IMG/VR virus record: IMGVR_UViG_3300031787_011371
Coordinates: 1 to 64,000 of that record
From: a virus
Direction: 5' to 3' (one strand)
DNA: 64,000 nt
Shown: one piece after another, positions 1 to 64,000 of the stretch
Layout of the letters: each line of letters starts with the position of its first letter
How positions within the stretch are numbered: the stretch's first letter is position 1
Notes under the pieces: model-generated
Seen by the model: the letters and a program-made list of their open reading frames with translations, nothing else
The model's database searches: none
What the model was told of the DNA's origin: nothing
Made by a program: the position numbers and the translations under genes

Positions 1-513
1 ACATCAGGCGCTAATGGTTCATCAGGAACTTCTGGAACTGCAGGAAGTTCTGGAACAAGCGGAACTGCAGGAAGCTCTGGCTCTGCAGGAAGTGCAGGCT
101 CTTCAGGTACATCAGGCGCTAATGGTTCATCAGGAACTTCTGGAACTGCAGGAAGTTCTGGAACAAGCGGAACTGCAGGAAGCTCTGGCTCTGCAGGAAG
201 TGCAGGCTCTTCAGGTACATCAGGTGCCAACGGTTCATCAGGAACTTCTGGAACTGCTGGTTCTTCTGGAACAAGCGGAACTGCAGGAAGTTCTGGTACA
301 AGTGGTACTGCTGGCTCTTCAGGTACATCAGGTGCCAACGGTTCATCTGGAACTTCTGGGACAGCTGGTTCTTCAGGAACAAGCGGAACTGCAGGAAGTT
401 CTGGTACAAGTGGTACTGCTGGCTCTTCAGGTACATCAGGTGCTAATGGTTCATCAGGAACAAGCGGAACTGCTGGTTCTTCAGGAACAAGTGGTACTGC
501 TGGTTCTTCAGGT
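1..513 (+). repeat. 108-base direct repeats built from a 27-base module
   Basis: Near-identical copies begin at 1, 109, 217, 325 and 433, each opening with ACATCAGG(C/T)GC. The spacing is 108 bases (36 codons); the last copy is shortened to 81 bases. Both numbers are multiples of 27 bases, the length of one 9-residue module. The first two copies are almost base-identical, which suggests recent duplication by recombination. Confidence 0.85.
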
Positions 514-1260
514 ACATCAGGAACTAGAGGTTCATCAGGAACTTCTGGAACAGCAGGTTCTTCAGGAACAAGTGGAACTGCAGGAAGTTCTGGTACAAGT
601 GGTACTGATGGTTCTTCAGGAACTTCAGGAACTTCAGGAACTGCAGGAAGCGCAGGCTCTTCTGGTACTGGATTTAATACTATAACAAATCCATTAAATG
701 ATAGAGTATTAACTTCTTTAGGAACAACAAATACTGCAAATGCAGAAGCGAATCTTACATTTGATGGTACTCTATTACAAATTAGTGGTACAACTAGTGG
801 TGCAACTCTATTTAATATTATTGGTACACAAGGTCAATTGTTTAGTGTAAACGATAATCTTATAGGAGACATTTTTTCGGTTAATGATATTTCTGGTATT
901 CCAATATTAACTGTTAACTCTAATGATAGGGTAACTATTGATGGAACTTTAGTTTTAAATTCAACTTTATCAACTGGATTGGGTGCAGCAACTCATACTG
1001 TTGCAACAGTTGATATGTCATTAGGTCAAGCTGCTTATTTTGATTATTATGTTATGAGTGGAACAACATTAAGGTCTGGTGTTGTATTGGGAGTTTGGAA
1101 TGGAACATCTGCAAAATATACAGAAGTTTCAACAAAAGATTTAGGAGGAAACACAAATGCAGTTGATTTATCTGTTGATGTATCAGGTTCTGATGCTAGA
1201 CTTAGAGCAACAATTTCCAGTGGTACTTGGACAATAAAAACAGGTGTAAGAATAATTTAA
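1..1260 (+). CDS. Tail fibre protein, 5' end outside window (partial)
   Basis: An open frame (frame 1) enters from the left edge and stops at 1260, giving 419 residues without a start codon. Residues 1 to about 223 are a collagen-like low-complexity shaft built from 9-residue modules of the type GTSGTAGSS, with occasional ANG and TRG variants. A module beginning GTGFNTITNP follows and recurs almost unchanged in the large fibre at 3461-8431 (near 4618-4720). The last ~100 residues are a beta-rich domain with no Cys, resembling a distal fibre tip. Family knowledge: such Gly-rich repeats form trimeric shafts in phage fibres. The role is structural and probably adhesive. Its Ser/Thr-rich repeats are candidate O-glycosylation substrates (inference). 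Confidence 0.8.
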   Translation, partial: TSGANGSSGTSGTAGSSGTSGTAGSSGSAGSAGSSGTSGANGSSGTSGTAGSSGTSGTAGSSGSAGSAGSSGTSGANGSSGTSGTAGSSGTSGTAGSSGTSGTAGSSGTSGANGSSGTSGTAGSSGTSGTAGSSGTSGTAGSSGTSGANGSSGTSGTAGSSGTSGTAGSSGTSGTRGSSGTSGTAGSSGTSGTAGSSGTSGTDGSSGTSGTSGTAGSAGSSGTGFNTITNPLNDRVLTSLGTTNTANAEANLTFDGTLLQISGTTSGATLFNIIGTQGQLFSVNDNLIGDIFSVNDISGIPILTVNSNDRVTIDGTLVLNSTLSTGLGAATHTVATVDMSLGQAAYFDYYVMSGTTLRSGVVLGVWNGTSAKYTEVSTKDLGGNTNAVDLSVDVSGSDARLRATISSGTWTIKTGVRII

Positions 1261-1264
1261 TATT

Positions 1265-1999
1265 ATGAGTAGCATTGGAGGGCCGAATATAATTAGAGAC
1301 GGATTAAAGGTTTTTTATGATTTTTCAAATACAAAATCATATCCAGAATCTGGCATGTCAATTATTGACTTAAGTCACAATCAAAATGGAACAATAAACA
1401 CAGCTACATATGGAGTTTATGGCGGAATTAAATCACTTTATTTTGACGGCACTTATGGGACTAGTGGTTATGTTGAATCAAATTCCTCAGTTGTATCAAA
1501 TTCATCTTTTTCTGTTTTAGCTTGGTGCAGAACGACTGATTCAAATAGAAGTGGTGGAACTCAGGGTAGAATGGTTTCGTCTACTTATGCATATCAAGGC
1601 AATGGAGTTAGCAAAGACACTGGTTGGATTTTGGGCACCACTTGGACTGGCACAAACTTTAATTTTTCTATATATGATGGAAATGGAGCATCTGCAACAG
1701 CAATTTTTTCAAATAATTGGTATACTCCAAATTTAAATAATTGGATTTTTGTTGTTGGTGTTTTTAGTGCTGGAACTTATGTTAGAAGTTTTCAAAATGG
1801 AATCAGAATAACAAATACAAACACAACAATATCTTTTTTAAGTGCACAAACTTCATCCCTCAAATGGGCAAGAAGAAGTGCTCAATCACAATCTAATTGG
1901 CTAGGTCAAATAGCAACTTGTATGTACTATGATATAGCTCTTTCAGATGAAGAGGTGTTACAAATTTATAATGCTACAAAATCACGTTTTGGTTTATAA
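1265..1999 (+). CDS. LamG/concanavalin A-like lectin domain protein (first of three paralogues)
   Basis: The 244-residue protein begins with a signature shared by the next two genes: GPNIIRDGLKVFYDFSNTKSYPESG, here matched in shorter form by GP-x-I-x-x-x-(G/N)-L near residues 6-15. It continues with a beta-rich jelly roll containing FDG (around residue 60) and a long Trp/Asn/Ser-rich body. The C-terminal tail (I-Y-N-x-T-K-S-R-F-x-L) is also shared by the three paralogues. This layout matches Laminin_G_3 / concanavalin A-like domains found in phage tail appendages that bind carbohydrate. It follows the fibre gene by four bases, so it is probably cotranscribed. The glycan ligand cannot be read from the sequence. 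Confidence 0.75.
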   Translation: MSSIGGPNIIRDGLKVFYDFSNTKSYPESGMSIIDLSHNQNGTINTATYGVYGGIKSLYFDGTYGTSGYVESNSSVVSNSSFSVLAWCRTTDSNRSGGTQGRMVSSTYAYQGNGVSKDTGWILGTTWTGTNFNFSIYDGNGASATAIFSNNWYTPNLNNWIFVVGVFSAGTYVRSFQNGIRITNTNTTISFLSAQTSSLKWARRSAQSQSNWLGQIATCMYYDIALSDEEVLQIYNATKSRFGL

Positions 2000-2013
2000 A
2001 TATATTTATAACT

Positions 2014-2664
2014 ATGAGTTTCTTTAGAGGTCCAAAAATAACAACAAGCGGTCTAATTTTATATTTAGATGCAGGAAATATTAAAAGCTATCCCACAAGT
2101 GGCACTTCTTGGTCTGATTTAACTAATAATTCATTTAATGCTACATTAGTTAATAGCCCAACATTTAGTAATGGCAATATTACATTTGACGGTCTGAATC
2201 AATATGTTAATCTAGGAAATATAGCACAAATAGCTCCTGGAACTGGGGATTTCACTATTTGTTTTTGGATTAACCCGACTAATTGGTCTAGCACCTATTC
2301 TCCACTATTTACTACAACTACAACAAATGGTCTTTGGATAGGGAAAAATCAGGGTAATTTTGTTTTGAGAGCTTATAATGTGGCAGATGATTTACAATAT
2401 TCAACATTTCCAACAGTAAATACCTGGACTTACGTTACAGTCACAAGAAGTGGAACAAGTGCTAATATTTATTACAATACCGCATCAGTAGTTAATAATG
2501 TGGTTACTAGAAATTATGTCACAGGAACTAGTGAAATTTGTCGTGATGGTACAACAAATGTATTTACTGGGAAATTTTCAATATTTAAATATTATAATAG
2601 AGCATTATCACAATCAGAAATAGAACAAAACTACAATGCTCTAAAAACAAGATTTGGATTATAA
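2014..2664 (+). CDS. LamG/concanavalin A-like lectin domain protein (second paralogue)
   Basis: The 216-residue product opens with GPKITTSGLILYLDAGN and SYPTSGTSW, followed by the FDG motif, a WINPTNW strand and the shared C-terminal ending LKTRFGL. These features mark it as a paralogue of its neighbours on both sides with the LamG-like jelly-roll fold. It has no signal peptide or membrane segment, as expected for a virion protein assembled in the cytoplasm. Its stop codon overlaps the next start (TAATG), indicating translational coupling. It is likely a tail-tip or baseplate appendage that binds surface glycans (inference from family). Confidence 0.75.
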   Translation: MSFFRGPKITTSGLILYLDAGNIKSYPTSGTSWSDLTNNSFNATLVNSPTFSNGNITFDGLNQYVNLGNIAQIAPGTGDFTICFWINPTNWSSTYSPLFTTTTTNGLWIGKNQGNFVLRAYNVADDLQYSTFPTVNTWTYVTVTRSGTSANIYYNTASVVNNVVTRNYVTGTSEICRDGTTNVFTGKFSIFKYYNRALSQSEIEQNYNALKTRFGL

Positions 2665-3326
2665 TGTACACAGGACCTAAAATAATTACAGATAATTTAA
2701 TTTTATGTTTAGATGCTGCAAACATAAAATCATATACAAGCGGTTCTACTTATTGGTACGATTTGAGTAAAACTATCAGCGGTTCTACATTAATAAACAA
2801 CCCTTCTTTTGATAGTAGTGTTAATGGAAGTTTATATTTTAATGGAACAGATGAATACGCTAATTGTGGCAACTTTTCTTCACAACAAATAACAAGTGGA
2901 ACTATTTTATGTTGGTTTAAAGGACAACAACAAGGCAATGACTACAATGGAATAGTTGTTAAATCTGGAGCTTGGGGAATTTTTATATTTCAATCTAAAT
3001 TATACCTATATGATTGGGGTAATGGCGTTGGCAGAGACACAGGAGTAAATGTATCAGATAACACTTGGAGAAATGTAGCTTTTACATTTTCTAGCACAGA
3101 ATTAGGACTGTCAAATAACTCTTTTGTATATATAAACGGCAATCAAGTTTTAAATACCACAGTAAAACATTCAACACATTCATCTCCATTGCTTGTTGGA
3201 TATGGAAATTGGTTGTCCCAATATTTCCAAGGCAATATATCTTATTTACAAATATACAACCGTGTACTTACAGGTGTAGAAATTAAACAAAATTATAATT
3301 CAACAAAATCCCGTTTTTCTTTATAA
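2664..3326 (+). CDS. LamG/concanavalin A-like lectin domain protein (third paralogue)
   Basis: The 220-residue protein starts one base inside the preceding stop codon. It carries the same N-terminal signature (GPKIITDNLILCLDAAN), a YFNGTDEY strand, a WRNVAFTF strand typical of LamG domains and the shared ending STKSRFSL. It is the last gene before a 134-base gap. Three diverging copies in tandem suggest duplication followed by divergence of ligand specificity, as seen for phage adhesins. No catalytic motif is apparent, so binding rather than glycan cleavage is the more likely role. Confidence 0.75.
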   Translation: MYTGPKIITDNLILCLDAANIKSYTSGSTYWYDLSKTISGSTLINNPSFDSSVNGSLYFNGTDEYANCGNFSSQQITSGTILCWFKGQQQGNDYNGIVVKSGAWGIFIFQSKLYLYDWGNGVGRDTGVNVSDNTWRNVAFTFSSTELGLSNNSFVYINGNQVLNTTVKHSTHSSPLLVGYGNWLSQYFQGNISYLQIYNRVLTGVEIKQNYNSTKSRFSL

Positions 3327-3364
3327 TTTTTATTTTTATAATATATTTATAAAGTGCAATTGCT

Positions 3365-3456
3365 TTGGACAGTGAAGAAGTAATTAGTCTATATTAAAAG
3401 CATATTAATTTATGTTTATAGATACTTTTTTATTGTCCAATTTTAAAAAAAGTATC
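3365..3456 (+). promoter_or_regulatory. Structured leader upstream of the giant fibre gene
   Basis: This 134-base intergenic region (3327-3460) ends in a perfect 11-base inverted repeat: GATACTTTTTT at 3421-3431 and AAAAAAGTATC at 3446-3456, with a 14-base loop. The right arm ends four bases before the ATG at 3461. The loop holds TGTCCAA (3434-3440), which is complementary to TTGGACA at 3365-3371. A pseudoknot or alternative fold over the ribosome-binding region is therefore possible. Whether it regulates translation is inference. Confidence 0.4.
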
Positions 3457-3460
3457 GAAA

Positions 3461-6400
3461 ATGTCTAACGAATTTATTGCTAGAAAAGGTTTGGTAGTTC
3501 AGTCTCTTACAACAGGTACGACTGAAACTGAAATCCTTGTTGTTGATAGTGATGGATTAGTTAAAGTAAGAACAAGTATAGCTTTAGGTGGTTCTTCTGG
3601 GTCTTCTGGTACAAGTGGTACGTCTGGTTCATCAGGAAGTTCTGGTACATCAGGTTCTTCAGGAACTTCTGGTACGGCTGGAAGTTCTGGTACTAGTGGT
3701 ACAGCAGGTTCTTCTGGAACTTCTGGTGCTAATGGTTCTTCAGGTTCTTCAGGAACTTCTGGTACGGCTGGAAGTTCTGGTACTAGTGGTACAGCAGGTT
3801 CTTCTGGAACTTCAGGAACTAGAGGCTCATCAGGAACTTCTGGAACTGCTGGCTCATCAGGAACTTCTGGAACTTCTGGCTCATCAGGTTCTTCAGGAAC
3901 TTCTGGTACAGCAGGTTCTTCTGGTACTAGTGGTACAGCAGGTTCTTCTGGTACATCAGGCGCTAATGGTTCTTCAGGTTCTTCAGGAACATCAGGCGCT
4001 AATGGCTCTTCAGGTTCTTCAGGAACTTCTGGTACAGCAGGTTCTTCAGGAACTTCTGGTACAGCAGGTTCTTCTGGAACTTCAGGAACTAGAGGCTCAT
4101 CAGGAACTTCTGGAACTGCTGGCTCATCAGGAACTTCTGGAACTTCTGGCTCATCAGGTTCTTCAGGAACTTCTGGTACAGCAGGTTCTTCTGGTACTAG
4201 TGGTACAGCAGGTTCTTCTGGTACATCAGGCGCTAATGGTTCTTCAGGTTCTTCAGGAACATCAGGCGCTAATGGCTCTTCAGGTTCTTCAGGAACTTCT
4301 GGTACAGCAGGTTCTTCAGGAACTTCTGGTACGGCTGGAAGTTCTGGTACTAGTGGTACAGCAGGTTCTTCTGGAACTTCTGGTGCTAATGGTTCTTCAG
4401 GTTCTTCAGGAACTTCTGGTACGGCTGGAAGTTCTGGTACTAGTGGTACAGCAGGTTCTTCTGGAACTTCAGGAACTAGAGGCTCATCAGGTTCTTCAGG
4501 AACTTCTGGTACGGCTGGAAGTTCTGGTACTAGTGGTACAGCAGGTTCTTCTGGTACATCAGGCGCTAATGGCTCTTCAGGAAGTTCTGGCTCTGCAGGA
4601 AGTGCAGGTTCTTCAGGAACTGGATTTAATACAATAACAAATCCTGCAGATAACAGAGTATTAACATCACTTGGCACAACAAACACTGCTAACGCAGAGG
4701 CTAATCTTACGTTTGATGGTTCTCTTTTAGATGTGACTGGAGGTGTTAATGTTCAAAATGGAAATAACATTACTTGGGGAGGTACATATGCAGCTGGAAG
4801 CCCAACTATTTCTTCATCAAATGCTGGAGCATCCTCTTATATTGGATTTTATCCACAAGGAGTTACATCAGGTGAGATTGTAAGAATACAAGCATCTGGA
4901 AATACGACAATAAACGGCACTTTAACAGTTCAAACTATTGCATCAGGTACTACAACCGATGTATTAGTAAAAGAATCGACAGGAAGAGTTACATATAGAA
5001 CTCTTGCTTCTATAGGAGGTACTTCAGGTTCTTCTGGCACAAGTGGTACGGCAGGCTCTTCTGGTACAAGTGGTACGGCTGGAAGTTCTGGTACTAGTGG
5101 TACAGCAGGCTCTTCAGGAACTTCAGGAACTAGAGGCTCATCAGGAACTTCTGGTACGGCTGGAAGTTCTGGTACTAGTGGTACAGCAGGCTCTTCAGGA
5201 ACTTCTGGAACTGCTGGCTCATCAGGTACATCAGGCGCTAATGGCTCTTCAGGTTCTTCAGGAACTTCTGGTACAGCAGGTTCTTCAGGAACTTCTGGTA
5301 CGGCTGGAAGTTCTGGTACTAGTGGTACAGCAGGCTCTTCAGGAACTTCAGGAACTAGAGGCTCATCAGGAACTTCTGGAACTGCTGGCTCATCAGGAAG
5401 TTCAGGCTCTTCAGGAAGTTCAGGCTCTGCAGGAAGCGCAGGTTCTTCTGGTAGAAATAATCCTCAATATTGGACTTCTGGTTCAACTTGGAACGGAACA
5501 AACTATCCAATTAAAGCAGATAATAATAGTGGTTTAGATTCTACTGGTTCATATGCTGTTGCTGAAGGATTTAAAACATCAGCATTTGGAGATTATTCTC
5601 ATGCTGAAGGTCGTGATGGAACATCACTAGGTCGTTCTTCTCATGCAGAAGGAGAAAACACAAAAGCTCTTAGTGCATATACTCATGCAGAAGGCTTTCA
5701 AACAATTGCATCAAACATTGCTGCACACGCAGAAGGAAGTGGTACAACGGCAAGTGGACAATATTCTCATTCTGAAGGCCATAAGTCAACTGCATTTGGA
5801 GATGGTTCACATGCTGAAGGTGGTGCGGTAATAAGCTTGACACCTTTTAGTGGAGGTACTGCTATTGGTGCAAGTTCACATGCGGAAGGTATTGAAACAA
5901 CATCTTTTGGTATAGTATCACATTCTGAAGGTGTATATACTACCGCATTTGGAGAAGGTTCACACGCTGAAGGACTTTACTCTTTTGCTTATGGAACATA
6001 TTCTCATACTGAAGGTGATAATACAACTGCTAGTGGAAATTCATCTCATGCAGAAGGACTTAATAGTGTTGCATTTGGAAATAATTCACATGCTGAAGGG
6101 TATAACACAACGGCAATAGGTGCGTTTGGTTCACACTCTGAAGGTGATTATACAACTGCATTTGGAGATGGTTCACATGCTGAAGGAAGCGGTACACTTG
6201 CTTTTCAAGAAAGGTCTCATGCAGAAGGTAGTTTTACCACATCTGTAGGATTAGCTTCTCACTCTGAAGGTCAATATACAACTGCTATTGGTAATTACTC
6301 TCATGCAGAAGGTAGTGGTACTACAGCAGTTGGAATTAGTTCACATGCAGAGGGTTATCAAACAACAGCTTTTGGCCTTTATTCTCACACAGAAGGTTCT

Positions 6401-8431
6401 GGAACAACTGCAAGTAACACACATTCTCATTCTGAAGGTACTAACACAAAAGCAACTGGTTTAGCAGCTCATGCTGAAGGTGATTTAACACTCGCTAGTG
6501 GTTCAACATCACATGCCGAAGGTTATCAAACAATAGCTGGTGGTGATTATTCACACTCAGAAGGTTATCAGACAATTGCTAGCGGCTTATATTCCCACGC
6601 TGAAGGTCAGTCATCAAGAGCAACTAATAATGATTCACATGCTGAAGGTTTAGGTACATTAGCAAGCGGAGCAAATTCACATACTGAAGGTCAATTAACA
6701 ACCGCCAGTTCCTCAAATTCACATGCTGAAGGTATACTAACAACAGCCGCTGGTTCACCATCACACGCTGAGGGTACTGCAACAAAAGCTATTGGTGATG
6801 CATCACACTCTGAAGGTAATACTACATTTGCAAGTGGTGCAAGTTCACACGCAGAAGGTTGGTTAACAACAGCGGCAAACACAGCATCTCACGCAGAAGG
6901 TTATCAAACAACAGCTTTTGGCCTTTACTCTCACGCAGAAGGTTCTGGAACAACTGCAAGTAACACATATTCTCATTCCGAAGGTACTAATACAAAAGCA
7001 ACTGGTTTAGCAGCTCATTCTGAAGGTGATTTCACACTCGCTAGTGGTTCATCATCACACGCTGAAGGTATTCAAACTACAGCGTCAGGAAATTATTCAC
7101 ACGCTGAAGGTGCGTCAAATACAGCTATTGGTTCACAGTCACACACTGAAGGTGCATTAACAAGTGCTATCGGTCAATCATCACACGCTGAGGGTGAACT
7201 TACAATAGCAAGTGGTCAAGGTTCTCATTCTGAAGGTGCTGGAACTATAGCTAGTGGTGGATTCTCGCATGCTGAAGGTAGAATAAGTACAGCATTTGGA
7301 TTATATTCTCACGCAGAAGGCTCTGGAACAACTGCAAGTAACACAGCGTCTCATTCTCAAGGTGCTAATACAAAAGCAACTGGTTTAGCAGCTCATGCTG
7401 AAGGAGAATCCACAATAGCTTCAGGAGATTATTCACATGCACAAGGACTTTCAACAACAGCTTCTAGCACATATGCTCACGCTGAAGGAAGATTGACAGT
7501 AGCAAGCGGTTTATTTTCACATGCTGGAGGAGATGGGTCTCTTGCTGGAACTGCAGCATACACTTTCGCTCATGGACTTTCGTGTATTGCATCTGGTCAG
7601 TCCTCTGTAGCTATGGGTGCATATGCTAGAGCAACTTCTTTAGGTGCAGTTGCCATGGGAAGAGGTCCTAGTGTATCTTCTCCTTTAGTAGCAGGAGCGC
7701 AAGGTGCTATAAATTTAAGTTATAGAGCTTCTGCAACTGCAGGTCTTGGAGAAATTTATGGATTATACTCATCATTGGTTGGTGGATTAAATAATTTGAT
7801 AGATATAAATGGAGACCAATCTGGTATATTTGTAGGTACTACTAATGCAATAAGTGCATCAACATCTGCTATAATAGCAGGAAATAGTTGTGTTATTGGT
7901 ATAGGTCATAGTAATAGTATAATATTAGGTGGAACCTCTCAAACTACAGATGGTTCTGGTCAAGTTGTATTAGGTGGAATAAGAAGGCTTGGGTGGGTAT
8001 ATTCTAATACATTAACAGCAGCAATAGCAAATACATCTAACACAAACTACACTCAAATATTCAACTTTACAGCAGTTGCAAACTCCATTTATAGGGCTAA
8101 CATTATAGGTACATATCAAACTGCAGCTTTAACTACTGGAATAAAGGTTAGACTAAGTGGTACTGCAACTTGTAACGTAGTAGGTAGAATGTATGGTGCA
8201 ATATCAGCTAACGCAGTTGCTACAGAATTAGCTTTTCCAGCAACAACAATGACTTCAGAACTTGTAACGACTGATGTGTCGGCTACAAACACACCTCACC
8301 ATATTGGTGCAGATATTATTTTTAGATGTACGGTGGGAGGTACAGTTATAGTCGCAATGGCATCTGAGGTTAACGCCTCATCTGCACAATTAAATATAGG
8401 AACTTCAATGATTGTAGAACGAATAAATTAA
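3461..8431 (+). CDS. Giant tail fibre: Gly/Ser/Thr shaft plus YadA-head repeat stalk
   Basis: This 1656-residue fibre has at least six parts. Residues 1-43 are an N-terminal module ending in VKVRTSIALGG. Residues ~44-385 are GSSGTSGTAG shaft repeats. Residues ~386-520 form a folded domain that includes a GTGFNTITNP segment and a second copy of the N-terminal module (VTYRTLASIGG). A second shaft follows to about residue 665. Residues ~700-1385 contain about 46 tandem 14-residue repeats of the form SHAEGxxTTAxGxx, which match YadA-head (left-handed beta-roll) repeats of trimeric adhesins. The last ~250 residues look like a receptor-binding tip. The product is probably trimeric. Its many Ser/Thr residues make it the prime candidate substrate for the adjacent glycosylation operon (inference). 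ATG at 3461 is the only sensible start. Confidence 0.85.
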   Translation: MSNEFIARKGLVVQSLTTGTTETEILVVDSDGLVKVRTSIALGGSSGSSGTSGTSGSSGSSGTSGSSGTSGTAGSSGTSGTAGSSGTSGANGSSGSSGTSGTAGSSGTSGTAGSSGTSGTRGSSGTSGTAGSSGTSGTSGSSGSSGTSGTAGSSGTSGTAGSSGTSGANGSSGSSGTSGANGSSGSSGTSGTAGSSGTSGTAGSSGTSGTRGSSGTSGTAGSSGTSGTSGSSGSSGTSGTAGSSGTSGTAGSSGTSGANGSSGSSGTSGANGSSGSSGTSGTAGSSGTSGTAGSSGTSGTAGSSGTSGANGSSGSSGTSGTAGSSGTSGTAGSSGTSGTRGSSGSSGTSGTAGSSGTSGTAGSSGTSGANGSSGSSGSAGSAGSSGTGFNTITNPADNRVLTSLGTTNTANAEANLTFDGSLLDVTGGVNVQNGNNITWGGTYAAGSPTISSSNAGASSYIGFYPQGVTSGEIVRIQASGNTTINGTLTVQTIASGTTTDVLVKESTGRVTYRTLASIGGTSGSSGTSGTAGSSGTSGTAGSSGTSGTAGSSGTSGTRGSSGTSGTAGSSGTSGTAGSSGTSGTAGSSGTSGANGSSGSSGTSGTAGSSGTSGTAGSSGTSGTAGSSGTSGTRGSSGTSGTAGSSGSSGSSGSSGSAGSAGSSGRNNPQYWTSGSTWNGTNYPIKADNNSGLDSTGSYAVAEGFKTSAFGDYSHAEGRDGTSLGRSSHAEGENTKALSAYTHAEGFQTIASNIAAHAEGSGTTASGQYSHSEGHKSTAFGDGSHAEGGAVISLTPFSGGTAIGASSHAEGIETTSFGIVSHSEGVYTTAFGEGSHAEGLYSFAYGTYSHTEGDNTTASGNSSHAEGLNSVAFGNNSHAEGYNTTAIGAFGSHSEGDYTTAFGDGSHAEGSGTLAFQERSHAEGSFTTSVGLASHSEGQYTTAIGNYSHAEGSGTTAVGISSHAEGYQTTAFGLYSHTEGSGTTASNTHSHSEGTNTKATGLAAHAEGDLTLASGSTSHAEGYQTIAGGDYSHSEGYQTIASGLYSHAEGQSSRATNNDSHAEGLGTLASGANSHTEGQLTTASSSNSHAEGILTTAAGSPSHAEGTATKAIGDASHSEGNTTFASGASSHAEGWLTTAANTASHAEGYQTTAFGLYSHAEGSGTTASNTYSHSEGTNTKATGLAAHSEGDFTLASGSSSHAEGIQTTASGNYSHAEGASNTAIGSQSHTEGALTSAIGQSSHAEGELTIASGQGSHSEGAGTIASGGFSHAEGRISTAFGLYSHAEGSGTTASNTASHSQGANTKATGLAAHAEGESTIASGDYSHAQGLSTTASSTYAHAEGRLTVASGLFSHAGGDGSLAGTAAYTFAHGLSCIASGQSSVAMGAYARATSLGAVAMGRGPSVSSPLVAGAQGAINLSYRASATAGLGEIYGLYSSLVGGLNNLIDINGDQSGIFVGTTNAISASTSAIIAGNSCVIGIGHSNSIILGGTSQTTDGSGQVVLGGIRRLGWVYSNTLTAAIANTSNTNYTQIFNFTAVANSIYRANIIGTYQTAALTTGIKVRLSGTATCNVVGRMYGAISANAVATELAFPATTMTSELVTTDVSATNTPHHIGADIIFRCTVGGTVIVAMASEVNASSAQLNIGTSMIVERIN
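3791..4330 (+). repeat. Exact 270-base tandem duplication in the fibre shaft
   Basis: The stretch starting near 3791 (ACAGCAGGTTCTTCTGGAAC) recurs from 4061 with no base difference that I can find over about 270 bases. The unit is ten 27-base modules, or 90 residues. Perfect identity in a coding repeat implies a recent duplication, so shaft length is likely to vary between isolates. Confidence 0.8.
5598..7600 (+). repeat. About 46 tandem YadA-head-type repeats (42 bases each)
   Basis: The encoded 14-residue repeats begin S/A-H-A/S/T-E-G and carry T-A-x-G near the middle. A larger super-repeat is visible: the block from about 6355 (YQTTAFGLY, SGTTASN, TNTKATGLA) recurs from about 6897 and in part from about 7297. 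The blocks differ by scattered mostly silent changes, so this duplication is older than the 270-base one in the shaft. Confidence 0.8.
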
Positions 8432-8436
8432 AAAAT

Positions 8437-8841
8437 ATGATAAATAACTGGATAACATTAGCAGAACAAAAAAACGGAATTAATATTCAAAGAAAATTTG
8501 CAGGACTTCATACAGAGGTAGATGAGGAAAATAATGTATTGTTTTGTAGAATAAACTATTTTGAAAGGGAATTGTATCCGAATGGCTTAATTATGAAAAC
8601 TACAAAAAAAACATATTCTCTTGAAAATTTAAGTGAAGAGTTTTATAATGATGAAAATGGTGTTCCATATAAATTAAGTGCTACAACTAGTTTAAATTAT
8701 TATATAGAAAATGTTGGTCAACCATCTATAATAAATCCTGTAAATGAAATATTACAAAATACAACATTACTTCCAGCAATTGTAGAAGATAATTATCCTC
8801 TTAATAGAGATACAAGGACAAGAGAATATAATTACGAATAA
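8437..8841 (+). CDS. Unknown protein downstream of the giant fibre
   Basis: I do not recognise this 134-residue protein. It begins five bases after the fibre stop codon and is the last gene of the plus-strand fibre cluster; glycosylation operon A converges on it from the other strand with only a three-base gap. The sequence is mixed alpha/beta and hydrophilic, with several Tyr and Asn, no Cys pair and no membrane segment. In phages the gene after a long fibre is often a fibre assembly chaperone or a hinge protein. That is context only; no motif supports it. Confidence 0.6.
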   Translation: MINNWITLAEQKNGINIQRKFAGLHTEVDEENNVLFCRINYFERELYPNGLIMKTTKKTYSLENLSEEFYNDENGVPYKLSATTSLNYYIENVGQPSIINPVNEILQNTTLLPAIVEDNYPLNRDTRTREYNYE

Positions 8842-8844
8842 TAA

Positions 8845-10977
8845 TTATATTATTTTTTTTATCTTTTCTATTACTATATTCCCAGTAATAGATTTACTAC
8901 ATTCAAATTGTCTACTTGTTCCCTTATGTAATGGACACCAGTTCCAATCGCCCTTGTCAAACCTAAAATCAGGTTTCATCCAACAAGAATTGCACACTGA
9001 TTCATTTACTATTCTAGTACAATTACTTGAAAATTCATGTTCTTTATTTGTAAAATTAGAAATCAAAAAAACATGTTTAGACAAAGACCAGGCAAGCCAA
9101 GAAAGACCGCTAGATAATCCTATGAAGAATTTACATCCTTTAATACACCTAATTATTTCTTCCATAGAATATTCAGATAAATTTTGTACTCCCTTTAAGT
9201 CAGTTCCTTCTTTTGAAACATTATAAACTTTAAATCCTTTTGATATTAAAAAATCAACAACTTCTTGCCAACCAGTAGGATTATTCCAATACTTTAATCC
9301 TGCAGTTGAATGAGGAGCTATAACAACATAATCACTAAACATAAATGGCCATCGATTTATGTTTTTAGTATCTACAATTGGTTTTATTTCTTTGTAATCT
9401 AAACCTAAAATGTTAGTTGCAACTTTTTGTAGTGGTATTGTATTACAAAGTTCTGGTTCTAAATTAGAATCATAAAAACAGCCAACTTTATACATTGCAT
9501 ACAAATTTTCGACAACATCTCCTGGATTTATAAATTCTAATTCTTTATAAGAGCCTTTAAATAAATCATTTAAAAATGTAGAAACAACAACTTTACAATT
9601 GTGTTTCTTTCTAAATTCTTCAACATATGGAATCCAAGCAAGATTATCTCCAATAGAAGACGAATCAATTGCTATATAAACTTTTTTATTATTTAAATCT
9701 ATTTTTTTATCATAAACAATGTTTCCTTCTGTAGAAACCTTTATATGCCAATCGGTATAATATTGTTTATTTGGCTTACACCATTGACCAACTCCTATTT
9801 CTGTTGAAAATACTAATTCGTTATTAATAGAATCGAAAAACTCTACTTTATATTTTCTATTACTAATACCTTTTAATTCTACTTTTGCACCCATAACAAG
9901 ATTTATATCTATACCAATCTTTTCTATAGGTTCTCTATATACTTCACCTTTTCTTTTCTTGCTTGAATTGTATACATTTTTATATAATTCTTTAGTTTCT
10001 TTTGAATTATATTCTTTTTTAATGTTTATAATTGATTTATATGAGTCTATCAATCTATTAACTATTTTAGACCAATCGAAATTCTGCCTATCATCGTTAC
10101 ATTTATCAAGATAGCTAGGGTAATTTAATACAACTTTATTAATACCCTTAACAATAGATTCTGTATTTCTTGTCGTATTAACAAATGCTTTAATTTCTAA
10201 ACTGCCATCATAAACTCCAACGACTGGCATAAGACAAGAAATTGCCTCTAGTATCGTTAAATTAGGATGTCCCGCCTCTAATTCTGATGGATGTATAAAT
10301 ATAGAGTGACTTCTATATATTTCTAACAGCTCATCTTCAGATACGTTTCTTGTAATTAAATTCAACCCTTCATATTCCAATAAATCCTTATTGTTTTTAA
10401 AAAAGTTTAGATTATTTTCAGGTCCAACAATAGTAATTGGTAATCCCAACTCTTTAGCTGCCTCTATTGCATATCTAAAACCTTTTCTATCATAAGAATT
10501 GTCATCAGAATATCCGTTATTTGCAACACAAAGTAATTTAATATCCTGTTTGAACTTATCTTCATTTGAAGGGGTGAAATAAGTAATATCAACACCATGA
10601 CTAATATAGAACAGCTTATCTGTATTTTCAAAAAAGTCTACAAGAAATTCTGCATGGCAAAATGAAACAATAGAACCTTTAATGGCTTCTAAATTTTGTT
10701 TATATAATTCAGAATCTTTTCCATATCTATAAACATGATGGTCATGCAAAGAAAAAATATATGGAATTCCCATTTCTTTTGCTTCTAATGCTAAATTCGC
10801 AACATGAATATGTACTATATCGTATTCATTTTGTTTTATCTCATTTAAATATTTTATATCACATATATAACCTTTTGATTCAAAATTTAATTTATAATTC
10901 CAAATCACTTTTTCAATTGCCCCCCATCCATTAGGTGGTATTGTTATTATTCCTGGTGTTATTTGTGTTATTCTCAT
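8845..10977 (-). CDS. GT4 glycosyltransferase fused to a TibC/BAHT-like O-heptosyltransferase
   Basis: This 710-residue protein has two enzymes in one chain. Residues 1 to ~330 look like a GT-B fold GT4 enzyme (N-terminal PPNGWGAIEKV, later LFVHPSELEAG-like IFIHPSELEAGHPNL). Residues ~355-710 resemble the bacterial autotransporter heptosyltransferases (TibC, Aah): an N-terminal beta-barrel, then a Rossmann-like catalytic part containing IAPHSTAGLKYWN and FIGLSSGLSWLAW. Near the C-terminus four Cys (about 662, 665, 681 and 693, spaced C-x2-C-x15-C-x11-C, with CNSCW and QFEC) correspond to the iron-finger motif of that family. Family knowledge: BAHTs transfer heptose from ADP-heptose to Ser in repeat proteins. 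The Ser/Thr-rich fibre is encoded on the other side of one small gene, so it is the likely acceptor (inference). Last gene of operon A. Confidence 0.75.
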   Translation of the reverse strand: MRITQITPGIITIPPNGWGAIEKVIWNYKLNFESKGYICDIKYLNEIKQNEYDIVHIHVANLALEAKEMGIPYIFSLHDHHVYRYGKDSELYKQNLEAIKGSIVSFCHAEFLVDFFENTDKLFYISHGVDITYFTPSNEDKFKQDIKLLCVANNGYSDDNSYDRKGFRYAIEAAKELGLPITIVGPENNLNFFKNNKDLLEYEGLNLITRNVSEDELLEIYRSHSIFIHPSELEAGHPNLTILEAISCLMPVVGVYDGSLEIKAFVNTTRNTESIVKGINKVVLNYPSYLDKCNDDRQNFDWSKIVNRLIDSYKSIINIKKEYNSKETKELYKNVYNSSKKRKGEVYREPIEKIGIDINLVMGAKVELKGISNRKYKVEFFDSINNELVFSTEIGVGQWCKPNKQYYTDWHIKVSTEGNIVYDKKIDLNNKKVYIAIDSSSIGDNLAWIPYVEEFRKKHNCKVVVSTFLNDLFKGSYKELEFINPGDVVENLYAMYKVGCFYDSNLEPELCNTIPLQKVATNILGLDYKEIKPIVDTKNINRWPFMFSDYVVIAPHSTAGLKYWNNPTGWQEVVDFLISKGFKVYNVSKEGTDLKGVQNLSEYSMEEIIRCIKGCKFFIGLSSGLSWLAWSLSKHVFLISNFTNKEHEFSSNCTRIVNESVCNSCWMKPDFRFDKGDWNWCPLHKGTSRQFECSKSITGNIVIEKIKKII

Positions 10978-12725
10978 CTTAAAACAATATATGAATTTAT
11001 GTCTTTATTTTCTTTTGCAAATATAAGATTTTCTTTTTCAAAAATCTCTATTTTTTTTGTGTTATTAGGCAATAAATTATAAGACCAAGTATTTTTGCCG
11101 TATAAAATATGCTCTATTTTCAATTCTTCTCCATTATCGTCATTGTACTTTATTACTCTATTTACGTCTGAATCTCTGTAATTATAGCTTAAAACTGCTA
11201 TTCCATCAATTGGATTCATATTTATATCAAAAACTTTATAAAACTCAGTTGTACATCCATTATATTTACTGTTTAAGCTACTTTCAGAAGTTACTGTATT
11301 CCATTTTGTTTCTCCAAAATCTGTAATCATGTCAGAGTTAGTTCTAATTATTAAATCATCAACAACAGAATTAAGGTTAAGTCTAACATATTGTTCTACT
11401 ATTTTAAAAACTCTTGGCTCAAAATTTCTTTCAAGATATTGAATATAATCATCTTCTGAATAAATGTTTTTTACGTTTTTAACAAAAAAATCAATTTCAC
11501 AAAAGAAATAATGAAATGAAATATCATCTTCATTAAAATAAAACAAACCTTTTTTATTATAATTATCACATAAGTTTGGAATGTTTTTCATAAAATTAAA
11601 TCCTTCTTCTCCTATAATTGCGTCAACTTCTATTCTTTGAAAATATTTATAACCTAAACTTGAAGCTATATTTAAAGCTCTAAATAAATTTATCATTACA
11701 GATAATCCATGCTTCTGTAAACCATTATTTATTATTTCATATATATCTATTGTATCATTTCTTTTCCATAAAACAAATGGTTCAGTATCAAATTTTTCTT
11801 CAGAAAATAATTTATTATTTTTATCATAGAAATAAAAATCTACTAAATCTATTATTTCTTTTTTAATTGTTGTATTTGAAATTAATAATACATCATTATT
11901 ATTTTCTTTTAATGATTTTACACATTCAAAAAGTCTATTTTCTATTTCTTCAGAATGTACATAACAATCTATTATTGTAATTGGTTTAAGTTTTAAATTC
12001 ATACTATTTTTATGTCTTTCTTTTAATAAATTCTTCATTGATTCATGAGTTTTTTCTTTTTCATCACTATTAAGAGAAGTTAGTACTCCTCCAAAATGTT
12101 CTCTATAAACTCCACCATACCAATCATCATTTTTAATTAATCCATGTAAAGACAATTCATAATTTAATGCGTAATCAAGATAAGGTAATTTATCCATATA
12201 ATCTTTATATATGCCTTTTATGTTTCTAAATACTCTTCCGAAACCAACATAATTGTTATCAAAAAGTTGTTCAGTTTTTACCGTTTCAAATAAAGACCAA
12301 AATGTAGAAACTCCATCTCCTGGTATATATTCATTTTCACCCCTTAATATACAATATCCAGTTCCATACATAACATAATCTTTATTTTCATCAAGAAAAT
12401 CAACTTGTTTTTGAAGTTTATATGGGTCTACATAATAGTCATCTCCATCCAAATATGCTACATATTCTCCTTTGGCTTGCTCAAGTAAAAATCTAATATT
12501 TTTATGAACTCCCCAATTTTCTGTAGCTTCATGAACTATTAAATTTGGAAAATAATTTTTTAATCTTAATAATATTTTATCAGAACCATCTTTAGAAAAA
12601 TCATCTCTAACTATAACTTCATAGTCAAAATTAGTTTTTTGATTAAGAACAGTCAATAAATTTACTTCTAAAAATTTAGCAAATTTATAAGCTGGTATTA
12701 TTACGCTTAATTTTATGGTCTCCAT
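10974..12725 (-). CDS. GT2 glycosyltransferase with a large unknown C-terminal domain
   Basis: Of 583 residues, the first ~240 are a typical GT-A family 2 domain: LSVIIPAYKFAKFLEVNL at the start, VRDDFSKDGS for nucleotide-sugar binding and AYLDGDDYY as the DxD motif. Residues ~245-583 are not recognised. They start with KPITIIDCYVHS, which itself resembles the first strand of a nucleotide-binding fold, and may be a second, divergent sugar-handling domain. The stop overlaps the start of the downstream gene (8845-10977) by four bases, so the two are translationally coupled. It is a cytoplasmic enzyme with no membrane helices, consistent with glycosylating a soluble protein rather than a lipid carrier. 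Confidence 0.75.
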   Translation of the reverse strand: METIKLSVIIPAYKFAKFLEVNLLTVLNQKTNFDYEVIVRDDFSKDGSDKILLRLKNYFPNLIVHEATENWGVHKNIRFLLEQAKGEYVAYLDGDDYYVDPYKLQKQVDFLDENKDYVMYGTGYCILRGENEYIPGDGVSTFWSLFETVKTEQLFDNNYVGFGRVFRNIKGIYKDYMDKLPYLDYALNYELSLHGLIKNDDWYGGVYREHFGGVLTSLNSDEKEKTHESMKNLLKERHKNSMNLKLKPITIIDCYVHSEEIENRLFECVKSLKENNNDVLLISNTTIKKEIIDLVDFYFYDKNNKLFSEEKFDTEPFVLWKRNDTIDIYEIINNGLQKHGLSVMINLFRALNIASSLGYKYFQRIEVDAIIGEEGFNFMKNIPNLCDNYNKKGLFYFNEDDISFHYFFCEIDFFVKNVKNIYSEDDYIQYLERNFEPRVFKIVEQYVRLNLNSVVDDLIIRTNSDMITDFGETKWNTVTSESSLNSKYNGCTTEFYKVFDINMNPIDGIAVLSYNYRDSDVNRVIKYNDDNGEELKIEHILYGKNTWSYNLLPNNTKKIEIFEKENLIFAKENKDINSYIVLR

Positions 12726-13378
12726 ATTCCTATGCCTCCAAATCCCTGTGAGTGTACACCGTTTAACTTAACCTTTCCAGACGATTTTGTACAAACTAAA
12801 TTTGTTTTTGTGCCTTCATTTAAATCTTCCCAAAACTTATATACTTGTCCAGCATAACTATCTGCAAATATATGATTTGGGTCTATATCGTGAAATGCTA
12901 TTACACCTCTTGGAGATAGTAATTTTTTGTAAATTTCAAAATCTCTTCTTACTCCATCATATGTATGGTCTCCATCAATAAAAATAAAATCAAATTGTGG
13001 GCAAAAATCTTTTACTTTATTAAACATTTCTTCAGTTTGAGAATTGCCTTGAAAAAATTTCCATTCTTCACCATACATAAAATGATGTATTATAGCCTCT
13101 CTTGGCTCTATGTCTATTGATACTTTTTTTCCTGTGGACAATTTTGACATAATCCAAAAGGTTGAACCCATAGTTCCAATCTCAAGAATGTTATGAGGCT
13201 TAAATCCTTTCATCCAATATGATAAATTTAATATTTCTTCATATACCTGCATAAATATGCATCTATCCATTAATTCTGCATTTAAACAGTAGTCAACCAA
13301 TTTTTTTGGGTCTAATAGCAATTTGTCTTTTTCTTTTTCTTCATTCATTTTTATTAATTTTAATATTTTATAAATCAA
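12713..13378 (-). CDS. Class I SAM methyltransferase (Methyltransf_24/CmcI-like)
   Basis: The 221-residue protein carries NILEIGTMGSTFW (SAM-binding motif I), SIDIEPRE (acidic ribose-binding residue after strand 2), FIFIDGDHTYDGVRRDFE and a VIAFHDI strand. This is the pattern of the Methyltransf_24 / cephalosporin-hydroxylase-like O-methyltransferases common in surface-glycan clusters. Its 3' end overlaps the next gene by 13 bases. It probably O-methylates a sugar or sugar-bearing intermediate; the exact substrate cannot be deduced. Confidence 0.75.
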   Translation of the reverse strand: MIYKILKLIKMNEEKEKDKLLLDPKKLVDYCLNAELMDRCIFMQVYEEILNLSYWMKGFKPHNILEIGTMGSTFWIMSKLSTGKKVSIDIEPREAIIHHFMYGEEWKFFQGNSQTEEMFNKVKDFCPQFDFIFIDGDHTYDGVRRDFEIYKKLLSPRGVIAFHDIDPNHIFADSYAGQVYKFWEDLNEGTKTNLVCTKSSGKVKLNGVHSQGFGGIGIWRP

Positions 13379-13383
13379 TTTTA

Positions 13384-14193
13384 TTAATTACAATTATTTA
13401 GAGTATAAGAACTTTGGCTTTCGTCCCAAGCCAAATTTATTACCATAAATTTTTCGTGACAATATGTTTTCCATTTTTTAGACCATCTTATTGCAAATTC
13501 AAGTTCTGTCCTCATATTGTTTATGTCATAACTTGTAGAAAACTCTCCAATTGACAAAAGTTTGTTTACATCATGAATACCAGGCCTTAAAGAAAAATGT
13601 GGCCAATTTATATACATCATCCAAAAATTATCTCCATTAAGAGCTTGTATTGCAGAAGATTCGTCTTTGAATAAATGCATATTTAATGGTAATTCTGGCT
13701 TATAAATCCATTCCCAAAAACAAATATTATTAACACGGAAAGTTTTAGGTTTATATTCATTTGGGAATTTTTTGTATGATTGAAAATAACTTACATAACC
13801 ACAATCATCATTAAAATTTAAAACTCTAATACCAGTTTCTATATCAAAAAAATCAACAAACAAATAATCGTCTTCAAGATGAAAACAAAAATCTGTATTT
13901 GTTTCATCCAAAACTTCTCTCCATCTATTTAATATTCTTGAATGTCTATAAGAATCTGGGAATGTGTCTTGATAAAAATGTTCTATTATTAAGTTTTTTT
14001 CTGGAAATAGTTCTTTTAATAATTTTTCCATTTCTAATTTATCTTCTTCTTTTGAAGAATCATCAAAAAATATTACATTGTCTATCTCATCTAAATCTCT
14101 ACAAAAAACAACGAAAGACTTAAGCACTCTTTTAAGTAGAGGTAATCTTTTACATGAAGTTATTGAAAGTGATACTGTTTTATTTAGAATCAT
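13384..14193 (-). CDS. Glycosyltransferase (GT-A, GT2-like)
   Basis: The 269-residue product starts with VSLSITSCKRLPLLKRVLKS, the first beta-strand/helix of GT-A transferases. It continues with IFFDDSS and FHLEDDYLF, an acidic DxD-like metal site. The middle has WPHFSLRPG, often seen in phage and cyanobacterial GT2-like proteins. It is shorter than usual but complete. It lies in the middle of operon A, six bases from its downstream neighbour on each side, so expression is shared. Specificity is unknown. Confidence 0.65.
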   Translation of the reverse strand: MILNKTVSLSITSCKRLPLLKRVLKSFVVFCRDLDEIDNVIFFDDSSKEEDKLEMEKLLKELFPEKNLIIEHFYQDTFPDSYRHSRILNRWREVLDETNTDFCFHLEDDYLFVDFFDIETGIRVLNFNDDCGYVSYFQSYKKFPNEYKPKTFRVNNICFWEWIYKPELPLNMHLFKDESSAIQALNGDNFWMMYINWPHFSLRPGIHDVNKLLSIGEFSTSYDINNMRTELEFAIRWSKKWKTYCHEKFMVINLAWDESQSSYTLNNCN

Positions 14194-14199
14194 AATTAT

Positions 14200-14784
14200 T
14201 TATTTTATTTTTGCTGGCACACCTACGTAAATTCCTGATTTAATAGCATCTTTAACTAAGCATGCTAAAGCTCCTACTGTTATATTATCTTTAATTGAAA
14301 CTTTTTCTTTTATGACTGAATTTGAGCCTAAATATACATAATTGCCAATTTCAACATTCCCAGAAACTATTGACCCTGGCATGGCGCTAAAAAAATCTCC
14401 TATTTTAGAGTCATGACCTATTTGAACTCCTCTGTTCAATATTGCATGTTTACCTATGTTTACATTACAAGTTATCATACTGTTAGCTCCAATGAAACTT
14501 CCTTCTCCTACCTTAAAATCTTGTCCAAATATTTGTGCGCTTGGATGTATAAAAGTAAAAAATTTAGTTTCTTTTGGTAGTTTGTCAAAAATTTTTTTTC
14601 TATCTTCTGAATCTCCAACAGCTATCATTATTGTATATTTATTTGGGTCAAATTCAGACAATGGTTTAACGTTTGAATCCGAATTATCCCAATATTCATC
14701 ATCAACAAATCTAATCATTGTTTTTAAGTTCATCTGAGCTATAACTTCTCTAGCATGACCTCCGTTTCCTATTAATGCTTTCAT
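14200..14784 (-). CDS. Sugar O/N-acetyltransferase (NeuD/PglD-like, left-handed beta-helix)
   Basis: The 194-residue protein begins KALIGNGGHAREVI, the Rossmann-like N-terminus of the NeuD/PglD family, and has IHPSAQIFG before a run of hexapeptide repeats (residues ~90-190; for example GEGSFIGANS and GNYVYLGSNS). The length matches the family. These trimeric enzymes transfer acetyl from acetyl-CoA to amino or hydroxyl groups of nucleotide sugars. The aminotransferase-like gene at 14781-15410 lies directly upstream and overlaps it by four bases, so an amination plus N-acetylation pair is plausible (inference). Confidence 0.8.
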   Translation of the reverse strand: MKALIGNGGHAREVIAQMNLKTMIRFVDDEYWDNSDSNVKPLSEFDPNKYTIMIAVGDSEDRKKIFDKLPKETKFFTFIHPSAQIFGQDFKVGEGSFIGANSMITCNVNIGKHAILNRGVQIGHDSKIGDFFSAMPGSIVSGNVEIGNYVYLGSNSVIKEKVSIKDNITVGALACLVKDAIKSGIYVGVPAKIK

Positions 14785-15410
14785 TGTTTATAAATTTCAT
14801 ATTTTGATAAATCTGGATATGGCAATTCTAAGTCTTCCATTTGTTTTTTTGAACCGTCTAAATTATAAAATTGAGGCATCATATGTAGACCTCTTGCGGC
14901 CAACTCTGGAATCATGTAAAAGTTCCATCCTAGCATATCAAAATAATCATCATGATAAGAACACTCCCTTCTACCGCTAAACCTTGCTCTTTTGAACCAT
15001 AGATATGCTTCATAGTCATCTGTTAGTATTGCACCTCCTTTTGATAATTTTAAATGCTTATATGGACCTGTAAAAGATATACACATATGAGTTCCTTTTA
15101 TGTACATGTCTGCAGTAAATCTAAGTGCAGAATCCCAAACTTTTGTTGGCTTAAGTTGATAAGCTCCTTTTATTGTTTTTTTATTTGTTTTTATAAATTT
15201 TACTTTTCCTCCTGCATGTATTATTTCGCAAGGAACAGAAGGGTATGTTCTTGATGGTATTTCAATTTCTTGGTCTTTTATCTTCTCGTAATAAAGTGCC
15301 AAAAATAATGCGTTACTCATATTATCAAGAGCGATAACATAAGGTGCTCCAGTATAATCGCTTAAAGCTTTTTCGAATTCTTCTGTTATTTTATGTACTC
15401 CGTTTGCCAT
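14781..15410 (-). CDS. Short DegT/DnrJ/EryC1-type PLP sugar aminotransferase
   Basis: At 209 residues this is little more than half the usual ~370 of the family. The PLP-binding half is present: VWDSA (Asp93, expected to contact the pyridine nitrogen), then SFTGPYKHLKLSKGGA with Lys118 in the position of the Schiff-base lysine. The N-terminal part (EFEKALSDYTGAPYVIALDN) is also family-like. The C-terminal small domain is mostly missing, with no frameshift or remnant downstream; the next gene follows directly. The gene may be a natural minimal form or a degenerate one. It is paired with the acetyltransferase at 14200-14784. Substrate unknown. Confidence 0.7.
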   Translation of the reverse strand: MANGVHKITEEFEKALSDYTGAPYVIALDNMSNALFLALYYEKIKDQEIEIPSRTYPSVPCEIIHAGGKVKFIKTNKKTIKGAYQLKPTKVWDSALRFTADMYIKGTHMCISFTGPYKHLKLSKGGAILTDDYEAYLWFKRARFSGRRECSYHDDYFDMLGWNFYMIPELAARGLHMMPQFYNLDGSKKQMEDLELPYPDLSKYEIYKQ

Positions 15411-15434
15411 AATATTAAAAATTGTTAAATATTT

Positions 15435-16712
15435 TTAATTCTTACAAAAAATTAAATTATCTATAGTTTTATGAAGTAATTTAAAATTCATATCTTTTAG
15501 GTATGAAATAATTTGTAACTCAGTATTTTCATCTATGAATTCAATACAAATTAATTTAACATTAAATTTTATTAAATCTATTTGTTTTAAAACTATAAAA
15601 TCATAACCTTCACAATCAATATTTATAAAATCAAAATTATATTCTTCTAAATTTTCTTTTTTTATAAAATCACTAAAAGTATAGAAGTCACAAAAAACTT
15701 CAGTCCAATTCATGCCTGTAAATCTATTCCTTTCATCAGAAATTAGAGTTGATAGAATTGATGCTGGAGCTTCACTGTTAACCCAGTCTCCGCTTTCGTA
15801 AAATTTTAATTTACCTGTTATATCAGATATTCCATAATTACACAGTAATATTTTTTCATTATTAATGTAATTGTCTTTTAGTTTATTAAATGCTTTAACG
15901 CTAGGTTCAAGGCAGACTCCAGACCAACCATTTAGTGACAAACTGTATGTATTACTAAAAGAAATTCCATCATTAGCTCCAATGTCTAAAAATCTTAATT
16001 TAGATGAGTCTTGATTTTCAAAATATTTTTCTATTATTTCTTGTTCTTCATTTTGAGAATAAATTATTTTTTCGGTAGACTTTATATAATAATTGTCGCC
16101 CCAAGAACCTCCATTAACAACAAACCAATATTCTTTGTGGAATCCAAATTCTTTTAAATAATCACTAATTTCTTGTTCTGTAGGATTTCCCACATACATT
16201 TCTCCAAAATTTATTTCAACCTTAATAACTTTTAAATTTTGACTTTTTAATAAATCGCCCATACCATTTAAAATTTTCAAATCGGCACCTTGACAATCTA
16301 AAACAAGCATATCTATTTCATTCCAATAAAAATCATTTTGCTTTTTTATATATTCATCAAACCTTTTTGCTATAGAAAACATTTTATCGGTAACACATAT
16401 TTCTGGATATGATTCAATGCATTTTTTGCCAATATCCATAAAAGAAGAACTTTCTTCATTATTTGTAATATTAAAAACTACTAATTGGTCATTTGAATCA
16501 GAAAGAACTAAAGGTATATAAACATTTTCAAAATTAAATTTTGAAGTATTTTTAATAAGTCTATTTAATAAATTATAGTTTCCCTCAACCCACACAACTT
16601 TCTCAACACCCAAAGTATCATATGAACTAGATTCTTGTCCAATACAAGCTCCTATATGACAAACATTTTTAATGTTATAATTTATAATTATATCTTTTTC
16701 TATCTGCTCCAT
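15435..16712 (-). CDS. Tandem FkbM-family methyltransferase (two domains)
   Basis: Two FkbM-like SAM methyltransferase domains sit in one 425-residue chain. The first (about residues 1-215) has VCHIGACIGQES, the acidic VVWVEGN and LVLDCQG at 136-142. The second (about 235-425) has RFLDIGANDGISFSNTY from residue 240, VCLEPS and NIDCEGYDFIVL. FkbM enzymes O-methylate hydroxyls on sugars or macrolides, and are frequent in surface polysaccharide clusters. The two domains are only distantly alike, so this is a fusion rather than a recent duplication. Its start overlaps the upstream stop by one base. Confidence 0.8.
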   Translation of the reverse strand: MEQIEKDIIINYNIKNVCHIGACIGQESSSYDTLGVEKVVWVEGNYNLLNRLIKNTSKFNFENVYIPLVLSDSNDQLVVFNITNNEESSSFMDIGKKCIESYPEICVTDKMFSIAKRFDEYIKKQNDFYWNEIDMLVLDCQGADLKILNGMGDLLKSQNLKVIKVEINFGEMYVGNPTEQEISDYLKEFGFHKEYWFVVNGGSWGDNYYIKSTEKIIYSQNEEQEIIEKYFENQDSSKLRFLDIGANDGISFSNTYSLSLNGWSGVCLEPSVKAFNKLKDNYINNEKILLCNYGISDITGKLKFYESGDWVNSEAPASILSTLISDERNRFTGMNWTEVFCDFYTFSDFIKKENLEEYNFDFINIDCEGYDFIVLKQIDLIKFNVKLICIEFIDENTELQIISYLKDMNFKLLHKTIDNLIFCKN

Positions 16713-18649
16713 TATTTTTTTCTTTTTGTAACAAGAACTCCGTGTTCACAATTAATATCAACTTTTAATTTATTTGCCATATCTAATTTATAGAATTCAC
16801 ATTCAAAACCATAAGATTCAAGCTTATCTACCATATCTCTAAGTTGACCTTTGTTTTGGTGGAATTCTATTAAAAATTTATCAATAATATTCATATGTTC
16901 AGGAGTTAAGGATTTAATTAAATCATATTCCCCTCCTTCAATATCACATTTAAATAATGATATTCTTTCAATATTGTTTTCTGCTACAATTTCATTCATT
17001 GTAACTGTTTCAAGTTCCATTGTTGAGTCTAATTCTTCATAGCCACTTACACTAGAATCCATCACTATTGTGCCTATTGTTGAATTTGAACTTGAATAAT
17101 TGAAATTTACAATTTTCTTTTCCTCAAACAGCGGAGCTAAATATACAGGAGACCTCTCTAAATCTGAACCCATAACAGTCTCTATACTCTTCTTTATGAG
17201 TGGATTTGCTTCTACTAATATAACTTTCTTTGCATTTTTGCTGTACATATACTTTGCAAATAAACCGATATTTGCCCCAATATCCAACACTAAATCTAAA
17301 TCATTAAGATTGAAACCACCGTAAATATCATCCGCAAAAAACTCTATATAATTTCTATAGCTACAATCAAATGGCATAAAACTTATAGGAGCAAGTCTTG
17401 GTAGTATATCGTTTACAACAATTGTCTCCGAGTGCTTTAGATTATTGTTTTCATCATAGAAATCAAGTAAAAAACCTCTAAAGTTTGGGTTTTGATAAAA
17501 TTTAAAGATGTGAGCTGGGATTGGGATAATAAACCAACCAGTATCTTTTGAAGCTTGAAATTCGAACCAATACATCGGTGCTCCAGAAGTCATACATTTC
17601 ACAGAAACATTCAATTTTATTGGAGTTTCTCCATGATAGTTTATTGTTATTTTATTTTCATCTCGCTCGTAAGCAGTACTAAATAAGCCATTCATATTTT
17701 CTAATTTAAATAATTTAATAATTTTTTGTGCATCCTCATCTAAGTCACCACTTAAGAACGTTATATTTTCATAGTTATCATATTTGCCACAATAGACATC
17801 AAGATTAAACATCATCATTGGCATATTATATTCTAGAGCCTCTTTTATAGCTATAGGGTTTAATTCTTTATTATTTTTATCTCCTCTTGAAGTAAATAAA
17901 AATAAATCACTAGCTTCTAAAAAGTCATTTACATCTGACCTTTCACCCCAAACAATACAATTTTCTGGTTTATTTGTCATTAACGGCTTCCAATAATCTG
18001 CAAAATTATCAGCTTGATTTCCTATAAAATGAAATTTAATTTTAAAGTCTTCTAACTTTTTAGCTAACTCAAAAATATATTTTTGGTTTTTTCTTGGAGT
18101 AAACAATCCAACATTTACAACATGCTTCCAGCTTTTATCAAATGACAACTTATCTTTAGCATAAGGATTTTTGTTTCTAAAATTTACAGGATATTCAATT
18201 ATATTATATGGAATATCAAAATTTAAATATCTAAGAGCGTTAAAAATAGAAACAAAGATAAAACTATCAGGAAGCCATCTTTTATGTTCAGGATTAAAAG
18301 AAGAATCATGAGTTGTTTCGTATATTACATATTTCCTATCATTTTTGTAAATTTTTTCAGTTAATGAGTCATTCATGAAAAATTCAGGAAACTCTTCCAT
18401 GGATATTATGTCTGGTTGGAAATCTTCTATAATATCAATCAAATCAAATTTATTTTCTCCTAAAGATATAAATTTATTTCCTAATATAGATGAAATTTTA
18501 TTTCTTTGTACAACGAATTCAGGAGCAACGAAATCATGCTCAATACACATAATTTCATATTCGTCTCTAAGCATTTCTATTTTACTTAAAGTAAATTGTG
18601 GAGCTCCGCCAGTAGATAAATGTGGTGTTATGAATAATATTTTTTTCAT
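16712..18649 (-). CDS. GT4 glycosyltransferase fused to FkbM methyltransferase
   Basis: First gene of operon A; 645 residues. Residues 1 to ~310 are GT-B, GT4-like: ILFITPHLSTGGAPQF at the N-terminus, then NVGLFTPRKNQKYIFELA and LFTSRGDKNNKELNPIAIKEAL. A middle beta-rich segment (~320-430) has no clear match. Residues ~440-645 are an FkbM domain with VLDIGANIGLF at 454-464, VILVEANP and KCDIEGGEYD near 567-576. One chain could therefore add a sugar and methylate it. A host-type promoter lies directly upstream, with the -7 box only five bases from the ATG; transcripts may be nearly leaderless. Confidence 0.8.
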   Translation of the reverse strand: MKKILFITPHLSTGGAPQFTLSKIEMLRDEYEIMCIEHDFVAPEFVVQRNKISSILGNKFISLGENKFDLIDIIEDFQPDIISMEEFPEFFMNDSLTEKIYKNDRKYVIYETTHDSSFNPEHKRWLPDSFIFVSIFNALRYLNFDIPYNIIEYPVNFRNKNPYAKDKLSFDKSWKHVVNVGLFTPRKNQKYIFELAKKLEDFKIKFHFIGNQADNFADYWKPLMTNKPENCIVWGERSDVNDFLEASDLFLFTSRGDKNNKELNPIAIKEALEYNMPMMMFNLDVYCGKYDNYENITFLSGDLDEDAQKIIKLFKLENMNGLFSTAYERDENKITINYHGETPIKLNVSVKCMTSGAPMYWFEFQASKDTGWFIIPIPAHIFKFYQNPNFRGFLLDFYDENNNLKHSETIVVNDILPRLAPISFMPFDCSYRNYIEFFADDIYGGFNLNDLDLVLDIGANIGLFAKYMYSKNAKKVILVEANPLIKKSIETVMGSDLERSPVYLAPLFEEKKIVNFNYSSSNSTIGTIVMDSSVSGYEELDSTMELETVTMNEIVAENNIERISLFKCDIEGGEYDLIKSLTPEHMNIIDKFLIEFHQNKGQLRDMVDKLESYGFECEFYKLDMANKLKVDINCEHGVLVTKRKK

Positions 18650-18653
18650 ATAA

Positions 18654-18684
18654 CAAATATACGAAAAAAATATATGTTTTCAAA
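18654..18684 (-). promoter_or_regulatory. Bacteroidota-type promoter of glycosylation operon A
   Basis: Reading the minus strand, TTTG (18684-18681) is followed by 19 bases and TATATTTG (18661-18654). This matches the known Bacteroidota primary-sigma consensus of -33 TTTG and -7 TAnnTTTG exactly. The ATG of the first operon gene is at 18649, so the leader is extremely short. Confidence 0.7.
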
Positions 18685-18698
18685 TGTTTATAAAGAAT

Positions 18699-19580
18699 TT
18701 AACCAGGTATACCTTGAGTTATTGAATCAAAATTTTGATTATTATTAATTGTATTCCTTTTTTCTCTTATATCTATACTTCCTTGACTAAATTGTTTTTT
18801 TCTTGTATATAAATTATATTGTCTATAAACATTATTATTTTCGTCAAAATAAGTTAATATTCCAGTCTCATTATCTCTTGTTGTATTTCCATATAGAGCA
18901 TAAGAAAGGGTTTTTATATCATGTTCTACCATTTCTACTTCTATATGAACTGGGTCAAAGTAAGTGTTAGTCATTAATATGTTTTGTCCAGCATATCCTA
19001 TATCTGGAATACCTTCACCAGACACTAAACTTCCTTCATCTGGAGTTACTGTTAAAAATAAATTACTTCCTGTAGAGTCAAGAACATATGTAGTCGCCCC
19101 TCTATTTACAGTTGTTGTATTTACAGCTGGACTTACAAGGTCACTACTAGTAACTATTCTGTTTAGATTTTTTACCTTTAAACCATCTCTATCAAAATAC
19201 TCAATTGACCATCCAACTAAAGAATTTGTACCTCTAAATTGAGCTGCTGGTATTATTATACCTTTTTTAGAAAGTTGTACACCATTTTCATCTTCAGTTA
19301 CAACATAAGAACAGTCTCTAATTGTTACTTGAAAAGTTTTAGGCTTTATAAGAACTGAATAAAAACCAATTTGATTAAAAGTATTTGCTGGTAATCTTAA
19401 TTTATACATGCCATCAGCTCCAAGCATTTTTAATAAATCGGCTTCTGAAATTGAATTAAAAAGAGGCTTAAATGTAACTTCTCCCAAATCCTCTCTACTT
19501 GGACTATACGCATATAGAACATCAACATCTGATGCTGTAACGTCTGCTAATTTTTTAGTACCATATATACCAACACTCAT
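18699..19580 (-). CDS. Putative virion (tail/baseplate) protein, family unknown
   Basis: This 293-residue protein is not recognised. It begins MSVGIYGTKKLADVTASDVD, has a beta-rich body and no catalytic signature. It is the last gene of a run of minus-strand genes (27250 down to 18699) in which the others have baseplate-type or adhesive modules, so a virion role is likely. One clue is the segment with YGNTTRDNETGIL near the C-terminus, which looks like an extended interaction arm. The upstream sequence carries the AT-rich motif TTATAAATATAA (19599-19610), similar to the putative phage promoter found elsewhere. Confidence 0.55.
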   Translation of the reverse strand: MSVGIYGTKKLADVTASDVDVLYAYSPSREDLGEVTFKPLFNSISEADLLKMLGADGMYKLRLPANTFNQIGFYSVLIKPKTFQVTIRDCSYVVTEDENGVQLSKKGIIIPAAQFRGTNSLVGWSIEYFDRDGLKVKNLNRIVTSSDLVSPAVNTTTVNRGATTYVLDSTGSNLFLTVTPDEGSLVSGEGIPDIGYAGQNILMTNTYFDPVHIEVEMVEHDIKTLSYALYGNTTRDNETGILTYFDENNNVYRQYNLYTRKKQFSQGSIDIREKRNTINNNQNFDSITQGIPG

Positions 19581-19625
19581 AATTCTTTTTTATTTAATTA
19601 TAAATATAATCAATTAAAATTATTT

Positions 19626-20258
19626 TTAAACAATTAATCTATTGTTGTTCCAAAATTCAAATGGGTTTGTTTTTTTGTTTAAATTTACAAATAAATTTTT
19701 TAATGTTATTCCATTTTCATTTGTGTCTTTTATGTATTTAGAATAATCTTCAACATCAATTTGTTTTTGATTTGATTCTATTTTAAAATTTATATAATAA
19801 TTTTGATTATTATCCTCGTCAACAACCTCTATTAAATCTGTTATATTTATATAATCTCTTCTATTTCCTTCAATTAAATTAAAATTGTTGTCAGTAAAAT
19901 CTATTCTAGAAGTATTTTCTAATGCGTCTCCTATTAAAATTGGATTTGGCTCAGAATTAAATCTTATAACTTCATTATAAAAATCATTTAATATAGGAGC
20001 GACTTTATTTGGTTTATAATAAATTTCATTAAACTCAACACTATCAGTAAAGGCGCTTAAATAATCTTTGAATCTGGAAACAACTGATTGATTGTTTGGG
20101 TTATTTAAAAATTCAACAACATTATTTTCATTAACAAGAGAATTTGTTTCTATTATAGAATTATTGTAAACTAAATAATTATTAAAATTTAACAATCTAC
20201 TTTCTACATTTTGTGCAGCAGCAAAAGAAGGCTTTAAAACTATTTTAAATTTTAACAT
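19626..20258 (-). CDS. Unknown protein of the baseplate gene cluster
   Basis: I do not recognise this 210-residue, Asn-rich product. It is acidic, mostly predicted beta/loop, and has no Cys, signal peptide or membrane helix. It lies two bases from the gene upstream (20261-20581) and is in the same orientation as the large Calx-beta protein, so it is probably cotranscribed with structural genes. It might be a small baseplate or tail-associated protein; this rests on position alone. Confidence 0.5.
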   Translation of the reverse strand: MLKFKIVLKPSFAAAQNVESRLLNFNNYLVYNNSIIETNSLVNENNVVEFLNNPNNQSVVSRFKDYLSAFTDSVEFNEIYYKPNKVAPILNDFYNEVIRFNSEPNPILIGDALENTSRIDFTDNNFNLIEGNRRDYINITDLIEVVDEDNNQNYYINFKIESNQKQIDVEDYSKYIKDTNENGITLKNLFVNLNKKTNPFEFWNNNRLIV

Positions 20259-20260
20259 TT

Positions 20261-20581
20261 TTATCTATTAATTGTTATTCCATATTTTTCTGCCTTTTCT
20301 TGAACAGAATTATTATTATTAGAGTTTTGTGATAAAACTGAATCTATATCTTCAAAAAAACCAAGCTCAATAAAGTATGGGTTTATAAATTGTCTTTCAA
20401 CAACTAATCTTAATGGGTCAACATCAACATTAACATAGCCTTCAACTTTATTTTTCTTAAATATAGAAACTGTTATATAAAAATCTTTATCATAAGTATT
20501 TGCAATTACACCGTCACTTCTTACTATAGAACTTTCTCCTATTTTATTTAATCTTATTTGATATTTTTTAACATCTTCCAT
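20261..20581 (-). CDS. Small unknown protein of the baseplate gene cluster
   Basis: The 106-residue product has a regular beta pattern (YQIRLNKIGESSIVRSDG, YITVSIFKKN) and ends in an Asn-rich tail. No family is recognised. It sits between the Calx-beta protein gene (20605) and the 19626 gene with spacings of 23 and two bases. Its small size and position suggest a minor structural or assembly protein. The start ATG at 20581 has an A/T-rich leader with no Shine-Dalgarno site, as for most genes here. Confidence 0.5.
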   Translation of the reverse strand: MEDVKKYQIRLNKIGESSIVRSDGVIANTYDKDFYITVSIFKKNKVEGYVNVDVDPLRLVVERQFINPYFIELGFFEDIDSVLSQNSNNNNSVQEKAEKYGITINR

Positions 20582-20604
20582 ATTATATAAATATATTACA
20601 CAAA

Positions 20605-22812
20605 TTATAATGGTTCAACTGGCGGCAATATTGGATTTAATGAATTATTAATATCACAATATGTATAAGTTACTGGTTCTGATTCAAATTTTGATTCTAT
20701 TATTTGAGTTGTGTTATTGCTAAAATTAGAAGATAATAATGACAAAAATTGATTTGCTTGATAGTTTTGTAGCTGCCTGTATCCATTATTAAATAATAAC
20801 AAACCATTAAACTTAAACGATAAAGTATTATTGCCCAAGTTGTTATTACACAAATAAAGTGGTGACTCACTATTTTCTTCTTGATAATCATTATTTATAG
20901 TCAATCTAGTAAAGGCGTTACTCAAATTTGTAACTAGATAATATTTATTCTCTCCAATAATATCAGAAGACGGTAGAGATTGTATGTTTAAATTAAAGTC
21001 ATCTACAATACTGCTTGAAAAATTTTGTAAATAATTATTATCTGAAGATAAAGTGTTTTCTATTTCTGAAAATATTATTTCATATTTTGTGTTCTGGTAT
21101 CTCTTATTTAATGAATCAAAATTGTCATTAGAAGGCAAATCTATATAAAAAGGAGTGTATCCATTTTCAAATTCTTTTTCTAAAACTATTCCATTAAAAC
21201 CTACTAACTTATCTTCATAAATTATATTAACTCCTTTATTTATTATTTTTATATTATACTTAAAATTTGAAGTTATATAATATGGGCTTGGTGGGTTTGA
21301 AGAATTTATTGATTCTTGATTGTATCCAAAATTTATAGGTATGCTAGATGTAGCAGCAACATCTAGTCTAAAAATACCTTGACCTTTCTGTTCATTATTG
21401 TCTATTATATAAGTAGAATATTTTGGAATCATACTGTCTTGTATGTTTAAAATAAACTTATTTTTTATTTCATCTATTTTAAAGTTTTGACTTGGATTTT
21501 CTAAGTAAAAAATTGCAGTTTTTTCAAACTCATAATCAAAATCGTCAAATATTTGTATATCAAAACTAGCTATGCTTGAACCTTGAGTAAATGATATTGT
21601 CTTTCTAAATTCTGGCTGTTCATCTGTACCAGTATTCTCTAAATCTTTACCTAATATTGCAGTACTTAAGTTATTATCAAAAACAACGTCAACTGTTTGA
21701 TTTGGAACATTCATTGCTTTTTCTAATTCTAAATATACCGATATAGTAGTTGCACTTTCTGTTAATGTTTTTATTGGATTTAAAAAACCACCAACTATTG
21801 GAACATCTAGCTCATTAATATTTACTAAAAAATTATTGTTTGTTTCAGATTTTTCACAAAACTCTAAATTTCTAATACCAAAAGTAATAGTTTCTGCGCT
21901 TTCAACGAATAAATCATCTAAAAGTTCAAGTGAAATTGTTTTAAATTGTTCACCCTTTTCCCACTTCAATATTTGAGGCTCAAAATTATAGTCTTTATTT
22001 GGATTTTCTACTGTTCCATCTGATTCTATATAAACTTCAGCAGATTCTTTACCATATGAACTAGGGTAATCAAGACTAACCATAAAATCAATATTTCCAG
22101 ATTCTTCTTCTACAGTAACATTATTAACATTTTCTTCCAAGTTTCTTCTGAATGATAAAAATCTTGGTCTATCAACATTTAATTCTCTTTTAATCCAATG
22201 TGTATCATATAGAAACGGATAATCATTTTCAATTCCTTGTTCATTTCCATCTAAATCAAAATCTATTGTATCAGTACCATAAGGAATTTTATTTCCGTTT
22301 GAATCGTAAAATAAAAAAGGTATTTCTATTTCTGAGTATATTTTTTTTACAGAGTCATTTATATTTAAAATTAACGATTTTGTTTCTCCTTGATTATTAA
22401 AAAAAGGACTTAATTCAAATATAAAATAAAATGAAGATTTATTTTTTTTAAATATATTTTTACTTAAATTATTATTTTTAGATAATGGTATTGTTTTTAT
22501 TTTATGAACTGTATTTCTAATAGCATTTCTTTCTATTCTTGGTGTAATTAATATATCATCATGATTTGTTTTTATTTCTATTTCAACATTATCAGCATCT
22601 GAGTATATTGAATTTAATGTACCATATAAACAAAATTTTAGAGACTGTTCTCTTTCTGTATTAAACTGTTGAGTTAAATTAAAATTATTATCTATAATAC
22701 CTTTTGTTAATTCATCAGAAGACATTGAAAGTTCTACATTCAAAAAAATATCATTATTTTCTTGAGGTAAAACATCTTTAATTCCAAGTACTATTTTTCT
22801 TTTATCCTTCAT
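20605..22812 (-). CDS. Large structural protein with Calx-beta repeats
   Basis: This 735-residue, Asn/Ser-rich protein has two stretches matching Calx-beta domains. The first (about residues 230-330) has VEEESGNIDFMVSLDYPSS, KDYNFEPQILKWEKGEQ and DDLFVESAETITFGI. The second (about 340-470) ends FDDFDYEFEKTAIFYLENPS, the usual acidic motif before the last strand. Calx-beta modules are Ca-binding beta-sandwiches common in large adhesins. Here they probably form a baseplate- or tail-attached appendage. N- and C-terminal parts are not recognised. It follows the 988-residue gene by five bases and shares its operon. Confidence 0.65.
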   Translation of the reverse strand: MKDKRKIVLGIKDVLPQENNDIFLNVELSMSSDELTKGIIDNNFNLTQQFNTEREQSLKFCLYGTLNSIYSDADNVEIEIKTNHDDILITPRIERNAIRNTVHKIKTIPLSKNNNLSKNIFKKNKSSFYFIFELSPFFNNQGETKSLILNINDSVKKIYSEIEIPFLFYDSNGNKIPYGTDTIDFDLDGNEQGIENDYPFLYDTHWIKRELNVDRPRFLSFRRNLEENVNNVTVEEESGNIDFMVSLDYPSSYGKESAEVYIESDGTVENPNKDYNFEPQILKWEKGEQFKTISLELLDDLFVESAETITFGIRNLEFCEKSETNNNFLVNINELDVPIVGGFLNPIKTLTESATTISVYLELEKAMNVPNQTVDVVFDNNLSTAILGKDLENTGTDEQPEFRKTISFTQGSSIASFDIQIFDDFDYEFEKTAIFYLENPSQNFKIDEIKNKFILNIQDSMIPKYSTYIIDNNEQKGQGIFRLDVAATSSIPINFGYNQESINSSNPPSPYYITSNFKYNIKIINKGVNIIYEDKLVGFNGIVLEKEFENGYTPFYIDLPSNDNFDSLNKRYQNTKYEIIFSEIENTLSSDNNYLQNFSSSIVDDFNLNIQSLPSSDIIGENKYYLVTNLSNAFTRLTINNDYQEENSESPLYLCNNNLGNNTLSFKFNGLLLFNNGYRQLQNYQANQFLSLLSSNFSNNTTQIIESKFESEPVTYTYCDINNSLNPILPPVEPL

Positions 22813-22817
22813 AATTA

Positions 22818-25784
22818 TTAACTAAGTCTAAAAATGCTAAATCCACCTTTAGAAGAATCAGTTCCTTTAGGTGATGCGTCAAAATATAACAACCAATTAT
22901 CAGTTCTTGTTGCCTTTTCTAATATTAAACCATTTACTTCATAAGTTCCTTCTTTTCCAAAAGAGTCTTTTTCCGTTTTTTCACCATCTTTTATTTTAAT
23001 GTTACCATCAGCAGTCCATACTCTAGTTATGGCATAATATACAGTTGGACTATTAGAAGCACCTGCTTGCTTGTTAAAAGTTATAAATTCTTGTTTAACT
23101 TCACCAGCGTTTTCTATTTCAGATGTCTTAAAGGCAAAAGTATAATTACAATTAGCATAATAGTTTTCATCTAAATTTAAATTAGAATTTGATTCTAACA
23201 ATATAGAAGAATTACTAAAAATAGAAAATTCTTTAGTTTCTGCTGGCTTTAACATTTGTTTAACACCATTTACAGTAACGTTACTATTTAATGAACCATT
23301 ATTTCTTATTTCTATTATTACAGCTGCAGCAGGCTTCATCTCGTCCTTTTCACTTCCATATTTAAGCTTTAATTGTTGATTAACCTTTTTGTTGTTAACT
23401 AGAACATAGTTGAATTTTATTTCAGAGAATCTTTTCTTTAAAGGTGGCCTTCTTTCAGATACATCTTTTGGAGTATCATGTATTATTCTGTAAATATCTA
23501 AAGAACCTTTTTGTAGCCACTTAGGAGTTATTGAAGTGTCTAATTTCAAAGTTAAATCTTCACCCTGTCTACTCATGGCTTGGATATAAGTTGGTGGTAT
23601 TAAATTTTGAGGAGCAGAAAATGCACTATTTATATCACTACTTAACATGAAATCTCCCCATCCTTGTGCATTAATTCTTCCCCATCCTTCTGGTTTAAGC
23701 CAATACATGAATCCAGCTTCTACTCTTTGATATTTTTCTCCATTTAATACATTGAATGATTTTCCTGGGAAAAGTCCTGAATGTTGTGATTTTCTAAAGC
23801 CGTTAGAATATTCTTCGTGCCAAGAAACATCATTTTCATATTTATATATTGTTTTGTTAGTTACTGCTTGAGCAAATTTATTATATATTATTTCTCCATC
23901 TTCCAAGGCCTGCATTGCACCATAGCCAGTCGATATATCTTGACCATAATAGAATCCAGCTGAATCTCCATCAAAATATCTAGGCTCTACTATATTTGAA
24001 AAATTTTTACTTTCATTTGCTTGAAAAGGTCTTGATGGTATTTGATATGGCTCTGGATAATTTATTGTCCAAGGTTTTTCGTATGGAAATTTACCTATAG
24101 AAGAGTCTTCTGGCAATCCGCTAACAGAGTCTGGTCCAAATCCTAAATTTCTATTTAAATCAAAATGATTAGAACTCTTAGCATTATCATTTAATGAGCT
24201 TCTAACGAAACCTGTTGACCTAAAAACAGAAAAGGCGTCATTGTAGAAAAATTTAAATTCGTAAGAGCAAAGCCAAACTCCATTTGATGACCTTATTTGA
24301 CTTCTTTCGCTATTTTTTGAAGCATTACCATTTGGGTCATATAGATTTGCTGGAACTTTGAAGGCTTGGAATTGATTGTTTCTAAATTCTATCTTTGGCT
24401 TTCTTGTTTTAAATTCATTAAACCATTCCAATCTCTGAGTTTGAACTCTATCAAAAACATCACTAATTTCAACAATTTCAGATGCCAAAGGATATCCTTG
24501 TCTTGTCATATCTCTAGCTAATATTGTTAAAGGGTCGAATCTACCTGTCTCAAATAATTCTTCTATATTTTTCCCACCAAAAGAAATTGGAGACACAAAA
24601 AATGTTGACCACTTTCTCATGTCAAGATTGGCAGTAATATTTACTTCTGTATATCCAGTTTGAAAATCACCCCAAGAAGAAGTAATTCCTATTGGTATTT
24701 GTCTAAAATAAAAGTGTGGTATTTTATCTACATTTGGTTCTTCTTCGGTTGCATAAGGATAAAAATTTAAAGAAACTTCATCTTTAGTCATTCCTTGCTT
24801 TAGTAAATCTACTTCAAACATTAATATTTGATTACCTATTGGTATATCGTGTATAATAAATTCTCCTTTTTCATTAGTTATTGTTGAGTATTTATACTGT
24901 TCTGGTATATTTAATGTATTATAACTTTTTAATAAAGGTTGAAAATTTTCATAATTTAAGTCTAAATTATTTTCACCAATTTCTTTTTTGGCATTTTCTT
25001 TTCCGACATCAAGAACATAAGATGCTATGTCAGCATAGTCTTCTGGCTTTGAGTTTTGTATTAAATTTAACGTAACTCTATCACCAATTTCATCTACAGA
25101 TGAAACGTTTGGAAAAGTATCTGAAGGGTTAAAAATTACTATTGGAACATTTGAAAGTGGAATTAAAACTCTTTCTCCGTTTTCATCTTTTACTATTTGT
25201 TTAGCATACAGAGTACCAGTAACAATACCAGTGCTTGATTCTTGATTTGGAAATTCTGATAAAGGATTGTTTTTTACACTTAAAGTATCTAAAGTGTCAA
25301 TAGTTCTATGTATGCAAATATCAACATTATAATCTTCTTGACTCTTTGTATTAAAAAATACTTTTGCAACAGCAGAATTTCCAGAGTAAGCTTTTGCTTC
25401 TAATAAAAATCTATTTTGATTAAAATTTTTTACATTATCTGGTATAATAGTTCTTCCGTTATTTTTTATTAAAAAGCCTTCTACAACATTTTCTACTTCA
25501 TTATCATTTAAGAAAATAAATTGAGAAGAATATCCATCTCTTCTATAGAAAGAGTTATCTATCTTATCTATTAATTCTACTACATTTCCGTCTTCACCTT
25601 TTAAAGCATATGCTTTTTTTCCATTTCTTTTAATAGTTTTCCAAATAGAAGTAAAGGTGCTTCTTTCTATGCCTTTTTCATCTAAAACAGCAACCATTTG
25701 ACTAGTATCGGCATCAACATTTGTAAAATAAATTGACTCTTCTACAGTTCTACCAGATTTTATTTTTATTACTTCTTCTATCAT
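22818..25784 (-). CDS. Very large baseplate-type protein with Cna-B/carboxypeptidase-regulatory-like domain
   Basis: The 988-residue protein has no enzyme motif. Residues ~195-330 look like a Cna-B or carboxypeptidase-regulatory-like beta-sandwich: TGIVTGTLYAKQ, then SNVPIVIFNPS, and later TITNEKGEFIIHDIPIG, a hallmark strand pair. The central region is rich in Trp, Tyr and Gly (for example WLKPEGWGRINAQGWGDF), the sort of composition seen in phage baseplate and tail-hub proteins. It is the second gene in a minus-strand operon beginning near 27250. It is likely a major baseplate or tail-needle-associated component; a more exact homologue is not recognised. Confidence 0.6.
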   Translation of the reverse strand: MIEEVIKIKSGRTVEESIYFTNVDADTSQMVAVLDEKGIERSTFTSIWKTIKRNGKKAYALKGEDGNVVELIDKIDNSFYRRDGYSSQFIFLNDNEVENVVEGFLIKNNGRTIIPDNVKNFNQNRFLLEAKAYSGNSAVAKVFFNTKSQEDYNVDICIHRTIDTLDTLSVKNNPLSEFPNQESSTGIVTGTLYAKQIVKDENGERVLIPLSNVPIVIFNPSDTFPNVSSVDEIGDRVTLNLIQNSKPEDYADIASYVLDVGKENAKKEIGENNLDLNYENFQPLLKSYNTLNIPEQYKYSTITNEKGEFIIHDIPIGNQILMFEVDLLKQGMTKDEVSLNFYPYATEEEPNVDKIPHFYFRQIPIGITSSWGDFQTGYTEVNITANLDMRKWSTFFVSPISFGGKNIEELFETGRFDPLTILARDMTRQGYPLASEIVEISDVFDRVQTQRLEWFNEFKTRKPKIEFRNNQFQAFKVPANLYDPNGNASKNSERSQIRSSNGVWLCSYEFKFFYNDAFSVFRSTGFVRSSLNDNAKSSNHFDLNRNLGFGPDSVSGLPEDSSIGKFPYEKPWTINYPEPYQIPSRPFQANESKNFSNIVEPRYFDGDSAGFYYGQDISTGYGAMQALEDGEIIYNKFAQAVTNKTIYKYENDVSWHEEYSNGFRKSQHSGLFPGKSFNVLNGEKYQRVEAGFMYWLKPEGWGRINAQGWGDFMLSSDINSAFSAPQNLIPPTYIQAMSRQGEDLTLKLDTSITPKWLQKGSLDIYRIIHDTPKDVSERRPPLKKRFSEIKFNYVLVNNKKVNQQLKLKYGSEKDEMKPAAAVIIEIRNNGSLNSNVTVNGVKQMLKPAETKEFSIFSNSSILLESNSNLNLDENYYANCNYTFAFKTSEIENAGEVKQEFITFNKQAGASNSPTVYYAITRVWTADGNIKIKDGEKTEKDSFGKEGTYEVNGLILEKATRTDNWLLYFDASPKGTDSSKGGFSIFRLS

Positions 25785-25843
25785 TATTTATTTGGTTGCT
25801 CAATTAATATATTAAAACCATTAAAAAAGTCAATATTTTATTA

Positions 25844-27250
25844 TTAACTTTCAACTCTAAAATAAATTAATTCATCAATTATTTTTTTTGTTCCCAATTC
25901 ATTAATTCTTAATTCAATTTTATAATTTTGATTATCAAGTAACCAACTTGTATCTAAATCAATATATTCTTTATTGCAATTATTTAAAACTATAGTATTG
26001 AAAGCTGTCCATGGAACTATTTCAGTTACTTCATTTTGTATCAATCTATATTCTAAACCATAATATTCAGTTGGAGCCTTTGTACTATAAGCGACTCTTG
26101 TGTCTGCATATATTCTTATCAATTCTCCTTTTTTTAGTATTTCATTATTAGATAATCCATATAGACTAACTGCATATTCATTTGTTTCTGTTGGAAAATT
26201 TGTATAGTAATTACCTAAAATCTGGAGCTGCTGTTCGAAGTTTTGTTGGTCAATTCCTGGATTAAATGTAACTCCCTGCCAAACATCTTTATATTTTTGA
26301 TTCTTTGTACCTCCAGTCATTAAAATGTCAACATAATAAATTCCTTTTGTTAAATGTTGTGGAGTCAATCCAGTTATAACATCTATATTAGAAATTGTTT
26401 TTATTGATACAGTTCCTGCGGAAAAATAGTTTACTGAAGTATTTCCGCTAAAAACATTTAAAAGAAGTCTTGAAGTTCTATTATTTGCCACTCTCAACCT
26501 ATCATCTCTAACTATTTGATTATCATATATAACTTCTATATAAGGTTTGAAAGATGTGTTTGTTTTTTCCGTATAAAATCTCGACAAATATCTTGTTGAA
26601 CCAGTATTTGACTCAAAATCAGAAGAGTATGCTATTGCTAGACCATTGTTCATGGAACCTCCACTTAACCAATCATTAACTATGTCAGTTATGTCCATAT
26701 CAATATCTTCATCTCCTTTGTCAAAATGTTGAGTAGAATAATGTGTTACTGCAGTTGTACCAGTTGGGTTTGAAAATATTCCAGGCTCATCCCATAAAAC
26801 TGTACTTGTTGCATAATTCCAATTAGAATAACCAGTTAAATTGGTGTCACAAAATTGAGAAATTTTTACATATTGAGTTCCCATTAAATCATATCCTCTT
26901 CCTTGGTCCCATTCTTTGTTTATTGGAAAAGTAATTAAATCAAAAGAAGATGCAATTTTATTTTCTCTTTTACTGAATTCAAAATCTGATTCTAACAATT
27001 CATCATCTGGTACAACGTTTTTTAATTTTAATCTATAAGAAGATATAAAATCAGAATTTATCTCTTTAGAATTTAATTTTTGCTGCAATTCTGCTAAATC
27101 AAATTTCAACAAATATCTAGAAATACTATTTCTTGTATTTTCTCCTCCATACCACAATAAAGCTGCTGGATTAAAGCCAGAATTAAAGTTTTCATAAAAC
27201 CCAGATGCAATAGTATTGCTTTTTTCAGGATATATTCTAAATCTTCCCAT
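25844..27250 (-). CDS. Baseplate-associated protein with DNRLRE-like carbohydrate-binding module
   Basis: The 468-residue product contains, over residues ~35-235, the pattern of DNRLRE-type beta-sandwich modules: ISRYLLKFDLAEL, then SYRLKLKNV, an EWDQGRGYD segment and, near the end, DITDIVNDWLSGGSMNNGLAIAY. Such modules are adhesive and often carbohydrate-binding. The rest is beta-rich and unassigned. It is the first gene of the minus-strand virion cluster and faces the gp25/gp6 pair across a 124-base divergent gap, so it is probably a baseplate or tail-tip accessory protein. Confidence 0.6.
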   Translation of the reverse strand: MGRFRIYPEKSNTIASGFYENFNSGFNPAALLWYGGENTRNSISRYLLKFDLAELQQKLNSKEINSDFISSYRLKLKNVVPDDELLESDFEFSKRENKIASSFDLITFPINKEWDQGRGYDLMGTQYVKISQFCDTNLTGYSNWNYATSTVLWDEPGIFSNPTGTTAVTHYSTQHFDKGDEDIDMDITDIVNDWLSGGSMNNGLAIAYSSDFESNTGSTRYLSRFYTEKTNTSFKPYIEVIYDNQIVRDDRLRVANNRTSRLLLNVFSGNTSVNYFSAGTVSIKTISNIDVITGLTPQHLTKGIYYVDILMTGGTKNQKYKDVWQGVTFNPGIDQQNFEQQLQILGNYYTNFPTETNEYAVSLYGLSNNEILKKGELIRIYADTRVAYSTKAPTEYYGLEYRLIQNEVTEIVPWTAFNTIVLNNCNKEYIDLDTSWLLDNQNYKIELRINELGTKKIIDELIYFRVES

Positions 27251-27374
27251 CTTTTATAGTTTATTTTTATTTTAAATTATATATATTATTTCATATTTAT
27301 TATATATGTAAATAGTTAACGAAAAAAGTCTTTATTTTTTTGATAACACTATTTATTTAATATTAAAAAGAAAT
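27251..27374. promoter_or_regulatory. Divergent promoter region between virion gene clusters
   Basis: This 124-base gap is almost pure A/T. On the plus strand ACTATTTAT (27348-27356) lies 18 bases before the gp25-like start. On the minus strand AACTATTTA (complement of 27309-27317) points at the 25844-27250 gene. The same 9-mer precedes other genes in the window, so it may be a phage late promoter. I see no host-type TTTG/TAnnTTTG pair here. Confidence 0.45.
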
Positions 27375-27773
27375 ATGGCTAAGGGTGTTAATATAAGATT
27401 TCCTTTTAAAGAAACTAATACAGGTGGTGTTTTTGATACATTAAAAACAACAGATAGCGCATTGCGTTCTGATTTAATTTCTTTACTAACAACAAGAAGA
27501 GGTCAAAGGCCTATGAGAAGCACATTATATTCACCAATATATGATTATATTATGGAGCCTTTAGATGAATATACAAAACAAGAATTAAGTAAAGAAATAG
27601 AAGAAAAAGTTAGTGAATTTATACCTCAAATAACAATAACTAATATGTATTTTACTGAAAGAGAAGAAGAAAATTTATTAACAATAGAAATAGTCTTTAG
27701 AATTGATAGCTTTTTTGGGATTGAAGATTCTATAATACTTAATATACCAAGAGAACATGATGCCGCTTCATAA
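27375..27773 (+). CDS. Baseplate wedge protein, gp25-like (lysozyme-like fold family W/gp25)
   Basis: The 132-residue length fits the gp25/GPW family. Signature features are DLISLLTTRRGQRPMRSTLYSP, shortened here to LLTTRRGQRPMRSTLYSP, which matches the conserved T-x-x-G-(E/Q)-R-x-M-x-P-x-(F/L) region, followed by a long helix and a C-terminal strand pair (NLLTIEIVFRID). T4 gp25 sits at the inner end of the baseplate wedge and binds gp6 and the sheath initiator. Its gp6-like partner lies 30 bases downstream in the same orientation, as in most myoviruses. Confidence 0.85.
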   Translation: MAKGVNIRFPFKETNTGGVFDTLKTTDSALRSDLISLLTTRRGQRPMRSTLYSPIYDYIMEPLDEYTKQELSKEIEEKVSEFIPQITITNMYFTEREEENLLTIEIVFRIDSFFGIEDSIILNIPREHDAAS

Positions 27774-27803
27774 TGAGGTAATTTAATACAACCATAATAA
27801 GAT

Positions 27804-29666
27804 ATGCCACAAATAAAAAAACAAGATTATTTAAAAAGAGATTTTGAGACAATAAGAAAAGACATTGAAAGTGTTTTAAAAGTTTATTTCCCAAATGAAT
27901 GGCAAGACTTTAACGTGGCCAGTGCTGGTATGGCGTTGATAGACCTTCTTGCGTATGTTTCTGATTTATTATCATATTACACAGATAAAAGATTCAATGA
28001 ATTATTTTTAGATGGAGTAAGCGAAAGGGAATCGGCAATTAGAATAGCAAAAACTTTAGGTTACAAAGTTCCAGGAGTTAGAGGTTCTTCTACATTAGTT
28101 GACATTACAATAACAGTTCCAGCCATTTCGACTGGACCTGACACTCAATATTTGCCAATATTTAGGCCAGGAGTTAGGTTTAAGGCTAACAATCAAACTT
28201 TTGAGACATTTAATCAAATTAATTTTGCTGATGACTTCTCTGAAACTGGTGCGGCTAACAGAATAATTAATCCTATTTTTGACGCTTCTCAAAACATATT
28301 AGGATACAATATAACAAAAAGAGAATTTTGTGTAGCTGGGCAAACTACTATATATAAAAAAGTAATTACCGAAGAAGAAGCTAATACTCCTTTTTTAGAA
28401 ATATTTTTACCAGAAACAAATATTTTAGAAATTTTAGATATTATAGCAATACCTGGTACTAATATTACTGTGCCTCCAACATATACTGATTATAAAAATC
28501 CTAATTATAAATTTTATGAAGTAGACCATTTAGCAGAAGATGAAATATTTTTAGAAGATACTGGTTCTTCTCCAAATAGTTATGCTTACGGTAGTTGGAC
28601 TAAAGTAAATAAAAGATTTACAAAAGACTTCATGTCTGATGGTTCTTGTAAAATAACCTTTGGTTCTGGTACACCTGACTATGATGCTTATCAAGAATAT
28701 TTAAATAATTTATCAGTAACTAATTCTGGTGAAATAAATTATCAAAAAATATTTGACAATACTTCTTTGGGAGAAAAATTGCCAGCGAATTCAACTTTGT
28801 ATATAAAATATAGAGTAGGAGGAGGAGAGTCTTCAAATTTAGGGTCTAATGTTTTAAATAGTATTTCAAATATAAGTGCAGTTATAAATGGTATAGATGC
28901 AACTAAAAACGATGAAGTTTTAGCATCATCCAGAGGAACAAATATAGTTCCAGCATTAGGAGGTAAAGGTCTTCCTACTGTTGATGAAATAAGATATGCA
29001 GCATCAAGCAATTTTGCAGCACAAGAAAGATGTGTAACTTTAGAAGATTATATAGCTAGAGCAAAACAATTGCCAGGCAAATTTGGTGCGCCATTTAGAA
29101 TAAATGGAAGAGTAAATGATAATAAGGTACAACTATACGTCCTTTCAAAGGATGGAAATGGAAAGCTTACTTCTGATGCTTCTGGTTTAGTTAAAGATAA
29201 TCTAGCAGAATACTTATCTAAATTTAGAATGATTAATGACTTTATAGAAATTAATAATGCTAAGTTTGTCAATTTAATGTTTGAAGTTGATTTATTTACA
29301 GATAAAAGCTTCAATTCAAATGAAATAAAATTAACAGCCTTAAATCAATTAAAAGATTTCTTTAATATTGATAATTGGGATATGGGTCAACATATTTACA
29401 TATCTCAAATAGTTGATGTCCTAAGAGAAATACCAGGAGTTATAAATGTTACAGACATAAGAGCTTTTAATTTAGATGGAGGAAATTATTCTTCAACATT
29501 AATTTCTCAGGCAGACGGTCTTACTGAATTCTTAAGTGCTGATTCTGTAAATACTGGTACAAGAAGAACTGCAATAACATATTTAGACAATACAATATAC
29601 TCTACTCCACTTTCAATGTTTGAAGTTAGATATCCAGAAGTTGATATAAGAGTTAGAACTAATTAA
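27804..29666 (+). CDS. Baseplate wedge protein gp6 / baseplate J-like
   Basis: The 620-residue protein begins with FETIRKDIESVLKVYFPNEW and has the hallmark ALIDLLAYVSDLLSYYTDKR helix and RESAIRIAKTLGYKVPG, both typical of gp6/J-family proteins. The C-terminal half has VTLEDYIARAKQLPGKFG and later IYISQIVDVLREIPGVINV, the other conserved segments. gp6 homologues dimerise into the ring that holds the baseplate wedges together. Its 3' end overlaps by four bases the convergent hub gene on the other strand, which is unusual for genes of one assembly. Confidence 0.88.
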   Translation: MPQIKKQDYLKRDFETIRKDIESVLKVYFPNEWQDFNVASAGMALIDLLAYVSDLLSYYTDKRFNELFLDGVSERESAIRIAKTLGYKVPGVRGSSTLVDITITVPAISTGPDTQYLPIFRPGVRFKANNQTFETFNQINFADDFSETGAANRIINPIFDASQNILGYNITKREFCVAGQTTIYKKVITEEEANTPFLEIFLPETNILEILDIIAIPGTNITVPPTYTDYKNPNYKFYEVDHLAEDEIFLEDTGSSPNSYAYGSWTKVNKRFTKDFMSDGSCKITFGSGTPDYDAYQEYLNNLSVTNSGEINYQKIFDNTSLGEKLPANSTLYIKYRVGGGESSNLGSNVLNSISNISAVINGIDATKNDEVLASSRGTNIVPALGGKGLPTVDEIRYAASSNFAAQERCVTLEDYIARAKQLPGKFGAPFRINGRVNDNKVQLYVLSKDGNGKLTSDASGLVKDNLAEYLSKFRMINDFIEINNAKFVNLMFEVDLFTDKSFNSNEIKLTALNQLKDFFNIDNWDMGQHIYISQIVDVLREIPGVINVTDIRAFNLDGGNYSSTLISQADGLTEFLSADSVNTGTRRTAITYLDNTIYSTPLSMFEVRYPEVDIRVRTN

Positions 29667-30706
29667 CTTGTTCTAACGTTTTTAGATAATATTTCTGTTA
29701 TTTTAGCATTAACATCTTCTGCTGAACTTAAATTATCACTTGAGTTACTAACGCCTAAATATTCTTTTAAAATATTTATTTCTTCTGTTGTCCCATAAGG
29801 TTTATCTTGTGGTGTATGTTTATGATTTAAACAAAATCTTATCATAACCTTTAGAAGTTTAACTAATTCATCTCCTAATACTAATGGATGTAATTGCTTT
29901 GCTGTATCGCCATAAGTGTTTAAGTCTGGATTTGTATTATATTCTATATTTGATGGATTTATATTTCCATTTTCATCTAATGCTCTAAACTTTCTGGAAG
30001 ATGTGTTTGATGATATTAGGTTTATATTTGAACCAACTATGTTAACTTGTGAAAATGCTGGTCTTTCTAATTGGCCATTTTCGGAAACAATTTCTAAATT
30101 ATCTTTTAATTGTATAAAACATTCAGTTGATGTATTTTTGGTATAAGTTTTATTATTGTAATATCCTGCAGTTATTAAAACTTCTCTTGATTTTAATGTT
30201 ACATCAGCATCATTTTTTCCTCTTAAACAAATAAAATCATTGTTTGCATTATTTCTTTTGTCATCCAGATTTATATTTGTTGCATCTGATGCCCTATAAC
30301 TATTTTCATTAAAAAGATTGTTAGCGGAAGCTGTACTCTCTTCTTCTGAAAAACTTCTTTTTACACTTCTTATTGGTCCAATATAAAAACGTCTTGATGA
30401 TTGGTCTTTTGGATTCTCTAATATTATATAAACCAATTCTCCTATTCTTGGCATTAGATTAACAAAATGAGGAAATAAAGGATATGCAATTTTTGGAAGA
30501 ACATCATTTCTATCTTTTCCAGGTTGCTCTTCTCCATTTTTATCATTGAAATCTATTATGGAAGCTGTTATTCTACCCATATTAGACCTATCATCATTAG
30601 ATTCAACTCTCGCTAAATAAATTATTTTACCACGAGTAGTTCCATTACTGTGAAAAGAGCCTTGACCGCCCATTATATTTAAACTATTAGCTAAATCGTT
30701 TATCAT
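29663..30706 (-). CDS. Baseplate hub protein with N-terminal OB-fold (gp5-like)
   Basis: In this 347-residue protein residues ~25-125 fit the OB-fold of gp5/VgrG-type hub proteins: GKIIYLARVESNDDRSNMGR, RITASIIDFND, then FPHFVNLMPRIGELVYIIL and a SRRFYIGPI strand. After a middle segment, TLKSREVLITAGY and GDELVKLLKVMIRFCLNHKHT follow, as often seen in large-phage hub proteins before a C-terminal trimerisation part. No lysozyme motif is visible, unlike T4 gp5. It converges on the gp6-like gene with a four-base overlap. Expected to form the trimeric spike base under the tail tube. Confidence 0.65.
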   Translation of the reverse strand: MINDLANSLNIMGGQGSFHSNGTTRGKIIYLARVESNDDRSNMGRITASIIDFNDKNGEEQPGKDRNDVLPKIAYPLFPHFVNLMPRIGELVYIILENPKDQSSRRFYIGPIRSVKRSFSEEESTASANNLFNENSYRASDATNINLDDKRNNANNDFICLRGKNDADVTLKSREVLITAGYYNNKTYTKNTSTECFIQLKDNLEIVSENGQLERPAFSQVNIVGSNINLISSNTSSRKFRALDENGNINPSNIEYNTNPDLNTYGDTAKQLHPLVLGDELVKLLKVMIRFCLNHKHTPQDKPYGTTEEINILKEYLGVSNSSDNLSSAEDVNAKITEILSKNVRTS

Positions 30707-30871
30707 TTAATTTCCTTTTATTTCATTTCTTAATATATGATACTTTTTTGCTAGTTCATCGATTTCATCTAGAACTGTATCTACTAATTTTTTCTTTTCG
30801 TAAAATTTATCAACAACATCTTGTAATTCTCTGAGTAATTGAGTTTTACTTTTCTTTTTTATTTCTTCCAT
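30707..30871 (-). CDS. Small coiled-coil protein
   Basis: A 54-residue frame with ATG at 30871 and TAA at 30707-30709. Its stop abuts the start of the hub gene, whose ATG reads from 30706. The product starts MEEIKKKSKTQLLREL and is almost entirely charged helix with heptad-like spacing (VVDKFYEKKKLVDTVLDEID), so a short coiled coil is likely. The tight position between two tail genes argues that it is translated. The role may be assembly or bridging; it resembles no named family that I know. Confidence 0.6.
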   Translation of the reverse strand: MEEIKKKSKTQLLRELQDVVDKFYEKKKLVDTVLDEIDELAKKYHILRNEIKGN

Positions 30872-30881
30872 AACTTTTTTT

Positions 30882-31298
30882 TTAACTTGCTAAACCAGCT
30901 CCAGAATGTGGAGTTATATTGCTACCAGTTGTAACCACTGGACCACCAGCGTTTCCTCCTGTAGCCGTTACTATCATGCCAGTATCAACTGCAACATCTA
31001 CTCTCATATCATTTTGTATTGCAGAAACTATTTCATCCATCATTACCTTTGTATATTCTTCCATTACATTTGGCTTTCCATTTTCAAGAGGGCCAGAAGG
31101 TATTCCTATTTTATCAAATTTTGAAATAACTTCAGAACTTATAGAATCGCTATCTAATCCTGGCCTTAACTTTGCTAATAATATTTCAAAAAGACTAAAG
31201 TTAGGAAGTTTCATTTTATTTTCTTGAAACAAAAATAATATAAAATTAGACAAACCGTCTGATATTTGTAGTTTTTCATCAACTTTTATACATCCCAT
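30882..31298 (-). CDS. Unknown tail/baseplate protein with Gly/Thr-rich C-terminus
   Basis: The 138-residue protein has a helical N-terminal two-thirds and a C-terminal tail, roughly residues 108-138, rich in Gly, Thr, Ala and Val (TATGGNAGGPVVTTG, then SGAG). Such flexible Gly-rich tails occur in small phage structural proteins. It lies five bases downstream of the 864-residue tail gene and ten bases upstream of the small coiled-coil gene, so it is in the same transcription unit. Not recognised beyond that. Confidence 0.5.
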   Translation of the reverse strand: MGCIKVDEKLQISDGLSNFILFLFQENKMKLPNFSLFEILLAKLRPGLDSDSISSEVISKFDKIGIPSGPLENGKPNVMEEYTKVMMDEIVSAIQNDMRVDVAVDTGMIVTATGGNAGGPVVTTGSNITPHSGAGLAS

Positions 31299-31303
31299 AA
31301 CTA

Positions 31304-33898
31304 TTATTTTTCTTTATTTTTTTTAACATATTCAAAAACGCCTTTTATACCACTATTTTTAAATGCTTCTCTATATTGTTCGATTTTATTGGTTGCGTTT
31401 TGAATTTTTTGCAAAGATTCAAATTGTCTTTTACGCCTCTTTAATAACTTTAAAATCTTTTCTTTTGCTTTTTCTTGTATCAATTTTCTAATTTGCACTT
31501 TTGCTTCGGCTATTAATTTTTGTATTAACATAGATAAAACCAAAGAATAAAGTGAATTTATTATACTTCTTGAAAAAGCTGACTTTTTCTCGAAATCTTC
31601 TTTGTTTCCAGAGCCACATGCTTGTGTTATTTGGCAAGGACTAGACAACAATTCCTTTGGATTTAAAGGGCTCTGTCCAGTCTTGTCTAGTTCAGTATTT
31701 ATAAAATCGAATACTTGACCTATTTCTGGACTATATGCAAATGCAACACTTATATATTGCATAATTTTGTCTATCAAAATTTGGAAAAAACTTTTACTAA
31801 CAGCATTTGCATCTTCTTCATTTCTTTGTCTTTGCATTTCTGTTGTTACATAATTTTGCAACAATATAAATGAATTGGCTGGATTAGGTCTATTTTCTTC
31901 TGGGATGCCCAATTCCTCAGAACTGATTAAATCAAATTCAGACTCAAAGTTTTCTGGTAATTTTATTTCAACTTTTTGACAAGAAATTGTTAATTCAATT
32001 TTCCCAGATTCTAACTGTTTTTTAAGTTGAACTCTATTAAATTCTAGTTCAGATTCTGTTATACTTGGATTATTGGTTACTGAAAACATTTTCTCTCCAC
32101 AAGCAGCAGAGTTTAATAGAACTTCAGCATCTTGTTCGTTGTTACTCATTATTTCTTTTGGACCAAAAATCATTTTAATTATTTGTGCAGCCAAAATACG
32201 TTTACCAACATTTAAAGATGGTCTTAAATATTTTTCTAAATATTCTTTATTTGACAATCCAACATCTTCTGGATTAAACCCAAAAGATAAAACATTATCA
32301 AACTCTCCACTTTCATTAAATTTAAAAGACGTATCTCCTGAAGTTTGACCACTTTCACTTATTGTGCCTACAACTGTAGTTCCTGAATCTAAATTTACAT
32401 CAATTTGGTTAGGTAAAAATTCTATTGAAGTAGTAGTATTACCAGATGAGTCAGTTAAGTTATTAATTACAAATTTTGAACCTTGTGGAGGATATTCTAT
32501 TCCATCTATATTTCTTGTACTTGGAAATTCGTTTGTTGTTAATAATTCTTCAGCCTCCAATAAAGAATCAACTGAAACAGTTTTTAAATACTCTGGTAAA
32601 TTTGCATTGTTTTTTATTGTAAAAACATAATTAGGACTTACAAATGGATATCTTGTATTTCCAGAAGCACTAGAAATTATTTTTCCATTATCAATTAAAT
32701 CTTGTTTCCAAGAATTATAGTTATTTATTATTTCATTATAAGTCTCATTACTATTATCAATTTGCTCTTCAAATAAAATAGGTTGTAAATCAATATTATT
32801 TTCTACATTAGACCTAATTCCAATAAAATCAGATGTTGCGTTTGTTGGTAAATTTTGTTCATTAAAAATATATTGAACTGGCTGCCCTATTAATTCATAA
32901 CTATAAATTATCTCATTGTAATTATTTATATTATTTTGTGTATCTCCAGTTGAGTAAATTGTATTTCCAATGTAATTTATTTGTAATTTTAATTCGTTTC
33001 TGGTATTATAATTTACTTTTACGTCTTTTACTATTTTTTCCTCATAAGCATCAGAATCGTGATAAATTTTTACGTCGTAATTTTTAGCTTCTATATTTTT
33101 AAATTCGTATTTACCATTTATGTCAACAACAATTTTTAATTTAGAATCTGAATTTAATAATTCTACCTTTGCGCCAGGTATTGTAACACCAGTTTCATCA
33201 ACAACTTCTCCATATAGGTCTCCTATTAAAATTTCTACATCATCAACCTTTGTTCCAGTAACTGGATATTTTATTCCATTTTCAAAGAACCCTTCATTGT
33301 TTGCTGTTATTTTTAAATCTGTAAGAATAACGTTTTTATCACTATTCTCATCCAGCAAATAAGTTTTTTGAAACTCTGGGAGTCTGTCTGGAATGTTTGT
33401 TGATATATCTACTATTAAAGTGGCGCCACTTATATTTTCTTCTCTTGAAATAAAAGAATATTCTACAACTTCAAATTGTGAAAAAGATTTATTTGAAGTT
33501 TCACCTGTTAATTCTGCGTTTTCAACATTTGAAGTAGTGGCAGATAGATTGTTTTCGGTAGTTGCTGTTTTTGGTTGTGGCGCTAACTTTATATTATTAG
33601 CATCTAAAGTGTCTGCTAAACCTTTTATTATAATGTCTTCTAATAAAAAATTGTCTGGGCCGACAGTGGCAAATATTTTATTTAAAAATTGTGTCATTAC
33701 ACCTTCAGATGTCCCAGGACCAACTAATGAATCTAAAAATTTAACAGATAAATCAAAAGAGCTTATTTGTTGTTCTTTTGATAAATTTTGAAATTTATTT
33801 TGAGGCAAAGTTGTATACGTTCTAAGCGAATTTAATTTCGATAGAGCCTGCTTTTGCACATCAGTTAGTGCTGAATTTATTGGTGCTTTGAATGACAT
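31304..33898 (-). CDS. Large tail/baseplate protein with carboxypeptidase-regulatory-like domain
   Basis: Of 864 residues, about 225-300 resemble a carboxypeptidase-regulatory or Cna-B sandwich: GDLYGEVVDETGVTIPGAKV then DINGKYEFKNIEAKNYDVKI. The C-terminal ~130 residues are strongly basic and helical (IRKLIQEKAKEKILKLLKRR), likely a coiled coil. Between them lies a helical region with six or so Cys, for example CQITQACGSG near residue 765, unlike other proteins here. No enzyme motif is seen. The position in a run of small tail genes beside the hub gene suggests a baseplate structural component. Confidence 0.55.
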   Translation of the reverse strand: MSFKAPINSALTDVQKQALSKLNSLRTYTTLPQNKFQNLSKEQQISSFDLSVKFLDSLVGPGTSEGVMTQFLNKIFATVGPDNFLLEDIIIKGLADTLDANNIKLAPQPKTATTENNLSATTSNVENAELTGETSNKSFSQFEVVEYSFISREENISGATLIVDISTNIPDRLPEFQKTYLLDENSDKNVILTDLKITANNEGFFENGIKYPVTGTKVDDVEILIGDLYGEVVDETGVTIPGAKVELLNSDSKLKIVVDINGKYEFKNIEAKNYDVKIYHDSDAYEEKIVKDVKVNYNTRNELKLQINYIGNTIYSTGDTQNNINNYNEIIYSYELIGQPVQYIFNEQNLPTNATSDFIGIRSNVENNIDLQPILFEEQIDNSNETYNEIINNYNSWKQDLIDNGKIISSASGNTRYPFVSPNYVFTIKNNANLPEYLKTVSVDSLLEAEELLTTNEFPSTRNIDGIEYPPQGSKFVINNLTDSSGNTTTSIEFLPNQIDVNLDSGTTVVGTISESGQTSGDTSFKFNESGEFDNVLSFGFNPEDVGLSNKEYLEKYLRPSLNVGKRILAAQIIKMIFGPKEIMSNNEQDAEVLLNSAACGEKMFSVTNNPSITESELEFNRVQLKKQLESGKIELTISCQKVEIKLPENFESEFDLISSEELGIPEENRPNPANSFILLQNYVTTEMQRQRNEEDANAVSKSFFQILIDKIMQYISVAFAYSPEIGQVFDFINTELDKTGQSPLNPKELLSSPCQITQACGSGNKEDFEKKSAFSRSIINSLYSLVLSMLIQKLIAEAKVQIRKLIQEKAKEKILKLLKRRKRQFESLQKIQNATNKIEQYREAFKNSGIKGVFEYVKKNKEK

Positions 33899-33900
33899 CT

Positions 33901-34257
33901 TTAACTATCACCTTTATTTTTGCCTGTTTGTAGATATTTGAATATTTCTTTTTTAAAGTTATCATTTAAGCCTCCAGGCATATTATTGCTATTATCACCA
34001 GAGCCATCTTTATAGATTATATCTTTTAACATTTTTGCCACTCCAATCATTGCGTTTGAACGTTCTGCTGCTACCTTTAAGTAATCAACTGCAAACTTTC
34101 CTTGCAATACAAAATCTTCAGGACCAAGAATTGTTTCATCTTGTCTCCTATATCTTTCAAGAGACAAGTCTCTTTCTTCTTCCATGTTTTTAAGAGATTT
34201 ATTTAATAATTCTCTAAACATAGATTCTAAATCTTTATTTTCAGGTGAATCTCCCAT
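33901..34257 (-). CDS. Unknown helical protein upstream of tail genes
   Basis: The 118-residue product is mainly helical and charged (FRELLNKSLKNMEEERDLSLERY), with DETILGPEDFVLQGKFAVDYLKVAAERSNAMIGVAK, quoted here as GPEDFVLQGKFAVDYLKVAA. It may be a tail chaperone or small assembly factor; there is no family match that I can support. It is the first gene of a minus-strand tail operon. TTATAAATATAA (34269-34280) lies about 12 bases upstream of the ATG. Confidence 0.5.
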   Translation of the reverse strand: MGDSPENKDLESMFRELLNKSLKNMEEERDLSLERYRRQDETILGPEDFVLQGKFAVDYLKVAAERSNAMIGVAKMLKDIIYKDGSGDNSNNMPGGLNDNFKKEIFKYLQTGKNKGDS

Positions 34258-34294
34258 ATGTCAATTTATTATAAATATAATTAACAAAAAAATG

Positions 34295-35200
34295 TTAATC
34301 TAAATCTTTTAAAAAATTTTCTTTAAAAACTTTATACATATTTCTTATTCTTGTTAATGAATATGTTATGTCTTTAGTCTGTAAATCAGTCTTTTCTTTA
34401 ATTAAGTGATATAAAAGATTTTTATTGTATATATTTAGGACTTCGTGACTTTTAAATATGTAAATTATAGCTTCCATCACTTTTTTGTCATTAGGAAGAA
34501 TTTTAGGATTATCTAATTCTCTTTCTAATTTAATTACTGTTTCTCTAAAAACAACACTATTAATTTTTTCAGATTCTACATCAACTTTTCTTTCTTCATC
34601 TTCTTCTTCCAGACTAGTTTCGGCATTAGATTCTTCTATATTTATGTTTATTTGCATATTTTTATAAGATACTTTCTTTTCTCCCATTAAATAATGCTTG
34701 GCTATTGTTCCTAAAAATGCGAATGCTCTAGTTCCTTTTGATGGGTCATATCTATCTATTTTAGTTATAAGAAAAGACATGCAATCCTCTTGAAGTTCTC
34801 TAATTTCTACATCAGTTCTAAATAGTTTATATGTAAAAATTATATTTTCAATTAATTTTTTTAGAGGTTTGTATAATTTTTTTCTAAATATTCTATTTCT
34901 TACGTTTTGGTCAGTTTCACTTGCATATTCAACTATAGCCCTTTCTTGTTCGACGGTCCAATAAACAGATTTTTTTTCATATTTTTCGTCTATTTCTTCT
35001 TCGTTTACAAGTCTAGAATATTCTTCTCTTAAAAATTCTAAAGTTATTTCTTCTTCTTCAAACTCATTTTCTTCATTATCAGAATCTTCTTCTGATAACA
35101 TTGGATTGTCCTCTAAAACTATTTTATGTAGATATATAAATTCTTCACCTAAAGAATCAAATTTTAATTCCTTTAAAGGTTTTAATTTTTTGTTTGCCAT
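34295..35200 (-). CDS. RNA polymerase sigma factor, late-type (gp55-like)
   Basis: The 301-residue protein has an acidic N-terminus (residues ~35-75 rich in Glu) and a sigma region-2-like block: ERAIVEYASETDQNVRNRIF around residue 86-105, then LQEDCMSFLITKIDRYDPSK near 136-155 and TRAFAFLGTIAKHYLMGEKK at 157-176. The YDPSKG-x-RAF-x-F pattern is typical of sigma region 2 in phage late sigma factors such as T4 gp55. No strong region 4 is visible, again as in gp55. It probably redirects host RNA polymerase to phage late promoters; the AT-rich ACTATTTAT motif is the candidate site (inference). Confidence 0.75.
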   Translation of the reverse strand: MANKKLKPLKELKFDSLGEEFIYLHKIVLEDNPMLSEEDSDNEENEFEEEEITLEFLREEYSRLVNEEEIDEKYEKKSVYWTVEQERAIVEYASETDQNVRNRIFRKKLYKPLKKLIENIIFTYKLFRTDVEIRELQEDCMSFLITKIDRYDPSKGTRAFAFLGTIAKHYLMGEKKVSYKNMQININIEESNAETSLEEEDEERKVDVESEKINSVVFRETVIKLERELDNPKILPNDKKVMEAIIYIFKSHEVLNIYNKNLLYHLIKEKTDLQTKDITYSLTRIRNMYKVFKENFLKDLD

Positions 35201-35214
35201 TATTCATAATATTA

Positions 35215-35246
35215 TTTGGTTTTTTTAATGGCATTTATTATATTTG
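35215..35246 (+). promoter_or_regulatory. Bacteroidota-type promoter on the plus strand with no gene downstream
   Basis: TTTG (35215-35218), a 20-base spacer and TATATTTG (35239-35246) match the host consensus. The nearest downstream gene on this strand is more than 24 kb away, but an intrinsic terminator begins about 50 bases after the box. It would therefore make a short transcript. Confidence 0.55.
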
Positions 35247-35254
35247 TAAATGCC
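35230..35254. promoter_or_regulatory. Perfect inverted repeat over the -7 box (operator candidate)
   Basis: GGCATTTA (35230-35237) and TAAATGCC (35247-35254) form a perfect 8-base inverted repeat with a 9-base spacer that contains the TATATTTG box. Most of it would lie upstream of the start of transcription, so it fits a DNA operator better than an RNA hairpin. Confidence 0.45.
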
Positions 35255-35337
35255 CTACAATTATCGTCTCTATTTGTTGGGGGTATTTTGATAAGTAAAA
35301 ATAGCAGACCTCTGCAAAGGTCTGCTATTTGTTTTTT
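35252..35337 (+). ncRNA. Candidate small RNA (~85 bases)
   Basis: The interval from the predicted start of transcription to the run of six T at 35332-35337 has a promoter in front and a strong terminator at the end, and no credible reading frame apart from a 13-codon one starting at 35250. The 5' part is single-stranded by eye, followed by a 13-base-pair hairpin. It lies between the sigma factor and a glycosyltransferase gene, antisense to the sigma factor leader region. Function unknown. Confidence 0.4.
35299..35330. terminator. Intrinsic terminator, potentially bidirectional
   Basis: AAATAGCAGACCT (35299-35311) pairs perfectly with AGGTCTGCTATTT (35318-35330), a 13-base stem with a 6-base loop. 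A run of six T follows on the plus strand, and five T on the minus strand. On the minus strand it lies just after the stop of the glycosyltransferase at 35336-36286. Confidence 0.85.
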
Positions 35338-36286
35338 AAGCAACTGGTGCTTCGTATTCGATTTCTCTATCTTCAGACATGAAATATTCACTTTTAGCTT
35401 GTTCCATCCAAAATCCTATCTCATGAGATGTCATTCCTCCATTTTCTTTTGATAAAGTAGTAATATTTGAAGGTACTTTTGATGATAATTTATCAAAAGA
35501 TAAACTGTTTACATCCCTTCTCATTTGATAACCATATCTCGGAATTGTATAAGCTTTTAAATCCTCATAAATCATTCTTAAAAAGAATTCATAAGAAGAA
35601 GCTATATTCATATTCTCTTTGAAAGGATAATACTTTCCATCTCTCTCTTCACTATATTCCTTAACATCTTCAACTCTAAACATACATCCAGAAGGAGAAA
35701 GACAATTCCAAGTCATAAGTAATTGTAAATCTGCATGTCCAGCAACTTCTGCTCTACCTTCAAGCCATGTAGCCTCATTTAGATGACCAGTCATATTTCC
35801 AGCAGTTACTTGTCTAACTAATGGTAAAAAAATTGAAACTTCTTCTTTTTCTGCAGAATATCGCTTAAAATTATGAATCCAATTTCCTTCTACTATATCA
35901 TCACTTTCAACTAAAGCAAACCACTTGTAGCCATTTTCTAAAGCTAAATTAAAGCCATAATTAAATGCTTCACTATATTGTTTTGCATTAACTTTTTCGA
36001 TTGCATAATTAAGAGTTTTTTCTGAATCAACCATATTAACAACAGGAGTTCCGTCTTCATTTTTTTCGAAAACTCTTTTCTGTGGTTTCTCTGCAATTCT
36101 ATCTAATTCTTTTAAACTTTCTTCGCTATTATCTTCAGAAACAAGCAAGACAACGTCTGCCCCTTCTGTTTGCATAGCTAATGCATAAAGAGATTCATTT
36201 AATATTTCTCTATCAATTTTATTGATTGGTAAAACGACTAATAAATTTTTATTGTCTAATGTTTTCAAGTTCTTTAATTCTTTCAT
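35336..36286 (-). CDS. Glycosyltransferase family 2-like protein
   Basis: The 316-residue protein shows a GT-A pattern: LLVVLPINKIDREILNESL as the first strand and helix, VVLLVSEDNSEESL, then KWFALVESDDIVEGNWI with the DxD-like acidic cluster. The ATG at 36286 lies 38 bases inside the upstream GT4 gene, an unusually long overlap; no better in-frame start is obvious. It and its GT4 neighbour form a two-gene unit separate from the large glycan operons. It ends directly at the 35299-35330 terminator. Confidence 0.7.
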   Translation of the reverse strand: MKELKNLKTLDNKNLLVVLPINKIDREILNESLYALAMQTEGADVVLLVSEDNSEESLKELDRIAEKPQKRVFEKNEDGTPVVNMVDSEKTLNYAIEKVNAKQYSEAFNYGFNLALENGYKWFALVESDDIVEGNWIHNFKRYSAEKEEVSIFLPLVRQVTAGNMTGHLNEATWLEGRAEVAGHADLQLLMTWNCLSPSGCMFRVEDVKEYSEERDGKYYPFKENMNIASSYEFFLRMIYEDLKAYTIPRYGYQMRRDVNSLSFDKLSSKVPSNITTLSKENGGMTSHEIGFWMEQAKSEYFMSEDREIEYEAPVA

Positions 36287-37463
36287 CTTCTATTTGTTTA
36301 TAAATGTGTAAAATTGTTTCTGTTTCTTTTTGTTTTGTATAATTTGATAATGTTTTCTCGTATTCATTGATAACTTCTTCACTATCAAGCATACCAGAAA
36401 AATATCTGTCTAATGCCATTCCAATTAGTTCAGCTAATTGAAATACGTCTCCATTAACTGCCCAGAATCCATTTTTTTCATTAATATATTCTTTACTTCC
36501 AAATGGTGTCCAACCGATTAAGTGAGTACCGCAAGCCATAGCTTCTAATGGTAAAGTACCAAAGCCAGCAATTTCATCAGTATATAATGCAAATGCAGAA
36601 TTTTTAAGCTGTTTTGCAAAATCTTCTTTTGTCAAACCTTGCAGCGGAGCAAAACGAATCCATCTATAGTGCGGATAAAATTCATAAAAAGTTCTAATAA
36701 CTGCATTTGTTTTCATTTGAGACTCTGGACCTCTTCCAGGCATATATGAAATCATAGGGGCTTTGTCTGATAATTTTTCTGGGATATTGAACAATTCTCT
36801 ATCAATTCCTTGCTTATAATTTCTAATTGTCAACCCAGGCATTACTGCATTTAAATATTCAGATATTCCATCTGAAACAGAAATTACATCTTTAATTCCA
36901 AAATGTTGCCATTTTTGGCCAACTTTCATACCAGACAATATATAGTACCAACTTTGAGCAAGCACTACTCTTTTACAAGAAAGATTTGCTGTATTTTCCA
37001 TTATATTTGGAAATCCTTCTGGAATAACCATTATGTCTTCTGGATTCATTAAAAGACTTTCAAACTTTTCAGTTGTTCCATCAGAATAAGTTAGTTCTCC
37101 TTCGGCAAGACATCTCATATTGACTTCGTCTTTTAAGTCTCCTAGCCAAGATGGGTTGAACTTATCAAAAATAACGACTGGCTGTTTTGCGCCTTTTAAT
37201 CTAGCTTTGTTAGTAGCTTCCAATGAAGCTCTACTATTTTGTTGCGGTTCATAAATAACCGTAACATTATATCCAGCATCTTTTAATGTTTTTGCGTGTT
37301 CAAATAAAACAGAAATACCACCACTAGGCGTACTCATGGCTGGACAATACATGTAAATACTATAATCCTTTTTTTCTAATTTAGAAATTACACCATTTAT
37401 AATTTCTTCTCTTTGTTTTTTTGCTTCTTCTTGAGAAACTTCTTGAGAAACCATTTCTTCCAT
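36249..37463 (-). CDS. Glycosyltransferase family 4/GT1-like (GT-B)
   Basis: The 404-residue product has the GT-B layout: STPSGGISVLFEHAKTLKDA and YNVTVIYEPQ at the N-terminus, and ISYMPGRGPESQMKTNAVIR with FALYTDEIAGFGTLPLEAMA in the C-terminal half. The last is the E-x7-E nucleotide-sugar site of GT4 enzymes. A 30-residue N-terminal helix precedes the fold. It overlaps the downstream GT2-like gene, suggesting coupled translation. Both may act on a different acceptor or at a different time than operons A and B. Confidence 0.75.
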   Translation of the reverse strand: MEEMVSQEVSQEEAKKQREEIINGVISKLEKKDYSIYMYCPAMSTPSGGISVLFEHAKTLKDAGYNVTVIYEPQQNSRASLEATNKARLKGAKQPVVIFDKFNPSWLGDLKDEVNMRCLAEGELTYSDGTTEKFESLLMNPEDIMVIPEGFPNIMENTANLSCKRVVLAQSWYYILSGMKVGQKWQHFGIKDVISVSDGISEYLNAVMPGLTIRNYKQGIDRELFNIPEKLSDKAPMISYMPGRGPESQMKTNAVIRTFYEFYPHYRWIRFAPLQGLTKEDFAKQLKNSAFALYTDEIAGFGTLPLEAMACGTHLIGWTPFGSKEYINEKNGFWAVNGDVFQLAELIGMALDRYFSGMLDSEEVINEYEKTLSNYTKQKETETILHIYKQIEDERIKELENIRQ

Positions 37464-37524
37464 ATTAAATTATTTTTTTATTTAAAAATAATAATGTTTT
37501 TCAAAAAGTAAATGATAACAAAAA

Positions 37525-37551
37525 AAAAGCCCCTAAATTTTAGAGGCTTTT
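37525..37551 (-). terminator. Intrinsic terminator after the HAD-like gene
   Basis: AAAAGCCCCTAAA pairs with TTTAGAGGCTTTT with one mismatch, and on the minus strand the stem is followed by a run of nine T. It closes the unit of the 37567-38244 gene. Confidence 0.75.
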
Positions 37552-37566
37552 AGAAAAAAAATTAAA

Positions 37567-38244
37567 TTAAATAAATAGTTCTCTTATGAACTTTTCATTT
37601 TTAATCTCATTTAAAGAATTAAATGAGTAATCAGCTTCTGAATATTCATTGTAAAGATGGTTAATTTTTATTGATTTTTGTTTATCTTTTTTTGTCTCAA
37701 AAACTTCTGGACAATCAGATATTACAACATCGGCAAAATCCCAAACTTCTTCATATTCTTTTATAAATTTAATGTTTCTTATTTTACAAGCATGTTTTGC
37801 TAGAAAATGATATGTAGAAACAATTGAACTGTCTTTACATTTTGCAAAAAGAACAACATCAAAAAGATTTGTTGAATCTCCAAAAATTTGTAAAAAGTTT
37901 ACTGAATCCATTGTTTTTGGAAATGCACTTGCTGATGCAAAAATTTGAAAAGAATAATCGTTATATAAAAAACTTTCTAATTCTTCTCTGTTTTCAAATT
38001 GGTAATGATTTAATAAATCAAAAGTATCTAAAGGTAAATTTATTTTTTCATCAATAATTTTTTGTATTGCAAAAAAATCATCCTCAGTTTCTTCTGGACT
38101 TTCTAGATAATTAAAATTTTCATCCATTTGAACTAGTGAATCATTTTTAATAAATGCTTTTCTGTACCAAGTGTCAAATTGAGAATATAAATCTCTAATT
38201 ACACCATCAATACTTATTGCTAAAACTTTTTTTGATTTTGACAT
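37567..38244 (-). CDS. HAD-like fold protein lacking the usual nucleophile
   Basis: The 225-residue protein starts KKVLAISIDGVIRDLY, which matches HAD motif I except that the first Asp of DxD is Ser11 (S-I-D-G-V). Other HAD features are the FAKCKDSS region near the middle (motif II position) and DVVISDCPEV near the end (motif IV). Family knowledge: phage HAD proteins include 5' nucleotidases. Loss of the nucleophile suggests a non-catalytic or altered role. It forms a single-gene unit between two terminators. Confidence 0.55.
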   Translation of the reverse strand: MSKSKKVLAISIDGVIRDLYSQFDTWYRKAFIKNDSLVQMDENFNYLESPEETEDDFFAIQKIIDEKINLPLDTFDLLNHYQFENREELESFLYNDYSFQIFASASAFPKTMDSVNFLQIFGDSTNLFDVVLFAKCKDSSIVSTYHFLAKHACKIRNIKFIKEYEEVWDFADVVISDCPEVFETKKDKQKSIKINHLYNEYSEADYSFNSLNEIKNEKFIRELFI

Positions 38245-38292
38245 AATTTTATTTTTGTATATAATTTATATAATAAAAATAAAATGTAAATA

Positions 38293-38318
38293 AAAAAGCC
38301 TCTTTTCAGAGGCTTTTT
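38293..38318 (-). terminator. Intrinsic terminator after the 38320 gene
   Basis: AAAAAGCCTCT (38293-38303) and AGAGGCTTTTT (38308-38318) make an 11-base perfect stem with loop TTTC. On the minus strand a T run follows. It begins two bases after the stop codon. Confidence 0.85.
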
Positions 38319-38319
38319 A

Positions 38320-38817
38320 TTAATTTACAGCAACGTTTTCTTCTTCTTCATCATATTCGAAAGCAGAATCTTCTTTTAGAATAAGATTAAAACCATAAAG
38401 TTCATAATCATCTTGAACTGTTTGTGATTTTACAGAACCTTTTCCTTTTGGAACAACAGAATAAGTATCTAAAACAGAATCGTTTTTGTAAATTTCTTCT
38501 GTTAGATTATTGCAATATTCTGGTAATTTAAATTTCACTGTCGCATAAAGAACATTGTCATCTATTCTAAGATTAGAAACTACACCGCAACTTAGAGAGC
38601 TAACAATGAACTCATTTAAAACATCTCTTTCAATCACTTCTCCATTTTCATCAATTTCATCAATTGCATATTCCAATTCAAACAAATTGTTTTCATTGTT
38701 TTTTTCCATTTCAAGCCAACTGTTTACTACAGAAAATGGATAAGTTCTGTGATTTTTGTTCTTTTTTCCTACTTCAAGGATTTTGAATTCTTTTTCTATA
38801 ACTTTTAATTCAGACAT
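38320..38817 (-). CDS. Unknown protein with weak resemblance to prohead protease fold
   Basis: The 165-residue protein is monocistronic: promoter at 38839-38869, terminator at 38293-38318. An early NKNHRTYPFSVV resembles the N-x-x-x-R-x-Y-P entry of phage prohead proteases. Near the C-terminus are YSVVPKGKGSV and DYELYGFNLILKEDSAF, like the VSxG...vxxyxLxgxxLvxxPS end of that fold. Catalytic His and Ser cannot be assigned with confidence and no capsid gene is near. The resemblance is therefore tentative. Confidence 0.5.
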   Translation of the reverse strand: MSELKVIEKEFKILEVGKKNKNHRTYPFSVVNSWLEMEKNNENNLFELEYAIDEIDENGEVIERDVLNEFIVSSLSCGVVSNLRIDDNVLYATVKFKLPEYCNNLTEEIYKNDSVLDTYSVVPKGKGSVKSQTVQDDYELYGFNLILKEDSAFEYDEEEENVAVN

Positions 38818-38838
38818 AATGTTTTGTTTTTAATAATA

Positions 38839-38869
38839 CAAATGTATAACTATTTTTAATAATTTCAAA
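38839..38869 (-). promoter_or_regulatory. Bacteroidota-type promoter of the 38320 gene
   Basis: On the minus strand TTTG (38869-38866), a 19-base spacer and TACATTTG (38846-38839) match the host consensus exactly. The ATG (38817) lies 22 bases beyond the -7 box. Confidence 0.75.
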
Positions 38870-38882
38870 AAAAAAATTAATT

Positions 38883-40178
38883 TTATGGGAGTTTTGGTAA
38901 ATCTTCTATGTTTATTTCATAAGATTGCAAAACTTGACAGATTTCTTCTGGGGCCTCGCATTCATATTCTTCATTAATACAACTATCTTCATATTCTTTT
39001 TCTACAATATTATCTTCTTCTTGTTGAATTATATTTTCAGCATTACGCCTCATAGCAATAAAAACATCTCTTACATCTCTTAAAGTTTCATTATCCTCAG
39101 CTAAAACTTCAGTCGCTTCTACGCCAAACCTTCGGTCTTCAACTGGAATTGGGATTGGAAAATCTAGACCCTCTTCTTCCATTAAAATCATTGGATATTT
39201 TTCTGAATTTATGATAAATTCTATTTTTTCATTTTTGTCAAAAAATATTTTTCCATAAATCTTTTTAATTATTTCATCAGACAATACAAAATAATTTTCT
39301 TTGGTATTTTTTATTGATAAAATAATTTCGTCTAAAGATTTATTAATATAATTTTTGAAATTATTTAATTCTTCTTCTATCTCTTTTATGTTCATTCTTT
39401 TATTTTTGTCAAACTTATATGTGTTTGTATTTGAGTATTCTTTCAAAAATATAAAAGAACTAAATTCTTTATTTTCAGAATCAAATATAGAAGTTGAATA
39501 TTTTGTAGGAAAAATTGAGTTTATTGTTGGCAAATTATTAAAGTTACTTCTGTTTATTGAGTATAAATTTTGAAGATTACTATTTTTTATTTTTTGATAA
39601 AATTCTTTATCTTCATATTTTTTAAAAAACTCATTTATATATTCCCAACGTTTAAAACTTACTGGCATATTCGCTTTTTGATAATGCTGACATAGTGTAC
39701 CAGCCCTATCAATTTCAATGTGACAAACAGTTTTGTGTTTACTATCTTTTAATGCTATTAAGGCTTTAATTTTATTTCTTAAAGAATATGACATCTCAGA
39801 AACACAATTACTCATTTGAAAAGCCTCAAATCCCAACTCCTTTTCTGTCAAGTTTATAAAATAATGCCCATCTGAAAATTTATGTAGAATCCTTGAATTT
39901 ACACTACTTTCATATTCAATATTTTTTTCTGCATATTCTATTGCATCAAAAATATTATTAAATTTTTCTTTATAGCCTTTAGTTCTTTTGAATAACTCTA
40001 AAAGAATTTTTATTTTTTCTTTTGAATTATGTGAATTGATTTTAAAATTGTCTTTTTCAATCCTATCAACGAACCAAACTAAATTATCCATTTTTACTCC
40101 GCATTCTTTACAGAATTGAATTGTTTGCAAAGACCTTCCGTTATCTATTAAGTGCTGTTCTTTTTTTGTTAATTTCAT
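38883..40178 (-). CDS. PcfJ-like domain protein
   Basis: The 431-residue protein has a central stretch (about residues 120-200) resembling PcfJ-type domains: FEAFQMSNCVSEMSYSLRN, then KTVCHIEIDRAGTLCQHYQK and a KRWEYINEFFKKY helix. In PcfJ this region reads M-x-x-C-V then a strand ending in (I/V)xQ. PcfJ proteins occur on conjugative plasmids and in large phages; their function is unknown. An N-terminal FCKECGV might help bind a metal. The C-terminal 90 residues are acidic. It is 11 bases from the A1-like gene and probably cotranscribed. Confidence 0.5.
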   Translation of the reverse strand: MKLTKKEQHLIDNGRSLQTIQFCKECGVKMDNLVWFVDRIEKDNFKINSHNSKEKIKILLELFKRTKGYKEKFNNIFDAIEYAEKNIEYESSVNSRILHKFSDGHYFINLTEKELGFEAFQMSNCVSEMSYSLRNKIKALIALKDSKHKTVCHIEIDRAGTLCQHYQKANMPVSFKRWEYINEFFKKYEDKEFYQKIKNSNLQNLYSINRSNFNNLPTINSIFPTKYSTSIFDSENKEFSSFIFLKEYSNTNTYKFDKNKRMNIKEIEEELNNFKNYINKSLDEIILSIKNTKENYFVLSDEIIKKIYGKIFFDKNEKIEFIINSEKYPMILMEEEGLDFPIPIPVEDRRFGVEATEVLAEDNETLRDVRDVFIAMRRNAENIIQQEEDNIVEKEYEDSCINEEYECEAPEEICQVLQSYEINIEDLPKLP

Positions 40179-40189
40179 ATTTTATAATT

Positions 40190-41854
40190 TTAAAATGTTG
40201 TATAACCAATTATTCCTTCTTTATCTTTTATAAAGTTTATGTGTTGTGATTTTGCGTTTTTGTGAATTATAACATGAGATTGTAACCAAGAGCTTGGGCC
40301 CATATTGTATCCAACTCTTCTATGAGTTGATGTTCCTACAGATAATGCTCCATCCATTCTTCCTGGAGAATGATAATGTCCAACAACTATCTTTGTGTTT
40401 AATGTTCTCATTTGTAACAATGAACCTCTAGTTCCATTTGAGCCAATATCACCATGTTGTCCTAACTCCCATCCTAACACTTTATAAGAATCTCTTCTGC
40501 CTAAAGTTTTAAAATTAGGAAATCTATTTGTTATTATTTCTGGGATTATGCCTTTTACATCACTTAGGCTATTTGCGTACTGTCTTAACAACATTGCTGA
40601 ATACTCCATATAAAGAGGAGAATTTTTTGGTGTGGGCTGTTTTTTCCAATCTTCATTTTTTACCCACCTATCTAAAAAGTCATCGTGATTACTTCTGACT
40701 ATTACTACATTTTTATAATTTTCAAATTCAGAAAGACCTTCAAGCATTTCATCAACCTCTTTTTTCAAACAATTCATATTGTTTACCTCTTTCGCATATT
40801 GCATAAAAGGGTCTTTCATTGTGTGATGAGATATTGAGTAACCATCAAAAACGTCATGCAGCACAACGTGTTCTGGTTCTAGCTTTGTTAATAATTCATG
40901 TGTTTTACTGATTACTTCTGGGTCATGATGTCCCCAATGTAAATCTCCCAAAACACATGCTTCAATATTATTTAAATTATTAATTTTACAATCACCTTTA
41001 AGTTCTAAAGGTTTATAAAATTCTTCATTTTCTGTCTCCCAAGGATATTCATCTTCTCCTATAAAATTTACTTCATTATATAAATCACAAAAATCACCAT
41101 TATCCTCTGCAGAAACTTGTCTGACATAAAAAGTTTCTTCATCTTTTATTTCAACTACAGCAAATCCTAAAACGTGATGAAATTCTCCTTTTTTACCAGC
41201 TTTAGAATCTGTATAATTTTTGACAGTACAAGCTCCAGTTGTTAACATCATTTTTGGTTTATCACCTTCTAATACTGGTATCATTTGTAGTTGCATTTTA
41301 GGTGAGCCAAAAATACAAGAATTTACACCTGACATAGAATGCATTCCAGTCATAGGATTAACTGCTGTTGGATGTATTTTAACGTCAGACATAATAGAAA
41401 CAAACTTATGAATATCATGTCTATTTGCATCCAAATAAGGAGTAACTATTACAGACCATCTTTCTTCAGCTTGTTGGTCTATAGTCCAAATTGATGTTGG
41501 ATTTTTATATCTTCCAGCTATAACGTGTATATCTGCATCAATATGCTTTGCGTATTGTGTTAAATTATAAAAGAATTTTCTATGTACTGGAGTATTGTTT
41601 TGAGCCCAAGTTATAATGAATCTTTTTTTATTTTCATTAAAAACTCTCTTTTTAGCTTCTTCGTATTGTTGTGGTATTTGCTCTTCTTTTTCGCTCAATT
41701 CCAATTTTTCAGAAGCCCACTTTCTAACGGTTCTTTCTGATTTGTTGGTTAATTTCATTAAGAGCTTCATTCTTTCGTCCCAAGAAATTTTTTTGTTTTT
41801 ATAAATTTGAACAAACTTTTTCTTGTCTTTATCTGACATCTCTTTAAACTTCAT
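40190..41854 (-). CDS. T5 A1-like metallophosphoesterase
   Basis: The 554-residue protein combines a short N-terminal helix-turn-helix-like part (LTNKSERTVRKWASEK) with a region RFIITWAQNNTPVHRKFF at 78-95 typical of phage A1-like proteins, and a calcineurin-like phosphoesterase domain. Metal-site motifs are GDLHWGHHD (303-311), HDVFDG (333-338), SNHDD (388-392), GQHGD (465-469) and GHYH (492-495). T5 A1 is a similar-sized metallophosphatase-fold protein needed in early infection for host DNA degradation. Here a nuclease or phosphodiesterase role is inferred from fold and family resemblance. Confidence 0.7.
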   Translation of the reverse strand: MKFKEMSDKDKKKFVQIYKNKKISWDERMKLLMKLTNKSERTVRKWASEKLELSEKEEQIPQQYEEAKKRVFNENKKRFIITWAQNNTPVHRKFFYNLTQYAKHIDADIHVIAGRYKNPTSIWTIDQQAEERWSVIVTPYLDANRHDIHKFVSIMSDVKIHPTAVNPMTGMHSMSGVNSCIFGSPKMQLQMIPVLEGDKPKMMLTTGACTVKNYTDSKAGKKGEFHHVLGFAVVEIKDEETFYVRQVSAEDNGDFCDLYNEVNFIGEDEYPWETENEEFYKPLELKGDCKINNLNNIEACVLGDLHWGHHDPEVISKTHELLTKLEPEHVVLHDVFDGYSISHHTMKDPFMQYAKEVNNMNCLKKEVDEMLEGLSEFENYKNVVIVRSNHDDFLDRWVKNEDWKKQPTPKNSPLYMEYSAMLLRQYANSLSDVKGIIPEIITNRFPNFKTLGRRDSYKVLGWELGQHGDIGSNGTRGSLLQMRTLNTKIVVGHYHSPGRMDGALSVGTSTHRRVGYNMGPSSWLQSHVIIHKNAKSQHINFIKDKEGIIGYTTF

Positions 41855-41929
41855 AAATTTAAAAATATAAATTATTTATGAGCAAATAAAGGTAAAAAGA
41901 TTTATAAAAACAAGATTTTTTAGATAAAA

Positions 41930-42937
41930 TTATTTTAATGAAGATAAAATTGAATTTACACTATCAATAATTGTTCTTTTTGGAGACCAACTCATAACGT
42001 CTTTTGCTTTTGATATATCTCCATATATTTTTTGTATATCACCTTCTCTTCTTGGGTAAAACTTATAAGGAACTTCGACTCCCAAATCTTTAAAGGCATT
42101 AATTATTTCTAGAACAGAATAACCATTTCCAGAACCAACATTAACTACTTGATAATTATTATTTTCAACTATTGACAAAGCTGAAGTATGAGCGTCAGCC
42201 AAATCCATTATGTCTATATAGTCCCTTATTGCTGTTCCATCTGGAGTATCATAATCATTTCCAAAAACTCTTAAATGCTCAAATTCTCCTTTTATTGTTT
42301 TTAGTATATAAGGCATTAAATTTTCTGGTACTCCTTTTGGTTCATCAGACAACAGTCCACTTTCATGTGAACCTATCGGATTAAAATATCTAAGAGAAAC
42401 CACATTTATACCATCAACTTTTGATGTATTATTTAAAATGTTTTCACAAATTTGTTTAGTTTCACCATAAGGAGATTCTGCTTTTTTTGTTGGCATCAAT
42501 TCATTTACTGGATAACTATTTGGCTCTCCATATACAGTACAAGAAGATGAAAATATAATGTTTTTAACTCCAAATTGTTTCATGAATTTCAATAATGAAA
42601 TTGTATTATTTACATTATTGTCATAATATTTTAATGGATTTTTTACTGATTCATTAACAGATTTATGTGCTGCGAAATGAATTACTGCATATATAGGATA
42701 GTTTTTCATTATATATGCAACATTATTTTTATCACTTTCGTCTGTTATGTCTCCATAAAAATAAGTTACTTTTTGACCAGTTATTTTTTCTATGTCTTTA
42801 AGTCTACTATAAATACCATTAGAAAGATTGTCTATAATTATAGGTTTATAACCATTTTTAATAAGACTAACAATCGTATTGCTTCCTATATAACCAAGAC
42901 CACCAGTTACTAAAATGTTTTTTACTTTACTATCCAT
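41930..42937 (-). CDS. galE: UDP-glucose 4-epimerase
   Basis: The 335 residues match the family's length. TGGLGYIGS (11-19) is the NAD-binding glycine motif, and SSSCTVYGEPNSYPVNE with SPYGETK gives the catalytic Ser/Tyr/Lys triad. Further family strings are VVSLRYFNPIGSHESG and GTAIRDYIDIMDLADAH, both specific for GalE. It interconverts UDP-glucose and UDP-galactose (or the GlcNAc pair) and would supply donor to the galactose-type transferases such as the GT6 enzyme. It is the last gene of the operon beginning with gmd. Confidence 0.92.
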   Translation of the reverse strand: MDSKVKNILVTGGLGYIGSNTIVSLIKNGYKPIIIDNLSNGIYSRLKDIEKITGQKVTYFYGDITDESDKNNVAYIMKNYPIYAVIHFAAHKSVNESVKNPLKYYDNNVNNTISLLKFMKQFGVKNIIFSSSCTVYGEPNSYPVNELMPTKKAESPYGETKQICENILNNTSKVDGINVVSLRYFNPIGSHESGLLSDEPKGVPENLMPYILKTIKGEFEHLRVFGNDYDTPDGTAIRDYIDIMDLADAHTSALSIVENNNYQVVNVGSGNGYSVLEIINAFKDLGVEVPYKFYPRREGDIQKIYGDISKAKDVMSWSPKRTIIDSVNSILSSLK

Positions 42938-42957
42938 TTGTGTAATGTGTGATTTTT

Positions 42958-43446
42958 TTAATCTAAAACTTCACCATATTCAATTCTTTCTAAATGGTTT
43001 AATTCATCTTCCAGATTATCTAATACCATACAAATTTTTTCACATCCTTTATCTAATGAACTCAATTCGTTTATCCAACTTTCCCAATTATCACTTACAA
43101 GTTTAATAAACCCTTCTGGATTACCTCTTTCTTTGTATCTTTTAATGAATTCTTCTTTTCTGCCTTTGTCTGGGTAAACTATGTAGAAGAAAATAAAACT
43201 TTCAAGCAAAGCGTCTCTAACCTCTTTGTGTGATGAAACAAATATGTATTTATATTTTCCAATATTTGATTTTATATGTTCTATATAATTTTTAGGGAAC
43301 TCTGGATTTCTTTCTTTTGTGTTATTGCCAACTTCATCTTTAATCCAACTAAAATTACTTGAATCACTATCAAGTGTATCATTTGGAAATTTTTTGTGAT
43401 AAAAACTTTTTCCAGTACCTGGGAATGCTGATATAATTTTTGTCAT
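42958..43446 (-). CDS. Small P-loop (kinase-like) ATPase
   Basis: The 162-residue protein begins KIISAFPGTGKSFYHKKFP, a Walker A motif (PGTGKS at 9-14). It has DSDSSNFSW soon after, an acidic segment resembling the LID-adjacent or Walker B region of small nucleoside kinases. FVSSHKEVRDAL and the YPDKGRKEEFIKRYKERG helix fit this view. It sits between the unknown 43453 gene and galE with short spacings, so it belongs to the gmd operon. A sugar or nucleotide kinase is possible; the substrate is unknown. Confidence 0.6.
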   Translation of the reverse strand: MTKIISAFPGTGKSFYHKKFPNDTLDSDSSNFSWIKDEVGNNTKERNPEFPKNYIEHIKSNIGKYKYIFVSSHKEVRDALLESFIFFYIVYPDKGRKEEFIKRYKERGNPEGFIKLVSDNWESWINELSSLDKGCEKICMVLDNLEDELNHLERIEYGEVLD

Positions 43447-43452
43447 AATATT

Positions 43453-44052
43453 TTATTTATTTTCTTTTAAAAATTCATTAATCATTTCTTCAGTTACATT
43501 AAAATTGTTTTTTCCAAATTTTTCATAATATGCTTCTTGTAAATCAATCGGTATAGCTTTACTATTCATTTTCATATTTAACAAACCTTCCTCATTTCCT
43601 TCTTCTTTTGTCATATAAAAAACCATTCCATATTTTGGTTCAGAGTCCATGTCAACATCATAGGTATTATTGTTTTTAATTTCTCCATTTATTTCCCATG
43701 ATTCGAATAAGCCTCTTACTATAACTCCTTGTTCAGAATTTTGAATAGAATATAAGTAACATCTATCTTTAAATTTTAAACCTTCTTGTAAAAATAAAGT
43801 TAAAACCTGTAAAGGACTTCCTTCTTTATCTTCAAGTAAAGGTCTAGATACAATAAAAATTTCACAATCCTCAAACTCTTCACATTCTTTAATTTTTGAC
43901 AAATTTGTTCTAATCAAACTATGATTCATTATATTTTCTCTATAATTAAAATCAAAATTACTTGATGAATTTAATATGTTTATTAAATTTTCCTCTTTAT
44001 TTGATGGAGCTTTATATGGAGCTATTACATCTAACAATTCTTTAATTTTCAT
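43453..44052 (-). CDS. Unknown protein in the GDP-fucose operon
   Basis: The 199-residue protein has no recognised motif. It is acidic with mixed secondary structure, and the segments IFVVSRPLLEDKEGSPLQVL-like (IVSRPLLEDKEGSPLQVL) and GMVFYMTKEEG are distinctive. It lies seven bases after fcl and six before the P-loop gene. Given the surrounding operon a sugar-nucleotide role is possible, but no residue pattern supports it. Confidence 0.45.
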   Translation of the reverse strand: MKIKELLDVIAPYKAPSNKEENLINILNSSSNFDFNYRENIMNHSLIRTNLSKIKECEEFEDCEIFIVSRPLLEDKEGSPLQVLTLFLQEGLKFKDRCYLYSIQNSEQGVIVRGLFESWEINGEIKNNNTYDVDMDSEPKYGMVFYMTKEEGNEEGLLNMKMNSKAIPIDLQEAYYEKFGKNNFNVTEEMINEFLKENK

Positions 44053-44059
44053 AATTTAT

Positions 44060-45004
44060 TTATTTTCTAGCTGTTTTATAATTTTCAATAAACCAATCAA
44101 TAGTTTTATTTATACCATCTTCTAATGGCGTAAAAACAAATTCTTTTGGAATATCGCTTTTTGCTGGTTTTCTAAATTGGCCTTTAGGTTTTGTTATGTC
44201 ATATTTTATTCTGTCTTCAGAAATATTAAATCTTCTTGCAATAATATCGACAATTTCTTTGATTGAATGTTCAGTTTCGTTCACTGCCATAAAAGGCATA
44301 TCACTTTTCCAATTATCTATTGCCCATAATATAACTTTTGCTAAATCTTCTGAATATATAAATTGTCTTAAAGGTGTTCCGTCTCCCCAAACTTCAAAAT
44401 CTTTACCTGACAAACTTGCCTCATATCCTTTCCTAATTAAAGCTGGCACTAAATGACTATCTTCTAAATTAAAATTATCATTTGGACCATAAATATTAGT
44501 TGGAATAATTGAAATCCAATTGGAATCTGGAATCATCTTTCCATATATTTTAGTTTGATAACCTAGTAATCTTTTAGCATAAGAATAACCATAATTAGAA
44601 TTATGAGGAGGTCCTTGGTCTATTTTATCTGCAGTTAATGGATAATCTATTTTATCTGGAAATACACATGTAGACAATATAGAAACAAAATTTTTATATT
44701 TTGCTCTGTAAGCAACTTCTAATAAATTATTGTTAATTTCTAAATTTTCATTAAAAAACAATTCATTATTATCCATGTTGGCTTTTACTCCACCAACTTT
44801 TGCTGCACAATGTATTATTGTGTTATATTCATTTTCTATACCATCTTCAAAACACCTCCGTACAGAATTTATATTTAAAAGATTACAATCTCTACTTGAC
44901 AAAAACTCATGACTATTATCATTATTTAGTTGTCTTTTTATTGCAGAGCCCAATAACCCACTAGCCCCTGTTACTATTACTTTTTTATTGTTTTGCACTT
45001 GCAT
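44060..45004 (-). CDS. fcl: GDP-L-fucose synthase
   Basis: The 314-residue protein has [12 protein letters not shown] (NADP-binding), [13 protein letters not shown] and ILSTCVFPD, all hallmarks of Fcl/WcaG, with YSYAKRL as the catalytic YxxxK and [12 protein letters not shown] after it. The enzyme carries out the epimerisation and reduction steps that convert GDP-4-keto-6-deoxymannose to GDP-L-fucose. It overlaps gmd by 20 bases, an arrangement that favours coupled expression. Together the pair would supply fucose to the GT10-like enzyme at 56451-57281. Confidence 0.93.
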
Positions 45005-46058
45005 AAAATTGATATCCCTTTTTTTCTAATTTTTCTTTGTCGCTTCTAATCATTAGTGCGGCAAGCTCTTTAAAATCTATTTTTGGTTGCCAATCAAGTT
45101 TTTGTTTAGCTTTTGAATAGTCTCCTAGCAAAACTTCTACTTCTGAAGGTCTAAAATATTTTTCATCAACCTCAACTAAAAGTTTTCCGCTTAATTTATC
45201 ATAACCTTTTTCATTAATACCTTCACCCTTCCAGACTATTTCAAAACCAAGATAAGGAACAACTTCTTCTATAAATTCTCTTACTGAATGTGTTTCATTT
45301 GTTGCTAAAACAAAATCTTCTGGCTTGTCTAATTGTAACATTTTCCACATTCCTTCTACATAATCTCTTGCATGACCCCAGTCTCTTTTTGCGTCAAGAT
45401 TTCCTATCTTTAAAACATCTCTTTTTCTACAAGCAACTTCAGCAAGGTTTATTGTAATTTTTCTTGTAACAAAAGTTTCTCCTCTTCTTTCAGATTCATG
45501 ATTAAACAAAATTCCATTACAAGCAAATAAATTATAAGCCTCTCTATAATTTTTCACAATCCAATAACCATAAAGTTTTGCTACTCCATACGGACTTCTT
45601 GGATGAAAAGGAGATTCTTCATTGTAACCATTTTCTGGCATGTTATAAGCCATTCCTCCATATAATTCTGATGTGGAAGCTTGGTAAAATTTAGCATTAG
45701 GACAATGATTCCTCATTGCTTCTAAAATGGCTAACGTACCTAACGCGTCTGTTTGTGCAGTATAATAAGGTAATTCAAATGAAACTTTTACGTGTGATTG
45801 CGCAGCCAAGCTATATATCTCATCTGGTTGTATTTTAGATATAAGATTTGATATAACAAGAGGGTCAGTTACATCACCATAATGAAAATGAAATTTTGGA
45901 TGATTATCTATTAAATGGTCTATTCTTTTTGTGTTGAATGAACTAGAGCGTCTAATCATACCATGTACATCGTACCCTTTTTCGAGAAGTAATTCTGCCA
46001 AATATGAACCGTCTTGACCGTTAACTCCAGTTATGAATGCTATTTTTGTTTTTGACAT
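44985..46058 (-). CDS. gmd: GDP-mannose 4,6-dehydratase
   Basis: The 357 residues match the family's length. [20 protein letters not shown] (8-27) has the Gmd-specific G-x-x-G-Q-D-G pattern, with [36 protein letters not shown] (catalytic Tyr/Lys) and [16 protein letters not shown]. It removes water from GDP-mannose to give GDP-4-keto-6-deoxymannose. GDP-mannose must come from the host or from genes outside the window. First gene of a five-gene operon, with a host-like promoter upstream. Confidence 0.95.
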
Positions 46059-46074
46059 ATAAAATGTTTTAAAC

Positions 46075-46104
46075 CAAAAATAACTTTTATTATAAAAAAG
46101 TAAA
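46075..46104 (-). promoter_or_regulatory. Probable Bacteroidota-type promoter of the gmd operon
   Basis: On the minus strand TTTA (46104-46101), an 18-base spacer and TATTTTTG (46082-46075) match the -7 consensus fully and -33 with one change. It lies 17 bases upstream of the gmd ATG. Confidence 0.55.
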
Positions 46105-46111
46105 TATTTTA

Positions 46112-47224
46112 TTAAGAATATTTACCATGTAATTTTGCTTCTTTTAATAGTTTTGTTAATTTATCAATTTGACTTTCCAGTGAATAGTTCAACAAATAGC
46201 GATTAAAACCTTTTAAAGATTTTTCAATATAATATTCATTGTCATTCATTAATTTTAACATTTCTTTTGAATAACTTTCTATATCATTTCTTTCAAAAAC
46301 CATTCCTCCATCACCTATAACTTCTACATGCCCATTTGAATTTGCTTTATGACTTATACATGGTTTTTTGTGAAACATAGCTTCAGTAAAAACTGCACCA
46401 AAAGTTTCGCCATCACTTCTTCCGTGAGAAAAAACATCTAAAGTTTCTAAAAATGAATGTATTATTTCACTATTACCAGTATGTTCTAATTTAATGAAAT
46501 TTTTTAACTGTAATTGCTTTGCTTGATTTTCGTATTTTTCTTCTCCTCCAAGCAATATAAAACAAGTGTTATCATTTTCTATTTTTTTATATGCAGACAA
46601 TGGAACTTCAGAAAATAATCCTTCGGAATTTCTTTGATGAAAACCAAAAACAAATTTATTTCTAATATTAAGATTGTCTCTCATACAAAAAAAAGGAGGA
46701 TTTGGCATTTCTTGTATAACTGGTATTATGTCTAATTTGCCTGAATCTCCACCAGAATTTACCCAAATATTACCGCTTTCTTTTGTTATATGTATGCTTT
46801 TAAATACATTTTTTTGATTGTCAACTCCAGCATTTAATGTTAATATATTTATTATTGGAGTTCTTTTTATTAAATAAAATGGATATTCAGGATGACCAGC
46901 TCTACCAGTTATAATTACATCATAATTATCCTCATTAAAAACGTTCCAAAAATTTGTATTCACCCAATCATGATTAGCCGTTCTTACATCTTTATATTGT
47001 ACTTCAAATTTTATTAAATTAACTTTCTTATCTTCTAAATATTTTTTTCTAAAAATATCAGTATCTGGATGTTTCCAGGTTGAACCTAAATATGGAGCTG
47101 CATCACAATAATAAAAATCTACTTGAAATTCTTCTCTAGGTAAATTGGCTGCTATAGTGTGTAAAAACCTTTCTGTTCCTCCTGCTGATAATCCTCCAAA
47201 TTTTATAAATGCCACTTTAATCAT
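46112..47224 (-). CDS. Glycosyltransferase family 4
   Basis: Last gene of operon B; 370 residues. The N-terminus ([20 protein letters not shown]) has the GGxER signature of GT4 enzymes. The C-terminal half has [20 protein letters not shown], the nucleotide-sugar-binding E-x7-E region, here with E-T-F-G. The overall length and single-domain GT-B fold are normal for the family. It would add a hexose-type sugar; the donor cannot be read from the sequence. It is two bases from its upstream neighbour. Confidence 0.8.
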
Positions 47225-47225
47225 A

Positions 47226-48077
47226 TTATATATTTTTTAAATTATTAATTTCATCAACGTGCCAAATGTTTAAATCTCTAAAATAATCAACACCATATTT
47301 TTCAAACCAATTGTTTATTTCCTTGATTCTCCAATTGTTGTTTTTGTAAATTTCATCAATATTAGGCAATATAACATTTTCATACCATTCAGATGGTGCT
47401 TTAGTTGTTTTGCAATTTCCATCATATAAAGTTATGGAATATGTACTATTAATTTCACTTGTTGATTTATTGGGGTTTTTAACTCTTTCTAGACAACGAT
47501 ACCATGACTGCTTTATTTGAAAAGCTTCCCAGCAAGAAAATTGAAAATGAAAAACTGCCCCAACATTTGAAGGTATTTGCTTTGTTTGATTAACTATAGG
47601 CAATCTTGGCTCATGTATCCAGTTTCCAGAATAATTTATTTTACCATCATCACAAATAATAAAATCTTTATAACTATTAGACCAAGCACTATTATCGTCT
47701 CTGTATTCATAAAGACTTCTCCACATTGGAAGCCAATGCATTGTACATCTTTCTCCTGGTTTAATGCTTGATGTTATTAAATCAAAATTTTTAATTGCAT
47801 TAGAAGTGAAAGATTCATCAGCATCTAAACTAACAATATGTGTTGCTGAACAATCTCTTGCCAAATTAAAAAGATGTCCTCTTTTAGAGCTCCAGCCATC
47901 ATTGTTTTCTAATTTTACAACTTCTATATTTTTATATTTTTCTAATAATTCTACAGAATTATCAGTAGAACCATCATCTAAAACAATTATTTTATCACAC
48001 ACTTTACTTACAGAAGAAGCAAAAGAATCTATAAATGGTGATTCATTTTTTATTGGCGTTATTCCTATAATTTTCAT
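47226..48077 (-). CDS. Glycosyltransferase family 2
   Basis: The 283-residue product starts KIIGITPIKNESPFIDSF, a GT2 first strand and helix, followed by VLDDGSTDNSVELL (nucleotide binding) and IVSLDADESF, the DxD motif. The rest is Trp/Tyr-rich acceptor-binding sequence. Such small soluble GT2 enzymes are typical of protein or O-antigen glycosylation clusters. It shares operon B with the methyltransferase just upstream at three bases. Confidence 0.82.
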   Translation of the reverse strand: MKIIGITPIKNESPFIDSFASSVSKVCDKIIVLDDGSTDNSVELLEKYKNIEVVKLENNDGWSSKRGHLFNLARDCSATHIVSLDADESFTSNAIKNFDLITSSIKPGERCTMHWLPMWRSLYEYRDDNSAWSNSYKDFIICDDGKINYSGNWIHEPRLPIVNQTKQIPSNVGAVFHFQFSCWEAFQIKQSWYRCLERVKNPNKSTSEINSTYSITLYDGNCKTTKAPSEWYENVILPNIDEIYKNNNWRIKEINNWFEKYGVDYFRDLNIWHVDEINNLKNI

Positions 48078-48079
48078 AA

Positions 48080-48691
48080 TTAATTTTTTATTTTAAAGCA
48101 TCCAAATCCAGATTCATGAGCCCAAGAATCCAAACTATATTTTTCTCCAATCCATTCATCAAAAAATTTGCCTTTATCATTTATTTTTATGTCATCAACA
48201 AATAATAATGAATTGTTTTTCATTTTATTTTTATAAACATCAAATTCTTTACTTATTTGATGATAATGATGAATTGTGTCAGAAAATAAAAAATCTATAG
48301 AATTATTTAAAAACATAGATAATACATTAGGATTAGTACAGTTATCGTATACTATATTTACTCTATCATCTTCAAAAAATTTTTTAGGTAAAAGCCTTAA
48401 ATCTTGAACAATGTCTATTGTATAAAATTTTTGTTTTGGTTTTAATGAATCGTAAATTGCCAAAGTACTCATACCCTCTCTGTTTCCCAATTCAACAATA
48501 ATGGCATCTTCTGGCAAATTTTTAATTACATTATGTATCAATGTAAAGTATCCACAAACTTTTCCTTGAGGAAAAGAAAAATTTGTTAGATATTTTTTAT
48601 ATTCCTCATCAATACCATAAATAAAATCAGAATTATTCCAAATGATTTCTTGATTTTTTTCTGTGTAATCTATTATTTCTTTTAAATTCAT
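48080..48691 (-). CDS. Class I SAM methyltransferase (Methyltransf_24-like)
   Basis: The 203-residue protein has IVELGNREGMSTLAIYD (motif I), FYTIDIVQD and later FLFSDTIHHYHQISKEFDVY then SLLFVDDI. This is the same layout as the CmcI-like enzyme at 12713 but with little sequence identity. It probably O-methylates a sugar of the phage glycan. Its start overlaps the upstream methyltransferase gene by four bases. Confidence 0.7.
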   Translation of the reverse strand: MNLKEIIDYTEKNQEIIWNNSDFIYGIDEEYKKYLTNFSFPQGKVCGYFTLIHNVIKNLPEDAIIVELGNREGMSTLAIYDSLKPKQKFYTIDIVQDLRLLPKKFFEDDRVNIVYDNCTNPNVLSMFLNNSIDFLFSDTIHHYHQISKEFDVYKNKMKNNSLLFVDDIKINDKGKFFDEWIGEKYSLDSWAHESGFGCFKIKN

Positions 48692-49368
48692 ATTTCATTT
48701 TTTGAAAGTCCATCTCTAAACATTTTTATGACTTCACTAGAACCTGGCCCCATAAAATCATTATTAATTATATTTAATTCTAATTTATTTTCCCACATAA
48801 AATTCAAGTCTCTTATGCTTAAATCTAATTTGGCTATTGAATCAAAAAAATCATCAGCATCCAAAAAATTTAATTTTGGATAAGCAATAAACTTATTATT
48901 TTCTATTTGAAATATCCATCTATGATGAATATAGCCTCTAAAACCTTTGCCGTTTATATTAACTTCTAATCCTGTTTGTGAAAGTCTTGATAATTCTATA
49001 AATTTACTTGGTATAGCAACATATCCAGATTTTGCTATTTTGCTTATTTGTTGACAAACTAATAATGGATTTGATAAATCCTCTAATGTATGAGTGCAAA
49101 TTGCAAAATCAAATTTACCATTTTGTTTTACATAATCAATCAAATCAGACCAAGAATCATGGTCACATATATTAAATTGAAATTGCTTTACTCTATTGTC
49201 TTGGCATTTATTTATATCCACTATTGCATCTAATACTGGCCAAGACCATCCGTCATAAGTTCCTCCAATATCTATAATTTTAAAATTTTTATTATTTTCT
49301 TTTATAGATTTTAAATAGTTTAAAATTTCACTTCTGTCACCATTACCATATTTAACGTTACTAATCAT
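48688..49368 (-). CDS. SAM-dependent methyltransferase (Methyltransf_11/23-like)
   Basis: The 226-residue protein has FKIIDIGGTYDGWSWPVLDA (motif I), FNICDHDSW as motif II and FDFAICTHTLEDLSNP as the post-II acidic/hydrophobic strand. These fit a class I methyltransferase of the type found in glycan clusters. The substrate is unknown; the coupled downstream methyltransferase (four-base overlap) suggests that two positions of one sugar may be methylated. Confidence 0.7.
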   Translation of the reverse strand: MISNVKYGNGDRSEILNYLKSIKENNKNFKIIDIGGTYDGWSWPVLDAIVDINKCQDNRVKQFQFNICDHDSWSDLIDYVKQNGKFDFAICTHTLEDLSNPLLVCQQISKIAKSGYVAIPSKFIELSRLSQTGLEVNINGKGFRGYIHHRWIFQIENNKFIAYPKLNFLDADDFFDSIAKLDLSIRDLNFMWENKLELNIINNDFMGPGSSEVIKMFRDGLSKNEI

Positions 49369-49375
49369 ATTAATA

Positions 49376-50179
49376 TTAATTTATAAAATTTTTAAAATTT
49401 ATCTTTTCTCCAAAATTTGTAATATTTTCTATATCATAATTTAATATATCACATAAAAATTTATTACAATCTTCTTTTTCAATCTTATCTTCAATTCCAT
49501 ATCTTTTATAGATGAAAGTCTTCTCTATTCCTTGTAGGTTTCCGCTTGTACTTGCACCCTTTCCTTCATCTAAGTAAAACCCAGTATTACCTTCAGAAAA
49601 TTTTATTTTTCCATTGTATGCCAATCTTATCGCAAAATCAAAATCAGCACCAGACCTTAGTTGTTCATCAAAATATCCAGCTTTATTACAAATAGATTTT
49701 CTGAACATAAAAAAAGGCCCTAAAATCATACCTCTTTTATATTCTGAATCTGGATGTATTGTATGGTCTATTTGTCTGCCAGATTTTAAGCCAAAAGAAT
49801 TAACAACCTGATAATTAGAATTTACAATATCAATATCATCATTTTGTTCTAAAATTTTCATTTGACTTTCAAGTGAATTTGGTTCTCTCAAATCATCGAT
49901 ATTCCATATTGTTAAATATTCACCAGAAGATTCTTTTATGCACTTATTCATTGATGTGCCAATCGGTTCTACTGGCCTTGTTATTATATGCTTTATTACT
50001 CCATCTGGATATTTGTTAATGTATTCTTTTACTAATTCAACTTCCCAATCTTCTGGGTCATTGTGGTCTAAAACCAACTCAAAATTTGGGAAAATTGTTT
50101 GATTTTCTAATTCTTCTAAAAATTTAGGAAGATATTTTCCCATTTTATAACATGGTGTTATTGTACTTATTTTTTTCAT
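49376..50179 (-). CDS. Glycosyltransferase family 2
   Basis: In this 267-residue protein ISTITPCYKMGKYLPKFLEE opens a GT-A fold, with ELVLDHNDPEDW, then YLTIWNIDDLREPNS in place of the DxD. A conserved RSGADFDFAIRLAYNG segment follows, as in many GT2 enzymes of phage and O-antigen clusters. The position between FkbM and methyltransferase genes in operon B indicates a shared pathway. Donor unknown. Confidence 0.75.
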   Translation of the reverse strand: MKKISTITPCYKMGKYLPKFLEELENQTIFPNFELVLDHNDPEDWEVELVKEYINKYPDGVIKHIITRPVEPIGTSMNKCIKESSGEYLTIWNIDDLREPNSLESQMKILEQNDDIDIVNSNYQVVNSFGLKSGRQIDHTIHPDSEYKRGMILGPFFMFRKSICNKAGYFDEQLRSGADFDFAIRLAYNGKIKFSEGNTGFYLDEGKGASTSGNLQGIEKTFIYKRYGIEDKIEKEDCNKFLCDILNYDIENITNFGEKINFKNFIN

Positions 50180-50820
50180 TTTTTATAAAAAATTAAATCT
50201 CTTTGAAATATTTCTCCTTTTTTAAAAATTCCGTCTTCTAGCGGCCAAACATGATTCTCTATTACTTCATAATTTAAAAAATTGTTTTCTTTCATATTTT
50301 TAATAATCTCATCTTCAAGAGGGGCTCCTTCATTATATTCTTTTAATGAAGTTTCTATTATTACATATTTTGCTTTTTCTAAAATGTTTTTTGAACCTTT
50401 TAAAATATCAAGTTCAGAACCTTGAGTATCTAATTTTATTAAATCAAATTCATCTAATTTAAATAAAGAATCAACTGTTTTTGTTATTCTTTTTTCAATT
50501 ATTAAATTTTCTATTGAATAATGTTTTGTTTTTTCTAAATATAAAGAATTGCCAGTACATATATCATTTTCTTTTGTTAAGAAAAAGTCAACCTCTTTAT
50601 CGTCTACATCAGATAAAACTTCAATAAAATACAAGTTTCCAGTATTTTTTAAATAAATTTCACAATTTTTATTAGCTTCAACCATATATAAAATAGAATC
50701 TTTCCAAACGTTTTTACATAATTCAGAAAACTCACCAACATTAGCACCTATGTCTAATATCTTATTTGGAATAAACCCTTTATTTTTTAAAGTTTGTAAA
50801 TAGTTGTTAATTTTGCTCAT
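50176..50820 (-). CDS. FkbM-family methyltransferase
   Basis: The 214-residue protein has ILDIGANVGEFSELCK (motif I), YMVEANKNCEIYL, then LDEFDLIKLDTQGSELDILK, the FkbM hallmark. The length corresponds to a single FkbM domain. It is expected to O-methylate a hydroxyl of a sugar. Start and stop overlap both neighbours by 14 and four bases respectively, indicating tight coupling inside operon B. Confidence 0.85.
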   Translation of the reverse strand: MSKINNYLQTLKNKGFIPNKILDIGANVGEFSELCKNVWKDSILYMVEANKNCEIYLKNTGNLYFIEVLSDVDDKEVDFFLTKENDICTGNSLYLEKTKHYSIENLIIEKRITKTVDSLFKLDEFDLIKLDTQGSELDILKGSKNILEKAKYVIIETSLKEYNEGAPLEDEIIKNMKENNFLNYEVIENHVWPLEDGIFKKGEIFQRDLIFYKK

Positions 50821-51604
50821 TATTTAAATTTTTAATCATTTTTTTTATACCTTCTTCTAAAGATATTTTTGGCTTCCAATTTGGAACATATTCTTTATTT
50901 TGTATAATAAGAGACTCTCCTTTTTTATTTCCTTTAATAATAGAACAGTTAGTGTTTTTTTGGATTATTTTTGCTATATTATATAAATCTACCCATTCTC
51001 CAGTAGATATGTCATAAGTTTTACTTTTATCTTTTATATTAAATGCAGCCAATAAAGCTTCACAAACATCATCTATATGAATAAATTGTCTAACCTCACT
51101 TCCATCCGTTAAAATTTCAATTTTTTCATTTTTTACTGCTTGAAAAACAAAGTCTGATATTACATGGCTTCTTTCGCTTACTTCTTCATTATATCCATAT
51201 ATATTCCAAAGTCTAACTGCTATACCTTTTTCTGAGAGTTTTGTCCAAACTTCTCCAATTCTCTTTTGTGAACCATAAACTGTATCTACATTTTCTGATA
51301 ATTGACTTGAAATAAAAATGAAAGGCAAATTTATAATTTGTGGAAAAACATTATTCATTATTGCATTATTCCATTCCATTTGAAATATTTGACTATCTTT
51401 TTTATATAAATATTTTGCGCCACCAACATCCCAAGCTAAAAAGAAAACTCTATCAACACCTTCTAATGGCAAACTTTCAAATCTAGCATCTTGTTTTGTG
51501 TTGTTTTTTATGTCGAACTCTATAACTTCATCCCCTTTATTCTTAAGAAAATCGCAAAGCCTTTTTCCTAAAAAGCCGCTTGAACCTATGATTAAACTTT
51601 TCAT
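50807..51604 (-). CDS. NAD-dependent sugar-nucleotide epimerase/reductase (extended SDR)
   Basis: The 265-residue protein starts KSLIIGSSGFLGKRLCDFL (NAD-binding glycines) and has SSQLSENVDTVYGSQKRIGE with the YxxxK catalytic pair, and LWNIYGYNEEVSERSHV. QFIHIDDVCEALLAA is the conserved SDR segment before the sugar site. It is on the short side for the family, and could be a 4-epimerase or 4-ketoreductase acting after the adjacent dehydratase-like gene. Confidence 0.78.
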   Translation of the reverse strand: MKSLIIGSSGFLGKRLCDFLKNKGDEVIEFDIKNNTKQDARFESLPLEGVDRVFFLAWDVGGAKYLYKKDSQIFQMEWNNAIMNNVFPQIINLPFIFISSQLSENVDTVYGSQKRIGEVWTKLSEKGIAVRLWNIYGYNEEVSERSHVISDFVFQAVKNEKIEILTDGSEVRQFIHIDDVCEALLAAFNIKDKSKTYDISTGEWVDLYNIAKIIQKNTNCSIIKGNKKGESLIIQNKEYVPNWKPKISLEEGIKKMIKNLNNEQN

Positions 51605-51605
51605 A

Positions 51606-52538
51606 TTATTTACCTAAATAGTTTATATACCAATTAATAGTTTTTTTTAAACCTTCCTCAAAAGAATATTTTTTAGTCCATCCTAATTTTTTTAATTTAT
51701 CAGCAGACATATATTGAAAAGGAATTTCTATAAAATCTTTTTTTACAATTTCACTTCCTCCAGAGTAATTCATTAAACTAGAGATTGTAGAAACTGTTTC
51801 TTCTATTGTATGAAATTCATTATCTCCGATGTTATAAATTTCCCCAGGCTTTCCATTTTCTGAAAGCAATTTATAAGCATTACACACATCATCAATAAAA
51901 ACAAACTCTCTTTTAAAGCCTAGAACCCCAGAGTAAATTCTTGGTTTGTTATTTTTATGTATTTGTATTATTGTATTTGGTATTATTCTGGAAATATTCA
52001 TATCTCTAGGCCCATAAATGTTAGCACATCTAATGACATTAACGTTTATTCCATAAGTTTTGTAGTAAGATTGAGAAATTAGGTCGGCACAGGCTTTTGA
52101 TGTTGAATATGGGTCATCTGGTTGCAACTTCATATCTTCAGTGTAAGGTAGTACATCGTGAGTCCCATATGATTTATCTGAAGAAGCAACTATTATTTTT
52201 ATGTTTGGATTAATTTTTCTAATGGCATCTAAAATATTTATTGTTCCAATTATATTACTTTTATAACAACTTACAGGGTTTTTATTTGCTATTTTAACTA
52301 TAGACATCGCTGCTATATGATATATTAAATCAATTTCGTAATCAGAAATAATTCTTTCTACTAATTCCGAATCTAATATGTCTCCATATATTATGGTACA
52401 TTTATCTAAAATATCTTTTTGAGTTTTTTTATTTTTATCTCTAATTATACCTATAACATTATTTCCACTATTTAACTCTTTTTCTGCCAATGATGAACCG
52501 ACAAACCCATTTATTCCTGTTATTAAAATATTTTTCAT
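51606..52538 (-). CDS. NDP-sugar 4,6-dehydratase/epimerase (extended SDR)
   Basis: The 310-residue protein has LITGINGFVGSSLAEKEL, YHIAAMSIVKIANKNP and VASSDKSYGTHDVLPY, with DPYSTSKACADLISQSYYKT carrying the YxxxK motif. The SSDKxYG...PYSxSKxCAxL pattern is closest to CDP-glucose 4,6-dehydratases (RfbG-like), though GDP- or dTDP-sugar enzymes cannot be excluded. Together with the reductase/epimerase next to it (one base apart) it would make a deoxyhexose donor other than GDP-fucose. Confidence 0.75.
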   Translation of the reverse strand: MKNILITGINGFVGSSLAEKELNSGNNVIGIIRDKNKKTQKDILDKCTIIYGDILDSELVERIISDYEIDLIYHIAAMSIVKIANKNPVSCYKSNIIGTINILDAIRKINPNIKIIVASSDKSYGTHDVLPYTEDMKLQPDDPYSTSKACADLISQSYYKTYGINVNVIRCANIYGPRDMNISRIIPNTIIQIHKNNKPRIYSGVLGFKREFVFIDDVCNAYKLLSENGKPGEIYNIGDNEFHTIEETVSTISSLMNYSGGSEIVKKDFIEIPFQYMSADKLKKLGWTKKYSFEEGLKKTINWYINYLGK

Positions 52539-52541
52539 TTT

Positions 52542-53369
52542 TTATAATTTTATTATTTGTTTTGACTGTTTTTCTAAATTTAAATTTTCTAATATATAAT
52601 TTCTTGGTTTATATGATTCCAAATTTCTAATAAAATGATTCCACTTACTGTAAATTTCTTCTTTTTCATAAAAATAAATTCCACATAATGAATTAAAATA
52701 AGGTATTGATGTTGCTTCTACCTTATATTCTTCACCTCTATCGTTCCAATATTTTACGTCCCAAACAATTAGTGGCAAATTACAACTCATCATTTCTTGT
52801 ATTGCTATTCCTTGACTTTCACAATTATCTATAATAAAACCATATTTACTTTTCGATATTAAATCTAAAAAATTTGACTCATTATAATGGCCGTATTTTA
52901 TTACATTATATGTTTGATTTGATTCTTTTAAAAAGTTTTCTACAAATTTTAAATCTTCTTCATTTCTCCTTTTAAAATATACTAAACAATCAAATTCTTT
53001 TTTGTCATTAGATTTGTCGGCAAATAATTCAGTATCAATACCTACTGGCCAAATCTCTATTTTTTCTTCTGGGAGCCATTTCATATATAATTTTTTTACC
53101 CATTCTGATGGAACTAAAATTTTTTTATATTTCTGCTCCATAACATATTTATTGTCTATAGGTAAAGTGCATATATTTGGGCCTATTATAGAATTTTCTA
53201 TTTTTAAACTTAACATATTATGACTTTGAAGAAAAACATTTTTTTCATCGTTTTTATTTTCTGATGAATTAATTGTGTAATTTTCTTTCAAAATTTCCAG
53301 TCCACTAATAAAGTTGTCAATAACTTTTTTTGGACCCATATTTCTATATTCAAAATAAATATTAATCAT
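52542..53369 (-). CDS. Glycosyltransferase (GT-B, GT4-like)
   Basis: The 275-residue protein is shorter than usual. It has ILVPSEWVKKLYMKW and IWPVGIDTELFADK in the position of the linker region of GT4 enzymes, then FIIDNCESQGIAIQEMMSC, equivalent to the E-x7-E donor site. The N-terminal acceptor half is reduced to about 90 residues, so this may be a minimal GT-B or depend on a partner. Its start lies eight bases inside the upstream FkbM gene. Confidence 0.65.
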   Translation of the reverse strand: MINIYFEYRNMGPKKVIDNFISGLEILKENYTINSSENKNDEKNVFLQSHNMLSLKIENSIIGPNICTLPIDNKYVMEQKYKKILVPSEWVKKLYMKWLPEEKIEIWPVGIDTELFADKSNDKKEFDCLVYFKRRNEEDLKFVENFLKESNQTYNVIKYGHYNESNFLDLISKSKYGFIIDNCESQGIAIQEMMSCNLPLIVWDVKYWNDRGEEYKVEATSIPYFNSLCGIYFYEKEEIYSKWNHFIRNLESYKPRNYILENLNLEKQSKQIIKL

Positions 53370-53994
53370 TTTTTTTCATATAAAATGCATCACCCCATTG
53401 ATATTCAGTCATTTTAGTTTCTACCCTTTCAAAACCAAATTTACTTAAATACAAGTCAATTTCTTCTATTTTTGCACAATCCTTATAAAGATAATCAGTA
53501 TTAACTTCTGTATAAATATAATCTATATCATTTAAAGAATTCTCCATACCTTTTAAAGCTAAAAGTTCTGCTCCTTGAATATCTAAATTTAAAAAATTAA
53601 AATCACATGGATTAAATTTCTCATCATTAAAGAAAGTGTCAATCTTTTTTGTTTTAACAGTTTTTTTATTAACAACAGAAATGTGTGGATGATGAATTTT
53701 ATGTTTATCCATTTCAAGAATAGAAGAAGATTCTCCATTACTTGCAACATGAAAATCTACTTCCTGTCCATCTATATCAGATGCTGCAAAACAGTAAGAT
53801 TTATGATTTTTATAGTTACTTATTTTATTTTGCAATTCATTAAATGTATCTGGGTCTGCTTCTACCCATATAACATTATCAACACCACAAGTTCTATATG
53901 ATTCAGCTTCTTCTGCGTGATGTGCACCAACATGTAAAATTCCTTTAATGTTGATTTTATATTTATTTCTTATATCTCTAAAATTAATTAACAT
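53362..53994 (-). CDS. FkbM-family methyltransferase
   Basis: The 210-residue protein has GILHVGAHHAEEAESYRTCG (motif I variant G-x-H), VIWVEADPDTF and FNFLNLDIQGAELLALKGM. This G-A-H-H form of motif I is common in a subgroup of FkbM enzymes in glycan clusters; the N-terminal domain of the 15435 gene has the related GACIGQE. It follows the tandem GT2 gene by two bases. O-methylation of a sugar hydroxyl is the expected role. Confidence 0.85.
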   Translation of the reverse strand: MLINFRDIRNKYKINIKGILHVGAHHAEEAESYRTCGVDNVIWVEADPDTFNELQNKISNYKNHKSYCFAASDIDGQEVDFHVASNGESSSILEMDKHKIHHPHISVVNKKTVKTKKIDTFFNDEKFNPCDFNFLNLDIQGAELLALKGMENSLNDIDYIYTEVNTDYLYKDCAKIEEIDLYLSKFGFERVETKMTEYQWGDAFYMKKND

Positions 53995-53996
53995 TT

Positions 53997-55328
53997 TTAA
54001 TTTTTTATTAGTTTAGTTACTTGATTTTCATGTATTCTATAATAAAGAAGAATGTCTTCACAAATATAAAATTTAAAACCTTTTTCAATTGAATCTTGCC
54101 AAAGTTTTAAATCTTCCATTGGTATATCTTCCTCATTATATTTATTATTATCCCAAAAGTTTTTACTATACGCAACACATGGATGAGCTATAACATTATG
54201 ACCAACTCTTAGATTTTCTATTATTTCTCCTTTTTTTGTCATTAAAAAATCCTTAACACTTTCATCTTCATAATTATTTTCTTTTATATGAGAAAAGTTT
54301 GATGAAACTATATCATAACCTTCTTTTAATTTTTCAAATTGTCTTTCTATTCTGTTTTCTTGATAATAATCATCTACATTAGTATTAAATACAAAATCAC
54401 ACCCATCCTTAAATGCTTCTTCTATAATATAATTCATTGCTTGAGCATGATTATCCATTTCAATTTTGTAAAATTTACCATTTTCAAAATGGTAATCTCC
54501 AAGAAAAGAATAATTATCATCTCCATAATTTAATTCGTAAATAAAATAGTCTTTATATGTTTGACTTACAATTGAATCAAAAAATTTCAATAACCATCTG
54601 TCATTATATATTTTTTTAGCATTTTTATGAAAAATTACTATACCAATTTTATATTTACACAAGTCGTGTTTTTTTAATAAAAAATTTATATCATATTTTT
54701 TTGTATTAAAATTACTTTTATTATGTATTCTATGCAAAACTAGTTGTTTTTTGTCATTTATAAATTTACAACTTTTTTTCATAAGTTTCAACCAAAAATC
54801 ATAATCTTCTATTCCAACAATAGACTCATCCCATCCATTAACCTCTTCTGCTATTTCTTTCTTAAATATTGCTGAAGTATTTGCCACTTGATTTACACCA
54901 GACATTGAAAGTCTTAATATTTCTTCATGTTCTAAAGAAAGATTAGGCTGACCTGTTATTTTTTCCAATTCATCACAGTAAAATATTCTAGAACCTATTA
55001 CATCATATAATCCAGTGTTCGCAAGTTCTATTTGTATTTCTAATTTTTTTGGCAACCAAACATCATCATCATCTTGTATTGCCAACCATTCTCCTTTAGC
55101 TTCTTTTAATAATTTATTTAAAGTTTTAGACTTCCCAGCATCTAAACCATAATCAAAAATTCTAATTCTTTCATCGTCAAATTCTTTAACAATTTCTTTG
55201 CTATTGTCAATAGTTCCATTAAAACCTATTAATAACTCAAAATCTTTGTATGTTTGATTTAAAACCGATTCTATAGAACGTCTTAAATATTTTTCACCAT
55301 TATAAACTGCTAATAATATTGATACCAT
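53997..55328 (-). CDS. Tandem glycosyltransferase family 2 (two GT-A domains)
   Basis: Two GT2 domains share one 443-residue chain. The first (1 to ~230) has VSILLAVYNGEKYLRRSIES, LLIGFNGTIDNS and WLAIQDDDDVWLPKKLE. The second (~235-443) has IGIVIFHKNAKKIYNDRWLL, YELNYGDDNYSF and FVFNTNVDDYYQENRIERQF. Bifunctional GT2 enzymes often make repeating disaccharides. Alternating sugars could therefore be added by this one protein. Genes on both sides follow at two bases. Confidence 0.8.
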   Translation of the reverse strand: MVSILLAVYNGEKYLRRSIESVLNQTYKDFELLIGFNGTIDNSKEIVKEFDDERIRIFDYGLDAGKSKTLNKLLKEAKGEWLAIQDDDDVWLPKKLEIQIELANTGLYDVIGSRIFYCDELEKITGQPNLSLEHEEILRLSMSGVNQVANTSAIFKKEIAEEVNGWDESIVGIEDYDFWLKLMKKSCKFINDKKQLVLHRIHNKSNFNTKKYDINFLLKKHDLCKYKIGIVIFHKNAKKIYNDRWLLKFFDSIVSQTYKDYFIYELNYGDDNYSFLGDYHFENGKFYKIEMDNHAQAMNYIIEEAFKDGCDFVFNTNVDDYYQENRIERQFEKLKEGYDIVSSNFSHIKENNYEDESVKDFLMTKKGEIIENLRVGHNVIAHPCVAYSKNFWDNNKYNEEDIPMEDLKLWQDSIEKGFKFYICEDILLYYRIHENQVTKLIKN

Positions 55329-55330
55329 GA

Positions 55331-55921
55331 TTAAATATGTTTTTTTAATTCGTTTTTAACATATACTGTATTTCCAATATGAACACTTCCGTCAGACATA
55401 TGATTTATTAACATTCCATTTTCATCAGCATAATATTGATATATATCTATAAAATTTATATCATTTTCTTTACATAATTCTTTTAATATAGAATTAGCCT
55501 TAATAGTATATCTAGACCTATCTTCGTCTAAACCAAGAAATGGAAAATTTATATTTTCTATATTTCTATTCTTTTTTGAAGGTGGGGTTATGCTTAAAAT
55601 TCCAATTTTTTCAAAAAATATTTTTTGACTTTTAATATGATTAACATAATCAATTATTAAACTATTTATTATTTCATCTTCTGTTAAATCATTTAATTGT
55701 ATTTGATTAAAAATATGACACCTAATATCTATTTCTCCAAAACAAAAAATAACAAATGAGTTATATGATATATCAACATTTCTACTTTTAAAAATATCAT
55801 AAAAATTAATTTTATCACGTCTAACTTTATGCATAGTCATAGGCGCAATATTGTGTCTATCTTCTATAATATTTCTAAACGAAAAATCAGAATGTGAATC
55901 TCCTATTGTATAAATTTTCAT
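55331..55921 (-). CDS. SGNH/GDSL-like hydrolase
   Basis: The 196-residue product opens with IYTIGDSHSDFSF: GDSH (7-10) is the SGNH block I serine. FCFGEIDIRCH (60-69) fits block III with Glu in place of the usual Asn, and DGSVH (177-181) has the catalytic D-x-x-H-like pair. In sugar clusters these enzymes remove or transfer O-acetyl groups. It overlaps the downstream-coded methyltransferase by four bases. It could tailor acetyl groups on the phage glycan or on the host capsule. Confidence 0.65.
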   Translation of the reverse strand: MKIYTIGDSHSDFSFRNIIEDRHNIAPMTMHKVRRDKINFYDIFKSRNVDISYNSFVIFCFGEIDIRCHIFNQIQLNDLTEDEIINSLIIDYVNHIKSQKIFFEKIGILSITPPSKKNRNIENINFPFLGLDEDRSRYTIKANSILKELCKENDINFIDIYQYYADENGMLINHMSDGSVHIGNTVYVKNELKKHI

Positions 55922-56454
55922 ATTTTTTTAGCTTGAATATTTAAACTCATTAAAACTCCTTTTTCTTTTTCCATATGTGGAAGATATGCTTGACTAAAAT
56001 CATCTATAGAACCATGTTCAACCGTTTTCCAATCCCAAATATGAACGTCTATAAATCCTAAACCTTCTAAATCTTCTTTTAACATATTAAAATCAAAACC
56101 AACATAATGAAAGTTTTCATTATAATTTTGACCTCCATATAAAAATCCCATCAATTGTTTAAGAGTGTATCTTTTTGTGTAATGTAACTCCGAAACTTTA
56201 TATAAATCAGGAACTGATATTCTCAATATTCCACCGCTTTTTAAAATTTCATTCCACCTTTTTAAAACATCTAGATATGTTTTTCTATTAAAATGTTCAA
56301 GAACATGACAAGCATATATCATTTCTGCAGATTCATCTTTAAAGTTTTTTAATGTTGCAACATTATCAACAATGTCACATTCTGTTTCTGGTCTTATATC
56401 AACATTTACAAAACCATCCAACTTTTTAAAGCCGCATCCTAAATGTAATTTCAT
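55918..56454 (-). CDS. Class I SAM methyltransferase (Methyltransf_11-like)
   Basis: The 178-residue protein begins MKLHLGCGFKKLDGFVNVD, a motif I frequently seen in predicted glycan-cluster methyltransferases, followed by MIYACHVLEHFNRKTYLDVL and GGILRISVPDL (post-motif strand). The size is near minimal. The neighbours are the SGNH protein and the GT10-like enzyme, each overlapping by four bases, so it probably acts on the same sugar residue or its precursor. Confidence 0.78.
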   Translation of the reverse strand: MKLHLGCGFKKLDGFVNVDIRPETECDIVDNVATLKNFKDESAEMIYACHVLEHFNRKTYLDVLKRWNEILKSGGILRISVPDLYKVSELHYTKRYTLKQLMGFLYGGQNYNENFHYVGFDFNMLKEDLEGLGFIDVHIWDWKTVEHGSIDDFSQAYLPHMEKEKGVLMSLNIQAKKI

Positions 56455-57281
56455 ATTAAAGTTTTTATTTTATTAATAAGCCTTTCATTGTAATCAACCC
56501 AATTCATAGCCAATCTTCTATTTATCTCTATGACATCTTTTTTGGATTCATAAAACTCAGGAGTTAGTTCGTTGCACTTTTCAATTGCCTCATTAAAAGA
56601 ATTTACAATAATAATCCCATTTACATCAAAATATTCTACTATATTAGGACAGCCTATATAAATAGGAATGGTTTTGCACAGTAAACAATCTATCAATTTT
56701 TCCGTAAAGAAATTCTGCTTTGATACGTTTTCTATACATATATGAAACATACTATCAAATAGAGGTTCTTTTCGCTCTCCTAGTATAGGGTTATTTCCAA
56801 AATTTTCAACACCGCCTAATCTACTTAAAAAGAATTTTTTCGGTATGCTTATTTTATTTTGTTTATACCACAACTTTTGTCTTATTTTATGATTCTCCGT
56901 AATTGTCTTGTGACCACAAACCGTAGATACAGAAAACTCTTTTGGCTTATTCAAATCATATTCATCTAAATGAATCCATTTTGTTCCATATTCAAAAAGT
57001 ACTCCGTTTGGTATAGCATCTAAAACTTCTTGTTCATATGTAAGCACATAATCAAAACGATTCCAATTGTCTATAATGCGTTTATTCAAACCCATAATTT
57101 CGTTTGGCTCAATTTGAACAAAGAATTTTTTTAAAAGCCTTCTTCCTGCTGAAGCTTCAAACTGTTCAATCGTTGGATTGTCTAAATTTTGAAAATTATC
57201 AACCCAAATATCTATTGGCATTGAACTATCAAAATCATAGTTCAAGGACATGCCAAAATTAGAATTTACATTTGCTTTCAT
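56451..57281 (-). CDS. GT10-like fucosyltransferase
   Basis: The 276-residue protein shows, in its C-terminal half, the donor-site pattern of alpha-1,3/4-fucosyltransferases: FHICIENVSKQNFFTEKLID (179-198), then KTIPIYIGCPNIVEYF (203-218). In family 10 these positions read F-x-(I/L)-x-(F/I)-E-N-S-x-x-x-(D/N)-(Y/F)-(V/F)-T-E-K and P-(V/I)-(V/Y)-x-G. The N-terminal acceptor half is only loosely related. Gmd and Fcl, encoded about 11 kb downstream, would supply GDP-fucose. It shares one base with the GT6 gene upstream, a notable pairing. Confidence 0.7.
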   Translation of the reverse strand: MKANVNSNFGMSLNYDFDSSMPIDIWVDNFQNLDNPTIEQFEASAGRRLLKKFFVQIEPNEIMGLNKRIIDNWNRFDYVLTYEQEVLDAIPNGVLFEYGTKWIHLDEYDLNKPKEFSVSTVCGHKTITENHKIRQKLWYKQNKISIPKKFFLSRLGGVENFGNNPILGERKEPLFDSMFHICIENVSKQNFFTEKLIDCLLCKTIPIYIGCPNIVEYFDVNGIIIVNSFNEAIEKCNELTPEFYESKKDVIEINRRLAMNWVDYNERLINKIKTLI

Positions 57282-57964
57282 TAACCTCTTATTTCTGAAT
57301 GATTTTTGTCTAAAGCTAAAAGCTTCTTTTCAAATGGTATTTGCCAAGATTCTGGATAACAATAACTTGGATTAAGCTTTTTTGGTGGATTATCAATAAA
57401 ATATCTATTCATTTGACTTTCATCATGCCAAACAGCAATAATTCCATTTTCTAAATCCTTATCTACTCTTTCCTTTATTGTTTTTGACATTTCAAGAAAA
57501 GCTTCTGAAGTTCCTCCATTAAATCCACCAGCATAATAACATTCACCTTCTTCTTCTGAAACATATGCTGTTGAACTTTTGTTAGTTTCATAACTTCCTC
57601 TTCTTCCTCCAAAAAATCCTGGGTGTTCTGTGCCAACAAGTTCAGTTTCTGTATCTGGGAGTATTTCTTCGTTTACATCTTCAACAAATCTCATATCAGC
57701 ATCACAATAAAAAAGATAATCCATGTTAGATAGCAATTCTTTATTTTTATCAAAAACATGATAACGTTTTAATGTGGCGTAAGGCCATCCCAAATGTTCT
57801 TGTTCAATTCTAATAATGTCATCATTTTCTGGCACATTACCATCTGTAAAAACAAACATTTTAACTTCATGATTTTTCATAAAATGTTTTTTTACAGATT
57901 TATATAATGGAGGTATAAATTGAGTGTATTTACCTGTTGCAATGACTAATAAGCCTATTTTCAT
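57281..57964 (-). CDS. GT6 (ABO/alpha-1,3-Gal(NAc)) glycosyltransferase
   Basis: The 227-residue protein has the diagnostic GT6 features: a GT-A first strand (IGLLVIATGKYTQF), YLFYCDADMRF with DXD at 88-90, HPGFFGGRRGSYETN, then YYAGGFNGGTSEAF (143-156) and VWHDESQMNRYF (178-189). The last two correspond to the acceptor/donor loops of human ABO transferases and bovine alpha-1,3-galactosyltransferase. Family knowledge: vertebrate members use a fucosylated galactose acceptor with UDP-GalNAc or UDP-Gal, and most bacterial members have lost DXD. Its keeping DXD suggests a metal-dependent enzyme. It sits directly upstream of the GT10-like gene and galE is in the next operon. Confidence 0.82.
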   Translation of the reverse strand: MKIGLLVIATGKYTQFIPPLYKSVKKHFMKNHEVKMFVFTDGNVPENDDIIRIEQEHLGWPYATLKRYHVFDKNKELLSNMDYLFYCDADMRFVEDVNEEILPDTETELVGTEHPGFFGGRRGSYETNKSSTAYVSEEEGECYYAGGFNGGTSEAFLEMSKTIKERVDKDLENGIIAVWHDESQMNRYFIDNPPKKLNPSYCYPESWQIPFEKKLLALDKNHSEIRG

Positions 57965-58287
57965 ATACTATAATTTTTTTCTATTAACAATATTTGTTTC
58001 GACAAAAAAGGCATTCTATCTAAAAGCTGTTCAGTTTCAAAAATTAATTTTTTACTTGATTGTTTTAATTTCTGTATTACTTTGTCGTTTAATGTAATAA
58101 TGTTTGGAGATAACATTTCTACTTTAGTTTCTCCTTCTCTTGTTGGAATTACAATTCTATGATAGTCATTTTCAAGATATATTGTTGATTCCTTTACTGT
58201 CTCAACATAAATGGCTACATCTCTTTCATCTAAATTTCCAACGTATATATAAAATACTATTACTGGTTTTGCCATAACTTTATTCAA
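57961..58287 (-). CDS. Unknown small protein in operon B
   Basis: The 108-residue protein is not recognised. It begins MNKVMAKPVIVFYIYVGNLD and has a helical C-terminal part (LSPNIITLNDKVIQKLKQSS). It overlaps the GT6 gene by four bases and the GT-A gene upstream by eight, so it is embedded in the operon and is very likely translated. A beta-alpha pattern suggests a small binding or regulatory domain. The first Met codons (residues 1 and 5) leave the precise start uncertain. Confidence 0.5.
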   Translation of the reverse strand: MNKVMAKPVIVFYIYVGNLDERDVAIYVETVKESTIYLENDYHRIVIPTREGETKVEMLSPNIITLNDKVIQKLKQSSKKLIFETEQLLDRMPFLSKQILLIEKNYSI

Positions 58288-59104
58288 ATGGTAATTCTAA
58301 TTCTTGATGACATCCAACAATATTAGAAAAATCTATTTTATTTAACTTAATCTCTCTCCCAGACAAAAAATTATCATTCAATTCTTGTGCTGAAATCCCA
58401 TGAAATTCACCTTCTCTGTTTGGAAATACACTTTGAACAACATTAGAAGGAGAATTTACTAATTTACTTTGTTTGTAAGACCACATTGTTTTTTTAGGAT
58501 AGTTTCCAAACATTTGTAATGCCGCCTCAAAAGTATTTGGATTTTGAAACATAACTTTTTTTGAAAGTTTATGAATTTCTTTTGTTTTAAAAATATGTCC
58601 ATCAACTGACAGTGGATAGCCAAAATCCATATAATGAACTGACCAGTTCCATTTTATAAATTTATCATCCTCATAATCAGGCATTATAACATTGTCACAT
58701 CTCATAGTGTAACATTTGTTTGTATTTAAACCTAATCTCATAGAAAAACAAAAAGCGTCATTATCTGTCTCTAATTTTGAAATCATTTCATTTTCATCAA
58801 CTCTTCCATAAATTATGTCATCATCAGTAAAGAATGATGTATAATTATATATTGAATTTTCTAAAATAGCTAAAGTTTGTTCTCTAAAATCTATTTCTTT
58901 AATCCATTTTACTTCTGGGAATTGCTCCATCAATTTATTATACCCTTTTTCAAATTCATCATTTGAATAAGTATATAAAACATTTAAAGAAAAAACTCCA
59001 TTAGCATTTTTTTCAACACTATCAAGAAATAGTTTTAATTGTGCTGCTCTATCTTTTGAAAATACTATTCCATTAATCATTTTTATTTGTTTTATAAGTT
59101 TCAA
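58280..59104 (-). CDS. Glycosyltransferase (GT-A-like)
   Basis: The 274-residue protein has INGIVFSKDRAAQLKLFLDS, a strand-helix start seen in GT2-like enzymes, and TSFFTDDDIIYGRVDEN with a D-D-D metal site. Later segments (YPLSVDGHIFKTKEI) resemble acceptor-binding loops. The ATG at 59104 overlaps the upstream gene by 32 bases; a second Met lies at residue 9 (MINGIV...), which would reduce the overlap and is also plausible. Donor unknown. Confidence 0.68.
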   Translation of the reverse strand: MKLIKQIKMINGIVFSKDRAAQLKLFLDSVEKNANGVFSLNVLYTYSNDEFEKGYNKLMEQFPEVKWIKEIDFREQTLAILENSIYNYTSFFTDDDIIYGRVDENEMISKLETDNDAFCFSMRLGLNTNKCYTMRCDNVIMPDYEDDKFIKWNWSVHYMDFGYPLSVDGHIFKTKEIHKLSKKVMFQNPNTFEAALQMFGNYPKKTMWSYKQSKLVNSPSNVVQSVFPNREGEFHGISAQELNDNFLSGREIKLNKIDFSNIVGCHQELELPFE

Positions 59105-59930
59105 TTTTTTGAAAAGGCTTCTTTTTGTTTATTTCTGAATGTATACTCCACTGAAGTTGCTGATTTACTTTATCGTCAGAAATAGGATTTTCTCTATTAT
59201 AAACATAAAGTGGAGTTTCATTATAAAAAACATGCTCTTTCCCAGCCATTTCAAGCATTGGAATAAACATTGCAACATCATATGTCATTTGATACCAATT
59301 GCCATTAGAATCTTTCATACATGAATAATTTTCATCCTGCTCTGCAATTTTAGCATAAAGACCTGCCCTAAAAGTTCTTATGTGAGAAACTTTAAATTGA
59401 GATTTTCTTAAATCTTTAAAATCATCTTCTGTATATTCTCTCGCACAACATTTCATGCCATTAGTCCATTTTGAACTGCCATACATCATCCAACATTCTG
59501 GATTTTTATTGTAGAAATCGTTTATGTATGATAATACATCCTTTTTAAATAACCAGTCATCTCCATCTACTATTACAACAATATCATCTGGGTCTATAGC
59601 AAATCTCATTATACCATTATGCAAATTTGGGAGTGCACTCATTCTTTCGCTTGACCTCCAAGCTAAAATATTTTGACATTTCGTTTTTTCTAATAGAGGA
59701 TGTTTATATTCAACTATAGGTTCTCCGTTTTCATCTTTTAATAAATCACCATTATCATCTCCTTTATATTTTACTGCTGGTATTTTGCTAAATGAACCAT
59801 CTGTAGAACTGTCATCAATAAAAAGGATTTCGTAATTTTCATAATCTTGAGTCAAAAGAGAATTTACACATCTGTCCAAAAATTTTCCAGGATTATAAAA
59901 TGGAACTATTACTTTAATTTTATTGTTCAT
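59073..59930 (-). CDS. Glycosyltransferase family 2
   Basis: First gene of operon B. The 285-residue protein has IKVIVPFYNPGKFLDRCVNS, EILFIDDSSTDGSFS and IVVIVDGDDWLFKKDV, the three GT2 signatures including DxD. An insertion rich in Asp/Lys (residues ~50-75) lies after the second strand. It is soluble. The host-type promoter at 59948-59978 lies 18 bases upstream, so this gene is probably the first translated product of the 18-gene operon. Confidence 0.85.
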   Translation of the reverse strand: MNNKIKVIVPFYNPGKFLDRCVNSLLTQDYENYEILFIDDSSTDGSFSKIPAVKYKGDDNGDLLKDENGEPIVEYKHPLLEKTKCQNILAWRSSERMSALPNLHNGIMRFAIDPDDIVVIVDGDDWLFKKDVLSYINDFYNKNPECWMMYGSSKWTNGMKCCAREYTEDDFKDLRKSQFKVSHIRTFRAGLYAKIAEQDENYSCMKDSNGNWYQMTYDVAMFIPMLEMAGKEHVFYNETPLYVYNRENPISDDKVNQQLQWSIHSEINKKKPFQKIETYKTNKND

Positions 59931-59947
59931 TTTTTATTTTGTTTTAA

Positions 59948-59978
59948 CAAACATACGATTTTTATTTAAAAAAATAAA
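59948..59978 (-). promoter_or_regulatory. Bacteroidota-type promoter of glycosylation operon B
   Basis: On the minus strand TTTA (59978-59975), a 19-base spacer and TATGTTTG (59955-59948) match the host consensus with one change in the -33 box. The ATG (59930) follows at 18 bases. Confidence 0.6.
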
Positions 59979-60003
59979 TGGATAATTTAAAAAAGATTTT
60001 TTC

Positions 60004-60014
60004 AAACTATTTAT
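60004..60014 (+). promoter_or_regulatory. Putative phage promoter motif (AAACTATTTAT) before 60048
   Basis: The 11-mer AAACTATTTAT lies 34 bases upstream of the ATG. The same string, in the sense orientation, precedes 61503 and 62258 (minus strand) and, as ACTATTTAT, 27375. Consistent orientation and distance to starts suggests a phage-specific promoter, perhaps read with the late sigma factor. Confidence 0.45.
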
Positions 60015-60047
60015 CTTAAAAATTATAACAATTCTAATAATTTAGAA

Positions 60048-60449
60048 ATGAAAAAAGAAGCAAAAAAACTAAACAAGTCTAACATTCTTAATCTAATTAA
60101 GGAAGAAGCTGAATTTATTCTTAAAAAAGAAGAATATCATGATAAAATAGTTAAACTAAATGATGAATTAAAAAATCTTTACGAAAATAGAGATTTTGTT
60201 GGAACTTTTGGTTTTGCTGGTGATAACAAAAAAAGTGTTTCTGGATTTAAAGAAACTCCAAACATTTCTTATATAGCAATGTTAGAAAAAGAATTTAATG
60301 CTCAAGATTCATTAAAAGCAAACAAAGAAGAGGCTATTCTTAATGAAGACCAGCTTAATGAAATTGACAAATTAAAAGAAGAAAATTCAAGCTTGAAAAA
60401 ACAAATAGAAGAAATTTCAGCATTCATTTCAGAAATGAAAAAAGGTTGA
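60048..60449 (+). CDS. Small charged coiled-coil protein, possible scaffold or internal protein
   Basis: The 133-residue protein is Lys/Glu-rich and mostly helical, with a C-terminal coiled coil (LNEIDKLKEENSSLKKQIEE). Its N-terminal LNLIKEEAEFILKKEEY matches LKQIIREEAYKFKKKL in the next gene, so the two share an N-terminal element. The element contains I-K-E / I-R-E, which fits the (I/L)-x-E cleavage consensus of T4-type prohead protease. A capsid-interior or scaffold role is therefore possible (inference). It is the first gene of the right-hand plus-strand group. Confidence 0.5.
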   Translation: MKKEAKKLNKSNILNLIKEEAEFILKKEEYHDKIVKLNDELKNLYENRDFVGTFGFAGDNKKSVSGFKETPNISYIAMLEKEFNAQDSLKANKEEAILNEDQLNEIDKLKEENSSLKKQIEEISAFISEMKKG

Positions 60450-60485
60450 TTCTATAATTATAAAATCATTTAAAAATTAAAAAAG

Positions 60486-61220
60486 ATGAAAATTACTAAA
60501 GAAGAATTAAAGCAAATCATTAGAGAGGAAGCTTATAAATTTAAAAAGAAATTACAGCTAGAAAGTGAACTTGCAGAAATAGAATCACAACTTAATGAAG
60601 TCGAAGCTGGTAGCCTTTATGATGCTGGAGAATCTGCTGGCAAAAAATATAAAGCAGAATTTGAACATTTAGATAATGAATTTGGTATTCCAGGAGAAAC
60701 TGAAACTTATATGGAAGAAGTTGAAATGGAAGAAGAGGCATATGAAGATGTTCAAAATGAAGAAGATTTGAACTTAGAAGCTATCTTAGCTGAAATTATG
60801 TCAGAAGATTCAAATGAAGAAGTTGCTGAAGAGTGTGGTACATATGAAGAGACTTATATGGAAGAATCTGATGATAATGATGCAGATGACTTAACTAATG
60901 AACTTTATAAAGAAGAAACTCTTTCAGAAGGTGAAATTAAAAAAGCAACTATTTTAATCTCTGAGCAAGCTAGAATGAAAAGATTGGCTGGTGTAATTTC
61001 TGAATCTGAAGAAAAAATGTTACAAGAAATTACTTGGATGCAAGAGTTGATGGGAGATGAAATATTAACTTTTGGCAAAGGATTAATCGGTATGCTTGGA
61101 ACACTTTCTTTACCAGGATTACTTTGGTTTTCTCAATGGATAAAAACTAAAAAAGAAAAAGGCGTAAAAGCTACTAAAGAAGAATTAGACGATGCTTTAA
61201 AAACAGCAAAATCAAAATAA
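60486..61220 (+). CDS. Acidic protein with shared N-terminal motif and a hydrophobic segment
   Basis: The 244-residue protein starts MKITKEELKQIIREEAYKF, a form common among phage proteins of unknown function. Residues ~70-150 are extremely acidic. ILISEQARMKRLAGVISESE (157-176) repeats the KxLAGxISE element also found near the start of the 63308 gene. Residues ~196-219 are hydrophobic (GLIGMLGTLSLPGLLWFSQW) and followed by Lys, as in a membrane segment. The I-x-E tripeptides in both elements suit cleavage by a T4-type prohead protease. Unrecognised; an internal head protein or membrane-associated factor are options. Confidence 0.5.
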   Translation: MKITKEELKQIIREEAYKFKKKLQLESELAEIESQLNEVEAGSLYDAGESAGKKYKAEFEHLDNEFGIPGETETYMEEVEMEEEAYEDVQNEEDLNLEAILAEIMSEDSNEEVAEECGTYEETYMEESDDNDADDLTNELYKEETLSEGEIKKATILISEQARMKRLAGVISESEEKMLQEITWMQELMGDEILTFGKGLIGMLGTLSLPGLLWFSQWIKTKKEKGVKATKEELDDALKTAKSK

Positions 61221-61232
61221 TTAAATTATAAT

Positions 61233-61272
61233 CAAAAAAAACCCTCAGCAATTAAGTTGAGGGTTTTTTTTG
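61233..61272. terminator. Bidirectional intrinsic terminator
   Basis: A run of seven A then CCCTCA pairs with TGAGGG then a run of T (centre near 61240-61265), loop about ten bases. The A and T runs on the two sides provide a T tail in both directions. It separates the plus-strand 60486 gene from the minus-strand 61288 gene. Confidence 0.85.
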
Positions 61273-61287
61273 ATTTAAAAATTAAAA

Positions 61288-61503
61288 TTACAAAACCATT
61301 TTTCCTGACATATTACCTTCTGATATTTCAAAAGAATTATGACAACAATTACATGTATATACTTTTACATTTTTAGTTTGTTGTATTTGTTGGCCTTGTG
61401 AATCTAACAATAAATTACTTCCGTTTTCTATAACGGTTTTTACACTTTCCAAAAAAGTTGCACTATCACAACCATGTGGACATTTCATTTTTTGAATTAA
61501 CAT
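61288..61503 (-). CDS. Small zinc-ribbon-like protein
   Basis: In this 71-residue protein Cys8 and Cys12 (CPHGC) pair with Cys51, Cys53 and Cys54 (CNCCH), separated by a beta-hairpin; this suggests a zinc ribbon. C-terminal SFEISEGNMSGKMVL contains I-S-E. Similar tiny ribbons in large phages are of unknown role. AAACTATTTAT (complement of 61534-61544) lies about 31 bases upstream. Confidence 0.6.
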   Translation of the reverse strand: MLIQKMKCPHGCDSATFLESVKTVIENGSNLLLDSQGQQIQQTKNVKVYTCNCCHNSFEISEGNMSGKMVL

Positions 61504-61533
61504 AACTTATAATTTTAACTATTAATTATAATT

Positions 61534-61544
61534 ATAAATAGTTT
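61534..61544 (-). promoter_or_regulatory. Putative phage promoter motif (AAACTATTTAT) before 61503
   Basis: On the minus strand AAACTATTTAT is followed by AATTATAATTA and then the zinc-ribbon start 31 bases away. The copy is identical to those at 60004 and 62281. Confidence 0.45.
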
Positions 61545-61547
61545 AAA

Positions 61548-62258
61548 TTATTCATTTTTATAAGATTCTAATATTTTAGCAATTACTGGATTTCTTACCA
61601 CATCTGTTTCTTCAAACTTAAAAATTCCAACTTCTGTCATATTTGAAAGTCTTTTTAAAGCATCATAAAGTCCAGTTTCAGATGTGTCTCTATACCTGTC
61701 TGACTGTTCCAAATCTCCAGAAATTATAAATTTACTTTTCCATCCAATTCTTGTTAACATTGTTTTCATTTGTCTTTTGGTAGAGTTTTGAAACTCTTCT
61801 GCTATTAATATTGAATGGTCAACATTTATACCTCTCATATATGCTAAAGGCATAATTTGTATAATTTCAGATTCCATTAAATTATGAACTGCTTGTTTTC
61901 CTATAATTTTTTCAAATAAATATAGTGTTGAATAAGTGTATGGCGCCATTTTTTCCAAAATATCACCAGGCAAAAATCCTAACTTTTCATCAGCTTCTAC
62001 TGCTGGTGTTGTTATTACTATTTTATAAAATTCATTATTTGGTGATGATAATAATTGTAGAGCTTTTAACGCTGTTAGATAAGATTTTCCTACTCCTGCT
62101 GGACCTGAACATATGATTATTTCTTTGTTTTCAATCAGGTCATAAAATTCTTTTTGTTTTTGATTTTTTTCTTTAAAATAAATATCTCCTATTACTGTTT
62201 TTAAAAATTGTTTTGTGTCGTTTCCTTTTCCTTTTTTAATTGTTTTTTTGTTTGTCAT
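61548..62258 (-). CDS. phoH: PhoH-like ATPase
   Basis: The 236-residue length is the phage PhoH norm. Walker A is GPAGVGKS (52-59), followed by KIVITTPAVEADEKLGFLPGD (the conserved P-x-x-x-A-(D/G)-x-x-L-G-(F/Y)-L-P-G), shown here as PAVEADEKLGFLPG. Walker B is ILIAEEFQNST (150-160) with Glu where many members have Asp, and LTRIGWKSKFIISGDLEQSD then follows. PhoH proteins are AAA-like ATPases; some act as RNA helicases or ribonuclease partners. Common in large phages. AAACTATTTAT lies 23 bases upstream. Confidence 0.9.
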   Translation of the reverse strand: MTNKKTIKKGKGNDTKQFLKTVIGDIYFKEKNQKQKEFYDLIENKEIIICSGPAGVGKSYLTALKALQLLSSPNNEFYKIVITTPAVEADEKLGFLPGDILEKMAPYTYSTLYLFEKIIGKQAVHNLMESEIIQIMPLAYMRGINVDHSILIAEEFQNSTKRQMKTMLTRIGWKSKFIISGDLEQSDRYRDTSETGLYDALKRLSNMTEVGIFKFEETDVVRNPVIAKILESYKNE

Positions 62259-62280
62259 ACAGTTAAAATTTATTTTGTTT

Positions 62281-62291
62281 ATAAATAGTTT
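62281..62291 (-). promoter_or_regulatory. Putative phage promoter motif (AAACTATTTAT) before phoH
   Basis: Identical 11-mer on the minus strand, 23 bases before the phoH start at 62258. It lies in a 102-base divergent gap whose other side leads to the 62361 gene. Confidence 0.45.
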
Positions 62292-62360
62292 GATAATTTA
62301 TAATATTTATTATTGTCAAGTTAATTTTACTTTATATTTATTTTTAAGAAAAAGAATTTT

Positions 62361-63308
62361 ATGGAAAAAATTACAACATCACAACTGGAAGAAATGATAA
62401 AGAATAAGTTTTTAGAAAAAGGTGTTTCTAAAGACGATATAACAAATGAAATATTAAAAAACATTTCAGAAAGAATAAAAACTGAAGTCAAGAACTCTTT
62501 GCCAACAAATGTAAATAGTGGTGGTGGAGAAATTGTAAATGTTGATATTTCTAAACAAGAAGTACCTAAAGATATGCCTGGAGAAAAGCCTGAATCTATA
62601 ACTACATCTGTTGAATCAAATGAAGAATTTCAAGAGATGTATAAAAAAGAAGGAGAATTAGAAGCTAAAGAAAGAGCTTTACTTGAAAAAGAAGAAGAAC
62701 TTAGAAGAAAAGAAGAAGAACTTAGAAGCAAAGAAGAAGAATTACAATATAAGCCAGAAGTTCCAGAAAAACTTGAAAACCTAGGTTGTGAAAAATTATT
62801 TGTTTTCAATGAAAACGATTTAAGTGTTGGTGCAGAAAAACTTTCAAATACTTACATGAACTTAGTTGAAGACCCAGAAAACAAAACAAGCATGAAAGAC
62901 TTGTGGCTTAAAGATGGAAAAAGAGATGCTGAAGTATTTATTGTAAATTTTGAAAAAATAGGCAGAATAGAATTTGACCCATTTGAAGGGATTTCTAATT
63001 TTATAAATGAAAAAGAAAATTCAGAATTAGAAGGTCCAACTTCAACAGATGATTATGAAAGTTCTGAAAATAATTCTAATGGTAATATGATTGACTCTAT
63101 AGCGCCAGTAAAAGATGTGATTAGACCAATGTCTAATGATATGGGGCTTGATGTGCAAAATAGTACAGGAGAATATCAAAATTTAGAAACAGGTGCATCA
63201 GTACAAAATGTAGATGAAGAAAGTTTTGAAGAATTATTAAATTCTAAATTAAAAGAAATAATTAAAAATTATTTGAGTGGTCAAATTGTTTTAGGACAAA
63301 AAAAATAA
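62361..63308 (+). CDS. Acidic coiled-coil protein, possible scaffold
   Basis: The 315-residue product starts MEKITTSQLEEMIKNKFLEK, reminiscent of MKITKEELKQIIREE in the 60486 gene. Residues ~95-130 form a highly regular coiled coil (EKEEELRRKEEELRSKEEEL). The rest is Asn/Ser/Glu-rich and ends with EELLNSKLKEIIKNYLSG, another helix. Composition and length fit capsid scaffold or internal proteins. No enzymatic motif is seen. Its stop overlaps the next ATG (TAATG), so the two are coupled. Confidence 0.5.
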   Translation: MEKITTSQLEEMIKNKFLEKGVSKDDITNEILKNISERIKTEVKNSLPTNVNSGGGEIVNVDISKQEVPKDMPGEKPESITTSVESNEEFQEMYKKEGELEAKERALLEKEEELRRKEEELRSKEEELQYKPEVPEKLENLGCEKLFVFNENDLSVGAEKLSNTYMNLVEDPENKTSMKDLWLKDGKRDAEVFIVNFEKIGRIEFDPFEGISNFINEKENSELEGPTSTDDYESSENNSNGNMIDSIAPVKDVIRPMSNDMGLDVQNSTGEYQNLETGASVQNVDEESFEELLNSKLKEIIKNYLSGQIVLGQKK

Positions 63309-63796
63309 TGATTAAAGAATCTTATAAAAATAGAATCAAAAAATTGGCAGGCTTAATTTCTGAAGAGGAAGTTAAGCTTTCTGCTAATACTGGTAGAAGT
63401 GATGATGGTACTTTGAGTTGGTATTCTGAAAACTATCTTCTTGATTTGGGTTCTAAAATATTAAGTGAATTAGATAATATTGTTGAAAAAGACAATTCTT
63501 TAACTTTAAAATTATTGAAAAGTTCAACTAAAATGAATGCAAATTCACTTTTTATTAGTTTATCTATTTCTGGGTATATTGGAGAAAAAGAAATAGATGA
63601 AAATTTTGAAATAACATTATCTGTTCAATTCTCAAATGATTCCAACACTGTTTCCTCAGTTAATTATAGAGGTGTAACAAATAGGTTTAATTTAAACTCA
63701 AAACACTCTTCTGATGACCTAAAAATGTTTGTATCAGAAGTTACTGACAATATAATGAATTCAATTAAATTGTCAAATTTAAACCCAAAATCTTAA
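63308..63796 (+). CDS. Unknown protein with N-terminal KKLAGLISE element
   Basis: The 162-residue protein begins MIKESYKNRIKKLAGLISEE. The KKLAGLISEE stretch corresponds to KRLAGVISES at 165-174 of the 60486 protein. I-S-E fits the (I/L)-x-E consensus of T4-type prohead protease, so the N-terminus may be removed during assembly (inference). The remaining ~140 residues are beta-rich (FEITLSVQFSNDSNTVSSV) and not recognised. Coupled to the 62361 gene. Confidence 0.5.
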   Translation: MIKESYKNRIKKLAGLISEEEVKLSANTGRSDDGTLSWYSENYLLDLGSKILSELDNIVEKDNSLTLKLLKSSTKMNANSLFISLSISGYIGEKEIDENFEITLSVQFSNDSNTVSSVNYRGVTNRFNLNSKHSSDDLKMFVSEVTDNIMNSIKLSNLNPKS

Positions 63797-63871
63797 TTTT
63801 TTTTTCTTTTTTATTTATTATTTACTTTATTTAAAAATAAAGGTATATTCGAACATATTTAAAAAACAATT

Positions 63872-64000
63872 ATGAATACTTGGAAAATTTTAAACAAATC
63901 AAATCAAGAGGTTAAGGTTGCTTGCAAAACAGCTTCTATGGCCTCAAAAGGAATAATTTTACAACCTAATGAATTTTGTATTTCAGAAGCACAATTAACA
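63872..64000 (+). CDS. Start of an unknown protein, cut by the window edge
   Basis: ATG at 63872 opens a frame of 43 codons that runs to the window end without a stop. The product begins MNTWKILNKSNQEVKVACKT and continues TASMASKGIILQPNEFCISE. The frame has the same composition as the neighbouring genes and a 75-base A/T-rich leader. The fragment is too short to identify. Confidence 0.5.
   Translation, partial: MNTWKILNKSNQEVKVACKTASMASKGIILQPNEFCISEAQLT

What the first reader, a model, noticed from the sequence alone, without database searches (positions are those of the whole stretch)
8845..10977. Phage-encoded GT4-BAHT fusion beside a Ser/Thr-repeat fibre: virion self-glycosylation
Seen: a C-terminal half with the four-Cys iron-finger spacing, the beta-barrel entry and the catalytic motifs of TibC/Aah autotransporter heptosyltransferases, fused to a GT4 domain. 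Known: BAHTs add heptose from ADP-heptose to Ser in repetitive autotransporter passengers. Inference: the adjacent fibres, made of hundreds of GSSGTSG-type residues, are the acceptors, and the fused GT4 extends the first sugar. A phage using an autotransporter-type O-glycosylation enzyme on its own fibres would be a new kind of virion decoration.
Basis: partly seen in the sequence, partly recalled or inferred. Interest (0 to 1): 0.88.

Follow-up and report, generated by a model that had tools for sequence, protein, structure and literature searches.

The report
Phage enzyme that sugar-coats fibres
A large tailed phage carries a fused sugar-adding enzyme from a previously unseparated branch of the TibC/Aah protein-heptosyltransferase family, and comparisons across phages and bacteria indicate that this branch decorates Gly-Ser/Thr-Ser repeat proteins such as the phage's own collagen-like tail fibres, not the autotransporter adhesins the family is known for.

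Summary
ORF 8845-10977(-) is a GT4 domain (residues 1-345) fused to a TibC/Aah-type domain (355-710): TIGR04414 288 bits (cutoff 200), AlphaFold model TM 0.89 to TibC, catalytic Asp, Thr, Lys, Trp and the exact Cx2Cx15Cx11C iron finger. It lies beside a 1,656-aa collagen-like fibre rich in GSS/GTS triplets.

The acceptor inference is indirectly but strongly supported, with corrections. The phage enzymes and a set of bacterial ones form a clade apart from the autotransporter enzymes. They have a shortened thumb loop (needed for TibC's dodecamer), and most phage members have lost Arg286 (TibC's adenine contact). Canonical acceptor repeats (TIGR04415) occur in 11/14 autotransporter-type genomes, 0/16 bacterial genomes of the new clade and 0/27 phage records. 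In the new clade, Gly-[Ser/Thr]-Ser tract proteins sit nearby: 25/31 phage clusters with full flanks, 19/23 genome-contig loci (1/32 in the other group, p=6e-10). Proline-type phage collagens have no such enzyme nearby (0/80 versus 18/80).

So this is probably a GXX-fibre O-glycosyltransferase. Heptose as donor is unproven, and nothing has been shown biochemically. Phage virion glycosylation itself is already known; the enzyme class and acceptor appear new.

The parts
8845..10977 (-). GT4-BAHT fusion protein, 710 aa
9943..10977 (-). GT4 domain, residues 1-345, with conserved EAGHPNLTILEA motif (E234...E244)
9925..10020 (-). low-confidence linker between the two domains, residues 320-351
8848..9915 (-). 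TibC/Aah-type (BAHT) domain, residues 355-710
9646..9648 (-). Asp444, equivalent of the TibC catalytic base D110
9172..9216 (-). shortened loop where TibC has its beta-hairpin thumb (residues 588-602, 15 instead of 25)
9154..9156 (-). Ile608 at the position of TibC Arg286 (adenine contact)
8899..8994 (-). four-Cys iron finger, C662/C665/C681/C693
3461..8431 (+). collagen-like fibre, 1,656 aa; proposed acceptor
3590..4615 (+). first Gly-[Ser/Thr]-X tract (residues 44-385)
5018..5458 (+). second Gly-[Ser/Thr]-X tract (residues 520-666)
1..1260 (+). C-terminal part of a second GSSGTSG fibre, cut by the contig start; second proposed acceptor
10974..12725 (-). GT2-domain protein whose gene overlaps the start of the GT4-BAHT gene (possible glycan extension; inference)
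12713..18649 (-). co-directional methyltransferase, NeuD-like sugar acetyltransferase, small DegT-like, FkbM-FkbM and GT4-FkbM genes (possible glycan maturation; inference)

Best explanation
The protein is a two-domain glycosyltransferase of a branch of the TibC/Aah family, here called the GXX branch, that attaches a sugar to Ser/Thr side chains in Gly-[Ser/Thr]-Ser repeat tracts. In this phage the most likely acceptors are its own collagen-like tail fibres (3461-8431 and the fibre ending at 1260), modified in the host cytoplasm before virion assembly. SHOWN by computation: domain identity, predicted fold, intact catalytic residues and iron finger; shortened thumb; clade separation; co-occurrence with GXX-S/T proteins in phages and in at least two bacterial groups; absence of the canonical acceptor repeat. 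INFERRED: that the GXX tracts are the acceptor; that the BAHT domain adds the first sugar (a heptose or another nucleotide-activated sugar) and the fused GT4 adds the next; that neighbouring GT2/FkbM/acetyltransferase genes finish the glycan; that the glycans stabilise a proline-free GXX helix or shield the fibre. Without the thumb the enzyme probably works as a dimer or small oligomer, not as TibC's twelve-membered ring.
For: Identity and fold. Conservation: D110, K230, W305 and the four Cys equivalents invariant in 47 non-redundant phage proteins, thumb short in all. Phage neighbourhoods: 43 of 64 clusters have a GSSG-type protein in the held locus, 25 of 31 where both flanks are held; with no Ser/Thr requirement, 41 of 62 loci have a GXX protein, median Ser/Thr fraction of X+Y 0.84, median proline 0. 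Reverse test: 18/80 S/T-type GXX loci have a BAHT within the locus versus 0/80 proline-type collagen loci, p=2.6e-6; 0/16 baseplate-centred loci. Genome contigs: GXX-S/T neighbour in 19/23 short-loop loci versus 1/32 long-loop loci, p=5.6e-10; standalone short-loop genes 15/17, and the two misses have an adjacent exported protein with a GTHGTSG or poly-Ser tract. Strict GSSGTSG coding tracts lie within about 2.5 kb of the BAHT in 11 of the 14 genomes that have any. Within one order, 5/6 BAHT-positive versus 0/103 BAHT-negative genomes carry the S/T tract, after setting aside one Gly-Cys-Ser repeat. Canonical acceptor TIGR04415: 11/14 long-loop genomes, 0/16 short-loop cell genomes, 0/27 phage records. 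Tree: long-loop enzymes including TibC separate from phage plus short-loop ones, SH-aLRT 99. Fusions: 59 of 64 phage clusters fused to other domains, such as GT4, GT25, DXD-type GT and FkbM.
Against: All evidence is comparative; no glycan, donor or reaction has been measured. Six of 31 phage clusters with long flanks lack a GXX-S/T protein. Most GXX-S/T fibre loci (62/80) have no BAHT in the held DNA, many being short contigs. The S/T-versus-proline control compares phages of different lineages. One MAG locus with a long loop (L113) has a GXX neighbour, though it falls on the GXX side of the tree. That the fibre is in the virion rests on family matches, not on proteomics.
Confidence: 0.75

Rival explanations
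1. The enzyme modifies the host cell surface (LPS/O-antigen or capsule) to block superinfection, as usually proposed for glycosyltransferases in phage fibre regions; the fibre is next door only because host-interaction genes cluster there.
For: Pelagimyophage glycosyltransferases in tail-fibre islands were interpreted this way (PMC7029224). The window has a large sugar gene set (GMD, GDP-fucose synthase-like, GalE, many GTs) that could serve host polysaccharide.
Against: The domain belongs to a protein O-glycosyltransferase family, not an LPS one (WaaC TM only about 0.5). Standalone bacterial members sit beside small exported GSSGTSG proteins without a fibre context. Proline-type collagen phage loci lack it.
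Confidence: 0.12
2. A canonical ADP-heptose-dependent BAHT acting on a host autotransporter or trimeric adhesin (or on the SHAEG head-like repeats of the fibre) rather than on the GXX tracts.
For: TIGR04414 equivalog-level score; the fibre also carries many SHAEG-type repeats like trimeric autotransporter heads.
Against: TIGR04415 acceptor repeats absent from the record, from 26 other phage records and from 16 short-loop genomes. SHAEG repeats were found in only two of the BAHT loci outside this record, and those loci also have a GXX protein. Thumb shortened and Arg286 mostly replaced.
Confidence: 0.05
3. It glycosylates a host GSSGTSG protein, not the phage's own fibre.
For: Bacterial exported proteins with the same tract exist beside cellular members of the clade.
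Against: Those tracts are rare (0 of 103 BAHT-negative genomes in one order), while many BAHT phages carry their own fibre with such tracts next to the gene.
Confidence: 0.06

Closest known systems
TibC / Aah bacterial autotransporter heptosyltransferases (BAHT; TIGR04414; PDB 4RAP, 4RB4)
   Same: Predicted fold (TM 0.89), N-terminal beta-strand-rich region, catalytic Asp, Thr/Lys/Trp ligand residues, four-Cys iron-finger spacing
   Different: Thumb loop shortened, adenine-contact Arg replaced, fused to GT4, no strand-loop-strand acceptor; neighbour is a Gly-Ser/Thr-Ser fibre
Mycobacteriophage virion glycosylation (Freeman 2023, cited in PMC12619734 and PMC11256854)
   Same: Phage-encoded glycosyltransferases decorate the phage's own structural proteins
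   Different: Targets there are capsid and tail-tube C-termini; no TibC-type enzyme and no collagen-like fibre mentioned in the passages read
Glycosylated collagen-like proteins (for example the exosporium glycoprotein BclA)
   Same: Gly-X-Y repeats with Ser/Thr as sugar acceptors; glycosylation can stabilise collagen (references cited in PMC3368898)
   Different: BclA repeats are, from my own knowledge, proline-containing and glycosylated by unrelated enzymes; the tracts here have almost no proline
Proline-type phage collagen side-tail proteins (EHEC prophages, PMC3368898)
   Same: Collagen-like trimeric phage fibres
   Different: Recombinant protein found not glycosylated; 0/80 proline-type phage loci carry a BAHT

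Membership tests
BAHT (TIGR04414) in the broad sense | HMM score above the curated cutoff | tested here: met
   288.2 bits versus 200; other short-loop members 285-320
BAHT (TIGR04414) in the broad sense | TibC fold | tested here: met
   predicted model, TM 0.89 to 4rap, E=5e-36
BAHT (TIGR04414) in the broad sense | Four-Cys iron finger with TibC spacing | tested here: met
   Cx2Cx15Cx11C in the window; four Cys invariant in 47 phage representatives
BAHT (TIGR04414) in the broad sense | Catalytic Asp and Thr, Lys, Trp ligand residues | tested here: met
   Asp444, Thr558, Lys562, Trp627
Autotransporter heptosyltransferase sensu TibC/Aah | Beta-hairpin thumb needed for the dodecamer | tested here: not met
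   15 residues versus 25; short in all 47 phage representatives
Autotransporter heptosyltransferase sensu TibC/Aah | Arg286 adenine contact (ADP donor) | tested here: not met
   Ile608; Arg in only 4 of 64 phage clusters, in all 38 long-loop rows
Autotransporter heptosyltransferase sensu TibC/Aah | Strand-loop-strand acceptor (TIGR04415) in the genome | tested here: not met
   0 in the own record and in 26 other phage records; 0/16 short-loop genomes; 11/14 long-loop genomes
Autotransporter heptosyltransferase sensu TibC/Aah | Heptose transfer from ADP-heptose to Ser | not testable with these tools
   needs biochemistry; no TIGR02199 in the record
GT4 glycosyltransferase (N-terminal half) | Pfam GT4 profile and GT4 fold | tested here: met
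   PF00534 33.7 bits over cutoff 26.4; fold neighbours BshA, MshA, PimA
Collagen-like tail fibre (acceptor) | Gly-X-Y repeats and tail-fibre family matches | tested here: met
   PF01391 217 bits; PHROGs tail fibre families
Collagen-like tail fibre (acceptor) | Present in the virion | not testable with these tools
   needs virion proteomics

The most novel reading that the evidence does not exclude
A distinct clade of TibC-like enzymes is a dedicated O-glycosylation machine for proline-free Gly-Ser/Thr-Ser (collagen-like) repeats, shared between phage tail fibres and exported bacterial proteins. In phages it is fused to GT4, GT25 and methyltransferase domains into multi-enzyme chains (up to about 1,600 aa) that build a whole glycan on the fibre, using a donor other than, or in addition to, ADP-heptose.
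Probability: 0.55. Interest if true: 0.88.

Novelty: new variant of a known kind. Interest (0 to 1): 0.76.

Why it matters
If true, the GSSGTSG repeats found in many aquatic phage fibres are glycosylation substrates, which would give a reason for their Ser/Thr-rich, proline-free composition and for the sugar-gene clusters beside fibres. It would define a second acceptor class for the BAHT family, make the linkage testable in small bacterial systems (one enzyme gene next to one exported-protein gene), and add fibre decoration to the known ways phages alter their surface.

Tried and rejected
Canonical autotransporter acceptor in phages or short-loop hosts: searched with TIGR04415, none found. 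Phage-encoded ADP-heptose supply: TIGR02199 absent from the record, mostly weak or absent in 40 phage records. Control with the neighbouring GT2 gene as bait: no relatives confirmed, so unusable. Baseplate bait: 16 loci, neither BAHT nor GSSG fibre. Literature search for a phage BAHT: nothing relevant in the open-access library; that is not proof of novelty, because most subscription papers and all preprints are not held. The genome-level tract test flagged G799, set aside as a Gly-Cys-Ser 9-bp repeat.

Full report
OBSERVATION. The window lies in a 73,366-base virus record (IMG/VR). ORF 8845-10977(-) encodes 710 aa. Residues 1-345 are a GT4 domain (Pfam; fold neighbours BshA, MshA, PimA) and residues 355-710 a TibC/Aah domain: TIGR04414 288.2 bits against a curated cutoff of 200, TibC by phmmer at E=2e-52. 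An AlphaFold model of the domain (pLDDT 91.9, pTM 0.90) matches TibC chains first, TM 0.89, E=5e-36. In the full-length model the halves are joined by a low-confidence linker around 320-351. The catalytic base and ligand residues D110, T226, K230, W305 are Asp444, Thr558, Lys562, Trp627.

Two features that matter for how TibC works are not there. The beta-hairpin thumb, whose tip F265/V266 holds the TibC dodecamer together and is needed for activity, is reduced to a 15-residue stretch (25 in TibC); it is short (14-21 residues) in all 47 non-redundant phage relatives. Arg286, the adenine contact that TibC needs, is Ile608; across 64 phage clusters the residue is Thr in 51 and Arg in only 4, whereas all 38 long-loop rows have Arg.

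THE PHAGE FAMILY. At least 570 stretches in IMG/VR encode relatives, plus two huge phages (735 kb and 636 kb) and Microcystis phage Mel-JY01 among deposited phage genomes. D110, K230, W305 and all four Cys equivalents are invariant in 47 representatives, so the enzyme is under selection. 59 of 64 clusters are fusions: GT4-BAHT, methyltransferase-GT-GT4-BAHT, GT4-GT25-BAHT-FkbM-DUF6165 and others, up to about 1,600 aa. Standalone bacterial members are single domains of roughly 370-430 aa.

ACCEPTOR, TEST 1 (phage neighbourhoods). 43 of 64 clusters have a GSSG-type GXX protein in the held locus, often convergent and directly downstream; 25 of 31 where both flanks are held. With no Ser/Thr requirement, 41 of 62 loci have a GXX protein, and its X+Y positions are 84% Ser/Thr at the median with no proline.

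ACCEPTOR, TEST 2 (reverse). Of 80 loci picked only for a GSSGTSG tract, 18 carry a BAHT (12 of 28 with full flanks). Of 80 loci picked for proline-type phage collagen, none does (p=2.6e-6). Caveat: these phages differ in lineage, and a few loci are near-duplicates. Sixteen baseplate-centred loci have neither.

ACCEPTOR, TEST 3 (genome contigs). Relatives from genome contigs and from phylum and order searches fall into two kinds. Long-loop enzymes have a GXX-S/T neighbour in 1 of 32 loci; short-loop enzymes in 19 of 23 (p=5.6e-10). Six of the 23 short-loop loci are MAG contigs with phage-like fusions or uncertain origin. Of the 17 standalone ones, 15 sit near a small exported protein with such a tract, usually within 1.5 kb, e.g. 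a lipoprotein signal followed by (GTSGTSG)n and an acidic tail. The two misses have an adjacent exported protein with a GTHGTSG or poly-Ser tract. In the 14 genomes that hold any strict tract, 11 have it within about 2.5 kb of the BAHT gene. Within one order, 5 of 6 BAHT-positive genomes and none of 103 BAHT-negative ones carry the S/T tract.

ACCEPTOR, TEST 4 (the classic acceptor). TIGR04415, the strand-loop-strand target repeat, is in 11 of 14 long-loop genomes, 0 of 16 short-loop cell genomes and 0 of 27 phage records including this one (p=6.7e-6 for the cell genomes). An example long-loop locus has 37 such repeats in the neighbouring 1,919-aa protein.

PHYLOGENY. A maximum-likelihood tree of 125 sequences puts all but one of the long-loop enzymes, TibC included, on one side of a 99% branch and the phage and short-loop ones on the other. 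The exception, L113, is long-looped but has a GXX neighbour and falls on the GXX side. Standalone short-loop bacterial enzymes form at least two separate groups among phage sequences. The tree was a quick build with some long branches, so fine placement is unsure.

MECHANISM. Most likely the BAHT half adds one sugar to Ser/Thr of the GXX tracts during infection, the GT4 half adds another, and neighbouring GT2, FkbM and acetyltransferase genes finish the glycan. The acceptors here would be fibre 3461-8431 (163 triplets, 270 Ser/Thr) and the fibre ending at 1260. The order of sugars and the use of the neighbouring genes are inferred. Heptose is possible but not shown: no ADP-heptose synthase in the record, 1 of 40 phage records above cutoff, and the adenine contact is changed. 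Glycosylation of Thr can stabilise collagen (reference cited in PMC3368898), and these tracts have almost no proline, which suggests a structural role; shielding is the other option, by analogy with mycobacteriophages.

VERDICT. A member of the BAHT family by sequence and predicted fold, but not an autotransporter heptosyltransferase in the strict sense: thumb, adenine contact and acceptor repeat were tested and not met. I rate it a new variant of a known kind with a new, comparatively well-supported acceptor class. Nothing on phage BAHTs was found in the open-access papers searched.

Noticed in passing
L086 8920-9780, L094 8461-8838 and 11204-11827, L420 10221-10625, L406 7860-8807 and similar: Small exported bacterial proteins and lipoproteins made largely of (GTSGSSG)n, some with acidic tails, beside a standalone TibC-like enzyme; no function known to me.
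   Followed up: partly
window 5561-7811 approx. (within ORF 3461-8431): About 46 SHAEG/HSEG-type repeats like trimeric-autotransporter head repeats in the fibre, with a weak match to adhesin Ata.
   Followed up: no
window 1265-3326: Three consecutive look-alike proteins of 216-244 aa between the fibres that resemble LamG/concanavalin-like domains by eye; not tested.
   Followed up: no
window 14781-15410: A 209-aa DegT/DnrJ-like protein, much shorter than usual aminotransferases of this family (profile about 360 positions), keeping a likely PLP-lysine region (FTGPYKHLKLSKGG).
   Followed up: no
window 57281-57964: Family 6 glucosyltransferase (NF041524, just over its cutoff) in a phage.
   Followed up: no
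window 41930-46058: GalE, GDP-fucose synthase-like and GDP-mannose 4,6-dehydratase genes in a phage nucleotide-sugar cluster.
   Followed up: no
L204 14611-15546, L213 3748-4677, L207 9307-10236: A separate about 310-aa GT9-type protein (Pfam 61 bits for L204) near the fibre, in L204 and L213 also near the BAHT gene; could be a second heptosyltransferase-like step.
   Followed up: partly
L037, L052, L049, L145 (BAHT ORFs): Single phage ORFs joining FkbM methyltransferase, GT4, GT25 or DXD-type GT domains with the BAHT domain: possible glycan assembly chains.
   Followed up: partly
window 27804-29666: Baseplate wedge-like protein, 29-31% identical to Flavobacterium phage immuto and Microcystis phage Mel-JY01, suggesting a contractile-tailed phage; host not determined.
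   Followed up: partly
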